This document shows positions 1 to 64,000 of a stretch of DNA of 64,000 nt, in pieces. The stretch spans positions 488,592-552,591 of the forward strand of contig NZ_KB235898.1 of assembly GCF_000332155.1 (NCBI RefSeq), in the 5' to 3' direction. The notes beneath the pieces were generated by a model, which worked only from the letters and a program-made list of their open reading frames with translations, was not told the origin of the DNA and did not search any database. This stretch comes from Kamptonema formosum PCC 6407 (lineage in GTDB: Bacteria > Cyanobacteriota > Cyanobacteriia > Cyanobacteriales > Microcoleaceae). Within the stretch, counting starts at the first letter, position 1. Each line of letters opens with the position of its first letter. The position numbers and the translations under genes are program-made.

Positions 1-678
1 TCGCACGCTGGCATAGAATTTGAGAGCGTTACCGCCCGTTGTGGTTTCTGGGTTGCCGTAGGTGACACCGATTTTCTGCCGTAACTGGTTGAGGAAAATG
101 ACAGTACAGCCAGATTTACCAATATTACCAGTGATTTTGCGGAGCGCTTGGCTCATTAGCCGAGCTTGCAAACCCATGTGAGAGTCGCCCATGTCGCCTT
201 CGATTTCAGCGCGAGGTACGAGGGCGGCTACGGAGTCAACGACAACTATATCAACGGCGACGGAACGGACGAGTTGATCGACAATTTCCAGGGCCATCTC
301 CCCAGTGTCGGGTTGGGAAACTAGGAGATTGACAATATCAACGCCGAGGACTGAGGCGTAACTGGGGTCGAGGGCGTGTTCGGCATCAACGAAGGCGGCG
401 ATACCTCCTGATTTTTGCACTTCTGCGATCGCGTGTAGCGCTAGCGTGGTTTTACCTGAACTTTCTGGGCCATAGATTTCAATGACTCGACCTTTAGGCA
501 ATCCGCCGCCCAAGGCGATGTCTAGTGTCAAGGCCCCACTGGGAATAGTCTCTACCCTCATCCGGGTAGCATCTCCCAGGCGGACGATCGCTCCTTTGCC
601 AAAGCTGCGCTCGATTTGATTGAGCACTAGGTTCAGGGCTTTTTGCTTTTCGGGGTTATCACCAATTTTTATAGCCAT
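1..678 (-). CDS. recA: Recombinase RecA, 5' part (cut by window edge)
   Basis: RecA forms ATP-dependent filaments on single-stranded DNA for homologous recombination and repair, and stimulates LexA-type self-cleavage. The first 226 codons are present, starting at the ATG complementary to 676-678 ([16 protein letters not shown]). Visible motifs are Walker A (GPESSGKTT), the [10 protein letters not shown] segment, Walker B ([12 protein letters not shown]) and the start of the L2/QLRQKIG region ending at [10 protein letters not shown]. The reading frame runs off base 1, so the C-terminal third lies outside the window. The level of identity to bacterial RecA is obvious and there is no credible alternative. 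Confidence 0.97.
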
Positions 679-987
679 TTGCTTTCTAACTTACAGTAGA
701 GGGCGGTGGTGCAGAGAGGGCAGAGTTACTACCATGACAAATGGTATGGTAGCAGTTATTTTAGTCTGTCGGGGGGGGCTAATATCTATATTCAAGAATG
801 TTCTCGATATCGGCTGGTTTTGCCTGCTGTGTTTATGGCTTGGCGGCTAGTGAAACACTGATTTTCCCTTCAGACTCTTTAAAGTTTTATATCATACTTT
901 GATTTTTTTGTCAACTTCTACTTCTCAGGGGATACATGAACCCCTAGATAGGCTATTAAGGTGAGTGATGCCTAAGTCCTGTGCTTG
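679..987. other. Intergenic region upstream of recA
   Basis: This 309-bp stretch separates recA from the toxin gene that reads toward it. It must hold the recA promoter, but I see no convincing LexA box. AT-rich stretches occur near 880-920. No coding potential is apparent on either strand. Confidence 0.4.
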
Positions 988-1362
988 CTATCGATCGCTT
1001 TCATAAAATTCTGACAAAATGCCTATAATTTCGTTGTTTTTAATGTCTTCTCGGTCAGATTTTGAGTAAATAGTTAATAAAATGACTCTGGTTGCTGACT
1101 TAACTTGATAAATCAGTCGATAGCCGGAACTTTTCCCTTTTTGGATGTTGGTATTTTTGACTCTTGCCTTCAAGATGACATAATCTTCACCCATGCCGGA
1201 AATGCGGTTTCCGACAAAATCTCCCACTTGTATTTGCTCGATAATTGGCTGAATATCAGCACGGATATTGCGATATCTCTTTGACAAAGCATATAAACCT
1301 TTTTCAAATTCATCGGAAAACCGGATAGAAATTGGATCGGATTCATTCGTCATCGATTCCAT
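988..1362 (-). CDS. RelE/ParE-family toxin of a type II TA pair
   Basis: This 124-aa protein has the size and pattern of RelE/ParE mRNA- or gyrase-targeting toxins: an N-terminal helical hairpin (FEKGLYALSKRYRNI), a basic beta-sheet core (KGKSSGYRLIYQV) and the typical ILLTIYSKSD segment before the C-terminal helix. It overlaps the 3' end of the upstream ORF by 20 bp, the usual antitoxin-toxin arrangement. Start could be the ATG at 1362 or the ATG at 1353. Family placement is inferred from pattern and context; whether it is an RNase or a gyrase poison cannot be told. Confidence 0.75.
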   Translation of the reverse strand: MESMTNESDPISIRFSDEFEKGLYALSKRYRNIRADIQPIIEQIQVGDFVGNRISGMGEDYVILKARVKNTNIQKGKSSGYRLIYQVKSATRVILLTIYSKSDREDIKNNEIIGILSEFYESDR

Positions 1363-1630
1363 CCCACATTTCAGAAAGAGGTCTGGTGCGTCCTTCTTTA
1401 GCTTCCTGCAAGGCTGTCCTGAGACTAGCTTTGATTTCTTCTATAGGAGTATCGTCAGGATCATTTTCGAGTTCTTCTGTAGCTTCTGAGAATAGTACAA
1501 TAATTCGCACTCGACTGGGGGTTTCTCCCTCTATGGGTTGGTCGAGAGACACTTGACCTTTTTCATCAATTGTTCCTGTTACTTCAATAGCTCTCATTTG
1601 TTTCATCTTAATTTCAGTTGGATTTAGCAT
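1343..1630 (-). CDS. Antitoxin partner of the RelE/ParE toxin
   Basis: This acidic protein of about 95 aa is encoded immediately upstream of and overlapping the toxin gene. The N-terminal part (MRAIEVTGTIDEKGQVSLD) looks like a short beta-rich cyanobacterial antitoxin/DUF2281-like head, and the C-terminal part (EEIKASLRTALQEAKEGRTRPLSEMWDGIDDE) resembles toxin-wrapping tails. The frame stays open to 1726, but that extension would be translated from the TTGGTAA tandem array. I prefer the ATG at 1630, which has an AAAGGTG Shine-Dalgarno about 5 nt upstream. The exact antitoxin family is not certain. Confidence 0.65.
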   Translation of the reverse strand: MLNPTEIKMKQMRAIEVTGTIDEKGQVSLDQPIEGETPSRVRIIVLFSEATEELENDPDDTPIEEIKASLRTALQEAKEGRTRPLSEMWDGIDDE

Positions 1631-1640
1631 AACACACCTT

Positions 1641-1692
1641 TGGTAATTGGTAATTGGTAATTGGTAATTGGTAATTGGTAATTGGTAATTGG
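1641..1692. repeat. Tandem 7-mer array (TTGGTAA)n
   Basis: About seven head-to-tail copies of a TGGTAAT heptamer lie just upstream of the antitoxin start. They are followed by a looser stretch of CCGTGTAAT-like and CTTCCCCAT-like repeats up to 1875. No coding function; short-tandem-repeat class typical of filamentous cyanobacteria. Confidence 0.85.
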
Positions 1693-1879
1693 GATACACA
1701 GATTTTACAGATTCCTCTGATTTCACCGACTAAATAATCATTCCTCTAAAATCCGTGTAATCCGTGTAATCGGTAAAATCCGTGTTCATGATTGGTAATA
1801 GCTAATAGCTAATCCTACCCATCTTCCCCATCTCAACTATCTTCCCATCTTCCCCATCTTCCCCATCATCCGCTCCCTT

Positions 1880-3256
1880 CTAATCAACAACTAAAAGCTG
1901 TACAACTCGATTTAATTCTACCGAATGAGAAGCTTTAAATAAAATGCGATCGCCAGCTTTTACAAACTCTTGCAAACGCTTCGCCATCATCTCCCGTGCA
2001 TCAACTTGGGTGATATCTCCTAGTTCCACAAAAGGCAAACCAGCCGCACCAGTTGCAATTGCTGAAGCTTCTTCAAAATCTGCCAAGATAAATAAAGCAT
2101 CCAGATTTAATTCCCGTGCCTTCTCGCCTACTTGTCTGTGAAACTCAAGCGATCGCTCTCCCAACTCCTTCATCGTACCTAACACTGCTATATGCCGCTT
2201 TCCGGGAGTATCTGCTAATAACTTCAAAGCCGCAATCATCGATTCTAAACCTGCATTGTAAGTCTCATCTAGAATGACAATATCATTAGCTAACTCGTAG
2301 CGTTTCGCCCTTCCTGACGGTAAGTCCACTGACAAACCGCCTTTTAAAGGTTCCCAACTTACACCTAGAACCTTTGCCACTGCTAAAGCTGCTAAATAAT
2401 TTACCGCATTATGACGACCTGGCAAGGGTAAAGGTAAGTTAATACTATCAATAGATATTGTTCGATCGTCAATCAATTCAGGGCATAAATTGCCCTTTTC
2501 TAAGCCGTAAGCCAGAGTTTCTCCTTGCCAAACTTTGGCAGCAGTTGCCATTAATAGAGCGTTGTCACTGTTTAGAATCGCGATGCTATCATTGGGCATT
2601 TCAGCCAATAACTCGCATTTGGCTTGTGCGATCGCCTCTCTGGAACCCAGCCGCCCAATATGGGCTGTACCCACATTCGTAATTACTGCAATCGTTGGTC
2701 GCGCAATTTGAGTTAAAAATGCAATTTCTCCAGAGGCACGCATTCCCATTTCAATGACAGCATAGTGATGGGACTCTGACAGTTCTAATAGAGTTTTTGG
2801 TACTCCGATTTCATTGTTATAATTTAATTGAGTTTTGAGGACATTTCCCTTGGTTGTCAAAACCGCTGCAATTAATTCTTTTGTAGTAGTTTTGCCCACA
2901 GAACCAGTGACGGCAATTACTGGAATATTAAATTGGTCGCGCCACCAACGAGCGATCGCCTGATAAGCTTTTAAAGTATCCTCAACTCGTAATAGTGGCA
3001 GATCTAAACCCTCGCTTTCCCAACTGCGATCGACAACAGCCGCGATCGCACCCAATTCCAACGCCTTAGCCACAAATTTGTGGCCGTCAAAATTTTCTCC
3101 CCGCAAAGCTACGAACACTTCACCGCCTTTGAGATTCCGTGTATCTGTCGCGATCCCCGTTGCGATCGCACGATCTGACTGTACAGGCGGTGCAACAGCC
3201 AAAATTTCAGCTAATTGGGCGGGGGTTACGCAACAAACCATACTACCAACACTCAC
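1880..3256 (-). CDS. murF: UDP-N-acetylmuramoyl-tripeptide--D-alanyl-D-alanine ligase
   Basis: MurF adds D-Ala-D-Ala to UDP-MurNAc-tripeptide in the last cytoplasmic step of peptidoglycan precursor synthesis. The 458-aa protein shows the Mur-ligase order: N-terminal substrate domain with TDTRNLKGGEVFVAL and GENFDGHKFV, central ATPase P-loop VTGSVGKTTTKE with LNYNNEIGVP and GTAHIGRLGS, and a C-terminal domain with DETYNAGLESM and LGTMKELG. Length is normal for the family. The SRKxMP-free N-terminus and the NYNNEIG motif favour MurF over MurE. It stands alone here, without other mur genes next to it. Confidence 0.95.
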   Translation of the reverse strand: MSVGSMVCCVTPAQLAEILAVAPPVQSDRAIATGIATDTRNLKGGEVFVALRGENFDGHKFVAKALELGAIAAVVDRSWESEGLDLPLLRVEDTLKAYQAIARWWRDQFNIPVIAVTGSVGKTTTKELIAAVLTTKGNVLKTQLNYNNEIGVPKTLLELSESHHYAVIEMGMRASGEIAFLTQIARPTIAVITNVGTAHIGRLGSREAIAQAKCELLAEMPNDSIAILNSDNALLMATAAKVWQGETLAYGLEKGNLCPELIDDRTISIDSINLPLPLPGRHNAVNYLAALAVAKVLGVSWEPLKGGLSVDLPSGRAKRYELANDIVILDETYNAGLESMIAALKLLADTPGKRHIAVLGTMKELGERSLEFHRQVGEKARELNLDALFILADFEEASAIATGAAGLPFVELGDITQVDAREMMAKRLQEFVKAGDRILFKASHSVELNRVVQLLVVD

Positions 3257-3837
3257 ACTTCAAAATTATTTAGCTTAACTATTCTAAGACAATAGAAGCC
3301 ACAAGTTATAAATTATTAGTTGAGAATGAAAAGATTTAGGCAACACTAATCATTTAGATCGTCCAAAGGAAGAATTTTCCCTAACTTATAAAAGTCCTAA
3401 GTCCTACTTTTGATAATCCGCCGATCGTCGTACCTCTGATTCCTCAGTGTAGGGATTGCACTGACTCATTTATTTATTCTCTATCCGTGTATGTACTTAG
3501 CATCTTCAAAAAACTCAATCGGGTAGTAGCTGCGATCGCGATTGAAAACCCTAATTTTAGGTCTCAAAAAGGCTGTAGCATCCCCTCTAAGGTCTTGACC
3601 CCCTCATCCCGTCACCTAAAGCGAAGATTTACGCAAGGTTTATCCAAACTTTACAAATTTTAGAGTAATTTTTAAGCCTACTACTTGAAAGTAGCAAGCA
3701 CTTCGTGTAATCTTTAATTTAGGACTTAGTTGAAAGTTGAAAAAATAATAATTAACTTAACCTAAGATCGAGCGCCCAGCAATCCCAAAGCAGATAGCGC
3801 TAAAAAATTCTAGCTAAGCGAGGGAAGGTGACTTCAA
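3257..3837. other. Intergenic region between murF and the 434-aa gene
   Basis: This 581-bp stretch is between divergently read genes and should contain both promoters. I find no RNA gene, long inverted repeat or ORF with credible codon use. A GTG start with an AAGGTGA Shine-Dalgarno closes the right end. Confidence 0.4.
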
Positions 3838-5142
3838 GTGAACAATACTTTAAAAGAGGGTTACAACCGAGAAAGCCATCCAGAAGAGCAGCTACTCTAC
3901 AACCACTGGCTAGACCAAGTGCAGCTAGAGCAACCACCGGAGCTCATAGAGCGCTTTCGTAGTTTATTTATTGAAGGTACGGGATATCCCGATCCCGAAA
4001 TAGCGGCGGCTCTTGAAAAGCTGATCGCCTCTAAAAATTCTGGAGAGGAATTTAAATTTATCCTCAACCGTTGCTGTCATATCCTGATTAATCGCTGGCA
4101 GACATATCCTGCCAAGCATACAGCCATCCCCGAATTAATCGGTCTATTTGAATGTATCCCTTATAACCCAGCCGCAAAGTATTTACGCAACCGCACCAAA
4201 ATAGGGCTACCTGAATTAGTCAAACAATTCACTCAAACTGAACAGTACGTCACCCTACAACGCTTGGCAAAAGTGATGAGCCAAAGCCGAGAAGCAAACA
4301 GCAGCAGCAACAGCAACACAGCCCAAACCAAGCCTTTAGGAACATTAATTCCTCGATATCCATACTTATATAAACACTGTCTGCTCAGTGAAGGAAGCCC
4401 CTACGAACACCAGAAAACCATCAAAAAAATTCAAACTGAAAATCAGCGTAAATTTGAAATCGATCTCTCCCAATATGTAGCTCACGCAGTGAGAAAATCC
4501 CAAATAGCTCGGAGAGAAACTTCAGTATCTTTCGGGAGAATTATACAACCGATAAAAAACCCCACTCTTTTGAACGATGGCGAACTCTTTTTTGCCCTCA
4601 AACAATTTATTGGCAAAGTCGAAGGAGCCGACAGCTATCGGAATTTTGCCCACCGCTTTCTCAGCAATACCAATTACAACCAATCTTATCGCAGTTTTAA
4701 AGATGACTTATACGAATACCTGATTACCACCACCAATGACTCAACCTATGGCAAGCAGCAATTTAACGAAAAACTCTATAAGCAACTAAGAAACACCTTT
4801 CCCCAATGCGACTCCCAAAAATTCACTGACTTCTTAATGATCAGAACTTGCAGCCAAATGTTGAACTTTCTAGTAGTGGAAAGTCCTCAGCGGCCCAATC
4901 ACTTTGTATTTATAGACCTAATTTCTAACGTGGGTGCAACCCAAACAACCGGCCTCCTGCTCAAAATTGTGCTGATTTGCCGTCAAGTCAAACCCTATCT
5001 AGAAAAGCGGTTTGCAATTCTATTCAATCACTACGAATCCACAGCACGAGAAGGAGTTCTCTGGTTAGTCAAAGGTCTAGAAAATCTAAACTTAGCTCTG
5101 AGTACCAACTTTGGCTCAGTTGACCTCTCTTACCTCCGCTAG
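3838..5142 (+). CDS. Conserved-looking protein of unknown function, 434 aa
   Basis: I do not recognise a domain. The start is GTG at 3838, preceded by AGGGAAGGTGA. The protein is soluble and mostly alpha-helical, with no signal peptide or membrane segment. It has a low-complexity Ser/Asn spacer around residues 155-165 (SREANSSSNSNTAQ) dividing an N-terminal helical part from a C-terminal part rich in Phe, Tyr and Asn. Codon use and a HIP1-bearing context look native. It is a single-gene unit upstream of the RRM gene, with a 196-bp gap. Function cannot be assigned from the sequence. Confidence 0.7.
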   Translation: MNNTLKEGYNRESHPEEQLLYNHWLDQVQLEQPPELIERFRSLFIEGTGYPDPEIAAALEKLIASKNSGEEFKFILNRCCHILINRWQTYPAKHTAIPELIGLFECIPYNPAAKYLRNRTKIGLPELVKQFTQTEQYVTLQRLAKVMSQSREANSSSNSNTAQTKPLGTLIPRYPYLYKHCLLSEGSPYEHQKTIKKIQTENQRKFEIDLSQYVAHAVRKSQIARRETSVSFGRIIQPIKNPTLLNDGELFFALKQFIGKVEGADSYRNFAHRFLSNTNYNQSYRSFKDDLYEYLITTTNDSTYGKQQFNEKLYKQLRNTFPQCDSQKFTDFLMIRTCSQMLNFLVVESPQRPNHFVFIDLISNVGATQTTGLLLKIVLICRQVKPYLEKRFAILFNHYESTAREGVLWLVKGLENLNLALSTNFGSVDLSYLR

Positions 5143-5338
5143 GAATAATGAGGGGTCAAGTAGGGGATAAAACCCACGAGCGATCGGCAATTTTATGTTA
5201 AAGTATCAGTTATGAATCAAATTCAGTTGTAGGCTTTGTTTACTGCTACAGAATTCTCAAAAAAAGCCCCCTTTTCTGTATCAACAGGCATTTCTCCAAC
5301 ACTGAATCTTTACATAATTTAATGTCGGGAGGAATTAT

Positions 5339-5659
5339 ATGTCGCTCTATGTAGGTAATCTTTCCTACCAAGTTACCCAAGAAGACATCATTACCGTCTT
5401 TGCCGAATACGGAACTGTCAAGCGCGTACACTTGCCTACAGACCGTGAAACTGGTCGTCCGCGAGGGTTTGGTTTTGTAGAAATGGCAACCGATGCAGAA
5501 GAAGAAGCAGCTATTACAGCTCTCGACGGAGCAGAATGGATGGGACGCGAGCTGAAAGTGAACAAAGCCAAACCCCGCGAAGAAGGAGGAGATAGAGGTG
5601 GCGGCAATCGCAGCGGTAACGGCGGCAAATCTTCTAGAGCAGGGGGAGGACGCTATTAA
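5339..5659 (+). CDS. Glycine-rich RNA-binding protein with one RRM
   Basis: This 106-aa protein is a single RRM with RNP2 (LYVGNL, residues 3-8) and RNP1 (RGFGFVEM, residues 42-49), followed by a short Gly/Arg/Ser tail (GGDRGGGNRSGNGG). It belongs to the cyanobacterial Rbp family, which binds RNA and often responds to cold or contributes to mRNA localisation. A strong GGGAGGAA Shine-Dalgarno lies 6 nt before the ATG. The upstream 196 bp is long for a leader and, by analogy with rbpA1-type genes, may be a cold-responsive 5' UTR; that is inference. Confidence 0.9.
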   Translation: MSLYVGNLSYQVTQEDIITVFAEYGTVKRVHLPTDRETGRPRGFGFVEMATDAEEEAAITALDGAEWMGRELKVNKAKPREEGGDRGGGNRSGNGGKSSRAGGGRY

Positions 5660-5740
5660 TTTAGAAACATTAGGATTTAAAATTTAAAATTAAGGCAAAA
5701 CGGCAAAACGTAAAATAATGCCCCAAATTTTTACTGCCAC

Positions 5741-6001
5741 CTAAGCCCACTGTCCCCCACGAATATCGAGCTCGGCACTCTGCATAAGAGCTGCGGTCAA
5801 AATAGCTAGGGGATAAAGTTGGTAGTAAATCTTGAAAACATCCTTAGTATCGTGTAATCTAGAGTTGTGGGATGGATACACAAACTTAAGTTTGGGAAGC
5901 AAATTCCTAACCATTTTAAAAGATATAGGGAGATTCCGCGCAACCAAGGAGAGATCGACCCTAAACGCTTGTTGTTGCTGTTGTAATACTAAGATAGCAG
6001 C
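5741..6001 (-). pseudogene. Possible gene remnant (C-terminal fragment)
   Basis: A minus-strand open frame of 87 codons has protein-like composition (QQQQQAFRVDLSLVARNLP near its start and YYQLYPLAILTAALMQ near its end) but no ATG at its head. In the same frame, just beyond an in-frame TGA at 6002-6004, further protein-like sequence (ITGVLGRDSLALKR) continues. This looks like the 3' part of a decayed gene. I cannot name the family, and it may be chance. Confidence 0.25.
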
Positions 6002-6173
6002 TCATCTTTTTAAGGCCAAAGAATCGCGACCAAGAACCCCAGTAATCTAGTAATAGGGATATTTAGAGCCAAATCTCTAAAAAATTCCATACCCTGTAGG
6101 GGTAGAAGTGTCAAAATTCGATAGCCTAGTAATTGCATAATCTTTAATTGGGAATTACAAGGAAGTAGGAAGA

Positions 6174-6353
6174 ATGACTCAAGTGCTACTCGGCGAGAAT
6201 GAAAGAATTGAATCAGCCTTGCGCCGATTCAAGCGTCAAGTCTCTAGTGCAGGGATTTTGGCGGATGTCAAAAAGCGCCGACACTTTGAAACTCCGCTGG
6301 AAAAGCGCAAGCGCAAAGCAATTGCGCGACGACGCGACAGACGTTTCCGCTAA
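6174..6353 (+). CDS. rpsU: 30S ribosomal protein S21
   Basis: A 59-aa, strongly basic protein ([20 protein letters not shown] at the start, ending RRRDRRFR) matches bacterial S21, a small-subunit protein near the 3' end of 16S rRNA that helps initiation. The length is typical for cyanobacteria. The ATG at 6174 has a GGAAGTAGGA purine run upstream. The gene stands alone and is followed by a rho-independent-type hairpin about 100 bp downstream. Confidence 0.95.
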
Positions 6354-6456
6354 GGGGATTATTCCCTGACTTACATTGCGGGAGCCGTCATGTTCCGATC
6401 GTATTAACTGCAAAGTGTGGCATCCGCCCATTTAATTTCCGCAGTTATAAATTAGT

Positions 6457-6493
6457 AAAGGCGGTCTTTGCGGTTAAGGCAAAGTCCGCTTTT
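6457..6493 (+). terminator. Likely rho-independent terminator after rpsU
   Basis: The sequence AAAGGCGGtCTTTGC pairs with GCAAAGtCCGCTTTT across a 7-nt loop and ends in TTTT. It is the first strong hairpin downstream of rpsU. Confidence 0.65.
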
Positions 6494-6494
6494 A

Positions 6495-6669
6495 AATTGT
6501 TAATTGTTAACTGTTAACTGTTAATTGTTAACTGTTAATTGTTAATTGTTAAGAACCTATTTATAGCAACCGCCAAAGTGGTTAGGACATTCTAAATTAC
6601 TGAAAGCTAAATTTATTCCCTTCTTTCCCTTCTTTCCCTAGTCCCTAGCCCCTAGCCCCTAGCCCCTAG
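6495..6669. repeat. Heptamer arrays and TATAGCAACCGC repeat before the GTPase gene
   Basis: The stretch holds a TTAACTG/TTAATTG array (about 6495-6552), one copy of the TATAGCAACCGC...GGTTAGGACATT dispersed repeat (about 6564-6593), a T/C-rich spacer and a CCCTAGC array (about 6640-6669). The array stops only 8 nt before the ATG at 6678, so no ordinary Shine-Dalgarno is visible for that gene. Confidence 0.8.
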
Positions 6670-6677
6670 ATATATTA

Positions 6678-8156
6678 ATGGAAATCGATAAAGAACTGGA
6701 TAACACCATTTTAAACTTTGCAGATATTCAGTCCGAACTGAACTTGCGGCACGCAAGAGAAGCTCTGCGAGACATAGTAGAAAATATGGACTTGACACCC
6801 CAAGAACGTAGCGGACTCGAACCCGCAATTGGGGGGCTACAAAAAATGCTTGACAAGTTAGAACGAACTTGCGTGCAAATAGCAGTATTTGGCATGGTAG
6901 GGCGTGGTAAATCTTCAGTTTTGAATGCTCTATTGGGCCAAAATATCTTTGAAACTGGCCCGACTCACGGTGTTACCCGCAGCATGACGATTGGTGAGTG
7001 GGATATAGGTCAAGAGGAGATGGGGAGTAGGAGAGATGGGGAGTACGGTAAATTAGAAACTCAGGGACAATTTCCAGTGCTTTCTAACGCTCCCATTATC
7101 TATCGCTTATCCCAGGTTGAATTAATCGATACTCCGGGGATTGATGAAGTAGATGGCGAGACTCGCGAAGCTTTGGCGCGTCAGGTCGCGAAACAGGCTG
7201 ATTTAATTCTATTTGTGGTTGCGGGCGATATCACTAAAGTAGAATACGAGGCGCTTTCTCAGTTGCGCGAAGCTGGCAAACCGATGCTTTTAGTATTCAA
7301 TAAAATCGATCAATATCCTGATGCCGATCGCATTGCCATCTATCACAAAATACGGGACGAACGGGTGCGGGAGTTACTGTCGCCCGATGAAATCGTGATG
7401 GCGGCGGCTTCGCCTTTGATTCCTAATGCTGTGCGGCGTGCTGATGGCAGTATGAATGTCAAAATGACTCGCGGAACCCCGCAAATAGATGATTTAAAAC
7501 TTAAAATTCTGGAGATTTTAGACCGCGAAGGTAAATCTTTAGTGGCGCTAAATACGATGCTCTATGCGGGTGATGTGAACGAGCAGTTAGTGAAGCGAAA
7601 AATGGAGATTCGCGAAGATAGTGCTAATAAAATTATTTGGAATGGGGTGATGACTAAGGCGGTAGCAATCGCGCTTAATCCGATTACTGTTCTCGACATT
7701 CTCAGCGGTGCTGTAATTGATGTAGCAATGGTATTAACACTGTCTAAGCTTTACGGAATTGGGATGACAGAAGCGGGAGCAGTAGAATTGTTGCAAAAAA
7801 TGGCGATTAGTATGGGCGGAATTACTGCGAGCGAATTGGTGGCTAATTTTGGTTTGAGTTCTCTCAAAGGTTTGTTAGGAATGGCTGCACCTGCAACGGG
7901 TGGATTATCTTTAGCGCCTTATTTATCTGTAGCCGTCACTCAAGCTGGGGTTGCTGGCGTTTCTTCCTATGGCATTGGACAGGTAACTAAAGCTTATTTG
8001 GCTAATGGTGCATCTTGGGGAGATGATGGGCCCAAAGCTGTTGTTAGTAGAATTTTGGCTTCTTTGGATGAGGGTTCTATCCTGAATAGGATTAAGGATG
8101 AATTGCGGGCTAAGTTGAATTTGGGAGATGTGGGAAGAGTGAGAAAAGAGCGATAA
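6678..8156 (+). CDS. Membrane-associated GTPase with Era-like G domain and DUF697-like tail
   Basis: This 492-aa protein has a G domain with P-loop GMVGRGKS (residues 72-79), DTPG (151-154) and NKID (208-211), followed by a C-terminal half with several hydrophobic segments (about 330-450) as in DUF697-type GTPases. Such proteins are thought to act at membranes; the substrate process is unknown. Residues about 111-131 (EEMGSRRDGEYG) are encoded by GGAGATGGGGAGT-type repeats and look like an in-frame insertion between G1 and G3. The start codon is hard against a CCCTAGC array. The gene is monocistronic. Confidence 0.8.
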   Translation: MEIDKELDNTILNFADIQSELNLRHAREALRDIVENMDLTPQERSGLEPAIGGLQKMLDKLERTCVQIAVFGMVGRGKSSVLNALLGQNIFETGPTHGVTRSMTIGEWDIGQEEMGSRRDGEYGKLETQGQFPVLSNAPIIYRLSQVELIDTPGIDEVDGETREALARQVAKQADLILFVVAGDITKVEYEALSQLREAGKPMLLVFNKIDQYPDADRIAIYHKIRDERVRELLSPDEIVMAAASPLIPNAVRRADGSMNVKMTRGTPQIDDLKLKILEILDREGKSLVALNTMLYAGDVNEQLVKRKMEIREDSANKIIWNGVMTKAVAIALNPITVLDILSGAVIDVAMVLTLSKLYGIGMTEAGAVELLQKMAISMGGITASELVANFGLSSLKGLLGMAAPATGGLSLAPYLSVAVTQAGVAGVSSYGIGQVTKAYLANGASWGDDGPKAVVSRILASLDEGSILNRIKDELRAKLNLGDVGRVRKER

Positions 8157-8157
8157 G

Positions 8158-8339
8158 TATAGCAACCGCTTTCGTCGGTTAGGGGCTAGGGAAAGAGCGG
8201 GGGAGCGGGGGAGCGGGGGAGCAGAGGAGATGGGGGAGATGGGGAAGGTAGCCATGAGCTATGAGCCATTAGCTATTAGCCAGGAGCAATTGGCAATTAG
8301 CCATTAGCAATTAGCTATTAGCTATTAGCGGTTGCTATA
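8158..8339. repeat. MITE-like element with TATAGCAACCGC termini
   Basis: Terminal inverted repeats TATAGCAACCGCT (8158-8170) and AGCGGTTGCTATA (8327-8339) enclose CCCTAGC-, GGGGAGC- and TTAGCCA-type tandem arrays. The element starts two bases after the GTPase stop codon. It carries no ORF. Confidence 0.7.
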
Positions 8340-8355
8340 TTTTGCCTTCTCATCC

Positions 8356-9621
8356 CTATTTGGGCAAGGGCTCGAAGATTGGGGTACTACGGGCTACAAC
8401 GGCCGAGAATAGAGCCTCATACTGATTCAAAGCTTCCTCAAACCCATAGTGCTCGACGGCATACTTTCTACCTTGCTGACCCAAAGCTTCCACCTGAGCG
8501 GGATGAAGATATAACTCTTGAATCGCCTCTGCTAAGGCCTGGGGGTCTTCAGGAGGCACTACAACACCACCACCACTCTCCAAGACTGCTTTATTTGCCG
8601 TACCTGTTTCTGGCACCGAGGCCACAATTGCCCGGCCAGAAGCCAGAATTACTTGGATTTTCGAGGGCATATTAAAATTAGTAACGCGCAGCTTTTGCAC
8701 TACCAAACTAACATCAGCAGCCGCTAACATCTGGGGTAATTTTTCTCGCGGCTCAAAGGGTAAGAGCAAAACATTAGGAGCTTTATAAGTATCGCAGTCC
8801 TTCTGTAATTCCCCTAATGCTGTCGGTTCTCCCACAATTACAAAAGCAATTTCAGGGATATGTTTTAAACGAGCTGCGGCCTTAACGACTGTTTGCAAAC
8901 CTTGAGTCAGAGCAATATTGCCGCAGTAAAGCACAACAAATTTGCCTGTGAGTTGGTGAGATTCCCGGAAGGGGTTATTTTCTTTGGGTAAAGGCCCGAT
9001 GAAATTGACATCAACCCAATTAGGGATACAAACAATTTTATTAGGAGCTACTCCCTGAGAAAGTAATTTTTCAACAAATCCATCAGCGATTACGCTAATC
9101 TGAGTAGCTGTGCGATAAGCAAATTTTTCCAAAGTGTCGGCGATCCGAATCAGCAAGCTATCTTTTTTCACCAGACCAACACGCACGGCTGCTTCGGAAA
9201 CGATATCCTGAACATTGAGAATGATGGGACAGGCGCGAAACCCTCCGTAAATGGCAACTGGGACGCAAATCGGCAAAGGGGGTACAGTTGAGAAAATGAC
9301 ATCAGGTCGCCAACCGTTGAAAGCTTGGAAGAAACTGGAAGCCACAAAGCTACCGTCGAGTAAGAGTCTATCTAGCAAGGTGGGATGGGGGCCGTTGATC
9401 CGCACGTAGCTACGCTGAATTTTGACACCGTTTCTCTCTTCGGTCAGGTAGCACTTGCCTTGATATTGTTCATAAATCCGGCGCTGCGGATAGTTGGGCA
9501 TACCTGTGACTACCCGAACTTGATGGCCTCGCTTGACTAAACCCTCTGCTAGTTCTGTCATCAAGGGAGCAATGCCTATGGGTTCTGGGTAGTAGTTATA
9601 GGAATAGATCAAAATACGCAT
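8356..9621 (-). CDS. WcaI/WbuB-like glycosyltransferase, GT4 family
   Basis: This 421-aa GT-B glycosyltransferase resembles colanic acid WcaI. The N-terminal acceptor half begins MRILIYSYNYYPEPIGIAPL and carries GLVKRGHQVRVVTGMPNYP. The C-terminal donor-binding half carries VLYCGNIALTQGLQTVVKAA, VIVGE and the late acidic region (VLESGGGVVVPPEDPQALAEAI). It should add a sugar to a lipid-linked or polymeric acceptor in exopolysaccharide synthesis at the cytoplasmic membrane. The sugar cannot be read from the sequence. The sugar transferase fusion 1 kb upstream on the same strand may act in the same pathway. Confidence 0.85.
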   Translation of the reverse strand: MRILIYSYNYYPEPIGIAPLMTELAEGLVKRGHQVRVVTGMPNYPQRRIYEQYQGKCYLTEERNGVKIQRSYVRINGPHPTLLDRLLLDGSFVASSFFQAFNGWRPDVIFSTVPPLPICVPVAIYGGFRACPIILNVQDIVSEAAVRVGLVKKDSLLIRIADTLEKFAYRTATQISVIADGFVEKLLSQGVAPNKIVCIPNWVDVNFIGPLPKENNPFRESHQLTGKFVVLYCGNIALTQGLQTVVKAAARLKHIPEIAFVIVGEPTALGELQKDCDTYKAPNVLLLPFEPREKLPQMLAAADVSLVVQKLRVTNFNMPSKIQVILASGRAIVASVPETGTANKAVLESGGGVVVPPEDPQALAEAIQELYLHPAQVEALGQQGRKYAVEHYGFEEALNQYEALFSAVVARSTPIFEPLPK

Positions 9622-9733
9622 AATTTTAAGTTTGAAGCAAATGTTTCCTGCCTAATCAACGGAGACAGATGCACCCAGTTAATTATTGTGGACTTACCCT
9701 GCTTCCTGTTTTCTCTAGAGGCTGTTGAATCTA

Positions 9734-10019
9734 TATAGCATTTCTGCGGTAGATGAGGTACACCTGCTGGCGGTTAGGGGCTAGGGGCTAGGGGCTAGGG
9801 GCTAGGGGCTAGGGGAAGAAGAGGAAGAAGAGGAAGAAGGGGAAGAAGGGGAAAAGAGGGACTACGATGCTCCCATGCTCAGGAAAGAAGAGGAAAAAGG
9901 GAATAGAATTAAAGGTTTGAGGAAACTAAAATGTCCTAACCACCTTGCCGATTGCTATAATTGCTAATTACTAATTTCTGATTGCTAGGGCGTACCTCGC
10001 TTGCTTGAGAAATGCTATA
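9734..10019. mobile_element. IS630-related MITE (286 bp)
   Basis: The ends are TATAGCATTTCTGCGG...GAGGTAC (left) and its imperfect inverse GTACCTCGCTTGC...GAAATGCTATA (right). Over 28 bp both match the ends of the IS630 at 15284-16316 at the outer 12 and inner 7 positions with identical spacing. There is no transposase ORF. The interior contains CTAGGGG and GAAGAAGAG arrays and a nested TATAGCAA-type repeat (right end about 9960), so the core has been invaded by other repeats. Confidence 0.75.
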
Positions 10020-10170
10020 AATCTAAGATACTGAGTAAAATTCACCCTTTATTATCTTTAATCCGACTAAACCCGAATTTATTTTTAGCGCCGCGCTCTG
10101 GGCGGTAAAGAAACGGTCTAGAGGGTCGCTTTACTTAAGAAGTATTAACTCTTGCTTAAGTTAATAATAG
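10020..10170. other. Gap downstream of the RsbW-like gene
   Basis: Together with the MITE and bases 9622-9733 this forms a 549-bp gene-free stretch between the glycosyltransferase and the RsbW-like gene. Beyond the repeats I see no gene and no convincing terminator. Confidence 0.35.
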
Positions 10171-10608
10171 TCAAGTTATGCTTTTTCGCATAACTAGGCA
10201 ATTGCGATCGTCAGGAGTACGAATATAATCAAGTTCGTCGGTAAGCTTGTCTATGAACATCAGGCCTCTTCCTCCCTCCGCTTCTAAGGGGTCGGAGTTC
10301 TGTTTTAAGATGGATTGTAACTTTTCTTTTAGGTTAAATGGTTGACCGCGATCCCAAATTAGAATTTCTAAAGAATTGGTATATATTTTGATCTCTAATT
10401 CAATGGGAGTCTCAGGAGGCAAGTCGTGGTGAGCATGGCGGACAGCATTTGTAAAGCCTTCGTTTAAAATTAATTGGCACTGCCACCATAGTTGATGGGG
10501 GAGGAGGGGAAGTGCAATTTCTTCTAACCATTCTAAAACAACTGTTAAATCTTTCAGGTTGCTCTGAACCTGAAGATGAGATTTCACCCTTAGTTGCTCA
10601 TCTTTCAT
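10171..10608 (-). CDS. RsbW-like serine kinase/anti-sigma regulatory factor
   Basis: This 145-aa protein is a stand-alone HATPase_c domain of the RsbW/SpoIIAB type. The N-box has Glu50 and Asn54 (NEGFTNAVRHAH), the G1 box is DRG (86-88) and the G2 box is GGRGLMFI (about 112-119). Such kinases phosphorylate a Ser in STAS-domain antagonists and switch partners. The gene starts 5 bp after the stop of the STAS-sugar transferase fusion, so the two are very likely one transcript and a cognate pair. No sigma factor or PP2C phosphatase is next to it. The target protein is inferred from context. Confidence 0.88.
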   Translation of the reverse strand: MKDEQLRVKSHLQVQSNLKDLTVVLEWLEEIALPLLPHQLWWQCQLILNEGFTNAVRHAHHDLPPETPIELEIKIYTNSLEILIWDRGQPFNLKEKLQSILKQNSDPLEAEGGRGLMFIDKLTDELDYIRTPDDRNCLVMRKSIT

Positions 10609-10613
10609 TAATT

Positions 10614-11615
10614 CTATACAGCACCGCTATTTTTATTAAACAGGACTGCTATAGTTTTGAAAATTAATTTCAGATCGTACATCAGGCTCCAGTTTTGTTG
10701 ATATTTTAAATCCAGGCGAATGACATCTTCAAAGTCACGCACGGAAGAGCGACCGTTAACTTGCCACTCCCCGGTCATGCCGGGTTTGACATCTAAACGT
10801 TGCCACTGGGGAACCTCGTAACGCTCAACTTCATCGGGGGTTGGGGGGCGGGTACCGACGAGGCTCATCTCGCCTTTGAGTACGTTCCAAAATTGAGGCA
10901 GTTCGTCGAGGCTTGTCTTCCGCATGATCCTGCCTACTCGCGTGATCCGGGGGTCATTATCGTTTTTAAAGATGGCTCCAGAGGCTTGGTTTTTGATTTG
11001 GGATTTGAGGGATTCAGCGTTGACGCACATGGAACGGAATTTCCAGATCCGAAAATGCTTTCCCATCCACCCGCAACGGGTTTGACCGAAAAAGATGGGG
11101 CCGGGATTGTCAATGGTAATGGCTATGGCTATTGGTAGGAATAAAATTCCTGTAATTCCTAAACCTACTAAAGCTCCTACGATGTCTATGAGGCGCTTTA
11201 CCCAAGAGCGTACTGAGGGATGAGTAATCGGTAGCTGATTGTCTTTTGAATGGTGGGTTTCTGTTGAGTTTGCATTGGGGGCGGGTTGCTCGATGGTCAA
11301 TACTTGGTCTAGGCTGGTGAGGGCAAATACTGCCATTACTTGGGGGTTGACTCTCCGCAGCACTAGGTTGCTGCCCTTTTGCCTAGCTACTTTCATGTTG
11401 CTAACGAGGGCACCGATACCGCTGCTATCTATGAATGTGGTCTGGTTAAAATCAAGGATGATTTCACTAGGGATGGTAGTCCCAGAGAAAAATTGCTGGC
11501 AGGTGGTCTTAAAGGCTACGGCCTCAAGTACACTCAAACGAACGGGCAAATGAACGGAGGGAATCTCGCCCTTGTAAGTTACCCGAAACTCTGCCTCTGG
11601 GGTTTGGCTGACCAT
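10614..11615 (-). CDS. STAS domain fused to a polyisoprenyl-phosphate sugar transferase
   Basis: Residues 1-110 form a STAS anti-sigma-antagonist-like domain with the phosphorylatable-Ser motif FIDSSGIGAL (61-70). After a polar linker (about 111-135), residues 136-333 form a bacterial sugar transferase (PF02397 type): one membrane segment (about 142-165), KFRSM (192-196), and DELPQ...VGTRPPTPDEV (237-263). These enzymes load the first sugar-phosphate on undecaprenyl phosphate for exopolysaccharide. The fusion, followed at once by an RsbW-like kinase gene, suggests that initiation of polysaccharide synthesis is gated by Ser phosphorylation. Domain calls are firm; the regulatory link is inference. 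Confidence 0.9.
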   Translation of the reverse strand: MVSQTPEAEFRVTYKGEIPSVHLPVRLSVLEAVAFKTTCQQFFSGTTIPSEIILDFNQTTFIDSSGIGALVSNMKVARQKGSNLVLRRVNPQVMAVFALTSLDQVLTIEQPAPNANSTETHHSKDNQLPITHPSVRSWVKRLIDIVGALVGLGITGILFLPIAIAITIDNPGPIFFGQTRCGWMGKHFRIWKFRSMCVNAESLKSQIKNQASGAIFKNDNDPRITRVGRIMRKTSLDELPQFWNVLKGEMSLVGTRPPTPDEVERYEVPQWQRLDVKPGMTGEWQVNGRSSVRDFEDVIRLDLKYQQNWSLMYDLKLIFKTIAVLFNKNSGAV

Positions 11616-11838
11616 GAAGTCTTGATTCCAAATTTCAAGCTAGTATCTTATCGCCTATTCTGTCTTAAATTTTTATAAGTCGATCAATTTATCGCTTACA
11701 AAATGCGATCGCGCTTCAGGCAAGAGGGGAGTTGGCTTTGGCGGAGGGGGGGGAACGCGACTTCTGATTTCTCAGGTCGGAGTTTTCAGAGTAATTTTGA
11801 AACCTGATGGCTGAAAGTGATGCCGTTCCCCAAGATAT

Positions 11839-12507
11839 TTATAAGTTGTAGACGTTTTCTGATTGTTCGGTTTGGCGATCGCTACTTTTGACTTTAGCTT
11901 TGGCTTTGGCTGCACTGCGTTTGAGGGCTTGCAGCCGTGCTTCGTATCTGGCTCGCTGCCGCTTTTTGGAGGTTTGCTCCACTAGGGTTTTGAGGGCACT
12001 TCCCAGGCTTTTGTAAGCGTTGGGGAGGGTGTAGCCAAAGCGAGTGGCCAGAGCGATCGCTTTTTCGTCTGCTTCTGCTGCCTCTTTGAGGTTTTTCTCT
12101 CCATTATTTTTTTGATAGAGCCTCCAACCTGACACGCCGCAGAGGGCTAATGCCAGCAGCAGTAGTAAGCCGTCTTGTACCCACAGTTCGCCGACTGCTC
12201 CGCCTAAGCCGATGGCGAGGGCTGCCATTTCCCAGCCATCTTTGGCGATCGTATCGTTTTGAACTCTGGCTACTTCATGCCAGAATAGCAAATTTCTCTG
12301 ATCCATTGCTAGTTGTTCCCAACGGATCAGGTCAATTTGAATTTCTACTTGGTCTTTGCCTATTTCTTCGCTGCGGATCAGGGGTGGATTGACCTCTACG
12401 GTCTTTTCTACTGTGACCCAGCTTTGCAGTTCTGGCGGCAGTATGCCTTTCAATCGCCGGATCTCACTCATCTCGGCTCTAGCAGTGGAGGTTGCATAGG
12501 ATGTCAT
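11839..12507 (-). CDS. DUF3318-type cyanobacterial membrane protein
   Basis: This 222-aa protein begins MTSYATSTARAEMSEIRRLK and continues with LPPELQSWVTVE, QRNLLFWHEVARVQND, two hydrophobic segments in the middle (about 95-125), and a very basic, Ala/Lys-rich C-terminus (about 180-215). The pattern is that of the cyanobacteria-restricted DUF3318 family of unknown function. The His in FWHEVAR recalls metallopeptidase-like helices, but no second ligand motif is evident. The gene is transcribed alone. Confidence 0.7.
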   Translation of the reverse strand: MTSYATSTARAEMSEIRRLKGILPPELQSWVTVEKTVEVNPPLIRSEEIGKDQVEIQIDLIRWEQLAMDQRNLLFWHEVARVQNDTIAKDGWEMAALAIGLGGAVGELWVQDGLLLLLALALCGVSGWRLYQKNNGEKNLKEAAEADEKAIALATRFGYTLPNAYKSLGSALKTLVEQTSKKRQRARYEARLQALKRSAAKAKAKVKSSDRQTEQSENVYNL

Positions 12508-12817
12508 AGCTCCGGCCCTTGGGAAAATTCAAACGGAAAACAAGCCTCTATATTTTGAAGTATATCGCGGCAAGTGCGTTTAAGAACACTCTACAGATTA
12601 CGATATTCTAAAATATTGTTTGCCTATCGGGGGGTGAGTTCTCTCCTAGTTGGGGGTGGAGGGAAGTTCTTGAGGCTTAGTGCCTCGTTTGAGGAGACCA
12701 ACTTGTAGGTAAAAGGGGCGATACCATCTCAATCGTTATCTTCTAGAAACGATGCACAGTAATTTAGAGGCTTGCCAAGTCATGAAATTTGCAAAAAAAA
12801 TTAGGTTTTGACTGTCA
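12508..12817. other. Divergent intergenic region
   Basis: This stretch lies between the DUF3318 gene and the polysaccharide deacetylase gene, which point away from each other. One short hairpin (GAGGC-ttagt-GCCTC, near 12671-12685) is visible and otherwise nothing recognisable. Promoters for both genes must lie here. Confidence 0.35.
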
Positions 12818-13771
12818 ATGAGAAATTTTTTGGTTTATAAATTTCCTCGTTATTTTAAGCCTATCTTTCCTCTTAAAACTATCAGCAAAAAGCGCCTGTT
12901 TAGCCTGTTGTTTGCCTTCCTTATTAGTTTGCTAATTACCAAAGTCCTCGAAGCAACGTTTGTAGTAAAAATCCCCGTCTTTGGTTTCCATGATATTGTT
13001 GATATTCAGAATAAGCCAGGAGCTTTCCCATTGCCAACCGAATTAAAAAGCGACTACTACCAGCAAGACTTAGAAGCTTTTTTAGATAATTTAGTGCGAG
13101 ACAACTATTGGTTTCTATCTACTCAAGAACTCTATGATTATTACCTAAGTAAACCCAGTCAAGTGTTACCCCCTGAACACTGTCATCAAAAAAAGGTAAT
13201 GATTACTTTCGATGATGGCTATAAAAGCGTCTATACAAATCTCCTCCCCATCTTAGAAAGACTTGAAAATAAATATGGACAAAAAATCAAAGTAGTTTTA
13301 TTTGTCAATCCCGGATTTATCGGCCGACGCGGTAAAACTTTAGACAAAGCCAACTGTAAAGAGTTACGGGAAGGCTTTGAAAAAGGTTTTTATGACCTCC
13401 AATCTCACGGACTTAACCATGAAAATTTAACCAGGATTTCTGCGAAAGCTGTAGAGCGAGAATTAGAGCAGGCTCAAATTAAATTAAGGAAATGCACTCA
13501 AGATTTAGATCCAAATCGAACAGTTGGTTCTCACCTTGCCTACCCCTATGGCGCTGTCAATAAACAAGTTGATAAGTATGTATCAAAATATTACTTATCG
13601 GGATATTTGTACAATAGCCTAAGTTTAAAGCTCGGTTTTTGGGGAACAAATCCGTATCGCATACCCAGATTGACTGCCAACAAGAAACACTCAGTAGAAA
13701 GACTGACAACAATGGCAGCAGGAGGTTGGCTGCGAAGCTTAATTAGAAGTAAATTTAAAGCGATCGACTAG
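12818..13771 (+). CDS. Membrane-anchored polysaccharide deacetylase
   Basis: The 317-aa protein has an N-terminal signal anchor (about 25-45, RLFSLLFAFLISLLI) and a NodB-like deacetylase domain. The metal and catalytic motif TFDDGY spans residues 130-135, and the His motif SHGLNH spans 196-201. A later AYPYGAVN motif matches motif 3. It should remove N-acetyl groups (or act as a related esterase) on a cell-surface glycan outside the cytoplasmic membrane. It is 8 bp from the downstream acyltransferase-like gene, so they are probably co-transcribed. Confidence 0.88.
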   Translation: MRNFLVYKFPRYFKPIFPLKTISKKRLFSLLFAFLISLLITKVLEATFVVKIPVFGFHDIVDIQNKPGAFPLPTELKSDYYQQDLEAFLDNLVRDNYWFLSTQELYDYYLSKPSQVLPPEHCHQKKVMITFDDGYKSVYTNLLPILERLENKYGQKIKVVLFVNPGFIGRRGKTLDKANCKELREGFEKGFYDLQSHGLNHENLTRISAKAVERELEQAQIKLRKCTQDLDPNRTVGSHLAYPYGAVNKQVDKYVSKYYLSGYLYNSLSLKLGFWGTNPYRIPRLTANKKHSVERLTTMAAGGWLRSLIRSKFKAID

Positions 13772-13778
13772 AGATTTT

Positions 13779-15239
13779 ATGAATACTAAAGACATGGTAA
13801 ATCCTCAAGATATGTCTACTCCTGCTGTTAATAAACGCGCTGATGCACTAGATGCACTCAGGGGAATTGCGGTTTTAGCAATGGTTTTATCAGGCACAAT
13901 TGCTCGCAAAACATTACCTGCTTGGATGTACCACGCCCAAGAGCCACCGCCTAGTCATCTCTTCAATCCTAAACTAGCTGGATTAACATGGGTAGATCTA
14001 GTTTTTCCATTCTTTTTATTCGCAATGGGGGCCGCTATACCGCTGGCTTTATCTCGCCGCATTGCCAAAGGATGGGATACAAAAAAAGTGATTTTATCTA
14101 TCCTCCAAAGAGGATTTTTATTAGGCTCGTTTGCAATATTTCTTCAACATATTCGACCAACTGTCATCAATCCTAATGAGGCAAGTTCGCAAAAATGGTG
14201 GCTAGCTTTACAGGGATTTTTAATCCTGTTTTTAATGTTTGTCCGTTTACCAAAATCTTGGTTTTCCTGGCTGCGAACAGGAATAACACTTAGTGCTTGG
14301 ACTTTAGGGTTTATATTCGTATCTAATATCACTTATCCAAACGGAAATGGCTTTTCTCTGGAACGCAGCGATATTATCTTGGTTGTGTTGACAAATATGG
14401 CTGTTTTTGGTTCTCTAATTTGGTTATTTACTCGCTCAAATGTGTGGTTACGAGTGGGATTGTTAGCTTTTTTGTTGGCGATGCGATTGTCTTCTGGTTC
14501 TGAAGGTTGGATTAAATTGATTTGGTCATCATCGCCTGTACCTTGGATTTTTCAATTTGATTATTTAAAGTATTTATTTATTGTAATTCCGGGTACTATT
14601 GTGGGCGATTTACTTTGCAGATGGATAGAATATTCGTCGCCGGAAGATGAAGGTCAAGCTAGATGGAATAGCTGGCGCTACTTTATTATAATGATTTTAA
14701 TGTTTGTTCTCAATTTAATTCTATTAATAGGATTGCAAGCTAGATGGCTATGGCAAACTACATTATTAACGTTTGTGCTTTGTTTATTAGGATGGATTTT
14801 AGTAAAAAATCCGGGTAATACTACGGAAAACTTACTACGTAAACTTTATGGTTGGGGATTTTACTGGTTGGCTTTAGGATTATTACTGGAGCCTTATCAA
14901 GCAGGGATTAAGAAAGATTCAGCAACCTTGAGTTACTTTTTTGTGACAACGGGGTTGGCAATTTTTATGTTGATTGCTTTGACTATTTTAGTAGATTTCT
15001 TTAAAAAGAAAGCTTGGTTACAACTATTTATCGATAATGGTGTTAATCCGATGATTGGATATGCGGGTTTTGCTAATCTTATCTGGCCAGTTCTGGTTTT
15101 AAGTAAATGGGAACCTGTGATTGTAGAGATGAGTTCTACAGACCCAATTAAGGGGTTTTTGAGGGGATTTGCTTATACTTTGATTTTGGCTTTGATTGTG
15201 ATGGTTTTTAGCAGATTAAAGCTATTTTTAAGGACGTGA
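13779..15239 (+). CDS. DUF5009/HGSNAT-like multi-pass acyltransferase-type protein
   Basis: The 486-aa integral membrane protein has about 11-12 hydrophobic segments. It begins with a cytosolic RADALDALRGIAVLAMV motif and has LAGLTWVDLVFPFFLFAMGAAIPLALSRR, the hallmark of the COG4299/DUF5009 group related to heparan-alpha-glucosaminide N-acetyltransferase. This group is believed to move acetyl groups across membranes onto amino sugars. Paired with a deacetylase, it may set the acetylation of an envelope glycan. The catalytic His of the eukaryotic enzyme cannot be placed with certainty. Confidence 0.78.
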   Translation: MNTKDMVNPQDMSTPAVNKRADALDALRGIAVLAMVLSGTIARKTLPAWMYHAQEPPPSHLFNPKLAGLTWVDLVFPFFLFAMGAAIPLALSRRIAKGWDTKKVILSILQRGFLLGSFAIFLQHIRPTVINPNEASSQKWWLALQGFLILFLMFVRLPKSWFSWLRTGITLSAWTLGFIFVSNITYPNGNGFSLERSDIILVVLTNMAVFGSLIWLFTRSNVWLRVGLLAFLLAMRLSSGSEGWIKLIWSSSPVPWIFQFDYLKYLFIVIPGTIVGDLLCRWIEYSSPEDEGQARWNSWRYFIIMILMFVLNLILLIGLQARWLWQTTLLTFVLCLLGWILVKNPGNTTENLLRKLYGWGFYWLALGLLLEPYQAGIKKDSATLSYFFVTTGLAIFMLIALTILVDFFKKKAWLQLFIDNGVNPMIGYAGFANLIWPVLVLSKWEPVIVEMSSTDPIKGFLRGFAYTLILALIVMVFSRLKLFLRT

Positions 15240-15349
15240 TGTAAGTCTTAATTGGAAGAGGTATTAGAAGACTGAATTTTACTTATAGCGTTTCTCAGAG
15301 TCGTGAGGTACACTTAGTAAAGTAAAACTAATTAGAGGAAAAATTGTCA

Positions 15350-15778
15350 ATGCAACCCTATTCAATAGATTTTAGGCAAAAAATAATAGAAGTCAGAGAA
15401 CAAGAAAACATCTCAATAAGAAAACTAGCAGAACGTTTTAAAGTAGCCAAGAGCTTTGTTCAAAAACTACTAAAAAGAGCTGAACAAACCGGAGATATTA
15501 GTCCTCTTACTCAAGGGGGAAGTCCACCCACAAAATTAAATAGTGAACAATTAGTGACTTTAGTAAAAATCATTGAAGAGCATAATGATGCAACTTTACA
15601 AGAATTAACTGAACTGCTTGAGGAAAAAACTGGAATAAAGGTAAGTAGAGCGACCATGGGAAGAATCAGCAATCGACTCAATTATAGTTTCAAAAAAAAA
15701 CGCTCTATGCGGCTGAGAAAACCAGCGAGCGAGTGCAAAAAGCCAGAGTTGAATTTTGGGATAAAATCAGGGATGTAA
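15350..15778 (+). CDS. IS630 transposase, first frame (HTH DNA-binding part)
   Basis: This ORF of about 142 aa holds the N-terminal helix-turn-helix region of an IS630 transposase (MQPYSIDFRQKIIEVREQEN, then SIRKLAERFKVAKSFVQKLL) and the second winged-helix (TGIKVSRATMGRISNRLNYS). ATG 15350 has AGAGGA upstream; a TTG at 15344 is less likely. At A9 (15692-15700) a -1 slip would join the reading frame to the DDE part: after the slip the frame reads TLYAAEKTSERVQKARVEFWD, which fits IS630 proteins. Without slippage, this frame ends at 15778. Confidence 0.88.
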   Translation: MQPYSIDFRQKIIEVREQENISIRKLAERFKVAKSFVQKLLKRAEQTGDISPLTQGGSPPTKLNSEQLVTLVKIIEEHNDATLQELTELLEEKTGIKVSRATMGRISNRLNYSFKKKRSMRLRKPASECKKPELNFGIKSGM

Positions 15779-16305
15779 TGGCTGAAGACCTGATTTTTCT
15801 GGATGAATCAGGAGTTAATCTAGCAATGGTACGACTATATGGAAGAGCATTAAAAGGTCAAAGAGCGAGGGGAGAAAAACCACAAAAAAGGGGGAGAAAT
15901 ATTTCTTTGCTATCGGCTTTATCTTTCAAAGAAGTAGTGGCTTCAAGTAATATTTATGGTGCAGTAGATGGAGTAACATTTGAAGCCTTTATCCTGACAA
16001 AGTTGGTACCTAAACTTTGGAAAGGTGCTTGTGTAGTTATGGATAATGCTAAAATTCATTTAGGAGAAATGGTGAAAAATTTTATCGAAGATGCTGGAGC
16101 AACCTTAATTTATTTATCTCCTTATTCTCCTGAATTTTCCCCAATTGAAAATTTTTGGTCAAAAGTGAAATCGATATTAAGAAAACTCAAAACTAGAAAT
16201 TATTTAGACTTAATTGATGCAATTACAGATGCCATGTTACAAGTTACTCAAAAAGATATTCGTAATTGGTTTACTCATTGTTGTTATTGTACCTCACAAC
16301 TCTGA
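15733..16305 (+). CDS. IS630 transposase, second frame (DDE catalytic part)
   Basis: This frame encodes the catalytic domain with the DDE residues in LDESGVNL, VMDNAKIH and SPIENFWSKVK, as in IS630/Tc1. GTG 15733 is only an apparent start: the frame is open back to the A9 run at 15692-15700, so the true product is most likely a -1 frameshift fusion with the upstream ORF. It ends 11 bp before the right inverted repeat end. The catalytic residues are intact. Confidence 0.88.
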   Translation: MQKARVEFWDKIRDVMAEDLIFLDESGVNLAMVRLYGRALKGQRARGEKPQKRGRNISLLSALSFKEVVASSNIYGAVDGVTFEAFILTKLVPKLWKGACVVMDNAKIHLGEMVKNFIEDAGATLIYLSPYSPEFSPIENFWSKVKSILRKLKTRNYLDLIDAITDAMLQVTQKDIRNWFTHCCYCTSQL

Positions 16306-16377
16306 GAAACGCTATAGTCTTACCCTGAATCTTCCTTAATATGATACAATTAATGAATCGTAAACTCCTTAAATACT

Positions 16378-16821
16378 ATGACAATTGAAAATCTGGAAGC
16401 TGAATTGATGGCATTGCCAAGAGATGCTCAAGCAATATTGCTCTCGCGGCTCCTAAAACACTTGGGACAAAGTAGTGAAATCGATCCAGAAGTTGCATCT
16501 AGCTGGAGTGAGGAAGTTGAAAGACGCGATCGCGAAATGGATAGCGGCGAAGTTACTGGCATTCCGGTCGAACAAGTGTTTGATAAACGGGGTAAAGAAC
16601 TTTATGAAAATGTTATCCGCGCTCAAGTAGAAACACCGGAGAATATTGGCAAGATTATTTCAATTAATGTGGAGACGGGTGAATATGAAATTGGTGAAGA
16701 CTTGGTAGTAACGAGTGGCAAATTACAGGCTAAACAGGCTAATGCAATAATTTGGGCGGAACGGATTGGTTTTGATGCGGTTTACGCTGTTGGTGGTACA
16801 TTGGTCAGAACGGCAGAATGA
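16378..16821 (+). CDS. Addiction-module-component domain fused to a retropepsin-partner domain
   Basis: Residues 1-62 match the short 'putative addiction module component' type (LEAELMALPRDAQAILLSRLLKHL, then WSEEVERRDREMDSGEVTGI). Residues about 68-147 (RGKELYENVIRAQVETPENIGK, ISINVETGEYEIGED) match a small cyanobacterial protein that usually stands alone before a clan AA aspartic protease. The split is by my own pattern memory, and the family of the second half is uncharacterised. The stop overlaps the start of the protease gene (ATGA), so the two are translationally coupled. Confidence 0.6.
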   Translation: MTIENLEAELMALPRDAQAILLSRLLKHLGQSSEIDPEVASSWSEEVERRDREMDSGEVTGIPVEQVFDKRGKELYENVIRAQVETPENIGKIISINVETGEYEIGEDLVVTSGKLQAKQANAIIWAERIGFDAVYAVGGTLVRTAE

Positions 16822-17192
16822 TACAAGGAAATGTAGTTGGGCGACAAGCTAGAATTAGTTTAACTTTGCGTCTGCCAGAAAATTCAAATATAGAAATTGA
16901 GTGTGTTGTTGATACAGGTTTTGAAGGTTTCTTGACTTTGCCATCGACTGCGATTGCTAAACTTGCGTTGCCTTATCTTGGACAAATTAATGCAAAGTTA
17001 GCTGATAATTCTAATGTGGCAACTAATGTTTATTTGGCAACTATTTTGTGGAATGGTGTAGAAAAAGATGTTGCAGTGCTAGGAATGGGTCGTCGTCCGC
17101 TCATCGGGACTGCGCTACTTGAAGATTATCATCTCAGTATAGACTTCTGTGATGGTGGTACGGTTCTTGTGGATGATATTTTGCGATCGTGA
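16818..17192 (+). CDS. Retropepsin-like clan AA aspartic protease
   Basis: The 124-aa protein is a single retropepsin-type lobe: catalytic Asp in VVDTGFEGFLTLP (Asp32) and the later hydrophobic-hydrophobic-Gly signature (RRPLIGTALLEDYHL, about 93-107). Such proteins must dimerise to be active. ATG overlaps the previous stop by 4 bp, making a tight two-gene unit. The pair resembles a mobile accessory module of unknown role in cyanobacteria. A toxin-antitoxin-like function has been suggested by context for such pairs, but nothing here proves it. Confidence 0.82.
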   Translation: MIQGNVVGRQARISLTLRLPENSNIEIECVVDTGFEGFLTLPSTAIAKLALPYLGQINAKLADNSNVATNVYLATILWNGVEKDVAVLGMGRRPLIGTALLEDYHLSIDFCDGGTVLVDDILRS

Positions 17193-17292
17193 GTCAGGAG
17201 GATTTTGATTATAATTGCGAGTGCGATCGCGCTTCTGTGAATTGCGATTAATTAGCTAGTAATATAGAAATAACTTCTAGGAGGCTATAGGT

Positions 17293-17667
17293 ATGACAAC
17301 CATCTCTAACGAACAAACAGCTATCATCCGCACAGAAAGAGGACTGACAATCGCGGGTACGCGCATCACTATCTACGACATCATGGACTATGTGACGGCT
17401 CAATATCCGCCGAAGTTTATTAGGGGATTATTTGATCTGACAGAGGCACAAATTAACGCGGCTTTAGCTTATATTGAGGCCAATCGTGCTGATGTTGAAG
17501 CTGAGTATCAACAGGTGCTTAGAGAAGCGGAGGAACTGCGGCTGTATTATGAAGAAAAAAATCGCGATTTGATTGCGAGAATTGCGGCGCAACCACCCAA
17601 ACCTGGTCAAGAAGCTATTCGAGCAAAACTTCAAGCAGCAAAAGCCAAATTTAAGTCTCAGCCATGA
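17293..17667 (+). CDS. DUF433 domain protein, likely antitoxin
   Basis: The 124-aa protein has a DUF433 winged-helix region (IIRTERGLTIAGTRITIYDI, followed by FDLTEAQINAALAYI) and a charged C-terminal helix rich in Glu and Arg. DUF433 proteins are commonly antitoxin-like partners of PIN-like DUF5615 proteins. An AGGAGGCTAT Shine-Dalgarno lies upstream of the ATG. The stop overlaps the next start by 4 bp (ATGA), supporting a TA-type unit. Confidence 0.85.
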   Translation: MTTISNEQTAIIRTERGLTIAGTRITIYDIMDYVTAQYPPKFIRGLFDLTEAQINAALAYIEANRADVEAEYQQVLREAEELRLYYEEKNRDLIARIAAQPPKPGQEAIRAKLQAAKAKFKSQP

Positions 17668-18059
17668 ATTTTTTAGTCGATCATAATTTGAGAGGACACG
17701 CCGTACTTCTCTCAGGTAGTATTTTAAGTAGTGGCTGGCTAGATTGGGTTCTCATTCGATTTATCACCTTTGACGAAGTGAGCCTACCAATCAATAGTGA
17801 CGATCGGGTTGTTTGGCGGTTAGCTCAATCAAACCAGATGATTCTATTGACCGCCAATCGGAGTATGAAGGGTGATAACTCTCTGGAACAAGTGATGCGC
17901 GAGGAAATAACTTCTACATCACTCCCCGTGATTACTATTAGCGATGCCGATCGCTTGTTGAATGACTTTGAATATCGGGAGCGTTGTGCGATTCGTCTGG
18001 TTGAAATTGTGATTGATATTAATACTTATATGGGTGTAAGTCGGCTTTTTATCCCATGA
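17664..18059 (+). CDS. PIN-like (DUF5615-type) putative nuclease toxin
   Basis: The 131-aa protein starts MNFLVDHNLRGHA, the usual opening of Mut7-C/DUF5615-like PIN-fold proteins, with the first acidic residue in LVDHNL. A second acidic site is in NSDDRVVWRLAQ and the segment MILLTANRS follows. It is translationally coupled to the DUF433 gene, consistent with a toxin role; RNase activity is inferred. Its last 34 bp overlap a convergent radical SAM remnant. Confidence 0.75.
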   Translation: MNFLVDHNLRGHAVLLSGSILSSGWLDWVLIRFITFDEVSLPINSDDRVVWRLAQSNQMILLTANRSMKGDNSLEQVMREEITSTSLPVITISDADRLLNDFEYRERCAIRLVEIVIDINTYMGVSRLFIP

Positions 18060-18493
18060 AGTAGGGTTAAGGTTGTTAAAGAGTGCGATTGCGCTTCTTC
18101 ACCGTCAAGACCATTGCTAATATTTGGACATACAAAATATTCCAAATTATTACTTTTACACCAGTTATATATCCAATCAATAGAACTATGTGTCAGAGTA
18201 GTGATCGGTGTTTTACAAAGAAGATTAAAGCCACACTCGCGAAGAATCTCTATGTTTTCGAGTACCTGTTTAAAAGATCGCCGTCCAGTTACTTTTTCGT
18301 AACTATCTTCATCGTGACCGTAAATGCTAACCTCAATCATATAAGGTGGATAACGCTTAAATATTTCGATATGCTGGGCTGTTAACTTTTCTAAGTTAGT
18401 GAAAACAGACACAATAATACCTGCCAAGCGGAGTTTTTCATAAATGGTTGTAAAATGCTGATAGTGGGTTATCGAAAGCTGAATTGTGGCAAG
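18026..18493 (-). pseudogene. Radical SAM protein remnant (C-terminal part)
   Basis: The open frame gives about 155 residues of a PqqE/MoaA-like radical SAM barrel (GIIVSVFTNLEKL, VSIYGHDEDSYEKVTG, KQVLENIEILRECG). The N-terminal part with the CxxxCxxC iron-sulfur motif is missing: the frame is closed by a TGA at 18494-18496, where a different remnant on the plus strand begins. An ATG inside at 18427 is unlikely to be a real start. Best read as a truncated relic. Confidence 0.75.
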
Positions 18494-18603
18494 TCATCCA
18501 ATCTTTAACCAGACGCAGCTTAGTTGAAAAAGTGCAAGTAGAAGCGCGATCGATGTTTCTCATTAATCCTGTATTCAAAGCATACATTCAGTCTAAAATA
18601 TAG
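18454..18603 (+). pseudogene. Winged-helix tail of an NB-ARC/AAA-type protein, remnant
   Basis: A plus-strand frame ending at TAG 18601-18603 reads KAELWQVIQSLTRRSLVE, then MFLINPVFKAYIQSKI. That is the type of C-terminal winged helix found after NB-ARC-like ATPase domains of cyanobacterial WD40/TPR proteins. The rest of the gene is absent. It abuts the radical SAM relic at about 18480-18493, so a deletion or insertion joined two gene fragments here. The assignment is by pattern only. Confidence 0.45.
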
Positions 18604-18631
18604 ATCGTAATTTGAGCGCGATCGTCAATTT

Positions 18632-19213
18632 CTACCTCAACAATTGCATAAAAGCATTCACCGCATCATATTGATCCGCCATCCGCGAATAAAACTCGAT
18701 TAATCTTAAATCCAGCTCCGGCAACAATTCACTCTTACTCACCAATTCATACCCAGTTGAACGCAAACAATAAACCGAAATCACACCATCCTCCCAAAAC
18801 CAAACCTCCTGCACTCCCACTCGACGATAAATTTCCAGCGTATCAATTCCACCACTTGTCACTGTCACCTCAATCGCCAAATCTGGAACTGACTTTCGCG
18901 TACCCAAACAATAAGACTCGTCTGGTTCTTTCCGCGCCCCCAATTCCTTCATCCCAATCGTCGTACTACCACGCCCATAAAAACGAATGTTTTTCATCCG
19001 CATATAAATCTCTACAAGCTGACCTAAAGTTTTTTTAGGTTCTTCATGTTCCTCAGATAAAGGAGCCATAATTTGTAAACACCCATCCAAATAAGTTAAA
19101 CGTGCGCCTGTTTCAGCCAAATCTACATCCAACTTTTCCAGAGTCTCCCACGTCACATTTGACAGCAAAGCTCTACCTTTATTCAATTCAGCCTTAGAAA
19201 TTGCGATAACCAT
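18632..19213 (-). CDS. Uma2 family (DUF820) putative PD-(D/E)XK nuclease
   Basis: The roughly 193-aa protein has the Uma2 layout: TYLDGCLQIMAPLSEEHE, GARKEPDESYCLG, then the core SVPDLAIEVTVTSGGIDTL and VGVQEVWFWEDG. The usual Lys in the GIDKL segment is Thr here, so catalytic competence is uncertain. I choose the ATG at 19213 because AAAGGTGAG lies 5 nt upstream; an ATG 30 bp further up is the alternative. Uma2 genes are numerous in cyanobacteria and of unknown role. Confidence 0.85.
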   Translation of the reverse strand: MVIAISKAELNKGRALLSNVTWETLEKLDVDLAETGARLTYLDGCLQIMAPLSEEHEEPKKTLGQLVEIYMRMKNIRFYGRGSTTIGMKELGARKEPDESYCLGTRKSVPDLAIEVTVTSGGIDTLEIYRRVGVQEVWFWEDGVISVYCLRSTGYELVSKSELLPELDLRLIEFYSRMADQYDAVNAFMQLLR

Positions 19214-19246
19214 CTGACTCACCTTTCGCGATCGCTTTTCCATAAA

Positions 19247-19374
19247 ATAGCACGTCTAAATCAATTGTGTAATTTTGTAGGGGCAATACTCTGCGTGAAG
19301 CGTAGCTATCGCTGTCAGGAGTAGGCACGGAGATACTACCCTACAACTTTGTAAGAACTATCTAGACGTGCTAT
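19247..19374. mobile_element. MITE-like element (128 bp) with TAGACGTGCTAT ends
   Basis: The left end ATAGCACGTCTA (19247-19258) and the right end TAGACGTGCTAT (19363-19374) are perfect inverses, and the complementarity resumes inside (TTTTGTAGGG / CCCTACAACTTTG). No ORF is present. Confidence 0.7.
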
Positions 19375-19440
19375 GCCGTATTAAGTATAGAATTGGTAGC
19401 ATAGAAGAAACTGCAATCCCATTAAAGGTTAGCTAAGATT

Positions 19441-20379
19441 ATGATATCCGATCGCAAAATAAATTGGCAATCTGCCAATTTAAAAGCAATTCAGCAGCGA
19501 CTCGCTTGGCTACAAACACAAGCAGATGGAATCCTTTATTGCGAACCTTCAGGAGTTCACTTTGTGATAGTTAGAAAAGATAAATCTCAGGTGAGATTAG
19601 CTTTAGTAGAAAAGATTAATTTAAACACGGATTTAGTGCAATCGGTGTTTAACTTAAATAATCCCCTAGATTTAGTCTCCGCTTACACTCAAGCAATGCT
19701 GTTAAGTTTAGTCTGGAAACCTGAACCGCAGAAAATTTATATTGCTGGCTTTGGCGGTGGGAGGATTCCCCTAGTTTTACATCATTATTTCCCTGATGCT
19801 GCGATTGAATGTGCTGATATTGAGCCAACTGCGCCTGCGGTTGCGGAAAAGTTTTTCGGAGTACAATTTAATGATAAACTTCAATTGGTAATTCAAGATG
19901 GAAGAGAGTATCTTGAGCAAAAAAATCAAGATATTCAGTATGATATAATTATGACTGATGTATTTTTGGGCAGCGGTTATATGCCGCAGGGATTAGGAAC
20001 AAAGGAATTTTATCAACTTTGCGAACAACACTTGTCAAGAGATGGAGTTATTGCAGTTAATCTGCTGCAAAGGGATGAGTTCTATGCTGAAAAAGTAAAG
20101 ACTATCCAAAGTGTATTTGCACAAATATATATATGTCTTTGGAATCAAGTTAATAGTATTATTATTGCTACTAATAGCAGTGCGATTGATAAAAATGAAA
20201 TTATGGCAAGAGTCAACTATCTACAAGATTATCATCAGTTTTCCTTTTCTTTAGTAGATAGAGCTGTTGAGATCGAAGCAGGTAAAGAATTGTCGGAAAT
20301 TGTCCCTAATTTAGACAAAGCTCAAGTTTTAAGGGATGAGTCGCCGCCTGCGGGTTATTTTAACTCCTGGTTATACTAA
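19441..20379 (+). CDS. Spermidine synthase-like SAM methyltransferase-fold protein
   Basis: The 312-aa protein has the Rossmann core of spermidine synthase-like proteins: glycine-rich IYIAGFGGGRIPLVLHH (motif I), IECADIEP (motif post I), a VIQDGREYLE acidic site and YDIIMTDVF. N-terminal residues 1-95 form a beta-rich domain as in polyamine synthases. It is likely cytoplasmic and probably uses SAM or decarboxylated SAM. True polyamine activity is not certain, since the family also contains plain methyltransferases. Confidence 0.75.
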   Translation: MISDRKINWQSANLKAIQQRLAWLQTQADGILYCEPSGVHFVIVRKDKSQVRLALVEKINLNTDLVQSVFNLNNPLDLVSAYTQAMLLSLVWKPEPQKIYIAGFGGGRIPLVLHHYFPDAAIECADIEPTAPAVAEKFFGVQFNDKLQLVIQDGREYLEQKNQDIQYDIIMTDVFLGSGYMPQGLGTKEFYQLCEQHLSRDGVIAVNLLQRDEFYAEKVKTIQSVFAQIYICLWNQVNSIIIATNSSAIDKNEIMARVNYLQDYHQFSFSLVDRAVEIEAGKELSEIVPNLDKAQVLRDESPPAGYFNSWLY

Positions 20380-20407
20380 TTCTGAAAAGTATTGCTACAA
20401 TCCTGAT

Positions 20408-20487
20408 GTTGGGTTTCACTTCGTTACACCCAACCTACTATTATCACTAATTGCTAACAGTTAACCGTTAACAGTTAACCGTTAACA
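20408..20487. repeat. GTTGGGT hairpin followed by TTAACAG/TTAACCG array
   Basis: GTTGGGT (20408-20414) pairs with ACCCAAC (20428-20434), a common dispersed cyanobacterial hairpin. A palindromic AACAGTTAACCGTTAAC array follows to 20487. It sits between convergent genes and may serve as a bidirectional transcription stop. Confidence 0.7.
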
Positions 20488-20489
20488 AG

Positions 20490-20918
20490 CTATATACACT
20501 CCTTCATTCGCTTTTCTAGGCGCTCTAGCAATGTATCTACGTCCGTTGCAACTTGCTCAAAACAACTAGCGAGTGGGAGTTCCGGTTCAAATTGGATCAT
20601 TTTAACTTGACCTTCACCAATGCTAATAATCACCACTTCTTTTTCAGGATCGTGAGCATCTAAAACTCCCAAAATCTCCTGAATATGATCCTTCACATTC
20701 CGGTTCAGCGTTTCTATCGCTTCTCTGCTACAATAGACGAAATGCGGTGTTGGTTCAATATCAATTCCCAGAGTTTGATCGCTTTCTTTACCACGTTCTA
20801 ACAATAGCCCCCAAGCTAAAGCAGCTATTTCTTGCTGATTAGCTTTAATGAATTTATCTAATTTCCGTCGCCAGTTGTTTTCGTCTCGATCCTGCTGAGG
20901 GACACCAAATAATAACAT
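20490..20918 (-). CDS. Small conserved cyanobacterial protein, possibly CcmS-like
   Basis: The 142-aa protein begins MLLFGVPQQDRDENNWRRKL, then reads LDKFIKANQQEIAALAWGLLL and IEPTPHFVYCSREAIETLN. It recalls the small beta-carboxysome assembly chaperone CcmS as I remember it, but no carboxysome genes are nearby and I cannot check. There is no signal peptide or membrane segment. A neutral call is a conserved cytoplasmic protein of unknown function. Confidence 0.45.
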   Translation of the reverse strand: MLLFGVPQQDRDENNWRRKLDKFIKANQQEIAALAWGLLLERGKESDQTLGIDIEPTPHFVYCSREAIETLNRNVKDHIQEILGVLDAHDPEKEVVIISIGEGQVKMIQFEPELPLASCFEQVATDVDTLLERLEKRMKECI

Positions 20919-21133
20919 TTTATCCTCTTGTTTATTGTCAATTAGGAAATAATAAGTAGGCGGATATAATTAAACTTAACTATCTCCTTGCAAACATCAG
21001 TATATCATTATGACTACAACTCTGTCATGGTGAGCTAAGCGAAGCAATCTCAAGAATTTGGGATTATTTCACTGCTTTGACAACGACTTTAATATATTTT
21101 CGCCATGACTAAAGAATACATATATTCGCCTAC

Positions 21134-22933
21134 TTACTCCCCTACAATATTTGATTTTAAACCAGATTGGACGCGCCAAAGTGCGGCATAAACTGCATTT
21201 TGTTCCAGCAGTTGTTCGTGCCTTCCCCATTCTACCAGCCTTCCTTGTTCCATTACATAGATACAGTCAGCATTGCGGACGGTAGAAAGACGATGTGCGA
21301 TCGCGATCGTTGTCCGATTTTTCGTAATCCGTTCCAGGGATCGCTGAATTGCTGCCTCAGTTTCATTATCTACGGCCGATGTCGCTTCATCAAGGATCAA
21401 AATAGGCGGATTCTTCAAAACTGCCCGCGCGATCGCAATCCGCTGCCTCTGTCCCCCCGACAATTTTTGACCTCGCTCCCCTACAATTGTCTCATAACCT
21501 TGCGGCAATTCCTTAATAAATTCCTCCGCTTCCGCAATTTTAGCCGCTAACGCGATTTGTTTAGGCGTTGCGTCAAAAGTGCCATAGGCGATATTTTCTG
21601 CTACCGTACCGTGAAATAGAAATACATCCTGACTCACTAACCCAATCGCCCGTCGTAAATCCTTCAAATTCAGTTTATTTAATTCTATTCCATCCAGCGT
21701 AATCTTACCTGATTGTATCTCGTAAAACCTTAATAATAATTTCACGAGTGTACTTTTTCCCGAACCAGTCGAACCCACAATCGCAATAGTTTTACCTGCG
21801 GGAATCTTAAGAGAAAAATACCTAATTACTGGCTGTCTTTGATGATAAGCAAAGGTGACATTTTCAAATTCTAACTCTCCTCTGACAGAACTAATTGGCA
21901 AGCGGAGATCTCCCGTAGGGATCGTAGTCGGAGTATCCAGTAAATTCATCACTCGATTTGTAGAGGCCATCGCCCGTTGATACTGATCGAGAGTGTCCCC
22001 CAACCGCGTCAAAGGCCAAAGCAAGCGCTGTGTTAAAAATACCAATACGCTATAAGTACCGACGGACATTCTACCCGCGACTGTTTCCATGCCACCAACT
22101 AGCAAAGTCGCTGTAAAACCCAACAAAATAATTACTCGAATTATGGGAATAAAAGCAGCAGAAAGCACAATTGCGCGACGGTTACTTTGCCGATAAGCTT
22201 CGCTTTCTTTCTCAATCCGCTTAATTTCATACTCTTCGGCGGTAAAACTTTTAATGGTTGTAATCCCGCTTAAATTATTTGCTAATTGGCCGTTAAGTAA
22301 ACCTACTTTTTCCCGCACATCGGCATAACGGGGAGCAAGATATCCCTGAAAAGCAATCGAACCCCAGATAATAAATGGCATCGGTAACATAGCGAACCAA
22401 GCTACATTGGGAGAGGCCAGAAAGAAAGCACCACCGATAATGATTACGGTGGTCACAAGTTGGAGTAAGTCATTTGCGCCACTATCTAAAAAGCGCTCCA
22501 ATTGATTGATATCATCGTTAAGTATGGACATCAATCCGCCCAAACTTCGCTCTTCAAAATAAGCTAATTCTAATTCTTGGAGGTGAGTATAGGCATTGAT
22601 GCGTAAGTCATGTTCAATGTTCTGAGCCAAATTTCGCCATAACCAATCATAGGCATATTCAAAAACAGATTCTAATCCCCAAACAATGAAACTGAGGAGA
22701 GTAAGTATTAACAGTTGGGAAAAGACATCCTGTACGCCCCATTGAGCTATGAATGAATTTTCTTTTTTTACTACTACGTCAACTGCTGCACCGATTAAAG
22801 CCGGGGGTGCTAAGTCGAAGATTTTATTTAAAATTGAGCAAATACTTGCCAGCCAAATTTGCACGCGATAACGTCGTCCATATTTCAGCAGGCGATTGAG
22901 AGGAGGTTTAGATTTAGGTAGATTGGGTGACAA
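21134..22933 (-). CDS. ABC exporter, fused permease-ATPase (MsbA/MdlB type)
   Basis: The 599-aa half-transporter has a six-helix membrane domain (about 30-320) and a nucleotide-binding domain with Walker A (GSTGSGKST), Q-loop, signature LSGGQRQR, Walker B ([10 protein letters not shown]) and H-loop (AHRLSTV). It probably homodimerises and exports a lipid, peptide or drug from the cytoplasmic membrane; the substrate cannot be told. The permease segment [13 protein letters not shown] is typical of the MsbA/BmrA group. It is a single-gene unit. Confidence 0.93.
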
Positions 22934-23272
22934 TTTAGGATTGAGGTAAGTGGGTAAATTTCAGATTTTGTACTACTTTTTATCACCCGCCAGGGAATTT
23001 ATTCCCTGGTTAATAGCGAAAGTCGGTTAAAACTTAGATTTTATACTATTGTCAGTAAAGGACTCAATCGCTGTGTGGGGGCGGGTTTTTTAGCCTTTGC
23101 AGTACCGTTAAAGCTGTTGGCGAACCCGCCCCTACAGGTTTTTGCGAATGGTACAAGAGCTGAATTTTAACCTACTTTCGCTATTAAGCGGGGACTTTCT
23201 TCCCCGATCGCCTAACGGGTAGATTAAGAGTCAACAACTACTTTGATTTTGACGTACCTAGAGCGTCTTTAA
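22934..23272. other. Gene-free region with dispersed hairpin
   Basis: The 339 bp lies between two co-directional minus-strand genes. It holds a large imperfect hairpin, GGGGCGGGTT (about 23084) pairing with AACCCGCCCC (about 23143), a common cyanobacterial dispersed repeat. A GGGAATTTATTCCC palindrome lies near 22991. No coding signal is seen. Confidence 0.5.
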
Positions 23273-24736
23273 TTACGCTTTAAATGTCAACACTGGTTGC
23301 ATTATAGCCACGATGTCAACCATTTTAGCTTCAACTTGAGCGTCGATCGCTGGTTGAATTGGTTTGTAAGCGGCTGGGGCTTCTTCAATTCTACGCTCCT
23401 GGCGTAAAGTAATGCAATCCACCCCAGTTAAACCCAATTTTTCTTCTGTTTTGTCGGCCCCTTGGCGGGTGAGATCGAAGCGCGATCGCGCTCTACCTGC
23501 ACCGTGAGATGCTGAATTGAGAAATTGGGGGTTTCCCAGGCCAACCAGCAGGTAAGACGGCGCACCCATCGAACCGGGGACGATCGCAGGCTGTCCAGAA
23601 TGTGCGGGACAAGCGCCTTTGCGCGTTACCCAACCGGCACCTTCAACTAAGGTGATATTGTGCGGCAAATCGTAGACTAAAGGGGCCTCGATATCGCCAT
23701 AAACTTGTCGCAGGCGCAAACGTAGCAATTCTGCTAACAGCAGGCGGTTGAGAAAACCATAGTTAGCGGCGGTTGCTTGTGCTTGTAGGTAGTCTGCAAC
23801 GAGGTTGGGGGTGTCGTGGGCTGAAAGGGGGAAAAGCCGAGATTCGGGGGTTTTGAGGTGCTTTGGCCACGCTTCCTGTGCGCGATCGCGCCACATTCCG
23901 CCGATGTATTTGCCGACATTGCGCGATCCTGAGTGAATCATAAAGGCGAGTTGACCCGATCGCACTCCCCAATTGTAAGCATAAGCCTTGTCTACAACTT
24001 CCTCAACTACCTGAATTTCCACAAAATGATTACCACCGCCAATGGTTGCAAGTCCGCCGTCGCGCACGATTCCACTGCTGGGTACGAGTTCGGCGGGGGC
24101 CCATTTTACATCCCCATTCATGGAACCGCCTAAGTAGACGCGATCGCACTCCTTGGCTAACTGCGTCCAGTCGGAATCGATCGCACTGCCAGTTGCCTTG
24201 TCCAGCATACCATCCAGCCATCCGGGAATGCCGTATTGGAACATAGAACGAGCGGTTTTGGCTGTCATCGCCACATCGCGAGTACCAAAAAAATAGTCGC
24301 CTTTCATCAATTCCACGAAGCGATCGCGCTGGGCGAGGAAGCGATCGATCGTCAAGTCAGCAACGTGCAACCGCATCCCGCAGTTGATGTCTGAACCGAC
24401 AGCAGCAGGAACGATAATTCCTTGTGTTTCCACAACAGAACCGATCGCAACTCCTGCATCACCTGGATGAAAATCTGGAGTCGCGATCGCGCAGCAAACA
24501 CAACCACCTTTGGGATGGCTAACTTGAGCTAAATTCGCCAATTGTTTAAACGCTTTTGCTTCCACTGGGAAACCCTCTGGGAGCAAAATTTCTGCTGTTT
24601 TAGCAGCGCGATCGTCCCCGTCAAATTTTAGGGAACTATTGAGACAAATTGAGTAAACTTTGTTGTTGTAACTGACATCCAAACCCTCACGAGCTAAAGC
24701 CCGCAGGAGCCGATTGAGATTTTTTGGCTGCTGCAT
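23273..24736 (-). CDS. rtcB: RtcB-type RNA 3'-phosphate ligase
   Basis: The 487-aa protein has RtcB signatures: VGSDINCGMRL (Mn-binding Asp and Cys), GGNHFVEIQ, MIHSGSRNVG, VPGSMG and SHGAGRARSR, where the His accepts GMP. RtcB joins 2',3'-cyclic phosphate or 3'-phosphate RNA ends to 5'-OH ends in a GTP- and Mn-dependent reaction, for tRNA or rRNA repair. The length is normal and all motifs are kept. No archease gene or RtcR regulator is visible nearby. A hairpin GTAAAAAAGTTG-aagg-CAACTTTTTAC at about 24829-24855 lies upstream. Confidence 0.9.
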   Translation of the reverse strand: MQQPKNLNRLLRALAREGLDVSYNNKVYSICLNSSLKFDGDDRAAKTAEILLPEGFPVEAKAFKQLANLAQVSHPKGGCVCCAIATPDFHPGDAGVAIGSVVETQGIIVPAAVGSDINCGMRLHVADLTIDRFLAQRDRFVELMKGDYFFGTRDVAMTAKTARSMFQYGIPGWLDGMLDKATGSAIDSDWTQLAKECDRVYLGGSMNGDVKWAPAELVPSSGIVRDGGLATIGGGNHFVEIQVVEEVVDKAYAYNWGVRSGQLAFMIHSGSRNVGKYIGGMWRDRAQEAWPKHLKTPESRLFPLSAHDTPNLVADYLQAQATAANYGFLNRLLLAELLRLRLRQVYGDIEAPLVYDLPHNITLVEGAGWVTRKGACPAHSGQPAIVPGSMGAPSYLLVGLGNPQFLNSASHGAGRARSRFDLTRQGADKTEEKLGLTGVDCITLRQERRIEEAPAAYKPIQPAIDAQVEAKMVDIVAIMQPVLTFKA

Positions 24737-24947
24737 AAGTAGTTTCTGGCAAGTTGCAGAGCAACCTCCATGAAGCGATGATTTTTGAAGAGTTAAAAGA
24801 CTTAGGTTCAGCAGCCGCAGTCTTTTGTAAAAAAGTTGAAGGCAACTTTTTACATTACCTATATCCTGCCCTATAATTTTAGAGATGTCAACTGCATGAC
24901 AAAAAAGTTAAAATAACATTAACACTTCGCTGTAAACTTAAACTATT

Positions 24948-25634
24948 ATGACTACTTTAATTTCCCAAGTCCGCCAAGGCGCGATCGCTAACAAGTTACC
25001 CAAATGGATACCCGCCACTTGGGAGGATTACTTGGTATATCGCGACGATCCTACCCTTGAGAGAGTCAGACTGTTTTTTAATGGTAACTACCTTTTTGTT
25101 GATGATATGAGTGGCGAAGGAATTAATCATGCTAGCATCAATAACCTATTCACGATGCTATTTTTTATCTGGTTTAGTCGCCAAGTAGTACAAACAGCTA
25201 GCTCTCTGGGAGGCTGTTTAATCGAAAAGCCAAACACGCAAGCCGCCTCACCAGATTTAGTTTTATACATTGGTGAAGGTGTGCCCCAATGGCAAGAAGG
25301 AGAACCGCGATTAATTAATTTGAATCAATGGCGAGTTCCCGATTTAGTAGGGGAAGTTGGAGATACTACTCTAGCCACAGATTTAGATGAAAAAAAGAAA
25401 CTTTATGCGGATTTAGGTATCCCTGAATATTGGGCAATTGATGTTAAGGGAAAACGAGTCTTCGCCTTCCGTTTACAGTCAAGTGGAATTTACGAACAAA
25501 TACAAGAATCTGTAGCTTTATCGGGCTTACCAATTGCTTTGCTAGAAGAAACTTTAGAGCGTTTAAATCAAGGGACTAATATTAGTGCGGCTAATTGGTT
25601 TGCACAAGCGATCGCGACCATGAGTGCTGAGTAA
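24948..25634 (+). CDS. Uma2 family (DUF820) putative PD-(D/E)XK nuclease
   Basis: The 228-aa protein has the Uma2 core: VPDLVGEVGDTTLATDLDEKKKLYADLGIPEYWAID, read here as acidic PDL and GEV followed by a conserved Lys and the YADLGIPEYW helix. Unlike the copy at 18.6-19.2 kb, the Lys in the DEKKKL segment is kept. The function of the family in cyanobacteria is unknown. It is divergent from rtcB, with a 211-bp intergenic region between them. Confidence 0.85.
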   Translation: MTTLISQVRQGAIANKLPKWIPATWEDYLVYRDDPTLERVRLFFNGNYLFVDDMSGEGINHASINNLFTMLFFIWFSRQVVQTASSLGGCLIEKPNTQAASPDLVLYIGEGVPQWQEGEPRLINLNQWRVPDLVGEVGDTTLATDLDEKKKLYADLGIPEYWAIDVKGKRVFAFRLQSSGIYEQIQESVALSGLPIALLEETLERLNQGTNISAANWFAQAIATMSAE

Positions 25635-25790
25635 GTAGAAGGAAGAAGGAAGAATATTTATAAAGTCAGCTTTTTAGCCATCCTTATCTTATGTTTATTA
25701 GGTGGATTTACTTAACTGACATCAATCTGTGTGTCAGAGTGAAAATGCGATTTTTACCTCAAATCGGATATTTCTTACAAAACTTTATAT

Positions 25791-26084
25791 ATAGCCACCC
25801 CCAAGTTAGTTAAGACATTATGAGTTCCACCAAACTCCCTAATTCTATTTCCATCTTCCCCTCTCCCCATCTTCCCCATCTTCCACATCTTCCCCATCTT
25901 CCCCCATCTCCCCCTATCTCCCCCATCTTCCCCATCTTCCCCATCTTCCCCATCTTCCCCATCTTCCCCATCTTCCCCATCTCCCCTATCTCCCCCCTCT
26001 TCCCCATCTCCCCCATCCTCCCCTATCTCCCCCCCTCTCCCCCTCTCTTCCCCTAGCCCCTAGCCCCTAGCCCCTAGCCCCTTC
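25791..26084. repeat. TATAGCCACCCC repeat plus (CCCCATCTT)n and CCCTAGC arrays
   Basis: A copy of the dispersed hairpin repeat (TATAGCCACCCCCAAGTTAGTTAAGACATT, read in two pieces from about 25791) is followed by a T/C-rich spacer. Then come about twenty 9-mers CCCCATCTT (about 25855-26050) and a CCCTAGC array that ends exactly at the neighbouring gene's stop. The 78-aa and 68-aa ORFs across it are repeat artefacts. Bases 25635-25790 hold nothing recognisable. Confidence 0.85.
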
Positions 26085-26297
26085 TTAATCCACCACTCTC
26101 AACACCCCTCGGCGCAAACCATCAAAAACTCGGTCAATTTGTTCATGTTCCTCCATAGTCAAAGCCTCTTTAGACATCATCGCCGCCATAAACCTTCGCT
26201 GATCGGCACGAGTAATCTTGCGATTGATAAAGATGCGCTTTACCATTTCCTCAACACTGGCGCTGTTTAAATTCTCTTGAGATTGCATCCCTGTCAT
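26085..26297 (-). CDS. Small conserved-looking cyanobacterial protein, 70 aa
   Basis: The short helical protein reads MVKRIFINRKITRADQRRFM, then MSKEALTMEEHEQIDRVFDGL and RRGVLRVVD. I believe it belongs to a small family found widely in cyanobacteria with no assigned role; that memory is not checkable here. The start may be the ATG at 26297 or the one at 26288. Its stop codon lies at the edge of the CCCTAGC array. Confidence 0.6.
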   Translation of the reverse strand: MTGMQSQENLNSASVEEMVKRIFINRKITRADQRRFMAAMMSKEALTMEEHEQIDRVFDGLRRGVLRVVD

Positions 26298-26665
26298 AAC
26301 TCTCCACGGATTGACAAATCCCCATCACTTCAAAATTATGGGTATTTCCAGCAGCTTTTCTAATTCAAATCTTAATTTCTTAGATGCAATCCCGACTAGC
26401 TGCTCACTTTATCAACATATCAGAATTCTCAACCGCGCGATCGCCTTACCCTCCCAAAAAAAACGAGACTGGGAAACGCGATCGCCCCAGCCTCGTCCGG
26501 CAGGTCTTAGTTTTCAACTGTTCGTCCTTAGCAATTAGGAAATTACTAATTACTTAAGTTGTATAACAACCCCCAAGGAGTTTAAGACACTCTGAATTCC
26601 TAAACCCCTTGATTCTATTCCCTTCTTCCCCTAGCCCCTAGCCCCTAGCCCCTAGCCCCTAAATA
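26298..26665. other. Repeat-bearing gap before tRNA-Leu
   Basis: This holds a hairpin (GAGACTGGG...CCCAGCCTC, about 26466-26496), another TATAACAACCCC-type repeat (about 26558), the CTGAATTCCTAAACCC spacer and a CCCTAGC array (about 26631-26661) that ends 4 bp from the tRNA 3' end. No gene is credible; the 75-aa ORF inside is not supported. Confidence 0.55.
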
Positions 26666-26746
26666 TGCGGATGGCGAGACTCGAACTCGCAAGGACAAGC
26701 CACACGCCCCTCAAACGTGCGCGTATACCAATTCCGCCACATCCGC
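26666..26746 (-). tRNA. tRNA-Leu (anticodon GAG)
   Basis: The minus strand folds as a class II tRNA. The acceptor stem GCGGATG pairs with CATCCGC with discriminator A. The D arm begins TGGCGGAATTGG, and the anticodon loop is TTGAGGG, giving GAG. A long variable arm (GGCTTGTCC) and a T arm with GTTCGAGTC follow. CCA is not encoded. It decodes CUC and CUU leucine codons. Confidence 0.95.
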
Positions 26747-27003
26747 TCTTTGAGTTTTGAGTTTTAAGTTTGGAGATTGCTTCGTACCTCGCAACACTGC
26801 GCGGTTTTGAGTTGAAGATTTTTCTTCAGACCCACCACTTGCAACCTCTACTTTTTCACTCTACTACTGCCGATTTACAATCTTAACACCAAAACCCGAT
26901 AATTGTGCAACAAATTTCTTTAAACTAGATTTTGGGTAATATTCATTACCAGAATATACCGAAAAGGCTTATTCTACAGATCGCAGAGTCACAAGTACCA
27001 AAG

Positions 27004-28359
27004 ATGGGGTTTTCCAAACTCTTAATTGCCAATCGCGGAGAAATCGCCCTCCGTATCATCCGCACCTGCGAAGAGATGGGGATTCCAACCGTCGCGGTAC
27101 ACTCCACCATAGATCGCCACGCCCTCCACGTCCAATTAGCGGATGAAGCCGTTTGCATCGGTGAACCCACCAGTAGCAAAAGCTATCTAAACATCCCTAA
27201 CATCATCGCCGCTGCCCTCACCCGCCACGCCACAGCCATTCACCCCGGCTACGGTTTCCTAGCGGAAAATGCCAAATTTGCCGAAATTTGTGCAGATCAC
27301 CAGATTACCTTCGTAGGCCCTTCCCCAGAAGCCATGCGATCGATGGGGGACAAATCCACAGCCAAAGAAACCATGCAGCGCGTCGGCGTACCCACAGTAC
27401 CGGGTAGCGGCGGATTATTAAAAGACGAAACTGAAGCGATCGCGATCGCCCGTGAAATTGGCTATCCCGTAATGATCAAAGCCACAGCCGGCGGCGGTGG
27501 GCGCGGCATGAGGCTAGTTCGAGAAGAATGCGAACTGCCCAAACTTCTAGCCGCCGCCCAAGGTGAAGCTGATGCCGCCTTTGGCAACCCAGGCATTTAC
27601 CTAGAAAAATTCATCGAATGCCCTCGCCATATCGAAATTCAAATCCTAGCTGACTCTCACGGTAACGTTATCCATCTCGGCGAGAGAGACTGTTCCATCC
27701 AACGGCGACATCAAAAACTCCTTGAAGAAGCCCCCAGCCCCGCCCTTACTCCCAAATTGCGAGAAAAAATGGGTCACGCCGCTGTTAAAGCTGCCAAATC
27801 CATCAACTACACTGGCGCGGGTACTGTCGAATTTCTACTTGACAAATCCGGCAAATTCTACTTCATGGAAATGAACACCCGCATCCAAGTAGAACATCCC
27901 GTTACCGAAATGATTACCGGCCTTGACCTAATCGCCGAACAAATTCGCATCGCCCAAGGTGAAAAATTGCAACTGAATCAACATCAAGTTGTAATGAACG
28001 GTCACGCCATAGAATGTCGCATTAATGCCGAAGACCCCGACCATAACTTCCGCCCCCATCCCGGCAGGATCAGCGGCTATTTGCCTCCTGGGGGCCCCGG
28101 CGTGCGAATGGATTCTCACGTCTACACAGATTACGAGATCCCGCCTTATTATGATTCTTTGATTGGCAAATTGATCGTCTGGGGACGCGATCGCCCCACA
28201 GCCATCCGCAGAATGAAACGCGCCCTCCGAGAATGCGCCATCACCGGCGTACCCACAACCATCGGCTTCCATCAAAAAATCCTAGAAACCCCAGCCTTCC
28301 TTGCCGGCGAAGTCTACACAAATTTCGTTGAGGAGTGGATGCGTCAAAACAAACGTTAA
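27004..28359 (+). CDS. accC: Acetyl-CoA carboxylase, biotin carboxylase subunit
   Basis: The 451-aa protein is a biotin carboxylase with an N-terminal Rossmann domain ([20 protein letters not shown]), ATP-grasp glycine loop ([14 protein letters not shown]), carboxylation site region ([21 protein letters not shown]) and [14 protein letters not shown]. It carboxylates BCCP-bound biotin using ATP and bicarbonate, the first step of fatty acid synthesis. The frame is open from a TTG at 26932, but the ATG at 27004 gives the usual family length and N-terminus. No accB is adjacent, which is usual in cyanobacteria. Confidence 0.97.
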
Positions 28360-28405
28360 TAGTTAACAGTTAACAGTTAACCGTTAACAGTTAACCGTTG
28401 ACTAA

Positions 28406-28696
28406 TTACATCATCGTCAGCAATCCTTGTTGACCCAATAGCATCTCCCGCAGGAGACTAACAATACCTACCCAAATAATCGGCGTGATGTCCACCCCCC
28501 CAATTGGAGGCACGATCTTCCTCATCGGGATTAACAAGGGCTCTGTCGGCCAAGCAATTAAGCTAAAGGGTAGTCTATTCAAGTTCACCTGCGGATACCA
28601 AGTCAGGACAATGCGGAAAATAAAGAGCAAGGTCATTACCACCAGCACAAAGCCCAGTATCCAACTCGCAATCGTAATAGAACTCATGTCAGCCAT
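28406..28696 (-). CDS. YggT family (Ycf19-type) membrane protein
   Basis: The 96-aa protein has two membrane segments and the YggT pattern (IFRIVLTWYPQVNLNRLPF, then PTEPLLIPMRKIVPPIGGVDITPI). Ycf19/YggT proteins are linked to membrane organisation and in plastids to cytochrome b6 maturation or nucleoid distribution. It is convergent with accC across a palindromic TTAACAG/TTAACCG array, which may act as a shared terminator. Confidence 0.88.
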   Translation of the reverse strand: MADMSSITIASWILGFVLVVMTLLFIFRIVLTWYPQVNLNRLPFSLIAWPTEPLLIPMRKIVPPIGGVDITPIIWVGIVSLLREMLLGQQGLLTMM

Positions 28697-28893
28697 TAAT
28701 ATCTTAAGTATTGTAAAGTAACTTTCTCATAATTTTAACCCTTTTGCCGACTAATTCCGAGCCAGAATGGGGCGCGATGAAGAAAGTCGGCTTCGCGATC
28801 GCAGCAACCCACACAAATAGCTGCTTCTCAAGAAGACCAGGGATGTATAAAATTAATAAAAATCAAATTCTTGTAATAGAGGGCTTTGGATCT

Positions 28894-29013
28894 ATGACTC
28901 CTTCACTAGCTAACTTTTTCTACAGTCTGCTTTGGGGTGCTGGGCTTGTATTAATTCCCGCAACAGTCGCACTGATCTTTATCAGCCAGAAAGATAAGAT
29001 CAAACGCACCTAA
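28894..29013 (+). CDS. psbX: Photosystem II reaction centre protein PsbX
   Basis: The 39-aa single-helix protein MTPSLANFFYSLLWGAGLVL (start) ending FISQKDKIKRT is clearly PsbX, a small subunit of PSII near cytochrome b559 and the Q(B) site. The frame is open upstream to 28744, but that extension has no PsbX homology and the ATG at 28894 gives the known length. A GAGGG motif lies about 13 nt upstream of the start. Confidence 0.95.
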   Translation: MTPSLANFFYSLLWGAGLVLIPATVALIFISQKDKIKRT

Positions 29014-29315
29014 TCAGGTTAAGAATGGGTTAACTGTTAACTGTTAACGGTTAACTGTTACCGGTTGACAGAAAAACAGCGAACGGTCAATGGTCAACAG
29101 TTAATGCTCTTCCTTTTTCCTGGTACTTATAAGCTAGGACTTACACTCATAGACCTCGATCGCCTACTTTTTTACCAAATCTGCGATGCTCTACCGAAGT
29201 ATTTTCGTAAAAAACCCGGTTTCTGGGCCCATGAGTGTAAGTCCGATCGGCTTAATCTCAGTAGAGATTTTATGTCTAAATCGTTAACATTAGGACTGAC
29301 ATAGGAGAAAGGCTA
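29014..29315. other. Region between psbX and ycf66 with repeats
   Basis: The 302 bp holds a TTAACTG array (about 29031-29065) and a long dispersed repeat with inverted ends (see 29137-29244). An ORF of 79 codons across the repeat is not credible. The ycf66 ATG has a GGAGAAAGG Shine-Dalgarno. Confidence 0.5.
29137..29244. repeat. Dispersed repeat with GGACTTACACTCAT ends, copy 1
   Basis: GGACTTACACTCAT (29137-29150) and ATGAGTGTAAGTCC (29231-29244) are perfect 14-bp inverses. The core contains TTTTCGTAAAAAACCCGGTTTCTGGGCCC. Related sequence recurs at 31.66-31.76 kb and 39.42-39.51 kb. Confidence 0.75.
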
Positions 29316-30104
29316 ATGGTTAATTTTGGATTGAACTGGAGCAGTCTGCTGGGAATCGTCCTAGCAGTGGCCGGCGCAGGCCTGTACTTTCTGCGATCTT
29401 GGAAACCCAAACTAGCGCGAGATCACGATATTTTCTTTGCCGCTGTAGGCTTGCTGTGCGGCGGTATCCTGCTATTTCAAGGATGGCGACTAGACCCCAT
29501 TCTGGCTTTCGGTCAGTTCCTTCTTTCTGGTACCGCCATCTTCTTTGCAGTAGAAAGCGTTAATTTGCGCGGCGCTGCAACGGCTGGCGCAAAAAGCCGC
29601 AACCAGATAGTAGATGAAGAGCGACCGGTCAGCAATGCCTACGCTTATGATAGTTATGACGCTGAGCTAGAACGACTTGAACCAGAAGAAGATTATCCTC
29701 CCCGTCCCCGAATTAGAGCAAGTCAAGATCCACGTTCCACGCGGGACAGCTATGATGAAGAACCGCGCCGCCGCCCATCAAGTCGTAGCAGTACACCCAG
29801 ACCAGACTTAGGAGAAAAATCCCGCAAGCGGCCCGTGCGTCCCGGAACCTCCCCAACAGAGAAACCCGACGACTGGGAAGGAAGCGATCGCGAAGACAAG
29901 CCTACTCGCACGCGCAATAGCCGTCCCTCTGGGTCAGAGAGCCGTAACCCCGAAACTACAAGACCAAAAAGAAGCCGTCCTCCTGAAGAATCGAGGTCTC
30001 GCCGGAGTAGAGGTAGCGAAGACCCAACACCAGCAGACTATGTTGAGTATCGACCAGTAGATTACCCCGACGATAACACAGGCAATTCGACCAATTTTGA
30101 ATAA
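29316..30104 (+). CDS. ycf66: Ycf66 family protein
   Basis: The 262-aa protein starts with three hydrophobic segments (LLGIVLAVAGAGLYFLRSWKP, DHDIFFAAVGLLCGGILLFQG and FGQFLLSGTAIFFAVES) typical of Ycf66, a thylakoid-membrane protein family found in cyanobacteria and some plastids. The C-terminal 150 residues are a long hydrophilic tail rich in Arg, Ser, Pro, Asp and Glu, probably disordered and exposed to the cytoplasm. Function is not established. A strong hairpin terminator follows. Confidence 0.9.
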   Translation: MVNFGLNWSSLLGIVLAVAGAGLYFLRSWKPKLARDHDIFFAAVGLLCGGILLFQGWRLDPILAFGQFLLSGTAIFFAVESVNLRGAATAGAKSRNQIVDEERPVSNAYAYDSYDAELERLEPEEDYPPRPRIRASQDPRSTRDSYDEEPRRRPSSRSSTPRPDLGEKSRKRPVRPGTSPTEKPDDWEGSDREDKPTRTRNSRPSGSESRNPETTRPKRSRPPEESRSRRSRGSEDPTPADYVEYRPVDYPDDNTGNSTNFE

Positions 30105-30182
30105 TCAGCAAAGGAGAAACTGGTAATTGAGAATTGGGAATTGGTAATTTGTCAAGGGGGAAAAAGAATCAATTTATTAGGA

Positions 30183-30216
30183 GTGAGGGGGAGAAAGATA
30201 AAAATTTCCCCCTCAC
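30183..30216 (+). terminator. Rho-independent terminator after ycf66
   Basis: GTGAGGGGGA (30183-30192) pairs perfectly with TCCCCCTCAC (30207-30216) around a 14-nt A-rich loop, and CTTTT follows. Confidence 0.8.
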
Positions 30217-30285
30217 CTTTTAGATTAAGGGCAGAGGTTTCTTCCGTATTCGGATAAAAACGGGAAGGCTTCCCTCTTAACCAGT

Positions 30286-30369
30286 ACTTACGCAAAAAAC
30301 CCGTAACGCCGCCATCTTGGCGGTCAAGTCACCGCCAAGATGGCGGCGTTACGTAAGTAATGCGTAAGT
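30286..30369. repeat. Nested perfect palindrome with ACTTACGCA ends
   Basis: Outer inverted ends ACTTACGCA (30286-30294) and TGCGTAAGT (30361-30369) flank a 23-bp perfect stem (30302-30324 with 30331-30353, CGTAACGCCGCCATCTTGGCG...) with a 6-nt loop. There is no ORF; it is likely a small transposable repeat. A related hairpin occurs at 42362-42412. Confidence 0.75.
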
Positions 30370-30453
30370 CTTATTAACTAAAATACAAAAACTGGGAACA
30401 AGAAATAAACAAAAAACAACAATTATCAATGAAAGATTAATATACAACTGACT

Positions 30454-31578
30454 ATGCGATTACTTGAAATTGGCGATCCTGCTCCTTGGTTCTCTCTTCC
30501 TTCTACAGTCAACCCCTTGTTTCATTTCTCTACTGTTGGAGGTCGGCGGATCGTGCTGTTTTTCTGTGGCAGCACTGCCTTTGAGCCAATCCAAATTATG
30601 CTTAAATCCTTCCAAAATCTCCGAGCAGAATTTGAGCAATTACAAGTCCTATTTTTTGCTGTCAGCATCGATCCTGCTGATAAAGATCGAAATTTCCCTG
30701 CGGAAATCGCCCCTTCATTCATATTTTTCTGGGACTTCGATAAAACCGTAAGTAATAAGTACGGTGTTTGTCAAACAGTTGAGCAAGGAGAAACTATAGG
30801 TCTTCAATATGCTCCCTGTACCTTCGTTCTTAACGAAAATCTTCAGGTATTAAACATTTTTCCTATGGGAGATCCCGCTCAACACGCCGAGCAAGTCTTG
30901 CGTTTTTTCAAAGCTTTGCCCCCTGTTGAACAAGCCCGCCCCGCAAGCAGACACGCCCCAGTCCTAGTTATTCCTAATGTTTTGGACAAAGCTTTTTGCC
31001 GTAGTTTGATTGAGTTTTATCAAGCCGAAGGCGGTAGTCCTTCTGGTTTTATGAGGCAAATAGAGGGGAAAACAGTAGGTTTGTTAGACGATAGCTTCAA
31101 GAAGCGACAAGACGTATTTATTCAGGAGCCTAAATTACAACAAAAGTTGAGTGATTTGATCGTTCGTCGTGTCTGCCCGGAGGTAGAAAAGGCATTTCAG
31201 TTTAAAATAACTAGGTTTGAACGCTATCTTGTGGGTTGTTACGATGCCGATAGTGGCGGCTACTTCCGGTCCCACCGCGATAACACCAGTAAAGCTACAC
31301 TGCACCGACGCTTTGCGATGACTCTTAACCTAAATGTAGGAGAATATATGGGTGGATATCTACGGTTTCCAGAGTACGGGCCTAACGGCTATCGAGGGGA
31401 GATTGGAACTGCGATCGTCTTTTCTTGCTCGGTGTTGCACGAGGCGACACCAGTAACTAGGGGTCAACGTTTTGCTCTTTTGTCCTTTTTCTATAATGAC
31501 GAGGATGCTAAAGTGCGCGAAGCCAATTTTAAGTATCTTGCTAACGAACCAGCGTTGAGAATTCGGGAACCAGTTTGA
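30454..31578 (+). CDS. Redoxin-like domain fused to a 2OG-Fe(II) oxygenase
   Basis: Residues 1-155 have a peroxiredoxin/AhpC-TSA fold (GDPAPWFSLP, IVLFFCGSTAFEPIQ, VLFFAVSIDPAD). The position expected for the peroxidatic Cys (TxxC) reads TAFE, so it is Glu44, and peroxidase activity is doubtful. Residues about 165-374 form a prolyl-4-hydroxylase-like dioxygenase with iron ligands His274 and Asp276 (SHRDN) and His329, and a 2-oxoglutarate-binding Arg339 (or Arg336). Likely a cytoplasmic hydroxylase; the substrate is unknown. The architecture is known in other bacteria, but its role is unclear. Confidence 0.85.
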   Translation: MRLLEIGDPAPWFSLPSTVNPLFHFSTVGGRRIVLFFCGSTAFEPIQIMLKSFQNLRAEFEQLQVLFFAVSIDPADKDRNFPAEIAPSFIFFWDFDKTVSNKYGVCQTVEQGETIGLQYAPCTFVLNENLQVLNIFPMGDPAQHAEQVLRFFKALPPVEQARPASRHAPVLVIPNVLDKAFCRSLIEFYQAEGGSPSGFMRQIEGKTVGLLDDSFKKRQDVFIQEPKLQQKLSDLIVRRVCPEVEKAFQFKITRFERYLVGCYDADSGGYFRSHRDNTSKATLHRRFAMTLNLNVGEYMGGYLRFPEYGPNGYRGEIGTAIVFSCSVLHEATPVTRGQRFALLSFFYNDEDAKVREANFKYLANEPALRIREPV

Positions 31579-31657
31579 GAATGGTCTATAAATAAAGAAG
31601 CGAGTCTTTGATTGTGAGTGTTGCAACCCGATCGGGACTTAGGCACTTTGACTACAG

Positions 31658-31763
31658 AAACCGGGTTTTTTACTGAATCTGCGGGCGGTAACGAAGTATA
31701 TTCGGAAAAAACTGTTTGGACTTCGGTGGAAGTGCGGTTTCTGGGCCCATGAGTGTAAGTCCT
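31658..31763. repeat. Dispersed repeat, copy 2 (ATGAGTGTAAGTCC end)
   Basis: Contains AGAAACCGGGTTTTTTAC, GTAACGAAGTATATTCGG and the 3' end GGTTTCTGGGCCCATGAGTGTAAGTCC (to 31762) shared with the copy at 29.1-29.2 kb. The left end is degraded. It abuts the TnpB relic. Confidence 0.6.
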
Positions 31764-31773
31764 ACTGATATTA

Positions 31774-31929
31774 AATCGGGACTTAAACCCAGCGATTAAT
31801 CTGGCCGGAGCCCCATTAGAGAAAGTAAGGCTAGTTCAGCCTGAAGTTATTCCTGTGGACTGGAAGGGGCCGACTTCCCAGGATGAAGCAGGAAGTGAAC
31901 ATCAGCTTACGATCGGTAGGTTTGAGTAA
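31774..31929 (+). pseudogene. TnpB (IS200/IS605-type) C-terminal relic
   Basis: A 52-codon frame ending at TAA 31927-31929 starts NRDLNPAINLAGAPLEK, which fits the last RuvC Asp motif (RDxNAAxN) of TnpB RNA-guided nucleases, and continues with a plausible tail (VIPVDWKGPTSQDEAG). The 5' part of the gene and the element left end are missing; dispersed repeat copy 2 lies directly upstream. It ends 36 bp before the downstream protease gene. Confidence 0.6.
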
Positions 31930-31965
31930 GTTTCATAGAATGGCATTGAGCGGATAAAAAATAAG

Positions 31966-33432
31966 ATGAATTTCAAAATTTTGGGCTTGGCATTATCGGG
32001 AATCTTAACAGTTGGATCGGCACTGGGAGCAAGTGTGGCTGCCACGCCATCACTTCAGGGGGTGCAGGGCTTAACGCAAGTTAAGCTGAGGCATTTAGAG
32101 GGTGCGATCGCTCAACAAGATGTTGACGAAACCACAAATATCCGCGTCTACGAACGAGCTAGTCCCGCTGTCGTTACCATCGATACGGACAAAGCTAACG
32201 GTAGCGGTACGATCGTTACTCCAGATGGGATGGTGTTGACTAACGCTCACGTTGTCTCCGAAGGCGGAACTGTGACGGTAATTCTGGCAGACGGTAGCAA
32301 AGTTACAGCCGATGTGATTGGCTTTGGGGAAGACGGTTTAGACCTAGCTGTGGTGAAAATACGCGATCGCACTAATTTACCGACAATTCCTCTGGCGGCT
32401 GCTGGTTCGATAAAAGTTGGTCAGCGGGCCTATGCGATCGGCAATCCCTTTGGTCAATTTCAGGGTACTTTTACTGTCGGGATCGTCAGCCGCATGGACA
32501 AAGATCGAGGCTTGATTCAAACCGATGCTGCCATCAATCCAGGTAATTCTGGGGGGCCTTTACTAAATAGCGCTGGAGAATTAATTGGAGTCAACACTTC
32601 GATTTTTACTCGCGGTCAAGGTGGAGGTAATATTGGCATTGGTTTTGCCATCTCTGTAGACAAAGTGCCGCCATTCCTAACAGCGGTGCGAGAAGGTCGA
32701 GCTTCCCGCGTCTCCCAGAGGCGAGGTTCGATTTTTGGCAGCCAACAACCTCAAAAATTGATGCTAAACGGGCCAATGGTCAATGGCAAGCTTACAGACA
32801 AGTCCAGCATCTTGCCAGTGGACAATAGCTTTTTTGACCTCTACTCCTTTGAGGGTAAAGCTGGCCAGGAAGTGACGATTGATATGAAGAGCGAAGATAT
32901 TGACCCTTATTTGATTTTGTTGGGGCCTCTTCAGCGCGAAATCGCTCAAGATGATGATGGTGGGGGTAATAAAGATGCTCGCATTGTGGTGACGTTACCC
33001 GCAGATGGTACTTACACTATACTGGCAAATTCTTATGAAGCACGGCAATCGGGGTCTTATACTTTACAACTTAAGGGTAGTGCGCCGACTCGGGTTGCTC
33101 CGCCAGAGTCAAGAAGTATAATTTTGCAGGAAGATGGGGTTTTAGCTGAAGGTGCTCCTGTACTTGAGTCTGACGGGAGTCTTTACCGCGAGTATACTTT
33201 TGAAGGCCGTGCCGGACAGTCTGTCAGGATTACGCTCGAAAGTTCTGAGTTTGATCCGTATTTGGCATTGTTTGGCCCGAATAGCAGGTTAGTTGCGGAA
33301 AATGACGACATTACTGAGTCAAGTCAAGATGCTGCGATCGCTGTGACTTTACCTGTTGCGGGTACTTATCGAGTGATTGTTAATGCTTATGATTCTACAG
33401 GTCGAGGCCGCTACACTCTGACAGTCCGTTAA
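31966..33432 (+). CDS. Secreted trypsin-like (HhoA/DegP type) protease with two PPC domains
   Basis: The 488-aa protein has an N-terminal signal sequence (about 1-26), a chymotrypsin-fold serine protease (about 55-240) with catalytic His95 (TNAHVV), Asp126 (LDLAVVKI) and Ser195 (NPGNSGGPLL), and two C-terminal pre-peptidase-type beta domains (about 270-370 and 385-485; motifs DPYLILLGP and DPYLALFGP). There is no PDZ domain, unlike HtrA proteins. It is likely periplasmic or exported, with PPC domains aiding secretion or binding. The next gene encodes a related PPC-only protein 49 bp downstream. Confidence 0.92.
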   Translation: MNFKILGLALSGILTVGSALGASVAATPSLQGVQGLTQVKLRHLEGAIAQQDVDETTNIRVYERASPAVVTIDTDKANGSGTIVTPDGMVLTNAHVVSEGGTVTVILADGSKVTADVIGFGEDGLDLAVVKIRDRTNLPTIPLAAAGSIKVGQRAYAIGNPFGQFQGTFTVGIVSRMDKDRGLIQTDAAINPGNSGGPLLNSAGELIGVNTSIFTRGQGGGNIGIGFAISVDKVPPFLTAVREGRASRVSQRRGSIFGSQQPQKLMLNGPMVNGKLTDKSSILPVDNSFFDLYSFEGKAGQEVTIDMKSEDIDPYLILLGPLQREIAQDDDGGGNKDARIVVTLPADGTYTILANSYEARQSGSYTLQLKGSAPTRVAPPESRSIILQEDGVLAEGAPVLESDGSLYREYTFEGRAGQSVRITLESSEFDPYLALFGPNSRLVAENDDITESSQDAAIAVTLPVAGTYRVIVNAYDSTGRGRYTLTVR

Positions 33433-33481
33433 AAACAGAGAAAGGAAAGGTCTTTTTCTTTATTCCAAATTGAGGTAATTC

Positions 33482-34156
33482 ATGCGTCAAGTTAGATTTT
33501 GGGCGATCGCGCCAGTTAGCCTACTAGCTGCTTTTTCTGGCAACCCAGTCATTGCTGCGCCAGTGTCCCAGTCTAGTCAGGTTGTTGGCAACACTAGCTC
33601 TTCCTTCGTTTCAGCAGAATTTCCTCAGAGGAAGTCTGTTCTTTTGTCTGCGGCTAATTCTGTTTTAGCTCAGGAGAGTCCTGAACCGTCGCCTTCTCCA
33701 TCAGTATCGCCATCTCCTAGACCTTTACCACCTTCTCCTAGACCTTTGCCACCCTCGCCGAGCCCTTCCGAATCGCCATCTAGTGTGATCTTGGAAAAAG
33801 ACGGGGAACTGAGCCCTACTAACTCGTCTGTACTGGAAATTGATGGAAGTCTGTTCGACCAATATAGCTTTGACGGTCGTCAGGGTCAAAATGTGACTAT
33901 TACTTTAGAAAGTCCTGATTTTGATACCTATTTAGCACTGTTTGATTCCACTGGCAAATTGATTGAAGAAGCTGACGATATGGGAGATAGTTGCAACTAT
34001 CAAGATGAGACGACCAAGAAAGATTTTATTAGCAAGGGGTTGTGCAATTCTAGGCTAAGTATTACTTTACCCGCCACTGGCAACTATAAAGTAATTGTCA
34101 ATGGTCGAGATAAAACCGATCGTGGTAAGTACACCTTGACTATCCGTAACAATTAA
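33482..34156 (+). CDS. Secreted PPC-domain protein with Pro/Ser linker
   Basis: The 224-aa protein has a signal peptide (about 1-25), a Pro/Ser-rich linker (about 74-100, PSPSPSVSPSPRPLPPSPRP), and one pre-peptidase C-terminal beta domain (about 105-222, FDTYLALFDSTGKLIEEADD). The domain is a clear paralogue of those at the end of the upstream protease and the two genes are probably an operon. Function as a free domain is unknown. A hairpin terminator follows the stop. Confidence 0.85.
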   Translation: MRQVRFWAIAPVSLLAAFSGNPVIAAPVSQSSQVVGNTSSSFVSAEFPQRKSVLLSAANSVLAQESPEPSPSPSVSPSPRPLPPSPRPLPPSPSPSESPSSVILEKDGELSPTNSSVLEIDGSLFDQYSFDGRQGQNVTITLESPDFDTYLALFDSTGKLIEEADDMGDSCNYQDETTKKDFISKGLCNSRLSITLPATGNYKVIVNGRDKTDRGKYTLTIRNN

Positions 34157-34164
34157 AAAAGGCA

Positions 34165-34196
34165 GGGGAAAGTAAAATTCAAATATTGCTTTCCCC
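34165..34196 (+). terminator. Hairpin terminator after the PPC protein
   Basis: GGGGAAAG (34165-34172) pairs with CTTTCCCC (34189-34196). It lies 8 bp after the stop codon. Confidence 0.6.
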
Positions 34197-34203
34197 TTGA
34201 TGA

Positions 34204-34343
34204 TAGCTTCCGATCCCAATTCTCCAAAGTTATACAACAGTATAGGCAGAAGGCAGGATGGAAGAGGCAAGAGGTCGATCTTCTGAAGTTAACTCAACAA
34301 TGCAGATTGTCTCAATAATTTGGACAATTGGGATCGGAAGCTA
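34204..34343. mobile_element. MITE-like element (140 bp), TAGCTTCCGATCCCAATT ends
   Basis: The 18-bp termini TAGCTTCCGATCCCAATT (34204-34221) and AATTGGGATCGGAAGCTA (34326-34343) are perfect inverses, and pairing resumes inside as TCCAAA/TTTGGA. Ends are TA, as for IS630/Tc1-type MITEs. There is no ORF in the core. Confidence 0.75.
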
Positions 34344-34435
34344 AAAACATTAGGTTGGGTAAGACGAAGTGAAACCGACCACCTTGGGAATTAAAAATTC
34401 TTCATTAATTCGGATGCCAAAGGCATCGATATAAA

Positions 34436-34624
34436 TTACATCCCCAACCAGGTAAAGAAATCCTGGCGGGTGAAGAATTCTAGCAATAACAGCGCTACAA
34501 ATCCGATCATAGCAAAACGTCCATTAATTTGTTCAGCATAGGGAGTCCAACCAAAGGCAGGTTCGGGTTTATTTGAGGTTTCAGGAGTTGATTTTGGTGG
34601 GGAAGTTGGGGTTTCAGATGTCAT
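34436..34624 (-). CDS. High-light-inducible (chlorophyll a/b-binding-like) protein
   Basis: This 62-aa protein has a Pro/Ser/Thr-rich N-terminal part and one membrane helix with the chlorophyll-binding motif ([20 protein letters not shown]), the single-helix HLIP/SCP pattern. Such proteins bind chlorophyll and carotenoid and protect PSII assembly and chlorophyll pools in high light. It is monocistronic. A second HLIP occurs at 48.25-48.40 kb. Confidence 0.9.
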
Positions 34625-34683
34625 TTTTGTTTAAAATTTTAGGTGAGGAATTGACTGCTACAACTGCGATGATTGCCAATAGA

Positions 34684-35691
34684 TTAGTCTTCTAAGTTTT
34701 GCACAGATTCGATCAGCGATCGCACTGTTTCTCTACCTTCTGATGGTTCAAACGATAGAGGAAATTTACCTCTAGCAATCATGCGTAAACCCAAGGGGCC
34801 AAGACTAAGCAAACCTTTGATATCGCGGAAGTAGTTACCTACTACTTGTACACCAAATTTACGCTCATCAATCCAACCGCCTTGCTTGACTAAATCAATT
34901 AAGACTTTGCGGTGGCGGATGGAACGGCTGGCTTGTGCGTCTTTGCGATCGAGGATGTCTTGTTTAATTTTACCAATTTGATCCATTGGTGCAACATCCA
35001 TTGGGCAAACAGAATTACAGTAGTAACAGCGGGTACAACCCCACACCCCAACTGTGCCTTGATTGTATTTTTCTAGTCTGTTTTCTGTATCGCTGTCGCG
35101 GTTATCTGCTACCATGCGGTAGGCTTTGGCGAGGGCGTGAGGGCCGACAAATTCGGGATTAACTTCGCGGGCATTACATTCAGAATAACAGGCTCCGCAG
35201 AGTATACAATTACCTGTTTGATTGAGTTTTTCTCGTTCTTCAGGTGTTTGGAGAAATTCACGTTCGGGAATTTTTCTAGCTTCGGTACTGACGTAGGGTT
35301 CGACGGCTTCTAGGTTATTCCAAAAGCTGGTCATATCTACGACTAAATCTTTAATCACTGGCATATTACCCATTGGGGCAATTGTGATTTCGGGGATTGA
35401 GTCGGTGGGGGTTTGGGCTGAGTTTGCCTTGGCAATTTCTTGGAGTCTTTTGACTTCGCTACCGATGTTTTCTTTGCAGGCTAATGCGGATCGACCGTTA
35501 ATTCGCATGGAACAACTACCGCAAATTGTGTTGCGGCAATTTTTACGGAAGGCTAGGGTTCCGTCTTGTTCCCATTTGATGCGGTTGAGGCAGTCGAGGA
35601 CGGTGTTTCCTGGTTCTGCGTCGATGGTGTAGGTCTGAAATTCGGGGGCGGAGTTTTGGGTTTGGCGAGTTATTTTAAAGCGGATTTGCAT
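34684..35691 (-). CDS. sdhB: Succinate dehydrogenase/fumarate reductase iron-sulfur subunit
   Basis: The 335-aa protein has a plant-type [2Fe-2S] motif near residues 52-73 (CRNTICGSCSMRINGRSALAC, Cys positions) and two further clusters CILCGACYSEC and CTRCYYCNSVCPMD for [4Fe-4S] and [3Fe-4S]. It passes electrons from the flavoprotein SdhA to the quinone pool in the thylakoid respiratory chain. The length is longer than typical E. coli SdhB, as in other cyanobacteria. No sdhA or sdhC is nearby, the usual scattered arrangement in cyanobacteria. Confidence 0.93.
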   Translation of the reverse strand: MQIRFKITRQTQNSAPEFQTYTIDAEPGNTVLDCLNRIKWEQDGTLAFRKNCRNTICGSCSMRINGRSALACKENIGSEVKRLQEIAKANSAQTPTDSIPEITIAPMGNMPVIKDLVVDMTSFWNNLEAVEPYVSTEARKIPEREFLQTPEEREKLNQTGNCILCGACYSECNAREVNPEFVGPHALAKAYRMVADNRDSDTENRLEKYNQGTVGVWGCTRCYYCNSVCPMDVAPMDQIGKIKQDILDRKDAQASRSIRHRKVLIDLVKQGGWIDERKFGVQVVGNYFRDIKGLLSLGPLGLRMIARGKFPLSFEPSEGRETVRSLIESVQNLED

Positions 35692-36121
35692 AGTTGAATT
35701 TGGGGGAGTTATAGCAGAAGGCAGGAGGCAGGAGGCTCTTATGTAGGAGGAAAATGCAATACTAGAAATGGTTTGGGCGATCGGAAATGTCCTAACCGTT
35801 GTGGCGGTTGCTATATATCTATTTTAGGGCTTAATCTTTAGTAATAAGCAATAAGTCCGGGCGAATAAATTCGCGGCTACACAAATAAAATGAAGCCTTG
35901 GCGAATATAATTCGCGGCTACACAAACGAAGTGCGCCTTCGCGGACTGTAGAATTTTAACCCGCGTAGGTGGGTTTGGTTTGTGTAGATGCGGTTTTAAC
36001 CGCCAATTTTCAGTAGAATTTTAACCCGCGTAGGCGGGTTTGGTTTGTGTAGATGCGGTTTCAACCGCCGAGTTTAAAGTAATATGGTTTCATTGTCTAA
36101 GTTGCGATCGCAGGTGCATAA
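35692..36121. repeat. Gap with TATAGCA repeat and double-hairpin repeats
   Basis: Between divergent sdhB and radC. A TATAGCA...TGCTATA element spans about 35710-35815 (right end GTTGTGGCGGTTGCTATA). Next comes GCGAATAAATTCGCGGCTACACAAA in two forms (about 35869 and 35901). Then there are two copies of AACCCGCGTAGGCGGGTTTGG...GCGGTTTCAACCGCC (35958-36004 and 36023-36069). No gene. Confidence 0.75.
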
Positions 36122-36853
36122 ATGACATACAGCCTGAGAATTGCTGATTTACCAACGAATGAACGGCCCCGCGAACGATTAATGGCAATTGGGGCTAAAA
36201 GTCTCTCAACGGCGGAGTTAATCGCGATTCTCTTGGGTACGGGTCAGGGGCCTGGCAAGCTTTCGGCGGTGGGTCTGGGACAATTTATTTTAAATCAATT
36301 AAGCCTACATCAGCGCGATCCGCTGTCTATATTGCGAAATATTAGCGTTCAGGAGTTGACGCAAATTCACGGGATTGGGCCGGCGAAGGCGACAACGATT
36401 TTGGCGGCGGTTGAGTTGGGAAAGCGGGTTTTTCAGTCGCGATCGCCTGATTTGGCGATGATTGATAGTCCCCAGGCGGCCGCAGACGCGCTAAGTCAGG
36501 ATTTGATGTGGAAGCAGCAGGAACATTTCGCGGTGTTGTTGCTGGATGTGAAAAATCGGTTGTTAGGGACGCAGGTGCTCACGATTGGGACGGCGACGGA
36601 GACTTTGGCCCATCCACGAGATATTTTTCGGGAAGTGATTCGTCAGGGGGCCACGCGCGCGATCGTTTCTCACAATCACCCATCGGGGAATCTGGAACCG
36701 AGCCCAGAAGATATTGCTTTAACTAAGCAATTGTTAGCGGGGGCGCAGTTTTTGGCGATTCCGCTGTTGGATCATTTGATTTTGGGAAATGGGGATTTTC
36801 GGAGTTTGCGACAGACTACGAGTTTGTGGGAGGAGTACCCGCAGGGGGATTGA
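36122..36853 (+). CDS. radC: RadC family JAB/MPN+ protein
   Basis: The 243-aa protein has an N-terminal HhH-like part ([24 protein letters not shown]) and a C-terminal JAMM domain with the metal motif [15 protein letters not shown]. RadC proteins were named for DNA repair, but that role is doubtful; a metalloprotease or nuclease role is possible. The motif is intact. The gene lies 63 bp upstream of tRNA-Val. Confidence 0.93.
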
Positions 36854-36916
36854 GGGAGGAAAGGTTAATTTGGAGGTTGATTTATTTTGGTTGGTTGTGT
36901 TATATTTGTTATTCGC

Positions 36917-36988
<72 letters not shown>

Positions 36989-37021
36989 TTTATAGAACCC
37001 ATTTGACATCTTTTAGACCAA

Positions 37022-37362
37022 TAGTCCGGACAGTTTTTAAGCAGCCAGAGTACCATAAGACAAGACTGAAGGGAGGTTAGGATGATTTAAAATCAAGTCC
37101 TTGTCTAAATCTAACTTGCTAATAAATGTATAAAGTAGATGCCGATTGAATTCCAGACGTTTATAAGAGGCCATCGAAAACACGAATGGATGGGCAGACA
37201 AGTGGCGATTATAGGCTTCATATTTGGCTAAGTTTAAGGCAACTAGTCAGTTTTTTTAAGCTTAACCTAAAGAGTGTCTTTTTTTCTGCCTTTGAGATTC
37301 AAATTTTACTTACTTTTTTGTGGACGGGCGATCGCGTCTCTACTCCAAAACTGTCCGGAGTA
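37022..37362. mobile_element. Decayed transposable element (341 bp) with TAGTCCGGACAG ends
   Basis: The left end TAGTCCGGACAGTTTT (37022-37037) and the right end AAAACTGTCCGGAGTA (37347-37362) are inverses at 15 of 16 positions. The element contains the 3' 70 codons of a transposase on the minus strand and has lost the rest, so it is a deletion derivative. TA ends are consistent with a TA-targeting element. Confidence 0.75.
37037..37246 (-). pseudogene. Transposase relic (C-terminal 69 residues)
   Basis: The open frame between TGA 37247-37249 and TAA 37037-37039 encodes residues such as AKYEAYNRHLSAHPFVFSMA, YKRLEFNRHLLYTFISK and LDLDKDLILNHP, ending at YGTLAA, with the stop inside the left inverted repeat. 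The N-terminal catalytic part is missing. The family is not certain. Confidence 0.6.
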
Positions 37363-37806
37363 TTGTAATTCAATAGTCAGATGTTCAGGATGATAACCAT
37401 GATCTAAGAGGATTGTGATTTTGGGAATATGGTTCTTCCGTATTTAGCATACTAAATACGGAAGAACCGGAGTCCTAAGTAAAATGCAATTATTGAATTT
37501 GCCTTCCGACTTCTGTGATAAGTCCTAGAACCGCCTTCTTGCTATCCTTCACCAACGCGATCGCAAAATTCATCTGCCCATTCTAAAGAATAGCTGAACC
37601 TTTGCCCCCTGATTGCGTGCCTTTCCAACTCGGACTAATAAGTGGGCTAAGCGATCGCAACTAGGCTGAGTATGTTGTTAGGATAATTCCCTAAAAAGCC
37701 CACAATCGCAGAAAATCCCTTTGTTCAACAACAAAAAGCCCCATTCCCCAGTAGGATCGATATGCTTAGGTATAGATACACTAAAACTTCATAGGAGAAC
37801 TCTTTG
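37363..37806. other. Gene-free region upstream of ccsB
   Basis: It holds a perfect 17-bp stem hairpin (37431-37468) and otherwise no recognisable coding sequence. A TTGAT...TAGATACA-type promoter region probably lies near 37765. The ccsB Shine-Dalgarno TAGGAGAA is at about 37792. Confidence 0.45.
37431..37468. repeat. Perfect palindrome, GGTTCTTCCGTATTTAG stem
   Basis: The 17-bp stem GGTTCTTCCGTATTTAG/CTAAATACGGAAGAACC encloses loop CATA. It may be a transposon-like repeat or a terminator; no T-run follows. Confidence 0.7.
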
Positions 37807-38856
37807 ATGGATCTGGTTGCACTCCAGAACTCGCTGGATAATATCTCATTTGCCATTCTCTTCGCCACCATGCTGATTTACTGGGGAGGCGCAGCATTTC
37901 CTGGTATCCCCTATCTGTCAGCTTTAGGTACTGCGGGAATGGCGATCGCCAATCTTGCGATCGCAGCTTTGCTTGGGGCTCGCTGGCTAGAAGCCGGTTA
38001 TTTCCCCTTAAGCAACCTTTACGAATCCCTATTTTTCTTAGTTTGGGGGATTACAGCCATCCACATCCTGGCTGAAAATATGAGCGGATCTCGCTTAGTC
38101 GGAGTAGCTACATCCCCCGTAGCAATGGCAATTTCAGCCTTTGCCACCCTCACTTTACCCGAAACCATGCAATCAGCGGAACCCCTAGTTCCCGCCCTCA
38201 AGTCAAACTGGCTGATGATGCACGTTAGCGTGATGATGCTGAGTTATGCAACTTTAATGGTAGGCGCACTCCTAGCGATCGCCTTCCTGATCGTCACTCG
38301 CGGCCAAAACATCATACTCACAGGTAGTTCTTTTGGAACCAACAGCAACCGCAACGGTGACAACCACCTCCAACGCCCTGAAAACCTCGTAATTCAACCA
38401 CAAGATAATCTACTTACTTCCCCTGCAACCACTGCAACCTCTAACAACAATGGTCACAGCAAAACCGCTGTCTTAGAATTAGTTGCAACCCAAACATCCC
38501 CCGTTTCAAAAACTGAACTCCTCTCTCCTCAGCGCTTGAATTTAGCAGAAACTCTCGATAACATTAGCTATCGTATCATTGGTTTGGGATTTCCCCTACT
38601 TACCATTGGCATCATCGCCGGCGCAGTTTGGGCTAACGAAGCTTGGGGTTCCTACTGGAGTTGGGACCCGAAAGAAACTTGGGCACTAATCACTTGGTTA
38701 GTATTTGCCGCCTATTTGCACGCCCGCATCACTCGCGGATGGCAAGGACGAAAACCTGCAATTTTAGCAGCAACAGGATTTTTCGTAGTTTGGGTCTGCT
38801 ATTTAGGAGTTAATCTATTAGGAAAGGGCCTTCATTCTTACGGCTGGTTTTTCTAA
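37807..38856 (+). CDS. ccsB: Cytochrome c biogenesis protein CcsB/CcsA-type
   Basis: The 349-aa multi-spanning protein has the haem-handling WWD motif ([19 protein letters not shown]) and late [13 protein letters not shown]. System II cytochrome c maturation uses this protein to move haem across the thylakoid or plasma membrane and attach it to apocytochromes. Two N-terminal segments carry His ([15 protein letters not shown], about residue 138-152). Residues about 168-235 form an extra Asn/Gln/Ser/Thr-rich loop. ATG 37807 has AGGAGAA at a good spacing; a TTG at 37804 is less likely. The Ccs1 partner is not adjacent. Confidence 0.9.
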
Positions 38857-38868
38857 TCAAAGTCATTG

Positions 38869-38916
38869 AAACCCGCGCAGGCGGGTTTAGTTTGTGTAGA
38901 TGCGGTTTCAACCGCC
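38869..38916. repeat. Double-hairpin repeat, third copy
   Basis: AACCCGCGCAGGCGGGTTT followed by GTTTGTGTAGATGCGGTTTCAACCGCC matches the two copies at 35.96-36.07 kb. It starts 13 bp after the ccsB stop and may work as its terminator. Confidence 0.75.
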
Positions 38917-38972
38917 CAATAAACGCGGCCTTAACCGCCGACAAAATGAAATAATTACCAAGGACAATCAAC

Positions 38973-39377
38973 ATGAACAATACAGATAATTTGCTCAATA
39001 GCGACGATGTTTTATCTGCCAGTGCCAGCGCTTTAATGTTTCAATGCACGTTCAAAGTTAGCGAATTGATGACCATCTTACAGTCAAAAATATCCGACGA
39101 AGAATTGTTTATTGACGGCATAGAGTGCGAACTTTTAAGTCCTGGGCAAAACTGGAAAAAAGGAAAAGTTAGGTTGCGTTTAGAATTTACACCCGATACT
39201 TTAGAAGTAGAAGATAACTCTTATAATGTAGGAGATGAAGAAGAGACTGTTCCCGGAGCAAATAACGGTTATCCAACTACAGATAATGGTCAGGGAAATT
39301 CAGAGCCAACTTACAACGAGCTTCCTATATCCATGTATCCCGACGGCAACCCTGAAAGTGTAGGAATGTGGAGCTAA
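38973..39377 (+). CDS. KGK domain protein
   Basis: The 134-aa protein has the small KGK domain (PF08872 type), with the diagnostic NWKKGKVRLRLEFTPD segment and an upstream SALMFQCTFKVSELMTIL. KGK proteins are cyanobacterial and of unknown role. The C-terminal 40 residues are Asn/Gly/Thr-rich and probably disordered. It is cytoplasmic by composition and apparently monocistronic. Confidence 0.75.
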   Translation: MNNTDNLLNSDDVLSASASALMFQCTFKVSELMTILQSKISDEELFIDGIECELLSPGQNWKKGKVRLRLEFTPDTLEVEDNSYNVGDEEETVPGANNGYPTTDNGQGNSEPTYNELPISMYPDGNPESVGMWS

Positions 39378-39419
39378 ATATTGGTAATTGTTAGTTGTTA
39401 GTTGTGAGTTGTAGAACAA

Positions 39420-39513
39420 GGAACCCAGAAACCGGGTTTTTTACGAAAATACTTCGTTCCCGCCCACAGATTCCATAAAAACCCGGTTTGTTTCTCTGCT
39501 CATAGCGCATAAA
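39420..39513. repeat. Dispersed repeat, copy 3 (AGAAACCGGGTTTT)
   Basis: The segment AGAAACCGGGTTTTTTACGAAAAT, then a CTTCGTTCCCGCC stretch and AACCCGGTTTG matches the core of the copies at 29.1 and 31.7 kb in inverse orientation. The GGACTTACACTCAT ends are absent. Confidence 0.6.
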
Positions 39514-39524
39514 TCCTGAATAAG

Positions 39525-39620
39525 CAATTACCAATTACCAACTACCAACTACCAATTACCAACTACCAATTACTAACAACTAACAACCAACAACCAACAA
39601 CTAACAATTACCAATTACCA
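39525..39620. repeat. Heptamer arrays abutting valS start
   Basis: CAATTAC, CAACTAC and TAACAAC 7-mers run from about 39525 to 39620, ending exactly at the ATG of valS. No Shine-Dalgarno remains in the last 20 bases. Confidence 0.85.
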
Positions 39621-42359
39621 ATGACCCCCAACCTACCCCCTCAATACGATCCCTTCGCCACCGAAGCTAAGTGGCAAAAATATTGGGAAGACCACCAAAT
39701 TTTTAAAGCCGACCCCGAAAAAGGTGGCGAACCTTATTGCATCATTATCCCACCTCCAAACGTCACCGGCAGCCTCCACATGGGCCACGCTTTCAATAAC
39801 TCCTTAATTGATGCACTAATTCGCTATCACCGCATGAAAGGCGATAATACCCTTTGTCTCCCCGGTACGGATCACGCCAGCATCGCAGTTCAAACTATCC
39901 TCGAAAAACAACTCAAAGCTGAAGGCAAAACTCGCTACGATTTAGGCCGCGAGAAATTCCTAGAAAAAGCTTGGCAATGGAGAGCAGAATCCGGCGGTAC
40001 AATAGTTAATCAACTGCGACGGCTGGGATTGTCCGCCGATTGGTCGCGGGAACGCTTCACAATGGATGAAGGCTTATCAAAGGCAGTATTAGAAGCTTTT
40101 ATTCGACTCTATGAAGAAGGGCTAATTTATCGCGGTAATTATTTAGTTAACTGGTGTCCCGCCAGTCAGTCAGCCGTATCAGATTTAGAAGTAGAAAATA
40201 AAGAAGTTAACGGTAATTTATGGCATTTCCGCTATCCTCTTACTGATGGTAGCGGCTATGTGGAAGTAGCGACAACTCGACCCGAAACAATGTTAGGTGA
40301 TACCGGAGTTGCAGTTAATCCTAATGATGACCGCTACAAACATTTAATTGGCAAAACTATAACTCTGCCAATTATGAATCGCCAAATCCCTATTTTTGCC
40401 GATGAATTAGTCGATCCAACCTTCGGGACTGGTTGCGTGAAAGTCACTCCCGCCCACGATCCTAATGACTTTGAAATGGGTCAACGTCATGGGTTGCCGT
40501 TTATTAATATTATGAATAAAGACGGTAGCTTAAATGAAAATGCAGGCCCGTTCCAAGGACAAGACAGATTTGCCGCCAGAAGGAATGTTGTTAAACAGCT
40601 AGAAACTGATGGTTTTCTGGTAAAAATTGAGGAGTATAAGCATAAGGTTCCTTATAGCGATCGCGGTAAAGTTCCAGTTGAACCCCTCCTGTCAACTCAG
40701 TGGTTTGTCAAGATTCAACCGCTGTCTGAAACTGCTTTAGAATTTCTGGATAAAGAAAATCAACCAGAGTTTATACCTGCACGTTGGACAAAAGTTTATC
40801 GCGATTGGCTAGTTAAAATTAAGGATTGGTGTATCTCGCGGCAATTATGGTGGGGACATCAAATTCCTGCTTGGTATGCTATCAGCGAAACTGGCGGAGA
40901 AATTACTGATTCTACACCTTTTGTGGTTGCTAGAAATCAAGCGGAAGCAGAAGAAAAAGCTCAAGCAAAATTCGGGGAAAATGTCAAGATCGAACAAGAT
41001 CCAGATGTGTTGGATACTTGGTTTTCATCGGGACTATGGCCGTTTTCGACAATGGGATGGCCGGAGGAAACACAGGATTTAGCAAGATATTACCCCAACA
41101 CTACTTTATCAACTGGTTTTGATATCATCTTTTTCTGGGTTGCCAGAATGACGATGATGGCGGGACATTTTACGGGTAAAATGCCATTTAAAACTGTTTA
41201 TATTCACGGTTTGATGTTAGATGAAAATGGCAAGAAACAAGCAAAAACTGCTGGTAATGGCATCGATCCGCTGATTTTAATTAATAAGTACGGTACTGAT
41301 GCTTTGCGTTATGCCTTAATGCGAGAAACGGCGGGTGCGGGTCAAGATGTACGCCTGGATTACAATCGCAAAACTCAGGAGTCGGCGACTGTGGAAGCGT
41401 CGCGTAATTTCACTAATAAGATGTGGAATGCGGCCCGGTTTGTGATGATCAGTTTAGAAGGGAAGACACCGCAACAATTGGGTGCACCTGTAGAGGGTTT
41501 AGAATTGTGCGATGGTTGGATTCTTTCTCGCTATCATCAAACTGTAGAAGCAACTCGCAACTATATCGAGAATTACGGTTTGGGAGAAGCTGCTAAGGGA
41601 CTTTACGAGTTTATTTGGGGTGATTTTTGCGACTGGTACATTGAGTTAGTTAAGTCTCGCTTGCTACCCGATGCCGATCCTACCTCAAAGCAAGTTGTGC
41701 AGCAAACTTTAGCTTATGTACTGGAAGGGATTTTAAAATTATTACATCCTTTCATGCCCCATATTACTGAGGAAATTTGGCATACTCTCACTCAAAAAGG
41801 TGAAGAAGAATGTCTCGCTTTGCAAGCTTATCCAGAGGCGGATAAATCTCTAATTGATGCTGAATTAGAACAGCACTTTGAGTTGTTATTTGGTACAATT
41901 AGAACAATTCGTAACTTACGAGCGGATTCTGACATTAAACCCAGCGTTAAAGTGACAGTAATTCTGCAAAGCGAAAGCGAGAAGGAACGCCAAATCTTGA
42001 CAGTAACAGAATCGTACATTCAAGATTTAGCTAAGGTTGAAAACTTGACTATTACTCGGAGTTTAGATCCTAATTCTCCGCTGCTTAAGGGGGGCGATGG
42101 TGGATCTATTGCGGGAGTTGTAGGGACTGTGCAAGTAATAATTCCTCTAGCGGGAGTGGTAGATATTGCAGCTTTACGCGCTAAATTAGAGAAGAAACTT
42201 GGCAAAGTGGAAGCGGAAGCAAAATCTATTTCTGCACGTTTGAATAATCCTAAGTTTGTAGAAAAAGCTACTTTAGAAGTTGTTCAAGGTGCGAAAGATG
42301 CTTTAGCTGAAGCGGAGAAACAGGCGGAAATTTTGCGCGATCGCATAAATCAATTTTAA
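39621..42359 (+). CDS. valS: Valyl-tRNA synthetase
   Basis: The 912-aa class I synthetase charges tRNA-Val. The HIGH-type motif is [13 protein letters not shown] (residues about 46-58), the editing (CP1) domain and TRPETML follow, and the C-terminal coiled coil (about 850-910) is as in ValS. The KMSKS loop reads [13 protein letters not shown] (K539-Q-A-K542-T543): the two lysines remain, but Met and both Ser positions differ. Residues about 815-829 ([14 protein letters not shown]) are encoded by a repeat-like insert. No Shine-Dalgarno is visible; a heptamer array abuts the ATG. Confidence 0.95.
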
Positions 42360-42361
42360 AC

Positions 42362-42412
42362 CGTAGCGCCGCCCTTTGGCAATAAAATTACCGCCCAGAG
42401 GGCGGCGTTACG
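42362..42412. repeat. Imperfect hairpin (CGTARCGCCGCCCT stem)
   Basis: CGTAGCGCCGCCCTTTGGC pairs with GCCCAGAGGGCGGCGTTACG. It resembles the perfect palindrome at 30.3 kb and lies just after the valS stop. Confidence 0.65.
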
Positions 42413-42448
42413 AATAGCTAAGTCCTAATAATTGGCAGAAAAATAGCT

Positions 42449-42925
42449 ATGTTACACTTAGCTCAAGTAGAAAAGGAAAAAATTTTAGGACAAATAGCTT
42501 TAAGATTACTGGCTTGCCAACAACCGGACAATACTTGGGCTATTCTTGGGGAAAAAAATGTTTTCCTTACTATAGATACAATTCTCAACTCAAGTTTTAA
42601 CTACACCTTCAATGAAGGCATATTAGTGTTAGTAGAGATTACAGAGCATCAGGAAATTTCAAGTATTAAAGACGCAACAGAATGGGTACTTAAACTCGTA
42701 CAGCAATATTTAACTAAAGGAATTACGCCAGATTTTTTACAGCAAGAATGTGAAAAAGCCGAACAGTGCAGACAGATTTTAACATTACAAAGCCAAGAAT
42801 TATCGCGCCGCGCTATAGAAATAGAAGCACGGCGGGAACAGATTCAAACCTTAGAAGAAAAACTCCATCGTGAGAAACAGCTTTTGGAAATGATGGCTGC
42901 CAAATTAAAAGCACAACCCAATTAA
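42449..42925 (+). CDS. Protein of unknown function with C-terminal coiled coil, 158 aa
   Basis: The N-terminal 95 residues are a mixed globular part (KILGQIALRLLACQQPDNTW, TWAILGEKNVFLTIDTIL). Residues about 115-155 form a long charged coiled coil (EIEARREQIQTLEEKLHREK). I recognise no family. There is no membrane segment. It follows valS by 89 bp with a hairpin between, so it is probably transcribed separately. Confidence 0.6.
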   Translation: MLHLAQVEKEKILGQIALRLLACQQPDNTWAILGEKNVFLTIDTILNSSFNYTFNEGILVLVEITEHQEISSIKDATEWVLKLVQQYLTKGITPDFLQQECEKAEQCRQILTLQSQELSRRAIEIEARREQIQTLEEKLHREKQLLEMMAAKLKAQPN

Positions 42926-43003
42926 TAGTAAGATTGTACTTCTGGACAAGACTTCCATACAATGCTATAATCTAAGATAGATTGAATCCGGGAATAAAGA
43001 CTT

Positions 43004-43108
43004 ATGAACATCACCTTAAAACCCGAACAAGCCGAGTTAATCCCACAAAAACTCAACAGTGGTAAATACCATAATGCTGAAGAAGTAATTGCCGAAGCAT
43101 TCCAATAG
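43004..43108 (+). pseudogene. ParD/RHH-type antitoxin fragment (34 aa)
   Basis: The short ORF MNITLKPEQAELIPQKLNSG followed by KYHNAEEVIAEAF matches the N-terminal ribbon-helix-helix region of ParD-type antitoxins, which are usually 60-90 residues. It ends at an early TAG 43106, and no toxin frame follows. It is likely a decayed antitoxin. Confidence 0.55.
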
Positions 43109-43352
43109 CCTTTGAGCTCAACTAGTCTTCCAGTGGCAGCGATCGCAACGTCACAGATCGGTCGGTTTCCTGTCCGAACTCCTGATATTTTTGAGATAGG
43201 AAACGTCTATAACAACACAGGCTGCCTATCTTTACTTTACCACAACCTTGCTCAATCTTTACCCGGCATGGGTTTCGGGAGGGTTGTCACCCTCCCCCAG
43301 GTTCAAATCAATAACCCTCTAAAATTCGTAAATTTCCAATATAATAAACATC
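43109..43352. other. Leader region of the radical SAM gene
   Basis: The 244 bp holds a small GGGAGGG-ttgtca-CCCTCCC hairpin (about 43277-43297) and no credible gene; the 129-codon ORF from 43112 overlaps the next gene in another frame. I see no cobalamin riboswitch core. Confidence 0.4.
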
Positions 43353-44927
43353 ATGGAAAACCGAGTTCTCTACGTTCGTCTCCCTTGCAATCCCATTTTC
43401 CCAATTGGAGTTGTCTACCTCTCGGATCATGTTCACAAGCTGTTTCCAGACGTGAAACAGAAGATTTTCGATCTGGGTGCAGTGCCTCCTTTAGACTTTA
43501 ATAGCGCCTTAGATGCTTGCGTAGATGAATTTCAGCCAACATTGCTAGTTTTCTCCTGGCGAGATATTCAGATTTACGCACCAGTTGGCGGTAGAGGCGG
43601 GAACCCGCTTCAGAATGCCTTTGAGTTTTATTATGCTAAAAATCCTTTGATTAAGATGCGAGGCGCATTAGGGGGACTGCGATTAGCGACTTCCTACTAT
43701 GCGGAACTTTGGCGCAATTTGGGGTTAATTAAACGGGGGTTGAAACGCGCCCAAAAATATCATCCCGAAGCACGTTTAGTGGTGGGTGGTGGTGCTGTAA
43801 GCGTGTTTTATGAGCAATTGGGCCGGAGTTTACCAGCAGGAACAATTGTCTCCGTAGGTGAGGGAGAGGCGCTGTTAGAGAAATTGTTGCGGGGTGAGGA
43901 TCTTAGTAACGAACGGTGTTATATTGTTGGCGAAACTACGCCGCGCGATCGCTTAATTCACGAAAAGCCAGCCAATATTGAAAAAACCGCTTGTAATTAC
44001 GATTACATTGAAACCATCTGGCCGGAATTACAGTATTACTTTCAAGACCAAGATTTCTACGTTGGCGTACAAACTAAACGCGGCTGTCCTCATAATTGCT
44101 GCTACTGCATTTATACAGTAATTGAAGGTAAACAAGTGCGGATTAATCCTGCGGATGAAGTAGTTGCAGAAATGCGGCAACTATACGATCGCGGCATTCG
44201 TAATTTCTGGTTTACCGACGCTCAATTTATCCCCGCACGTAAATACATCGATGATGCTGTTGAGTTATTGCAGAAAATCCTTGATGCTGGGATGACTGAT
44301 ATTCACTGGGCCGCTTATATTCGCGCAGATAACTTAACGCCGCAGTTGTGCGAATTAATGGCAAAAACGGGGATGAATTACTTTGAAATTGGCATTACTA
44401 GCGGTTCCCAGGAACTCGTTAGGAAGATGCGAATGGGTTATAATTTGCGTGTAGTTTTGGAAAATTGCCGCGATTTGAAGGCGGCTGGTTTTAACGATTT
44501 GGTTTCGGTGAATTACTCATTTAATGTGATTGATGAAACCTTTGATACGATTCGCCAAACTATTGCCTATCATCGGGAATTAGAACGGATTTTTGGCGCT
44601 GATAAGGTGGAACCTGCAATTTTCTTTATTGGGTTGCAGCCTCATACTATTTTAGAAGAGTATGCGTTTAAGAAAGATATTCTCAAACCTGGTTACGATC
44701 CAATGAGTTTAATGCCTTGGAATGCCAGGAAGTTGTTGTGGAATCCTGAACCTTTGGGTTCATTTTTTGGGCAAGTTTGTTTAGATGCTTGGCAAAGAAA
44801 TTCTAATGATTTTGGCCGCGAAGTGATGGCAATTTTAGAGGAAAAATTAGGATGTGCTGATTTGGAAGAAGCGTTAAGTGCGCCTGTGGAAGTGAAGGAG
44901 AAAAAGTTAGTAACAGTTAACGGTTAA
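43353..44927 (+). CDS. Radical SAM protein of B12-binding type, photosystem-related by name
   Basis: The 524-aa protein has an N-terminal cobalamin-binding-like Rossmann part (about 1-200, LVVGGGAVSVFYEQLG) and a radical SAM barrel with the Fe-S motif RGCPHNCCYC (CxxxCxxC) near residue 245. Later motifs include WFTDAQFIPARKYIDDAVELL and EIGITSGSQELVRKM. Cyanobacterial proteins like this are annotated as photosystem II high-light acclimation radical SAM proteins; I recall that label but cannot check it. The B12 His signature (DxHxxG) is not obvious, so corrin binding is unproven. Confidence 0.75.
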   Translation: MENRVLYVRLPCNPIFPIGVVYLSDHVHKLFPDVKQKIFDLGAVPPLDFNSALDACVDEFQPTLLVFSWRDIQIYAPVGGRGGNPLQNAFEFYYAKNPLIKMRGALGGLRLATSYYAELWRNLGLIKRGLKRAQKYHPEARLVVGGGAVSVFYEQLGRSLPAGTIVSVGEGEALLEKLLRGEDLSNERCYIVGETTPRDRLIHEKPANIEKTACNYDYIETIWPELQYYFQDQDFYVGVQTKRGCPHNCCYCIYTVIEGKQVRINPADEVVAEMRQLYDRGIRNFWFTDAQFIPARKYIDDAVELLQKILDAGMTDIHWAAYIRADNLTPQLCELMAKTGMNYFEIGITSGSQELVRKMRMGYNLRVVLENCRDLKAAGFNDLVSVNYSFNVIDETFDTIRQTIAYHRELERIFGADKVEPAIFFIGLQPHTILEEYAFKKDILKPGYDPMSLMPWNARKLLWNPEPLGSFFGQVCLDAWQRNSNDFGREVMAILEEKLGCADLEEALSAPVEVKEKKLVTVNG

Positions 44928-44948
44928 CCGTTAACTGTTAACTAACAA

Positions 44949-46331
44949 TTAAGCAGTTTCGTGCTGTTTTCGCCAAGCGGGATGCCATAACAACTCCGCA
45001 GTCGATCGCTTCTCCACCATTTCCTTAGTGATAGTACATCGAGCCACATCCTTGCGGGAAGGTAACTCGTACATCACATCCAGCATCAACTCTTCCAAGA
45101 TGCTGCGGAGAGCCCGCGCACCAGTTTTGCGACGATAGGCCTCCTGTGCGATCGCCTTCAGCGCATCCCCTTGAAATTCTAACTGCACATTGTCCATCTT
45201 CAGCAGCTTTTGATATTGCTTAACCAGCGCATTTTTGGGCTCAGTTAATATCTCCATCAAAGCCGCCTCGTCTAAGGGCGAAATCACCGTCACAACAGGC
45301 ATCCGTCCCACAAACTCAGGAATTAAGCCAAACTTCACTAAGTCATCAGGTTGTGCGTGTTGCAAAATATCTGCTGCACGTTTATCCTTTGCCGGAATAC
45401 CATTAGCTATACCTTCCGCTTCTTGGGGCTGAATAAAGCCCAAAGATTTCTTACCAAGACGCTGTTCAACTATTTTTTCCAAACCAACAAAAGCACCGCC
45501 ACAGATAAATAGAATTTTGCTAGTGTCAAGTTGAATAAAATCTTGGTAAGGATGCTTGCGGCCACCTTGAGGGGGGACATTTACTACCGTTCCTTCTAAT
45601 ATTTTCAGCAAAGCTTGCTGTACGCCTTCGCCGGAAACATCGCGCGTGATCGAAGTGTTTTCGCTTTTACGGGCAATCTTGTCAATTTCATCAATGTAAA
45701 TGATACCGCGTTGGGCAGTTTCTACATCAAAGTCTGCCACTTGTAGCAGTCTGAGTAAGATATTTTCCACATCATCACCGACATAGCCGGCTTCAGTCAG
45801 CGTCGTTGCATCCGCTACCGCAAAGGGAACATCCAGCATTTGCGCCAAACTTTGAGCAAGGAGGGTTTTGCCGCAACCTGTGGGCCCAACGAGTAAGATA
45901 TTGGATTTTTGGAGTTCTACGGCATCATCAGGGGTAGGCTTGGTAGCCTTATCTCGATCCACACTCAAACGCTTGTAGTGGTTGTAAACGGCCACTGAAA
46001 GCACTTTTTTCGCCGAGTGTTGGCCGATTACGTGGTTGTCCAAATGTTGCTTGATTTCTACTGGTTTGAGAATGGCAGTTGTAGAGGTTTTGGACTTTCC
46101 GGGTTTGCGTGGTTGCGATCGCGTGGGGTTTGAGAGAGATTCTCGCATCTCTGAGTTAGACGTTCCCACAGCAGCTTTGCTTGAGTCAAAAAACTCCTCT
46201 TCTAAAATTTCGTTGCACAGTTCCACACACTCATCGCAAATGTACACGCCGGGCCCGGCAATTAACTTACGGACATACTCCTGCGACTTGCCACAAAAGG
46301 AGCATCTTAATTGGGAATCATATTTAGACAT
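44949..46331 (-). CDS. clpX: ATP-dependent Clp protease ATP-binding subunit ClpX
   Basis: The 460-aa AAA+ unfoldase has an N-terminal zinc-binding domain ([10 protein letters not shown], then ICDECVELC), Walker A ([12 protein letters not shown]), pore loop (GYVGDDVE), Walker B ([10 protein letters not shown]) and the IGF-like loop region before residue 300. It unfolds tagged proteins for ClpP. The length is slightly long because of a linker of about 30 residues ([20 protein letters not shown]). In many cyanobacteria clpX follows tig-clpP2; here no clpP or tig lies upstream in the window. Confidence 0.97.
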
Positions 46332-46625
46332 ATCTGCCTCTTACATTACTGTTGCGGTTGTTTGTCCCGATGAGGGGAGCTGCGGCTGGATCGACTTTTG
46401 CTGTATCCCTTGGGAGTTAGGCTTTTCGCTCTCTACTTCTAAACTAGCACTGACTGCTATTTATTTGAGGAAAGAAACTATTTGCGGTTGCTGGGCTTGT
46501 TTTCTGGGAGGTGCGTTGGCAAAGTCCGCCGTAGGCTCGCTATTTCCTGGTAGAAAGGTGCGATCGCGTCTCAGTTAGCAAAACTCATATAATCTAAGTA
46601 GGAAAAGAGCGAAAGGTAATTTTAT

Positions 46626-47081
46626 ATGAAAGAATTAAATAAATTAGAACTAGATGGAATTAAGAACATGGGGGCAGTTTACACTCAGGTTAAGCTGACA
46701 AATGCAATAGATGAAGCTCTAGTCAGTCGGGGTTTGCTCGCACCTCGGCTATTGCGTGAGTGTGAAACGGAAGGTCTAGTAGATACAGGCTCAGTTTACC
46801 TAGTAATTTCAGCAAAGATAGTAGAGCAGTTAGGTTTACGAATTATAGCACAGCAGCTTGTCAAGTATGCTGATGGTCGTCAGGAAACTGTAGGAGTAAC
46901 GGAGGCTATATTAATTGAAGTTGAGGGGCGTAGGACTACGGAGGATGCACTGGTGACAGGGGATGAGGTATTAATTGGTCAGGTGGTTTTGGAGAAGTTA
47001 GATTTGCTTGTAGATTGTAAAAATCAGCGGTTGATGGGTAATCCAGCTAATCCTGATTATCCTGTAACTTATATTAAGTGA
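46626..47081 (+). CDS. Retropepsin-like clan AA aspartic protease, second copy
   Basis: The 151-aa protein has the catalytic VDTGSVYLVISAKIVEQLG motif (Asp53) and a later LIGQVVLEKLDLLVD hydrophobic-Gly segment. The first 14 residues (MKELNKLELDGIKN) precede a MGAVYTQVKLTNAIDEA segment that is the usual N-terminus, so the ATG at 46668 is also possible. The Shine-Dalgarno AAAGG favours 46626. Unlike the 16.8-17.2 kb copy, it has no partner gene upstream; a long tandem array follows the stop. Confidence 0.78.
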   Translation: MKELNKLELDGIKNMGAVYTQVKLTNAIDEALVSRGLLAPRLLRECETEGLVDTGSVYLVISAKIVEQLGLRIIAQQLVKYADGRQETVGVTEAILIEVEGRRTTEDALVTGDEVLIGQVVLEKLDLLVDCKNQRLMGNPANPDYPVTYIK

Positions 47082-47084
47082 AAA

Positions 47085-47268
47085 GAAGGGGCTAGGGACT
47101 AGGGACTAGGGACTAGGGAAAGAGGAAGAGAGGGAGATGGGGGAGATGGGGAAGATGGGGGAGATGGGGGAGATGGGGAAGATGGGGACGATGGGTAATT
47201 AGCGATTAGCGATTAGCCATTAGCGATTAGCCATTAGCCATTACCAATTACCAATTACCAATTACCAA
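47085..47268. repeat. CTAGGGA, GGGGAGAT and TTAGCCA/TTACCAA arrays
   Basis: The array starts 4 bp after the protease stop and ends at the stop of the convergent gene on the minus strand (47270). Units change along its length from 7-mer CTAGGGA to 9-mer GATGGGGGA to 7-mer CATTAGC and CCAATTA. Confidence 0.85.
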
Positions 47269-47269
47269 T

Positions 47270-47926
47270 TTATCGCAGAGTAACTTTGACTGATGTTTGT
47301 ATTGATTTACTGGCCACTATCAGAATGCGGTAGACTCCAGACTGAGGTAATTTAGCTAAAGCTTCGCCGTTGCCTTGATCGAGCAGTTCTCCCGATGGAG
47401 ATTCGATCGCTACATCTACATCCTTAGCAGTGACGGTCATTGTTTGCCCAACTTTCGCCTGAATTGTTAAAGGCTGGATTTCGTAGGCGGATAATTTAAG
47501 TTCAATGCTGGTATCTTTTGCTCCTCGCGCCATCGGGAGTTTGCGGTCTGGTTTATATGACCAGATTGCTTTAAAGTCACGTTCCAAAACAAAGCTAGTT
47601 GTCTGTTTTTTGGGGGTGATCCTTACTCGATAAAGACCTGACTCCGGTAATACCCCTACCCATTGGCTGACCTCTGTTTGAATTATGCCTAATCTTTGCC
47701 CGCTGGGGCTAAACAGTTCTGCTGTCAAGCTTCCCGCCCACAGAGATAAAGTTAGTTCGCGCCCTTTTATTCCTTCAAAAATGTAAGTAGTAGGTTTAGC
47801 GATTGTCTCTCGAATTTCGGGGCTTGACATTCTCCGAATTGGCTCAATAGTTGGGGTTGTGGTATTGCCAAGTGCAGTTGTTGCCACAAATACGGCCAGT
47901 AGCCCTGACAGTATTAGTTTTTTCAT
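47270..47926 (-). CDS. Secreted protein of unknown function, 218 aa
   Basis: The protein has a clear signal peptide (MKKLILSGLLAVFVATTALG) and a beta-rich mature part with two similar halves (SLTAELFSPSGQRLGIIQTE and DVDVAIESPSGELLDQGN), which resemble pre-peptidase-type sandwich folds with the pattern xSPSGxxL. It probably sits in the periplasm. I recognise no catalytic motif. The gene is convergent with the protease at 46.6 kb, separated by a tandem array. Confidence 0.65.
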   Translation of the reverse strand: MKKLILSGLLAVFVATTALGNTTTPTIEPIRRMSSPEIRETIAKPTTYIFEGIKGRELTLSLWAGSLTAELFSPSGQRLGIIQTEVSQWVGVLPESGLYRVRITPKKQTTSFVLERDFKAIWSYKPDRKLPMARGAKDTSIELKLSAYEIQPLTIQAKVGQTMTVTAKDVDVAIESPSGELLDQGNGEALAKLPQSGVYRILIVASKSIQTSVKVTLR

Positions 47927-48250
47927 TTAATGTCCCAGTTCTGATGGCATGAGGTGCTGTAGGACATTACTTCGGTTTCCCTGGCTACGCCGGAAAAAAT
48001 GTGGCGATCGCGAACTGGGATAATGATGAGTTCTAGAGGTGGGTTGAGCTGATAAATTTTGTCTCTTACCAAAGATATTTGGCGGTTCTATGGGTTTGAA
48101 ATAACCCGCCGTAATTAATTCCTAAAATATAATTAATTCCTAAAATTAATAAGTCCCCTTCAGATGATCTGAAGAGGACTTTGTGAAGAGTGGGGCGATC
48201 GCGCTTTGTGGAGGGCGATCGCGCGTAATCTAGTATGTATGCCTAATTGA
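47927..48250. other. Gap with hlip terminator
   Basis: The stretch holds a strong hairpin near 48151-48182, followed by GCGATCGC (HIP1-type) octamers. No other gene is visible in 324 bp. Confidence 0.45.
48151..48182 (-). terminator. Likely terminator of the downstream-facing hlip
   Basis: AAGTCC-c-CTTCAGAT-g-ATCTGAAG-a-GGACTT is a near-perfect self-complementary run about 70 bp past the stop of the HLIP gene at 48.25 kb, read on the minus strand, with TTATTAATTTT after it. Confidence 0.6.
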
Positions 48251-48397
48251 TTACATCAAGCCCAACTGGGACAAAATACCTTGACCAGTCAGGAACTCAG
48301 TAGCAAGACCAATTACAAAGCCCAGCATGGCCAGACGACCATTCCAAGTTTCGGCGAAATCGGTAAAGCCCAATTTGGTTGTTTCTTTAGTTTCCAT
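48251..48397 (-). CDS. High-light-inducible protein (HLIP), 48 aa
   Basis: This single-helix protein (METKETTKLGFTDFAETWNG followed by RLAMLGFVIGLATEF) has the chlorophyll-binding motif ExxNGRLAMxGF, here with Thr-Trp before Asn. It is a short HLIP of the HliA type and protects PSII assembly against excess light. Start ATG at 48397 with an AGGTTCG upstream. Confidence 0.93.
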   Translation of the reverse strand: METKETTKLGFTDFAETWNGRLAMLGFVIGLATEFLTGQGILSQLGLM

Positions 48398-48548
48398 GAT
48401 CGCGAACCTCGTTTAATTTCAACCTTGTTAAGTAATGTAACACAAGGACAGAAACAATGCAACATTTTTTTACATTTTTGTCAAAGGCTTGCTGTGAGGG
48501 AAACGGAGGCAGTGCTGATTCATTCTTTTAAAGCTATAGTCTGACAGA

Positions 48549-48659
48549 GACTAAAGTCCCTGTCTCAAGTGCGAAAGTCGTCTGAAGACGACTAGACAGC
48601 TAGTATTTGAGTCGGTTTAAACCGACTTCAGCTATTAGGCAGGGACTTTAGTCCCTGAC
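48549..48659. repeat. Dispersed multi-hairpin repeat (GACTAAAGTCCCTG)
   Basis: The sequence GACTAAAGTCCCTGTC is repeated in inverse form (CAGGGACTTTAGTCCCTG) around AAGTCGTCTGAAGACGACT and GAGTCGGTTTAAACCGACTT hairpins. This is a common cyanobacterial repeat pattern; the remaining gap from 48398 to 48751 holds nothing else. Confidence 0.7.
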
Positions 48660-48751
48660 GGGTTTCGGGAAAATGAAATAGCTCTGCCCCTCTCCCCGAT
48701 CTTCCTCTGAGTAAGCTATAACGACAAGTAAGGCATCTGGCGGTAAATCTG

Positions 48752-51700
48752 ATGAAACTGATTAAACAAACTACTCTTCATTTCCAGGAAGCAGGTTCCG
48801 ATAAGGTTTATGAAGTGGATCTGTGCCAGGTCGGGGAAGACCTTTATCTGGTAAACTTCCGCTACGGTCGCCGAGGTACGAACCTCAAAGAAGGGACAAA
48901 AACTGATAAAGCCGTGCCTTTGGCACAAGCTCAAAAAGTATTTGATAAGCTGGTTGGGGAAAAGACGAAAAAAGGCTATCGCGACGTTACGAGTGCAGGG
49001 GTAAGTGCTGCGCCTGCGGTACCCCAAACCGCCACAGTTACAGAGATTTCAGTTGGAGAGCCGCGTAAACAAGCTATTATCAATCGTCTCGCTCGTGGTA
49101 GCAATAGTAAATGGCCCCTCGAACGTGCTATCTGGCGTGCGGGGGAATTGAAGATCCGGGAAGCTGCGCCGTTGTTAATTCAATTATTTCGTAGTGGCGA
49201 TCGCTTAAGAGATTATTGCATTGCTTGGGCCTTGGGTTGGTGCGGCGATGAGAGTGCAATTCCCCCACTTCAAAGAATTGTAAGCGGCGATCGCCTTCCT
49301 ATTGAACCCAAAATGCCCGAATTTGTTTGCCGCATCGCCTGGGAAGCAATTGTTAAATTATCAGATGAAGAAACAAAAGCAACATTGCGCTCTGAAAAAA
49401 TAAAACAATTACCGCCAGAATTGCGAGAAATAGCACAAAATGGTTCAGCGGAGGCATTCTCCACAGCCTTAATTAGTTATCTTAATAACAATGAAAGTCA
49501 GCGTTTTTCCGTACTCGATACTATCTATCAAATTGATAACAATTCAGTGCGACCCGCCCTACTTAATATTTTATCTACTGCACCGCTTCAACCCAACTAT
49601 TTTAAACAAATTCGTCACATTTTCAAGATGGCTGAATATCGCCATGATGCCGAAGTTTTTGCGATTCTTACTCGTCGATTTGAAAAAGAATCGGCAATGT
49701 TCCGCAGCGATGGTAATTATATCCGACTTCCAGAAGGCGGGTACTTGAGAAAATACGAATATCATTATAATCCTCAAGCCCGCAAGCACGAAAGAGTTAA
49801 ACTCAATGAATTTGTCCAGGAAATGGAGAGCGATAATGCGAGAATTGCCTATAGCAATAAAACTCGCGACTATCTACAACGGCGGGTTTGGCGAACTCTT
49901 AAACAATTAGGTGAAGAAAGTGATTCTGATTATATAAAAATGGCTGTCAACCTTCTTCTTCAATATACCGATGCTGATGCCGTAGAAGTTAAAAACAGCG
50001 ATTTCCAGGTATGGAATTACTCTGACATGACTCGCATTCATTATAACCGTGACTGGGATAGTTATGCTGGCTATTTAACATTTAACCACATTTTATATGA
50101 GAATAGTCCCCGCTATGTTTTATTCCCAAATAACAAAGCATGGCGTTGTCAGGAAAACTATAAACCTGGAGATCCAGAACCCGAAGTTCGAGAAGAAGCA
50201 TTTCCTCAACTGTGGCAGCAAAACCCAGAAGCACTGCTACAATTGTTATTAGCAAGTAACTGTCAGCCCGTTCATCATTTTGCCGTTAAAGCTTTAAAAG
50301 CTTGCCAACAATTTTGTGCAAATATTGACATTGACACAATTATCAAACTTCTTGGCAAACCCTACGCAGTTACAGCAGAGCTGAGTTTGAATTTAGTCAT
50401 AAACGGTGGCTATCACAGACAGCCAGCCAACAAGAAATTAGTTCTTGCTGTTGCCAATTCTGTATCTCAAAATGCGCGGACATTGGCTTACCGCTGGATA
50501 GAAGAACAGCGGGAATATTTCTTAGAAGACAGCCAATTTATTGCTGCATTAGTGACTAGCGCACAAACAGATACTCGCCAATTTGCTCGTCGATTGTTGA
50601 GTTCATCAATTATTAATGATAACACTGCCAGAGTATTAATCGCCCGAATTATTGCTGAATTGTTAGCTTTCCCAGGAGAACCAACCGAATTAGGGGAAAT
50701 AGCAAAAGAAATCACCGAAACTTTGCTAATTAGCTTTACACCACAACTGCGAAATTTAGGATTAGGAATTATCCTTGATTTACTCAGACATCCCCTACCT
50801 GAGATTCAAGAATTAGGGGCGCGGATTTTACTAAATCACGAAATCAACGCTGCTAATTTACCCCCGAATTTGATAGAGTCTTTACTAGAATCGCCCTACG
50901 AACGAGTGCGAGTAGTGGGAGTGAGATTATTTGGTCAATTACCCGATGAAACTTTGATCGGTTCTCAGAGTATTTTGATAATAGCAATGGCCGTTAATCC
51001 TGTGGCTGAAATCCGCAATGCGATTAGACCAGTCATTCGGCGTTTAAGCAGAGAATATCCAGCTTTTGCTACTCAGTTAGTCTCTGAGTTTATTGATGTG
51101 TTAATGATTCCAGAAAGACATCAAGGCGTTCACAGCTATTTAGTTAGTTTACTGCGAGAAGATATTCCCGAATGGATGTCTAGTATCGATCGAAATACCG
51201 CTTTGCGACTGCTTAAAGCTAAATCCTCTGCGACTCAAGAATTAGGAGGTTTTATCCTGGGAGTACATTACCCAACTTGGGCAGCAGAATTTGATATAAT
51301 AGACATAGTTAAGCTGGCTAGTCACGAAATTTTGTCAGTGCGAGAAGCAGCGCGAAAAATGTTTGTAGCAAATTTAGATCGCATTCGTAGCAATTCCCAA
51401 GAAATGTTAGCGGCTGTCCGCCTACTTGAGTCAAAATGGGATGATTCGCGGGAATTTGCCCATCAAACTTTTAAGACAGAATTTTCTAGCGAAGAATGGA
51501 CTCCAGAGGTGATGGTTAGCATCTGCGACAGCATTCGGGAAGACGTGCGCCAATTTGGACGAGACTTAGTGACTCGCAATTTTCAAGCAGCTTACGGACA
51601 AGATTATCTGCTAAAATTTAGCGAACATCCTTCGGGAGATATGCAGTTGTTTGCTACTAATTATCTAGAAAGTTATGCCGTAGATAGTCCCGATCGATTG

Positions 51701-51970
51701 AGAGAGTTAATGCCTTATTTTATCACCGTATTATCGCGCGTAAATCGGGGTAGAGTTGCTAAACAGAGAATTTTTACCTTTCTGGATGCAGAAGCGCAAA
51801 AAAGTCAAGCAGCGGCGATGGTTGTAGCCGAGATTTTAACCCGGCAATCTGCTACTATTGCCATTGGGGATAAGGCCGCTGCAATTCAAACTATGTTAAA
51901 AATTCACAAGGTTTATCCGCAGCTTAATTTACCTATTCAGGTGAAAGAAGTTGTAGAAGTTAGAAGTTAG
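48752..51970 (+). CDS. WGR domain protein with long HEAT-repeat region, 1072 aa
   Basis: Residues about 1-80 form a WGR domain (VNFRYGRRGTNLKEGTKTD), known from PARPs, polyA polymerase and conflict-linked genes, where it binds nucleic acid. The rest is largely alpha-helical with HEAT-like repeats (IREAAPLLIQLFRSGDRLRD, EIQELGARILL, VREAARKMFV). No enzymatic motif is seen. It is followed 10 bp later by HicA and later by a SWIM protein. Such WGR-HEAT proteins often lie in MoxR/vWA-type clusters; here neither partner is visible. It is likely a nucleic acid-recognising scaffold. Confidence 0.75.
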   Translation: MKLIKQTTLHFQEAGSDKVYEVDLCQVGEDLYLVNFRYGRRGTNLKEGTKTDKAVPLAQAQKVFDKLVGEKTKKGYRDVTSAGVSAAPAVPQTATVTEISVGEPRKQAIINRLARGSNSKWPLERAIWRAGELKIREAAPLLIQLFRSGDRLRDYCIAWALGWCGDESAIPPLQRIVSGDRLPIEPKMPEFVCRIAWEAIVKLSDEETKATLRSEKIKQLPPELREIAQNGSAEAFSTALISYLNNNESQRFSVLDTIYQIDNNSVRPALLNILSTAPLQPNYFKQIRHIFKMAEYRHDAEVFAILTRRFEKESAMFRSDGNYIRLPEGGYLRKYEYHYNPQARKHERVKLNEFVQEMESDNARIAYSNKTRDYLQRRVWRTLKQLGEESDSDYIKMAVNLLLQYTDADAVEVKNSDFQVWNYSDMTRIHYNRDWDSYAGYLTFNHILYENSPRYVLFPNNKAWRCQENYKPGDPEPEVREEAFPQLWQQNPEALLQLLLASNCQPVHHFAVKALKACQQFCANIDIDTIIKLLGKPYAVTAELSLNLVINGGYHRQPANKKLVLAVANSVSQNARTLAYRWIEEQREYFLEDSQFIAALVTSAQTDTRQFARRLLSSSIINDNTARVLIARIIAELLAFPGEPTELGEIAKEITETLLISFTPQLRNLGLGIILDLLRHPLPEIQELGARILLNHEINAANLPPNLIESLLESPYERVRVVGVRLFGQLPDETLIGSQSILIIAMAVNPVAEIRNAIRPVIRRLSREYPAFATQLVSEFIDVLMIPERHQGVHSYLVSLLREDIPEWMSSIDRNTALRLLKAKSSATQELGGFILGVHYPTWAAEFDIIDIVKLASHEILSVREAARKMFVANLDRIRSNSQEMLAAVRLLESKWDDSREFAHQTFKTEFSSEEWTPEVMVSICDSIREDVRQFGRDLVTRNFQAAYGQDYLLKFSEHPSGDMQLFATNYLESYAVDSPDRLRELMPYFITVLSRVNRGRVAKQRIFTFLDAEAQKSQAAAMVVAEILTRQSATIAIGDKAAAIQTMLKIHKVYPQLNLPIQVKEVVEVRS

Positions 51971-51995
51971 TGTTTATGACGTGGCAAACGGAGTC

Positions 51996-52235
51996 ATGCC
52001 CAAAAAAATCAGAGAGTTAAAAAGTATGTTATTGAAAGCAGGATTTACTTACCGTACTGGCAAAGGTAGTCATACCAAATGGTATCATCCTCTTCTATCT
52101 GGGGTAATTACTCTCTCAGGTAAAGATGGTAATGATGCTAAACCTTACCAGGAGGCAGATGTAAACAATGCAGTTCAGAAAATAGAAGAAATTAACAGAG
52201 AAGAAGAGGAAAAACAAAATGATTTGTCACTATAG
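51996..52235 (+). CDS. HicA mRNA interferase-type toxin
   Basis: About 79 aa, with a HicA dsRBD-like fold: MPKKIRELKSMLLKAGFTYR, then the catalytic-type His motif KGSHTKWYH. The preceding frame is open from GTG at 51981, but ATG 51996 with GGAG upstream is better. HicA cleaves mRNA and is neutralised by HicB. It overlaps the next gene by 17 bp. The C-terminus (EEINREEEEKQNDLSL) is acidic and longer than a minimal HicA. Confidence 0.82.
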   Translation: MPKKIRELKSMLLKAGFTYRTGKGSHTKWYHPLLSGVITLSGKDGNDAKPYQEADVNNAVQKIEEINREEEEKQNDLSL

Positions 52236-52446
52236 TATGATTATCCAATGGTCAGATGAAGATCGGTGTTTTGTAGTCAGTCTCCCTGAGTGGGGGAAAT
52301 TTTGTCACACGCATGGAGATACATATCAAGAAGCACTTAAAAATGCTCAAGAAGTGTTAGAACTTCTGATTGAGTCATCATTAGAAGACGGGAAACCTTT
52401 ACCGCAACCTAAGATATTTGGAAAATCTTTTCAGCCAGTGGGATGA
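52219..52446 (+). CDS. HicB-like antitoxin, first copy (75 aa)
   Basis: A partial RNase H fold domain of HicB type: MIIQWSDEDRCFVVSLPEWG, then CHTHGDTYQEALKNAQEVLE. It lacks a C-terminal DNA-binding domain, so autoregulation may need another factor. It overlaps hicA by 17 bp and is a candidate antitoxin for it. Confidence 0.8.
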   Translation: MICHYSMIIQWSDEDRCFVVSLPEWGKFCHTHGDTYQEALKNAQEVLELLIESSLEDGKPLPQPKIFGKSFQPVG

Positions 52447-52452
52447 CGAACC

Positions 52453-52677
52453 ATGAAAGATTATCACTTTAATATTAATGTTTTCTACAGTGAAAAAGAT
52501 GAGGGTTATATTGCCGATATTCCCGATTTAAAATATTGCTCTGCTTTTGGTTTAACACCAGAAGAAGCACTCCATGAAGTAATAATTGCTAAAACTGCTT
52601 GGCTTGAGGCCGCTATGGCCGAGAGTAAGCCTATTCCCACCCCCAAATATCGACCCGCAATTTACCAAGCTAGTTGA
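52453..52677 (+). CDS. HicB-like antitoxin, second copy (74 aa)
   Basis: Another HicB-like domain (DYHFNINVFYSEKDEGYIAD, then AFGLTPEEALHEVIIA), 6 bp after the first. The tail differs from the first copy (AMAESKPIPTPKYRPAIYQAS). No separate HicA gene accompanies it in the window, so it may work with the same toxin or be an orphan. It also lacks a DNA-binding extension. Confidence 0.8.
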   Translation: MKDYHFNINVFYSEKDEGYIADIPDLKYCSAFGLTPEEALHEVIIAKTAWLEAAMAESKPIPTPKYRPAIYQAS

Positions 52678-52686
52678 GGAAAAACA

Positions 52687-54330
52687 ATGGAATTCAACTA
52701 CTCTTACAAAGGCAACTCAGGTGTTAGCGAACGGGGTGGAAATACCCAGATGTCTTTCTCCCCAGACACCAAACGCCCACCTACTTATTTTATCGGAGAA
52801 TTGCGTCAAAATGTTGCATTTCGCGAGGCGATTAGTGCCTTACACGATGTTGTAGTCTCCGATATGCGATTCCAGCCCAAAGATAAAACTGCTTATAAAG
52901 AATGGCGTGCCAAACAGGAGGAAATCGACTGGCAAATTGTCGCCAATCAGCGTCAAGACTTAGCAGCAAAAATCCAGCCATTGCAGGCAGAATTAAACCA
53001 ATTTTACCAGCGCCGTTCTGAACGTTTAAAACCTTATTATCGAGCGCGAGAAGCCTTCCGCCGCTATGTTTGGCAAAAAGAATTAGACTTTTATTTTGTC
53101 TTCGACCCAGTAATTACCGTCCATCCAGATGAAGTATTCTTTGAATGTTTCAGCGTAGATGAATCGAGTTATGGCCGTTTGGGTGCAAGCTACGAGGTGT
53201 TTAAAAATATCAATGAATTTGCTTGCGGCACTACCAATGTTGATTACTCGGCGGCCCTTTATGATGAATTTCAAAAAGTTCGCAGTTACAAAACAACTTT
53301 GCTGCAAGTTGACCCCTCTGGCTTTGAAGTTCAAACTAGCAATGAAGAGGTATTTAAAGAAGTTAAAATTGATTTACCCGACAGTTGGGTAAGAGGTTTT
53401 CTACAAGTTAGTTCGGCAATGTCCTTACCTGCGACGCAATTTGATTTGCATCCGATGGACATTCATAATATGTGTTTTATCCTGCGTCGCCACAAAGAGA
53501 AAAAAGGGCCGCGCAGTCTGCGATACCATCTGAAACCAGGGGAACCAGTGCGGATCGTTTTTGAACCTTGGGGGACAGAAATTATTTGTCACCGTTCGAT
53601 TTATCATGGTTCGCAAGAACAGGAAATCAGAGTTTGGGGCCGTCGCCGCCTCCACATTTTAGAGCGTTTAATTCCTGTAGCTAAAAAGTTTACTGTACAT
53701 TTATTAGGTACGGGAATGCCGTCCTTTTATGTAGCTGATTTAGGCGATATGTCCTTTACCTTGGGATTATCGGGATGGAGCGCCAATGATTGGTCAAAAT
53801 CTGGTAACTTTGATTTAATGGCTCCCCGTGCTGATGTTGATAGTTGGACGCAACAACTTATTTTTGATGCTTTGCGGGAAAATTGGCGGGAAACTCCTGA
53901 TAGTTTGGCCCAGCGGCTTAAGTTAAGTCGGGTCGCAGTTTTAGGCGCTTTAAGTGCTTACACTCAGGCGGGAAGAGCTATTTACGATTTGAATAAGCAG
54001 GTTTATCGGGTACGGGAATTAAGCCGAGAACCTTTGCCAATGGAACGGCTACGTTTTGCTAATGAGCGAGAAGAGAAAGCGACTCGTTTTCTAAGTCAAA
54101 ATGCAGTCCAGATCGCTGCGTCAAATATTGACGTGGCTGGCGCATTTACTTTACAAGGAAATGTGAATGACAAAGAAAAAAGTTTTAATCCCTGCTTGAC
54201 AGTTGACGCAGATGAGCGTATAATTCAAGCAGAATGTAATTGCAATTGGCATCAGCAAAATAAGCTGTACAAAGGCCCTTGCGAGCACATTTTGGCTCTG
54301 CGGATGCAATACAGCCGCCAAAGTCAATAA
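52687..54330 (+). CDS. SWIM zinc-finger protein, 547 aa
   Basis: Residues about 500-540 have a SWIM zinc finger (ECNCNWHQQNKLYKGPCEHI, CxCx13CxH), which typically contacts DNA or protein. The N-terminal 500 residues show no other recognised domain, apart from a helical, charged first third and a beta-rich centre. It starts 9 bp after the second HicB-like gene, and so probably belongs to the transcript that begins with the WGR-HEAT gene. The start could also be the ATG at 52750. Function unknown; DNA binding is inferred from the finger. Confidence 0.8.
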   Translation: MEFNYSYKGNSGVSERGGNTQMSFSPDTKRPPTYFIGELRQNVAFREAISALHDVVVSDMRFQPKDKTAYKEWRAKQEEIDWQIVANQRQDLAAKIQPLQAELNQFYQRRSERLKPYYRAREAFRRYVWQKELDFYFVFDPVITVHPDEVFFECFSVDESSYGRLGASYEVFKNINEFACGTTNVDYSAALYDEFQKVRSYKTTLLQVDPSGFEVQTSNEEVFKEVKIDLPDSWVRGFLQVSSAMSLPATQFDLHPMDIHNMCFILRRHKEKKGPRSLRYHLKPGEPVRIVFEPWGTEIICHRSIYHGSQEQEIRVWGRRRLHILERLIPVAKKFTVHLLGTGMPSFYVADLGDMSFTLGLSGWSANDWSKSGNFDLMAPRADVDSWTQQLIFDALRENWRETPDSLAQRLKLSRVAVLGALSAYTQAGRAIYDLNKQVYRVRELSREPLPMERLRFANEREEKATRFLSQNAVQIAASNIDVAGAFTLQGNVNDKEKSFNPCLTVDADERIIQAECNCNWHQQNKLYKGPCEHILALRMQYSRQSQ

Positions 54331-54352
54331 GTTAATAGTAAGTTAGTGAATT

Positions 54353-54615
54353 ACGCGCCGTAAGTACCCGGTATTCCGTATCCTTACAAATGGTAAACAG
54401 CCTTGCAATCCGGGCGGTGGATCGCCGTCCTTGCGCTTAGTTCTAGCACGCATCACTAGCCTGCTCTTGACTGTGCGGGCTTTCAGTACTACTCGCTATT
54501 CCGGTTTAAATTCTGTGAATAGAATGAGCGAGTAGTACTGAGCCCGCTGGAGTTGAGCAGTCTAGTTCTGAGGGTTTACGAAGGGGCAACCAATTGGCGG
54601 CGCGTGATTTTTTTT
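54353..54615 (+). ncRNA. Candidate structured RNA ending in a U-tract
   Basis: ACGCGCCG (54353-54360) pairs with CGGCGCGT (54598-54605), closing the structure, and T8 (54608-54615) follows. Inside is a long rod: ACTAG (54455)/CTAGT (54562), CTGCTC (54461)/GAGCAG (54555), GCGGGCT (54475)/AGCCCGC (54541) and a perfect 14-bp stem CAGTACTACTCGCT (54484-54497)/AGCGAGTAGTACTG (54527-54540). It lacks an ORF. The pattern fits a 260-nt RNA with an intrinsic terminator. It could also be a decayed transposable repeat. No known RNA family could be assigned by eye. Confidence 0.45.
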
Positions 54616-54769
54616 ATAATAATTAAAACGGAAATGATATTAGTTGCGATCTGTCATTGTTCGCTGTGCTCCGCAATCGCAAGGTATTGAGATTGCTTCG
54701 GGCTTGCTTCGTACCTCGCAACTGCGCTACGCTTGGCTCGCAATGACAAGTATTTAATTGGATCGTGAT

Positions 54770-55165
54770 ATGACTCTCAACGACACTGAACAACAAACTC
54801 CTACTGATACCTTACCTACCGATGGTACTACTCGGATACGGCCCTGGGGTAAAGTTACGATCTTAGAAGAAGGCGAACGTTATCGGATTAATCGCATTGA
54901 AGTAAAACCAGGTCATCACATGAGTGCTCAAATGCACTATCACCGTAGCGAACACTGGGTAGTTGTTTCCGGTACTGCTAAAGTTATCTGCGACGGAAAA
55001 GAGCAGATTTTGATGCAAAAACAATCAACTTATGTACCGATGAACACGCCTCATCGCTTAGAAAATCCGGGGGTGATTCCCCTAGTAATGATTGAAGTGC
55101 AAAACGGGGAATATCTAGGTGAGGATGACATCATCAGATTTCCAGAAGATCCTGAAGAGGAGTAA
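54770..55165 (+). CDS. Mannose-6-phosphate isomerase-type cupin
   Basis: The 131-aa cupin matches the C-terminal PMI-II-like domain: RPWGKVTILEEGERYRINRI, PGHHMSAQMHYHRSEHWVVV and HRLENPG. It has the metal-binding His/Glu pattern of cupins (HYHRSEHW...H). It may interconvert mannose-6-phosphate and fructose-6-phosphate or regulate GDP-mannose synthesis. A TTG at 54758 opens the frame, but ATG 54770 is preferred. It is monocistronic. Confidence 0.88.
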   Translation: MTLNDTEQQTPTDTLPTDGTTRIRPWGKVTILEEGERYRINRIEVKPGHHMSAQMHYHRSEHWVVVSGTAKVICDGKEQILMQKQSTYVPMNTPHRLENPGVIPLVMIEVQNGEYLGEDDIIRFPEDPEEE

Positions 55166-55224
55166 AAATTAGCCTCAAATTATCATAGTAGGGTGGAGGC
55201 TACCCACCCTAAATTTCTAATAAC

Positions 55225-55917
55225 TTAAGATCGCACTTTTCCATCCGGCATCCTAGTATCTTGCATCGCCGCATCCCTCAGATTCACATTGGCGATATTA
55301 GCATCTTTTAAGTTCGCACCAGTCAAATCCGAACCTCCCAGATTTGCGCCACTGAGATTCGCACCAGTCAAATCTGCATCCCGCAGGTTAACTCCCATTA
55401 TTTCCATCCCCATTAAGCTACCGCCCTTAAGACTGACATTAGTTAAATTCGCGGTAGATTGGCGAGTATTCCTGAGATTTGCACCCACCAGATTTGCACT
55501 TTCCAAATTTGCACCTAGCAAATTTGCATAGCTAAGATTAGTACGTTCCAGATTGGCAATCACCATACCTGCCAGAGTCAGATTAGCACGGCTTAAGTTA
55601 GCCTTACTCAAATTTGCACCGTGGAGTCTAGCTCCAATCAGAGTAGCACTCTGCAAATTAGCTTTAGTCAAATTTGCCTGATTGAGCTTCGCTTCATTGA
55701 GATTCGCTCCTTTGAGGTTAGCACCGCTGAGGTTAGCGCCGCTGAGATTGGCTCCGCTAAGGTCAAATCTTGCTAGTTTTGCTCCCGTCAAGTCGCATCC
55801 CGGACAATTTTTGGTTTCAAGTAACTGCTTAAGATGCTCCGCATTTTCTGCTTTCACTGGAGCACTAAAACCAAGTGTCAATAATAATGCCGTTGTTGCC
55901 AAAATCCCAATTCTCAT
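55225..55917 (-). CDS. Secreted pentapeptide-repeat protein
   Basis: The 230-aa protein has a signal peptide (MRIGILATTALLLTLGFSAP), a short linker with two Cys (KNCPGCDLTGAKL) and then about 32 pentapeptide units of the A(D/N)LxX type (SGANLSGANLSGANLKGANL). The repeats form a right-handed quadrilateral beta-helix. The export signal suggests a periplasmic or lumenal location. Such repeats have no fixed function. The opposite-strand ORFs are shadows. Confidence 0.9.
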   Translation of the reverse strand: MRIGILATTALLLTLGFSAPVKAENAEHLKQLLETKNCPGCDLTGAKLARFDLSGANLSGANLSGANLKGANLNEAKLNQANLTKANLQSATLIGARLHGANLSKANLSRANLTLAGMVIANLERTNLSYANLLGANLESANLVGANLRNTRQSTANLTNVSLKGGSLMGMEIMGVNLRDADLTGANLSGANLGGSDLTGANLKDANIANVNLRDAAMQDTRMPDGKVRS

Positions 55918-56161
55918 CTCCCCAACCTCACCAAAGTCTCCTTATTCTTAAATATGCACTATTTTTCAATACTGCTGAGTGATTATGGTCTGTGGGGACT
56001 GTGACTGTAATCACTGATTGGTAATGGTCAGTGGTTCGTTGTTAGAGATTTTAGTAAAATATATTCTCAAATTAGCGATCGCACTTTTCAGAATATGGTA
56101 GAAAGAGCGATCGCCTCAAGTTACAGGCTAACCACCCATTAAATTAGGCGAAAAATTATCC
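55918..56161. other. Gap before higA
   Basis: The 244 bp carries a GCGATCGC site or two and short AT-rich runs. I see nothing else. Confidence 0.35.
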
Positions 56162-56563
56162 CTAGATAAACAAACTAGGTGAAACCTTAAAGTAATCACC
56201 AAGCGCTTTAGCCTGTGCTTTGCTAATCGCCCGTTTACCATTCACAACCTCAGACACAACACCACTCGAAGACTTCATAATGTCTGCTAAATCCCCTTGA
56301 CTAAGGCCGCTAGATTCCAGAATATGTTGCAAAATCTCGTGAGGCAAACTTTTGTCCATCGGATAGTGTTCTGTCTCATAGGCTTCAATCAGCGTTACTA
56401 ACAATTTATGTAAAGCCCTCTCCTCTGGAGAGCGGTTTTTCGCAAAAGTTAGCCTTTCTGCTACTTTCAGGAGGCGATCGTATTCCTCTTCAGTTTCGAT
56501 CGCCTGGGGAGCAATTTCTGACAGTAGCTTTGTATAAATAACTCGGTCAAAAGTAATCGTCAT
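56162..56563 (-). CDS. HigA-type XRE-family antitoxin
   Basis: The 133-aa protein, from ATG 56563, has an N-terminal helical part (DRVIYTKLLSEIAPQAIETE) and a C-terminal HTH (SGLSQGDLADIMKSSSGVVS, then AKALGDYFKVSPS). HigA binds its promoter and neutralises HigB. The frame is open upstream to 56647, but that would overlap the toxin. It overlaps the toxin relic by 17 bp, so it was once the second gene in a higBA operon. Because the toxin is broken, the antitoxin may be an orphan or serve another toxin. Confidence 0.82.
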   Translation of the reverse strand: MTITFDRVIYTKLLSEIAPQAIETEEEYDRLLKVAERLTFAKNRSPEERALHKLLVTLIEAYETEHYPMDKSLPHEILQHILESSGLSQGDLADIMKSSSGVVSEVVNGKRAISKAQAKALGDYFKVSPSLFI

Positions 56564-56729
56564 TTTTCCATTTATCTTTGTCGTATTCAGCGTGGGTGAG
56601 GAAATATTTGTAGTAAACGGTTTGGTCTTCGTAGTCAATACCAACAATCAAGCGATAATCATTGCCTTTGATATTAAAAACGGTGAAATTTCCTACCGCT
56701 TCAGCATCTCCATCTCCAGCTTTATACCA
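56547..56729 (-). pseudogene. Truncated HigB-type toxin
   Basis: The minus-strand open frame of 60 codons reads WYKAGDGDAEAVGNFTVFNI, then KGNDYRLIVGIDYEDQTVYY and KYFLTHAEYDKDKWK, the C-terminal half of a HigB/RelE toxin. It begins after an in-frame TGA and has no start; about 35-40 N-terminal residues are lost. Position WYKAGDG|AEAVG hints at an internal deletion. It overlaps higA as in an intact pair. Confidence 0.75.
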
Positions 56730-56952
56730 TCAAAACTATCCCCAACTAAGCCAAATTTCCGCAAATTCTTGACTCTTAATTATTCCTACCTTATTATTAG
56801 AATAGTTTTAAAGTCGATTTTAAGGTGTAATCTTTATAAATATAATCGGTTATATATACGCCCACATATTCCCACAAATAGATAGTACCTCCAAACAATC
56901 AAAAAAGCAAGGGGGTAAAGCAAAAATTTTTACTCAACCCCCCAACCCTTAC
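56730..56952. other. AT-rich gap between higBA remnant and the solute-binding gene
   Basis: No gene or strong hairpin is seen. The ORF of 97 codons on the plus strand in this area is a shadow of the higBA region and AT-rich sequence. Confidence 0.35.
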
Positions 56953-58236
56953 CTACCTTTGATTCCAGGCATTCGCCGCATCAGTCACAGCCGCCTCAAC
57001 TGACTTTTGATCCAACATCGCGGCCTGCAAATTCTCATAAATCGCCTTTTGCAACTTCTTAATATCCTGCATCGCCGGAATCAGAATCTCCGCATCCTTC
57101 ATCTGACTCGCACTTACCATCCTCGCCAAATCCGCCGACTTAGCATCCGCCGCCACACTCTGAAAATAACCATCCTGTAAAGCCGCAACAGTTGACGGCA
57201 AAACATTCGCTGCCTTGGCAAAAGTAAGCTGATTTTGGTTGTTAGTTACATAAAGGGCAAACTTCACAGCCAAATCGGGTACATCCGTATTACGGGGAAT
57301 CACCAAATTCATCACCGCCACACTTTTCTTACCCGTTTTCCCCGTAATTTGCGGAGCTGCGGTCGAAACCTGCGCTATAGTCGGAGCATTCTGCGCGATC
57401 GCAGACAAAAATTGCGGCCCCGTACCCAACAAAGCCGTCTCCCCCGCCTGATAAAGTTCAATCCCTCGACGGTGGCCTTGAATTAACGCCTCCTTCGGTA
57501 ACAACCCACCCTTGTACAAATCAACCCAATACTGGAAAACCGCCTTACCTTCAGGAGTATTAAACGCCGCCTTTCCTTGGTCATCAACCAAACGGACTCC
57601 CATTTGCACAAAAGACTGCAAAACCTCAGCCGAATCTTCTGGGACAAAGGTTACAAAAAAAGCATACTTGCCCGTTTTTTCCTTAACCTGCTTCGCAACG
57701 TCAGCCAACTCAGTATAAGTGGTCGGAGGTTTACTCACTCCCGCCTGCTTCAGGAGTTCCGAATTATAAATCATGACCTGCGTTGTTAGATACCAAGGAA
57801 TGCCAAAACTTTTACCGTTGAGAATGCTAGCTTTCCAGATATTAGGGAGGTATTGCGATCGCACAGCATCAGGAACCTTAGCATCCAAATCCAGCCAAGC
57901 ATTGCGTCCTGCCAACAGCGAAGCAAAATCGGGATTAAGATTTACCACATCCGGTGCAGTTTTTGCCGAAACTGCTGCTAAAATTTTACTTTCCATCGCC
58001 GACCAAGGCACATCCACCCATCGCACCTTCACCCCCGGATTTTCTGACTCAAACTTAGCGATCAGTTGATTAAAATAATCAGTAAACTGAGGTTGGAGCT
58101 GCATCGTCCAGAACTCAACTTCTTGCCGATTCTTGTTCTCAGCATTAGGAGTACCAGTAGCACAGCCAAATGCGATCGCTACCAACAGCCCCAAAAGGGC
58201 AAAAATTCCAAACCGTTTCCAAGTCTTGCGTTTCAT
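56953..58236 (-). CDS. Sugar ABC transporter substrate-binding lipoprotein
   Basis: The 427-aa protein has a lipoprotein signal (MKRKTWKRFGIFALLGLLVA then IAFGCATG lipobox) and a family 1 extracellular solute-binding fold (EVEFWTMQLQPQFTDYFNQL, NPGVKVRWVDVPWSA, TLGTGPQFLSAIAQ-like region). It should capture a sugar in the periplasm and pass it to an ABC permease. No permease or ATPase gene is adjacent. The frame is open to 58434 across a tandem array; ATG 58236 fits the signal, ATG 58287 is an alternative. Confidence 0.9.
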   Translation of the reverse strand: MKRKTWKRFGIFALLGLLVAIAFGCATGTPNAENKNRQEVEFWTMQLQPQFTDYFNQLIAKFESENPGVKVRWVDVPWSAMESKILAAVSAKTAPDVVNLNPDFASLLAGRNAWLDLDAKVPDAVRSQYLPNIWKASILNGKSFGIPWYLTTQVMIYNSELLKQAGVSKPPTTYTELADVAKQVKEKTGKYAFFVTFVPEDSAEVLQSFVQMGVRLVDDQGKAAFNTPEGKAVFQYWVDLYKGGLLPKEALIQGHRRGIELYQAGETALLGTGPQFLSAIAQNAPTIAQVSTAAPQITGKTGKKSVAVMNLVIPRNTDVPDLAVKFALYVTNNQNQLTFAKAANVLPSTVAALQDGYFQSVAADAKSADLARMVSASQMKDAEILIPAMQDIKKLQKAIYENLQAAMLDQKSVEAAVTDAANAWNQR

Positions 58237-58289
58237 TTTATTGATTCTTTGACCATCATGGTTATTCTCAGCTAAATTGGATAGCATAA

Positions 58290-58500
58290 TTTTGGAGCAG
58301 GGGAGTAGGGGAGATGGGGAGCAGAGGAGATGGGGAAGATAGGGAAGATAGGGAAGATAGGGAAGATGGGGGAGATACGGGAGATGGGGAAGATGGGGGA
58401 GATACGGGAGATACGGGAGATGGGGAATTACCAATTACCAATTACCAATTACCAATTACCAACTAACAACTAACAACTAACAACTAACAACTAACAAAAT
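58290..58500. repeat. GGGAAGATA/GGGGGAGAT and TTACCAA/TAACAAC arrays abutting pilM
   Basis: 9-mer GATAGGGAA, GATGGGGAA and GATACGGGA units run from about 58300 to 58425, then CAATTAC and AACTAAC 7-mers to 58498. The last unit ends 2 bp before the pilM start, with no Shine-Dalgarno. Confidence 0.85.
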
Positions 58501-59595
58501 ATGGTTAACTTTTTTAAAGGATTATTTTCCAATCGCCAGCCCGGAATCGGCATCGAATTGTCTTCAGATTTAATCAAAGTCGTTCAGCTTCAAAAAAAAG
58601 GATCGGCATTAAAACTAGGGATATTAGCTACAGCAGAAGTCCCCGAAGACATCGTACAAGAAGGTCAAATAGTCGATCCGCCAACAATGGCAGAACTGAT
58701 TAGATCCCTACTCGCCGATAACAAAATCACAACCAAACGAGTAGCTACAGCTATTCCGGGCAGAGAAGCAGTAATCCGCTTAATCCCCGTTCCCGCCGAA
58801 CTCAACGACGACGAACTGCGGGAATACATGAACGCCGAAGCAGGTCTATACTTACCATTCCCCAGAGACGATGCAGACGTAGACTATCAGAAACTCGGCT
58901 TATTTGTCGATGAAGATGGCATAGAAAAAGTACAAGTAGTCCTAGTAGCAACCCGGCAAGAAGTTACAAATACTTACATCAATACATTTCAAGAAGCAGG
59001 GCTAACAATTGATGTCTTAGAAGTCACAAGTTTTGCATTAATCCGCACCATGCGCGACCAACTGCAACAATTTTCTGCCCAAGAAGCAGCAGTGCTAACA
59101 GACATAGAATTCGATAGTACAGAGCTAGCTATAGTAGTAGATGGCATACCTCAATTTAACCGGACAATTCCCATCGGCACATACCAAATTCAAACCGCCC
59201 TCAACCAGGCGATGAACTTGCCCCCCACCAGAGACACGAGGGAAGTTCAAGGCATGACCCTCCCAGTTACAGATACAATGGGCACATCAGGGGGGGATGC
59301 GAATCCAGGTACAAATGCCATGATTAAAGTATTAGGCGAATTAGCCGACGAACTGCGCCGCTCGATCGATTTTTACCTCAACCAGAGTGAAGAATTAGAA
59401 GTGGCGCAACTGCTGCTGGCAGGGCCCGGAGCAGCGATCGGCAAACTCGACGAATTCTTTATGCAGAGGTTGAGCTTGCCAGCTAGCCAAGTAGATCCAG
59501 TGGAAGCCCTCTCCCTGGAATTAGAACAAGAAATTCCCCCAGAACAACGAACTGGTTTGGGAATAGCATTGGGTTTAGGACTAAGGGAGGTTTGA
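58501..59595 (+). CDS. pilM: Type IV pilus assembly ATPase-like protein PilM
   Basis: The 364-aa actin-fold protein has the PilM pattern (GIELSSDLIKVVQLQKKGSA, then AVLTDIEFDSTELAIVVDG). PilM binds ATP and the N-terminal tail of PilN at the cytoplasmic face of the inner membrane and links to PilB and PilT motors. It heads a four-gene cluster pilM-N-O-Q. PilP, present in many proteobacteria, is absent. It starts directly after a tandem array. Confidence 0.93.
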   Translation: MVNFFKGLFSNRQPGIGIELSSDLIKVVQLQKKGSALKLGILATAEVPEDIVQEGQIVDPPTMAELIRSLLADNKITTKRVATAIPGREAVIRLIPVPAELNDDELREYMNAEAGLYLPFPRDDADVDYQKLGLFVDEDGIEKVQVVLVATRQEVTNTYINTFQEAGLTIDVLEVTSFALIRTMRDQLQQFSAQEAAVLTDIEFDSTELAIVVDGIPQFNRTIPIGTYQIQTALNQAMNLPPTRDTREVQGMTLPVTDTMGTSGGDANPGTNAMIKVLGELADELRRSIDFYLNQSEELEVAQLLLAGPGAAIGKLDEFFMQRLSLPASQVDPVEALSLELEQEIPPEQRTGLGIALGLGLREV

Positions 59596-59598
59596 AGC

Positions 59599-60510
59599 GT
59601 GTACAGCTTAGATATTAATTTTCTCAACGATCGCCCGGATTACAAACCGGTAGATGTTAATCGAGAACGCAAAAGTAAATCTGCAAGTTCAGCCGATCAA
59701 ACTCCGATTCTAGTTGGGGTAGCCGTAGCACTAGCTCTCAATGGCGTTGTCGGAGGCGCTTACTGGTGGCTGACTCAAGAAAATACTAGAACTGGGGAAC
59801 GCAAAGCAGTAGCTGAACAGAAAGCGGCTCAATTAGAAGCTCAAGTAGCCGAAATCACCAAAATCAAAAACGAAACCCAGAAAATAGAGGGAGAGTATAA
59901 AGCCTTGGGTACGGTATTCGATCAAATTAAGCCTTGGTCAGCCATGTGGCGAGATCTAGGCGATCGCATCCCAGCAGGAGTAAAAATCTCCAAAATTGAC
60001 CAAACCGAGCCGAGCCCGGCCCCCGTCACCCCCACCCCAGCAGCAGCGGCAAAATCTCCCTCTCCCTCGCCGAGTGGCTCTCCTGCTGCCAGCGCATCTC
60101 CTGCTGCCAGTGCCTCTCCTACGGCCCCTGCTGCCCCGCCAGCACCAATGAAGACAGCCACATTAGTAATTACCGGTGTCGCCAGTTCCTTCGAGCAAGT
60201 CAACGACTTTCTGCTGCTAATCCAGCGTTCTCCCTTTTTCAAAGATACCGACACAAAACTGCTCGGAGCAACATTAAAAAACAACACCACACAAATAGAA
60301 CTTCAGAACAAAAGCGCAGGAGGAACCGCCGAAATTCCCAAACTACGCCCCATAGTCGAATATAAAATTGAAACAGCCCTCAGCGCCACTCCTGCATCCC
60401 AATTGCTTCCAGAGCTGAGGAACAAACAGGCAGACGGTCTAGCAATCAGGATCGAAACACTTCAAGAAAAAGGAGTGATCGCACAACAGCCAGAGGTGAA
60501 AAAACCATGA
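59599..60510 (+). CDS. pilN: Type IV pilus assembly protein PilN
   Basis: The 303-aa protein has the PilM-binding N-terminal motif (MYSLDINFLNDRP, the INLLP equivalent), a membrane segment (TPILVGVAVALALNGVVGGA) and a periplasmic coiled coil (KQKAAQLEAQVAEITKIK-like). A Pro/Ala/Ser-rich linker spans about residues 142-182. PilN forms an alignment complex with PilO. It starts with GTG at 59599, 3 bp after pilM's stop, with GGGAGG upstream. Confidence 0.92.
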   Translation: MYSLDINFLNDRPDYKPVDVNRERKSKSASSADQTPILVGVAVALALNGVVGGAYWWLTQENTRTGERKAVAEQKAAQLEAQVAEITKIKNETQKIEGEYKALGTVFDQIKPWSAMWRDLGDRIPAGVKISKIDQTEPSPAPVTPTPAAAAKSPSPSPSGSPAASASPAASASPTAPAAPPAPMKTATLVITGVASSFEQVNDFLLLIQRSPFFKDTDTKLLGATLKNNTTQIELQNKSAGGTAEIPKLRPIVEYKIETALSATPASQLLPELRNKQADGLAIRIETLQEKGVIAQQPEVKKP

Positions 60511-61340
60511 CAGTAGCAAATCAATATATTCCCGGCGAGGAAGGTCAAGAAGAAGAAGGCAAGGCCATATTTGGCATCAAGCTAACTCCGCAAGTCATTG
60601 GAGCTGCGATCGCCGTTCTTGGTCTAGGACTAGCCGGCTATCTAACCTACCAGTTCGTGTTGCCAGAATTGCAAAAAGGTAACGAAGCCAAAGGGAAAAT
60701 TACAGAACTTGAAGGCAAGCAACAACTACTGCAAGCTCAAATTAAGAAAAAAGCTGAAGTAATTGCCGCTCGCGACGAAGCCATACAGCGGAGAATTGAG
60801 GTAACGTCAATGTTTGCTGACGACACCACCTTAAATACTCTGCTTTACGACGTTACTCAACTGGTCAACAAAATTAACTCTGGAGTTCAAGGCGACGATC
60901 GCAAAGCAAAACTGACAAAATTTGAACCTGTCCCGGTGAAAGTAGTTGCCCCATCAGGCCCAGCAGCCGCAGCGGCAATGCCCGACCCAGATATTGTCCT
61001 TGATGGTAGTTTGGGATCTGGGGTTAACGGTCAGCTCAGACGCAAGACTTTTAAAGTTGAGTTTGAAGGTAGTTTCCCTCAAACTCAAGCCTTCCTACGA
61101 AATCTAGAGCTGATGCAATCCCTGTTAGTAGTGAAAAACTTAAAATCTCAGTTGTCAGAAACAACTCAGAAAATAGAAGTTGACTATCAGCAAGGGAAAA
61201 TTATTCCTGTAGGTGTGCCACAAACTAAAATCAAAACAGCCTTTGACTTGCATGCACTACTGCCCTTAAAACAAGTTGAGCCAGCGGCTACCCCAAGTCC
61301 AGCCGCACCTGCAACTCCTAAACCTGCGGCAGCCAAATAG
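60507..61340 (+). CDS. pilO: Type IV pilus assembly protein PilO
   Basis: The 277-aa protein has one membrane segment (about 30-50, VIGAAIAVLGLGLAGYLTYQF), a coiled coil (about 60-95, ELEGKQQLLQAQIKKKAEVI) and a ferredoxin-like periplasmic domain. It pairs with PilN in the alignment complex. It overlaps pilN by 4 bp (ATGA). The C-terminal tail is Pro/Ala-rich. Confidence 0.92.
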   Translation: MTVANQYIPGEEGQEEEGKAIFGIKLTPQVIGAAIAVLGLGLAGYLTYQFVLPELQKGNEAKGKITELEGKQQLLQAQIKKKAEVIAARDEAIQRRIEVTSMFADDTTLNTLLYDVTQLVNKINSGVQGDDRKAKLTKFEPVPVKVVAPSGPAAAAAMPDPDIVLDGSLGSGVNGQLRRKTFKVEFEGSFPQTQAFLRNLELMQSLLVVKNLKSQLSETTQKIEVDYQQGKIIPVGVPQTKIKTAFDLHALLPLKQVEPAATPSPAAPATPKPAAAK

Positions 61341-61370
61341 TGCTATTTTGTATTCCAATACAAGTATAGC

Positions 61371-61452
61371 TAGGGGCTAGGGGCTAGGGACTAGGGGTAG
61401 AGTCTGGTTTCAGAAATTCAAAACGTCCTAACCGCCTTGGTGCTTGCTATAG
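61371..61452. repeat. CTAGGGG array plus TATAGCAA-type repeat
   Basis: A CTAGGGG array (about 61371-61397) is followed by the AAACGTCCTAACCGCCTTGGTGCTTGCTATA segment (to 61452), another copy of the composite repeat found at 6.57 and 9.94 kb. It sits between pilO and pilQ. Confidence 0.75.
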
Positions 61453-61539
61453 TAGTACATTTGTCAATACTCTAAGAGTCAGTAGCGCACCTGACACTTG
61501 AGAGCCAACAGCAAACAAAGTTTTAGTTGAGGAGGGAAC

Positions 61540-63972
61540 GTGAAACAACATTTAAGATTGGGTGGAGGGCTTTTCGGCGCGGGGGTCGCAGTCCTGGTCG
61601 CACAAGCACCAGTCTGGGCAGCACCCACAAAAGTTACTGCCGTACAGCTCACTCAAACCAGCAGTGGGTTTAATATTGTATTGGCAACAGAGAAAGGCGA
61701 TCGCCCTCAAGTTTTTACAATTAACGACGGTAACACCTTCCGAGCAACCATCACTAATACCCAACTGCGCCTACCCCAAGGTAACGCTTTCCGGCAAGAA
61801 AACCCAGCTCCCGGCATTGCTTCTGTAGAAGTAACTCAAATTGATGCTAACAGCGTCAGGATCGTCGTTGCAGGCAACGGTAGCTCTCCCTCTGGGCAAA
61901 TCCTTCAGACACAGGGTCAAGGAATAGTCTTCAGCGTAGCTCAAGGCAGAGGCTCCGCTACTGCCAGCGCCCCTGCGATCGCACCGCCACCACCACCCGG
62001 CCAACCCCTAAGTCAGGCAGTCCCGCCCCCGGCTCCAGGCCTACCTCTGAGCCAAGCAGTACCAGCGCCTCAAATCCGTACTGCTCAGTCTCCGAACGTG
62101 ATGGTTCCCAACCCCGAAGTCACGATTACCAGGAACGAGCAGCCACCGCTTCCCGAAGATATTCAACCCTCTCTCAACCAAGCTCCTCCTTTTCAGTCGC
62201 GAGCTGTTGCACCACCTCTAGGAGATATCGCCGTCTCAAATATCGATCCCTCTCCCTCAGCAATCAACCTCAATACATCTGAACGCATCCCTCGCCTAGT
62301 GTTGCGAGATGCACCCGTCAGAGATGTGTTAGCTTTGCTAGCCCGCGCCGCCGGAGTCAACATTGCCTTTACGGGGGGCAGCGCTCAGGGGCAGACAGGT
62401 CAGGCAGCTCAGCCCGGTGTCCCCAATCAGGGAGCTAGCACTACAGATGAAGGGCCAAAAATTTCCTTAGATATTGAGAATGAATCCGTTCAAGATGTCT
62501 TTAACTACGTACTCCGTCTTAGCGGTTTACAAGCTAATCGGATCGGGCGCACGATCTTTGTGGGCACTAATTTGCCCATTGAGGCCCGCAACTTAATCAC
62601 CCGATCGTTTCGGCTCAATCAAGTCCAAGCCGGACAAGCCGCAGCTTTCTTAAGTGCCCAAGGAGCAGAAACTCAAAGAGTTGTTAACATCGTCAGGCGT
62701 ACAGTTACGGGTACAGGCGTTGACCGGAACGTAACCGAGGAAAACTCAGTAGAAATTCGACCGCTCGGCGCAGCTCAAGGTACTGGAGCTTTATTGCTCA
62801 GAGGACTATCTGTACTTACTGACGAGCGATTAAATGCCATCACTTTAATCGGCACTCCTCGCCAAGTGGAAATTGCTAGCTCATTTTTGACTCAGCTAGA
62901 TTTACGCCGCCGCCAAGTTGCTGTGAATGTGAAGATTATTGACATCAACTTAGCAGGACAAAATAACTATAGTTCTAGCTTTTCCTTCGGAATTAATAAC
63001 AATTTCTTCGTTAATGATGGCGGAAATGCCACCCTGAATTTTGGGGGTGTCAATCCACCTAATACGCTTACTACCCGCAGCTCTCTAACTGGTCGGCCGA
63101 TAGTACCCAACCCAGTTACAGGCGATCCATTTTACGATGTTAACAGCGATCCCATTAACGTTCCGCTGACAGCTCCCGGCGGTGGTCTTTTTATCCAGCC
63201 GCGATCGCCAGTAACAACTGACCCCAACCGGGTAGGGATTTCAGATTACACGCCCTTTGAAAGAACTCTAAATGGAGATGATGCTGGACAGTTGGATTCC
63301 CTGGGGGAAGCAACATTTAGCCTCTTTCCCTTATTCCAATATCCGACAAGATTTCTGTCTCAGTTGCAGGCGCAGATTCAGACCAACAATGCCAAGATTC
63401 TGACAGATCCTACCCTGATTGTTCAGGAAGGAGAGACTGCGGGTGTAAACTTAACGGAACAAGTAATTACCAACATCACGACGCAGACAACAGCGGGCAC
63501 GGGCTTAACTCAGCAAACAGTGACAGCAGAGAAAGGAAATGCAGGTTTGACTCTTAACGTGGAGGTAACTCGCATTGATGACAATGGTTTTATTTCTATG
63601 CGAATCAACCCCACAGTCAGGGCGATCGCCAGAACTTCACCTCTGGGCAATAACCTGATTTCATTGCTGCAAGAACGCTCTTTGTCTTCGGGATTAATTC
63701 GCCTGCGCGACGGTCAGACGTTGATCGTGTCGGGGATAATTAATGATACAGAAAGAGTTACAGCTAGCAAAATCCCCATTTTGGGAGATTTACCGATAAT
63801 TGGAGCACTTTTCAGAAGCACTAGCAAGAGTAACCAGCGGGCGGAAGTGATTGTGTTGGTGACACCGCAAATCCTAGATGATAGCGATCGCTCTTCCTTT
63901 GGCTACCAGTACAACCCCAGTCCAGATGCACGCCAAATGCTCCAGCGAGGCGTGCCGATTCAGCAGAGATAA
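61540..63972 (+). CDS. pilQ: Type IV pilus secretin PilQ with AMIN domain
   Basis: The 810-aa protein has a signal peptide (about 1-28), an N-terminal AMIN-like domain (about 30-140, VTAVQLTQTSSGFNIVLATE), a Pro/Ala-rich spacer (about 140-240), secretin N domains (LLARAAGVNIAFTGG, QVQAGQAAAFLSAQGAE) and a C-terminal secretin gate (VQEGETAGVNLTEQVITNIT, KIPILGDLPIIGALFRS). It forms the outer-membrane pore for the pilus, and AMIN anchors to peptidoglycan. GTG 61540 has GGAGGGAA upstream. The stop at 63972 leaves 28 bp of G-rich tract. Confidence 0.95.
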   Translation: MKQHLRLGGGLFGAGVAVLVAQAPVWAAPTKVTAVQLTQTSSGFNIVLATEKGDRPQVFTINDGNTFRATITNTQLRLPQGNAFRQENPAPGIASVEVTQIDANSVRIVVAGNGSSPSGQILQTQGQGIVFSVAQGRGSATASAPAIAPPPPPGQPLSQAVPPPAPGLPLSQAVPAPQIRTAQSPNVMVPNPEVTITRNEQPPLPEDIQPSLNQAPPFQSRAVAPPLGDIAVSNIDPSPSAINLNTSERIPRLVLRDAPVRDVLALLARAAGVNIAFTGGSAQGQTGQAAQPGVPNQGASTTDEGPKISLDIENESVQDVFNYVLRLSGLQANRIGRTIFVGTNLPIEARNLITRSFRLNQVQAGQAAAFLSAQGAETQRVVNIVRRTVTGTGVDRNVTEENSVEIRPLGAAQGTGALLLRGLSVLTDERLNAITLIGTPRQVEIASSFLTQLDLRRRQVAVNVKIIDINLAGQNNYSSSFSFGINNNFFVNDGGNATLNFGGVNPPNTLTTRSSLTGRPIVPNPVTGDPFYDVNSDPINVPLTAPGGGLFIQPRSPVTTDPNRVGISDYTPFERTLNGDDAGQLDSLGEATFSLFPLFQYPTRFLSQLQAQIQTNNAKILTDPTLIVQEGETAGVNLTEQVITNITTQTTAGTGLTQQTVTAEKGNAGLTLNVEVTRIDDNGFISMRINPTVRAIARTSPLGNNLISLLQERSLSSGLIRLRDGQTLIVSGIINDTERVTASKIPILGDLPIIGALFRSTSKSNQRAEVIVLVTPQILDDSDRSSFGYQYNPSPDARQMLQRGVPIQQR

Positions 63973-64000
63973 GATGATGGGGCAGGGGGGCAGAGGAGCA

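Follow-up and report, generated by a model that had tools for sequence, protein, structure and literature searches.

We found that the locus starting at position 48752 of the window, meaning the whole 64,000-nucleotide stretch of Kamptonema formosum PCC 6407 that was analyzed, very probably belongs to a type XIII retron, for which it encodes the predicted msr-msd RNA together with the WGR-HEAT and SWIM proteins, the reverse transcriptase (RT) gene being located elsewhere in the genome. The retron is likely an antiphage defense. As the RT is found outside a contiguous cassette, at least 655 kb away, we describe the locus as a split retron variant and not as a standard type XIII member: The protein families are already known from type XIII, and it is the split layout that differs. 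An earlier sequence-only reading had proposed a candidate defense module encoded on one strand, which our analysis supports, and had missed the type XIII identity of two proteins, the msr-msd-like RNA, and the distant RT. A literature search, the paper founding the type scheme being outside it, turned up neither a naturally split retron nor a PCNA-like retron effector.

The type scheme that includes type XIII is reportedly that of Mestre et al. from 2020. We equated the family naming of PADLOC with retron type XIII, because the term "retron type XIII" in the available part of a PADLOC-using paper (PMC11953036) fits it.

Locus Layout and Protein Families

The five ORFs had the order and strand claimed for them, and their close spacing was likewise confirmed (Table 1). 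The 1,072-aa protein matched the PADLOC profile WGR_XIII with 1,301 bits over residues 1–1067 and the 547-aa protein matched SWIM_XIII with 798 bits, nearly end to end, so that both accessory proteins of type XIII are present. The WGR and HEAT domains ascribed to the former were borne out, as Pfam WGR and HEAT_2 both scored above their cut-offs. The zinc finger ascribed to the latter fell just under the Pfam SWIM cut-off (19.3 vs. 19.6), whereas all of the 99 aligned homologues share its CxC...CxH motif without change. The kinship to MoxR/vWA conflict clusters that had also been suggested found no backing: A Pfam scan of 15 ORFs located at 43353–60510 of the window, the five genes included, detected neither MoxR AAA+ nor vWA domains. 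The one AAA+ gene among them carries the ClpX zinc finger.

Table 1. Features of the locus, in window coordinates
Feature	Position	Strand	Basis or remark
Five co-directional ORFs	48752–54330	+	gaps 10, 6, 9 nt; HicA/HicB 1 overlap 17 nt
WGR-HEAT protein, 1,072 aa, retron type XIII accessory/effector (WGR_XIII)	48752–51970	+	PADLOC, Pfam
HicA, 84 aa, GTG start, optional insert in the WGR–SWIM slot	51981–52235	+	Pfam HicA_toxin
HicB-like antitoxin 1, 75 aa, optional insert	52219–52446	+	Pfam HicB_lk_antitox
HicB-like protein 2, 74 aa, optional insert	52453–52677	+	Pfam HicB_lk_antitox, below cut-off
SWIM_XIII protein, 547 aa	52687–54330	+	PADLOC; predicted clamp protomer, winged-helix-like part, SWIM zinc finger
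Predicted retron msr-msd RNA (template RNA), outer stem included	54349–54609	+	pairing probability, covariation, R1 match
Apical hairpin of long stem, presumed within msd	54483–54541	+	15-bp perfect inverted repeat; covariation
T-run (eight T) at end of a2, terminator-like transcript end	54608–54615	+	sequence

The predicted model of the SWIM protein resembled a PCNA-like clamp protomer at residues 34–365, and the two-domain clamp fold was recognized in the predicted model only. To this fold, the protein adds features that PCNA and other sliding clamps lack, namely a helical insert (~68–131), a winged-helix-like part (~386–442), and the SWIM zinc finger (~506–538), and its sequence identity to these clamps is 7–13%. 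The invariant residues Arg315, 319, 320, 321, and 327 are placed in or beside the helix that would face the hole, which is suggestive of a ring around DNA. From the model, we infer that the SWIM protein may be a clamp-like subunit binding or encircling DNA, with the WGR-HEAT protein as a putative DNA-end-binding partner.

The SWIM protein is 98% identical to a homologue named Kamptonema animale CS-326; a closely similar locus, with a 96% identical SWIM protein, is present in Kamptonema sp. UHCC 0994 (L036). The SWIM_XIII family has at least 5,562 homologues (E ≤ 1e-10), some of them named from Xanthocytophaga, Labilithrix, Desulfonema, and Aliikangiella, and so extends well past the genomes surveyed here.

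Predicted Template RNA

The structured RNA suspected behind the SWIM gene proved real. The sequence 54331–54625 folded with z = −6.3, none of 200 shuffles being as good, and the outer stem pairs a1 (54349–54359) with a2 (54599–54609) at probabilities of 0.93–1.0, with the T-run following the stem end at 54609. In an alignment of 45 RNA sequences, 61 pairs were predicted and 35 of them showed double-sided changes (23.4 in shuffles); 94.6% of the cells were paired vs. 82.8% expected from shuffles, 314 cells were double-changed vs. 85, and the covariation score was 0.358 vs. 0.148. On any of the five measures, 0 of 500 shuffles scored as high, and sliding the partner by 1–3 columns as a control reduced the pairing to 34–44%. 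Both sides changed in some sequence for 5 of 5 outer-stem pairs and for 18 of 18 in the long stem (helix 7), the sequence of which varies while its pairing is kept. A run of at least five T was present within the last 36 nt in 39 of the 45 aligned homologues. Rfam contained no family matching the RNA.

The complementary 5′ and 3′ ends and the long stem are the features with which retron msr-msd RNAs are described in the available part of PMC6868368, and the RNA 3′ of the SWIM gene looks like such an RNA. In retrons, the priming guanosine sits where the arm stem ends on its inner side, in most cases within an AGC context. The candidate here is CAGC at 54398–54401. The stem flanking it, GTAAAC/GTTTAC, is predicted to pair at a probability of 0.12–0.13 and is outside the alignment-supported pairs; in place of CAGC, Sulfidibacter has CGGC as judged by eye.

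The RNA model, R1, matched the window at 54393–54586 with 215 bits, the window copy itself being part of the model. In Sulfidibacter corallicola, outside the model, it scored 111.7 bits at 62 nt before an RT gene. There the order is WGR, SWIM, 334 nt, and a 532-aa RT (RT_XIII, 609 bits), and the order WGR–SWIM–RNA is the same as in the window; this linked system is the only one observed outside cyanobacteria. The placement of the RNA bears on a very unlikely alternative, in which the WGR-HEAT/SWIM pair is autonomous, the RNA is its terminator or regulatory UTR, and the RT serves another RNA. The outer stem and T-run do resemble an intrinsic terminator; however, the single R1 copy of the genome is the one beside the SWIM gene, leaving no second RNA of this family, and the RNA is found at most ~300 nt upstream of the RT in Sulfidibacter and four survey genomes (G061, G070, G137, and G159). 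It is 68 nt from the RT with none near SWIM in G146, and it adjoins the RT also in G162 (67 nt; the contig ends right after SWIM) and in G191 (114 nt), which is without SWIM. The RNA had earlier been read as a trailing element, of which the location 3′ of SWIM stands and the status does not, the RNA belonging to the same system.

Two further features of the sequence around the RNA were observed. An extra small hairpin (GTAAG...CTTAC) at 54360–54386, between the outer arm and the RNA core, is shared by the window's genome (G000) and G002 and is not present in G001. After the RNA, judging by eye, 54640–54760 has the look of a dispersed repeat, and locus L007 has a different repeat-like stretch there.

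Distant Reverse Transcriptase

A search with RVT_1 gave four matches in the window's genome. Two were group II intron-type RTs, one of these a short piece below the cut-off of that family. The third was an RT-Cas1 fusion (G000:C11:89921-90535, L003). The fourth, a 466-aa RT on contig C7, matched RT_XIII with 660 bits and is the only RT_XIII gene of the genome. The window is on contig C1, and the minimum of 655 kb between the two follows from the distances to the contig ends. The RT carries NALPH at 232, YADD at 340, and VTG at 390, and the NAxxH, YxDD, and VTG motifs were present in 51 of 51 homologues; NAxxH and VTG are given as retron RT motifs in the available part of PMC6868368. The 4.4 kb around the RT contained no R1 copy. 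Its flanks, comprising a stretch upstream and, on the downstream side, a gene matching a proteasome subunit (PF00227), were common only to G002 among 51 RT loci, own locus included, with at most ~1.5 kb of flank each, and therefore no constant new partner gene was seen.

The closest protein in the PDB was the RT of Ec86 (retron Eco1), the cores being related with E 2.5e-47, and the RNA shares with retron descriptions the complementary ends and long stem (PMC6868368, available part). Ec86 is described in the same source as a contiguous cassette, like the msr-msd-RT arrangement of retrons in general, whereas here the RT has ~135 residues before the shared core, the RNA is ~260 nt long, and the partner proteins come from other families. 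Of retron type XIII, the families RT_XIII, WGR_XIII, and SWIM_XIII were all matched almost end to end; the differences are that the RT is far away, the RNA stays with the effectors, and HicAB is inserted.

Co-inheritance across Genomes

We surveyed 196 genomes. SWIM was counted in 54 of them, with every match included, fragments too. For RT, 53 of 96 genomes with a match were retained, the 43 dropped ones (G024 and G031 included) being distant, without the type XIII N-terminus, or small remnants; for WGR, 54 of 60 were retained, with six weak ones dropped, among them G031; and for RNA, 54 of 61, with seven dropped at E 1e-8 or weaker. The four parts are co-inherited, whether or not the RT is linked. 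SWIM and RT were both present in 52 genomes and both missing in 141, leaving G031 and G060 with SWIM only and G191 with RT only; G031 is in this class because its RT and WGR remnants were dropped and its SWIM remnant kept. RNA and RT occurred together in 53 genomes, and only G060 had the RNA alone. The incomplete sets are thus RNA and SWIM without RT in G060 and RNA and RT without SWIM in G191; the assemblies of G031, G060, and G191 are 81–86% complete. WGR occurred without SWIM in G003 (55% complete) and G147. Related genomes share ancestry, and these co-occurrence counts are not independent.

The SWIM–RT distance was at most 10 kb in 19 of the 52 genomes and proven to exceed 10 kb in 26, with seven left undecided by contig ends or contig extents (G006, G020, G028, G034, G110, G153, and G162). 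Far pairs on one contig were separated by 27 kb in G100, 638 kb in G103, 1.15 Mb in G176, and 5.18 Mb in G146, the last being ~1.1 Mb if the contig is circular. Within the 33 genomes not classed as linked, the RNA was at most 3 kb from SWIM in 26, from RT in two (G146 and G162), and from neither in five. The linked/far label required seven changes on the RT tree, at least five by starred branches, and 10 on the SWIM tree; the outgroup is linked, and the change counts themselves give no direction. Among the 26 far-apart genomes, the RT and SWIM distances were correlated (Mantel r 0.82, 0 of 2,000 permutations).

Such separation might also be left by a relic, the retron having broken up once the RT left and the RNA and WGR–SWIM genes now decaying or reused, as decayed copies in some genomes (G031, G034, and G006) would suggest. 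We consider this highly unlikely: SWIM and RT were essentially full length in 26 of 26 far-apart genomes, with a single internal stop (RT of G132), and compensatory changes keep the RNA pairing. In G031 (81% complete), SWIM, RT, and WGR are on three contigs and are all fragments with stops, as if lost together.

Variable WGR–SWIM Slot

The HicA and HicB domains are adjacent, as in a predicted toxin–antitoxin system. HicA (34.5 bits against a cut-off of 27; GSH motif present) and the 75-aa HicB 1 (37.1 bits) scored above the Pfam cut-offs, in accordance with the claimed HicA and first HicB-like gene, whereas the 74-aa HicB 2, claimed as another, remained below (20.4 vs. 27). That neither HicB has a DNA-binding domain agrees with the Pfam scan, which found none.

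The WGR-HEAT and SWIM genes travel together as predicted, with both present in 52 of 196 genomes and at most 10 kb apart in 42 of the 52. The sequence-only reading had placed HicAB as the core toxin pair of the module, and we consider it very unlikely that HicAB, a WGR sensor, and a SWIM effector make up a single abortive-infection operon to which the RNA is incidental. The close spacing of the co-directional genes, the full Pfam match of HicA here, and a relative of HicB 1 between WGR and SWIM in at least 13 of the 52 genomes agree with such an operon. Against it, the remaining 39 had no such HicB in the slot among the matches listed, and the WGR–SWIM gap is at most 264 nt in 23 of the 52, which leaves hardly any space for a HicB. 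HicA matched in 8 of the 13 genomes with a slot HicB and, with E values up to 10 allowed, had no match in the remaining five (G002, G060, G131, G163, and G175), HicB 2 was matched over only 20 residues in the close relative G001, and it is the RNA and RT that accompany SWIM almost without exception. HicBs of the HicB 1 kind were also found elsewhere in the same genomes. Judging by these sequence comparisons, the slot is variable and HicAB is cargo or an add-on rather than the core. It is HicAB-like in its HicA and one HicB, and unlike in that the insert is optional and outside the conserved core and its HicBs are short. An outcome named beforehand as speaking against the module, HicAB as a chance insertion, was thus largely what we saw, whereas the other, separation of the WGR-HEAT and SWIM genes, was not.

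The WGR–SWIM gap looks like a slot for toxin–antitoxin and defense genes. In Oscillatoria PCC 10802 (L042:4024-8000), it holds an NB-ARC/STAND-type NTPase, a RelB-like antitoxin, and a HicB.

Proposed Mechanism and Implications

As the RT gene of the split retron is elsewhere in the genome, the RT could reach the RNA only in trans and would copy its msd part into msDNA. The RT and msDNA would keep the WGR-HEAT and SWIM proteins inactive until phage interference with either released them, and the freed proteins would then act on DNA and stop growth. Restraint of the WGR-HEAT/clamp-SWIM pair until infection is proposed by analogy with retrons in which the RT–DNA complex sequesters a toxic effector until infection, as stated in the available part of PMC12548924. 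Even where cyanobacterial genomes have the RT linked, the T-run behind a2 would terminate the RNA ahead of the RT gene. A transcript of its own would then be needed for the RT, which may have allowed this gene to move away.

More tentatively, one may envision a dispersed cyanobacterial immunity, in which a retron in two to four unlinked loci (RT, template RNA, clamp-SWIM, and WGR-HEAT) is inherited as a unit and kills by a retron-controlled PCNA-like clamp. The RT–msDNA particle, mimicking a DNA–RNA junction, would hold the clamp until a phage disturbs it; clamp and WGR-HEAT would then load on DNA ends or forks and block replication. If true, a PCNA-shaped effector would represent a new target logic, replication clamp mimicry, and it opens the type XIII mechanism to direct testing.

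According to the available part of PMC6868368, retron surveys start from the RT and inspect the DNA beside it. Should template RNAs often be unlinked from their RT, these surveys overlook the RNAs, here mostly found with the effectors, as well as the systems, and defense finders requiring adjacency would likewise miss split retrons. Natural trans-acting retrons would be useful for DNA production in cells, their RT and template being already separate.

Additional RNA Copies

A second, more diverged RNA copy was found a few kb from the first in four genomes (G119, G074, and G083, at loci L058, L101, and L034, and G062), and in G101 and G153 a second copy was on another contig. Weak R1 matches (E 1e-8 to 9e-5) were seen in G025, G035, G045, G053, G057, G179 (C4), and G181. 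They lie a few hundred bases 3′ of an RT match without the type XIII N-terminus and share its strand. These possibly represent a related retron type in which the RNA follows the RT reading frame or lies within the end of it.
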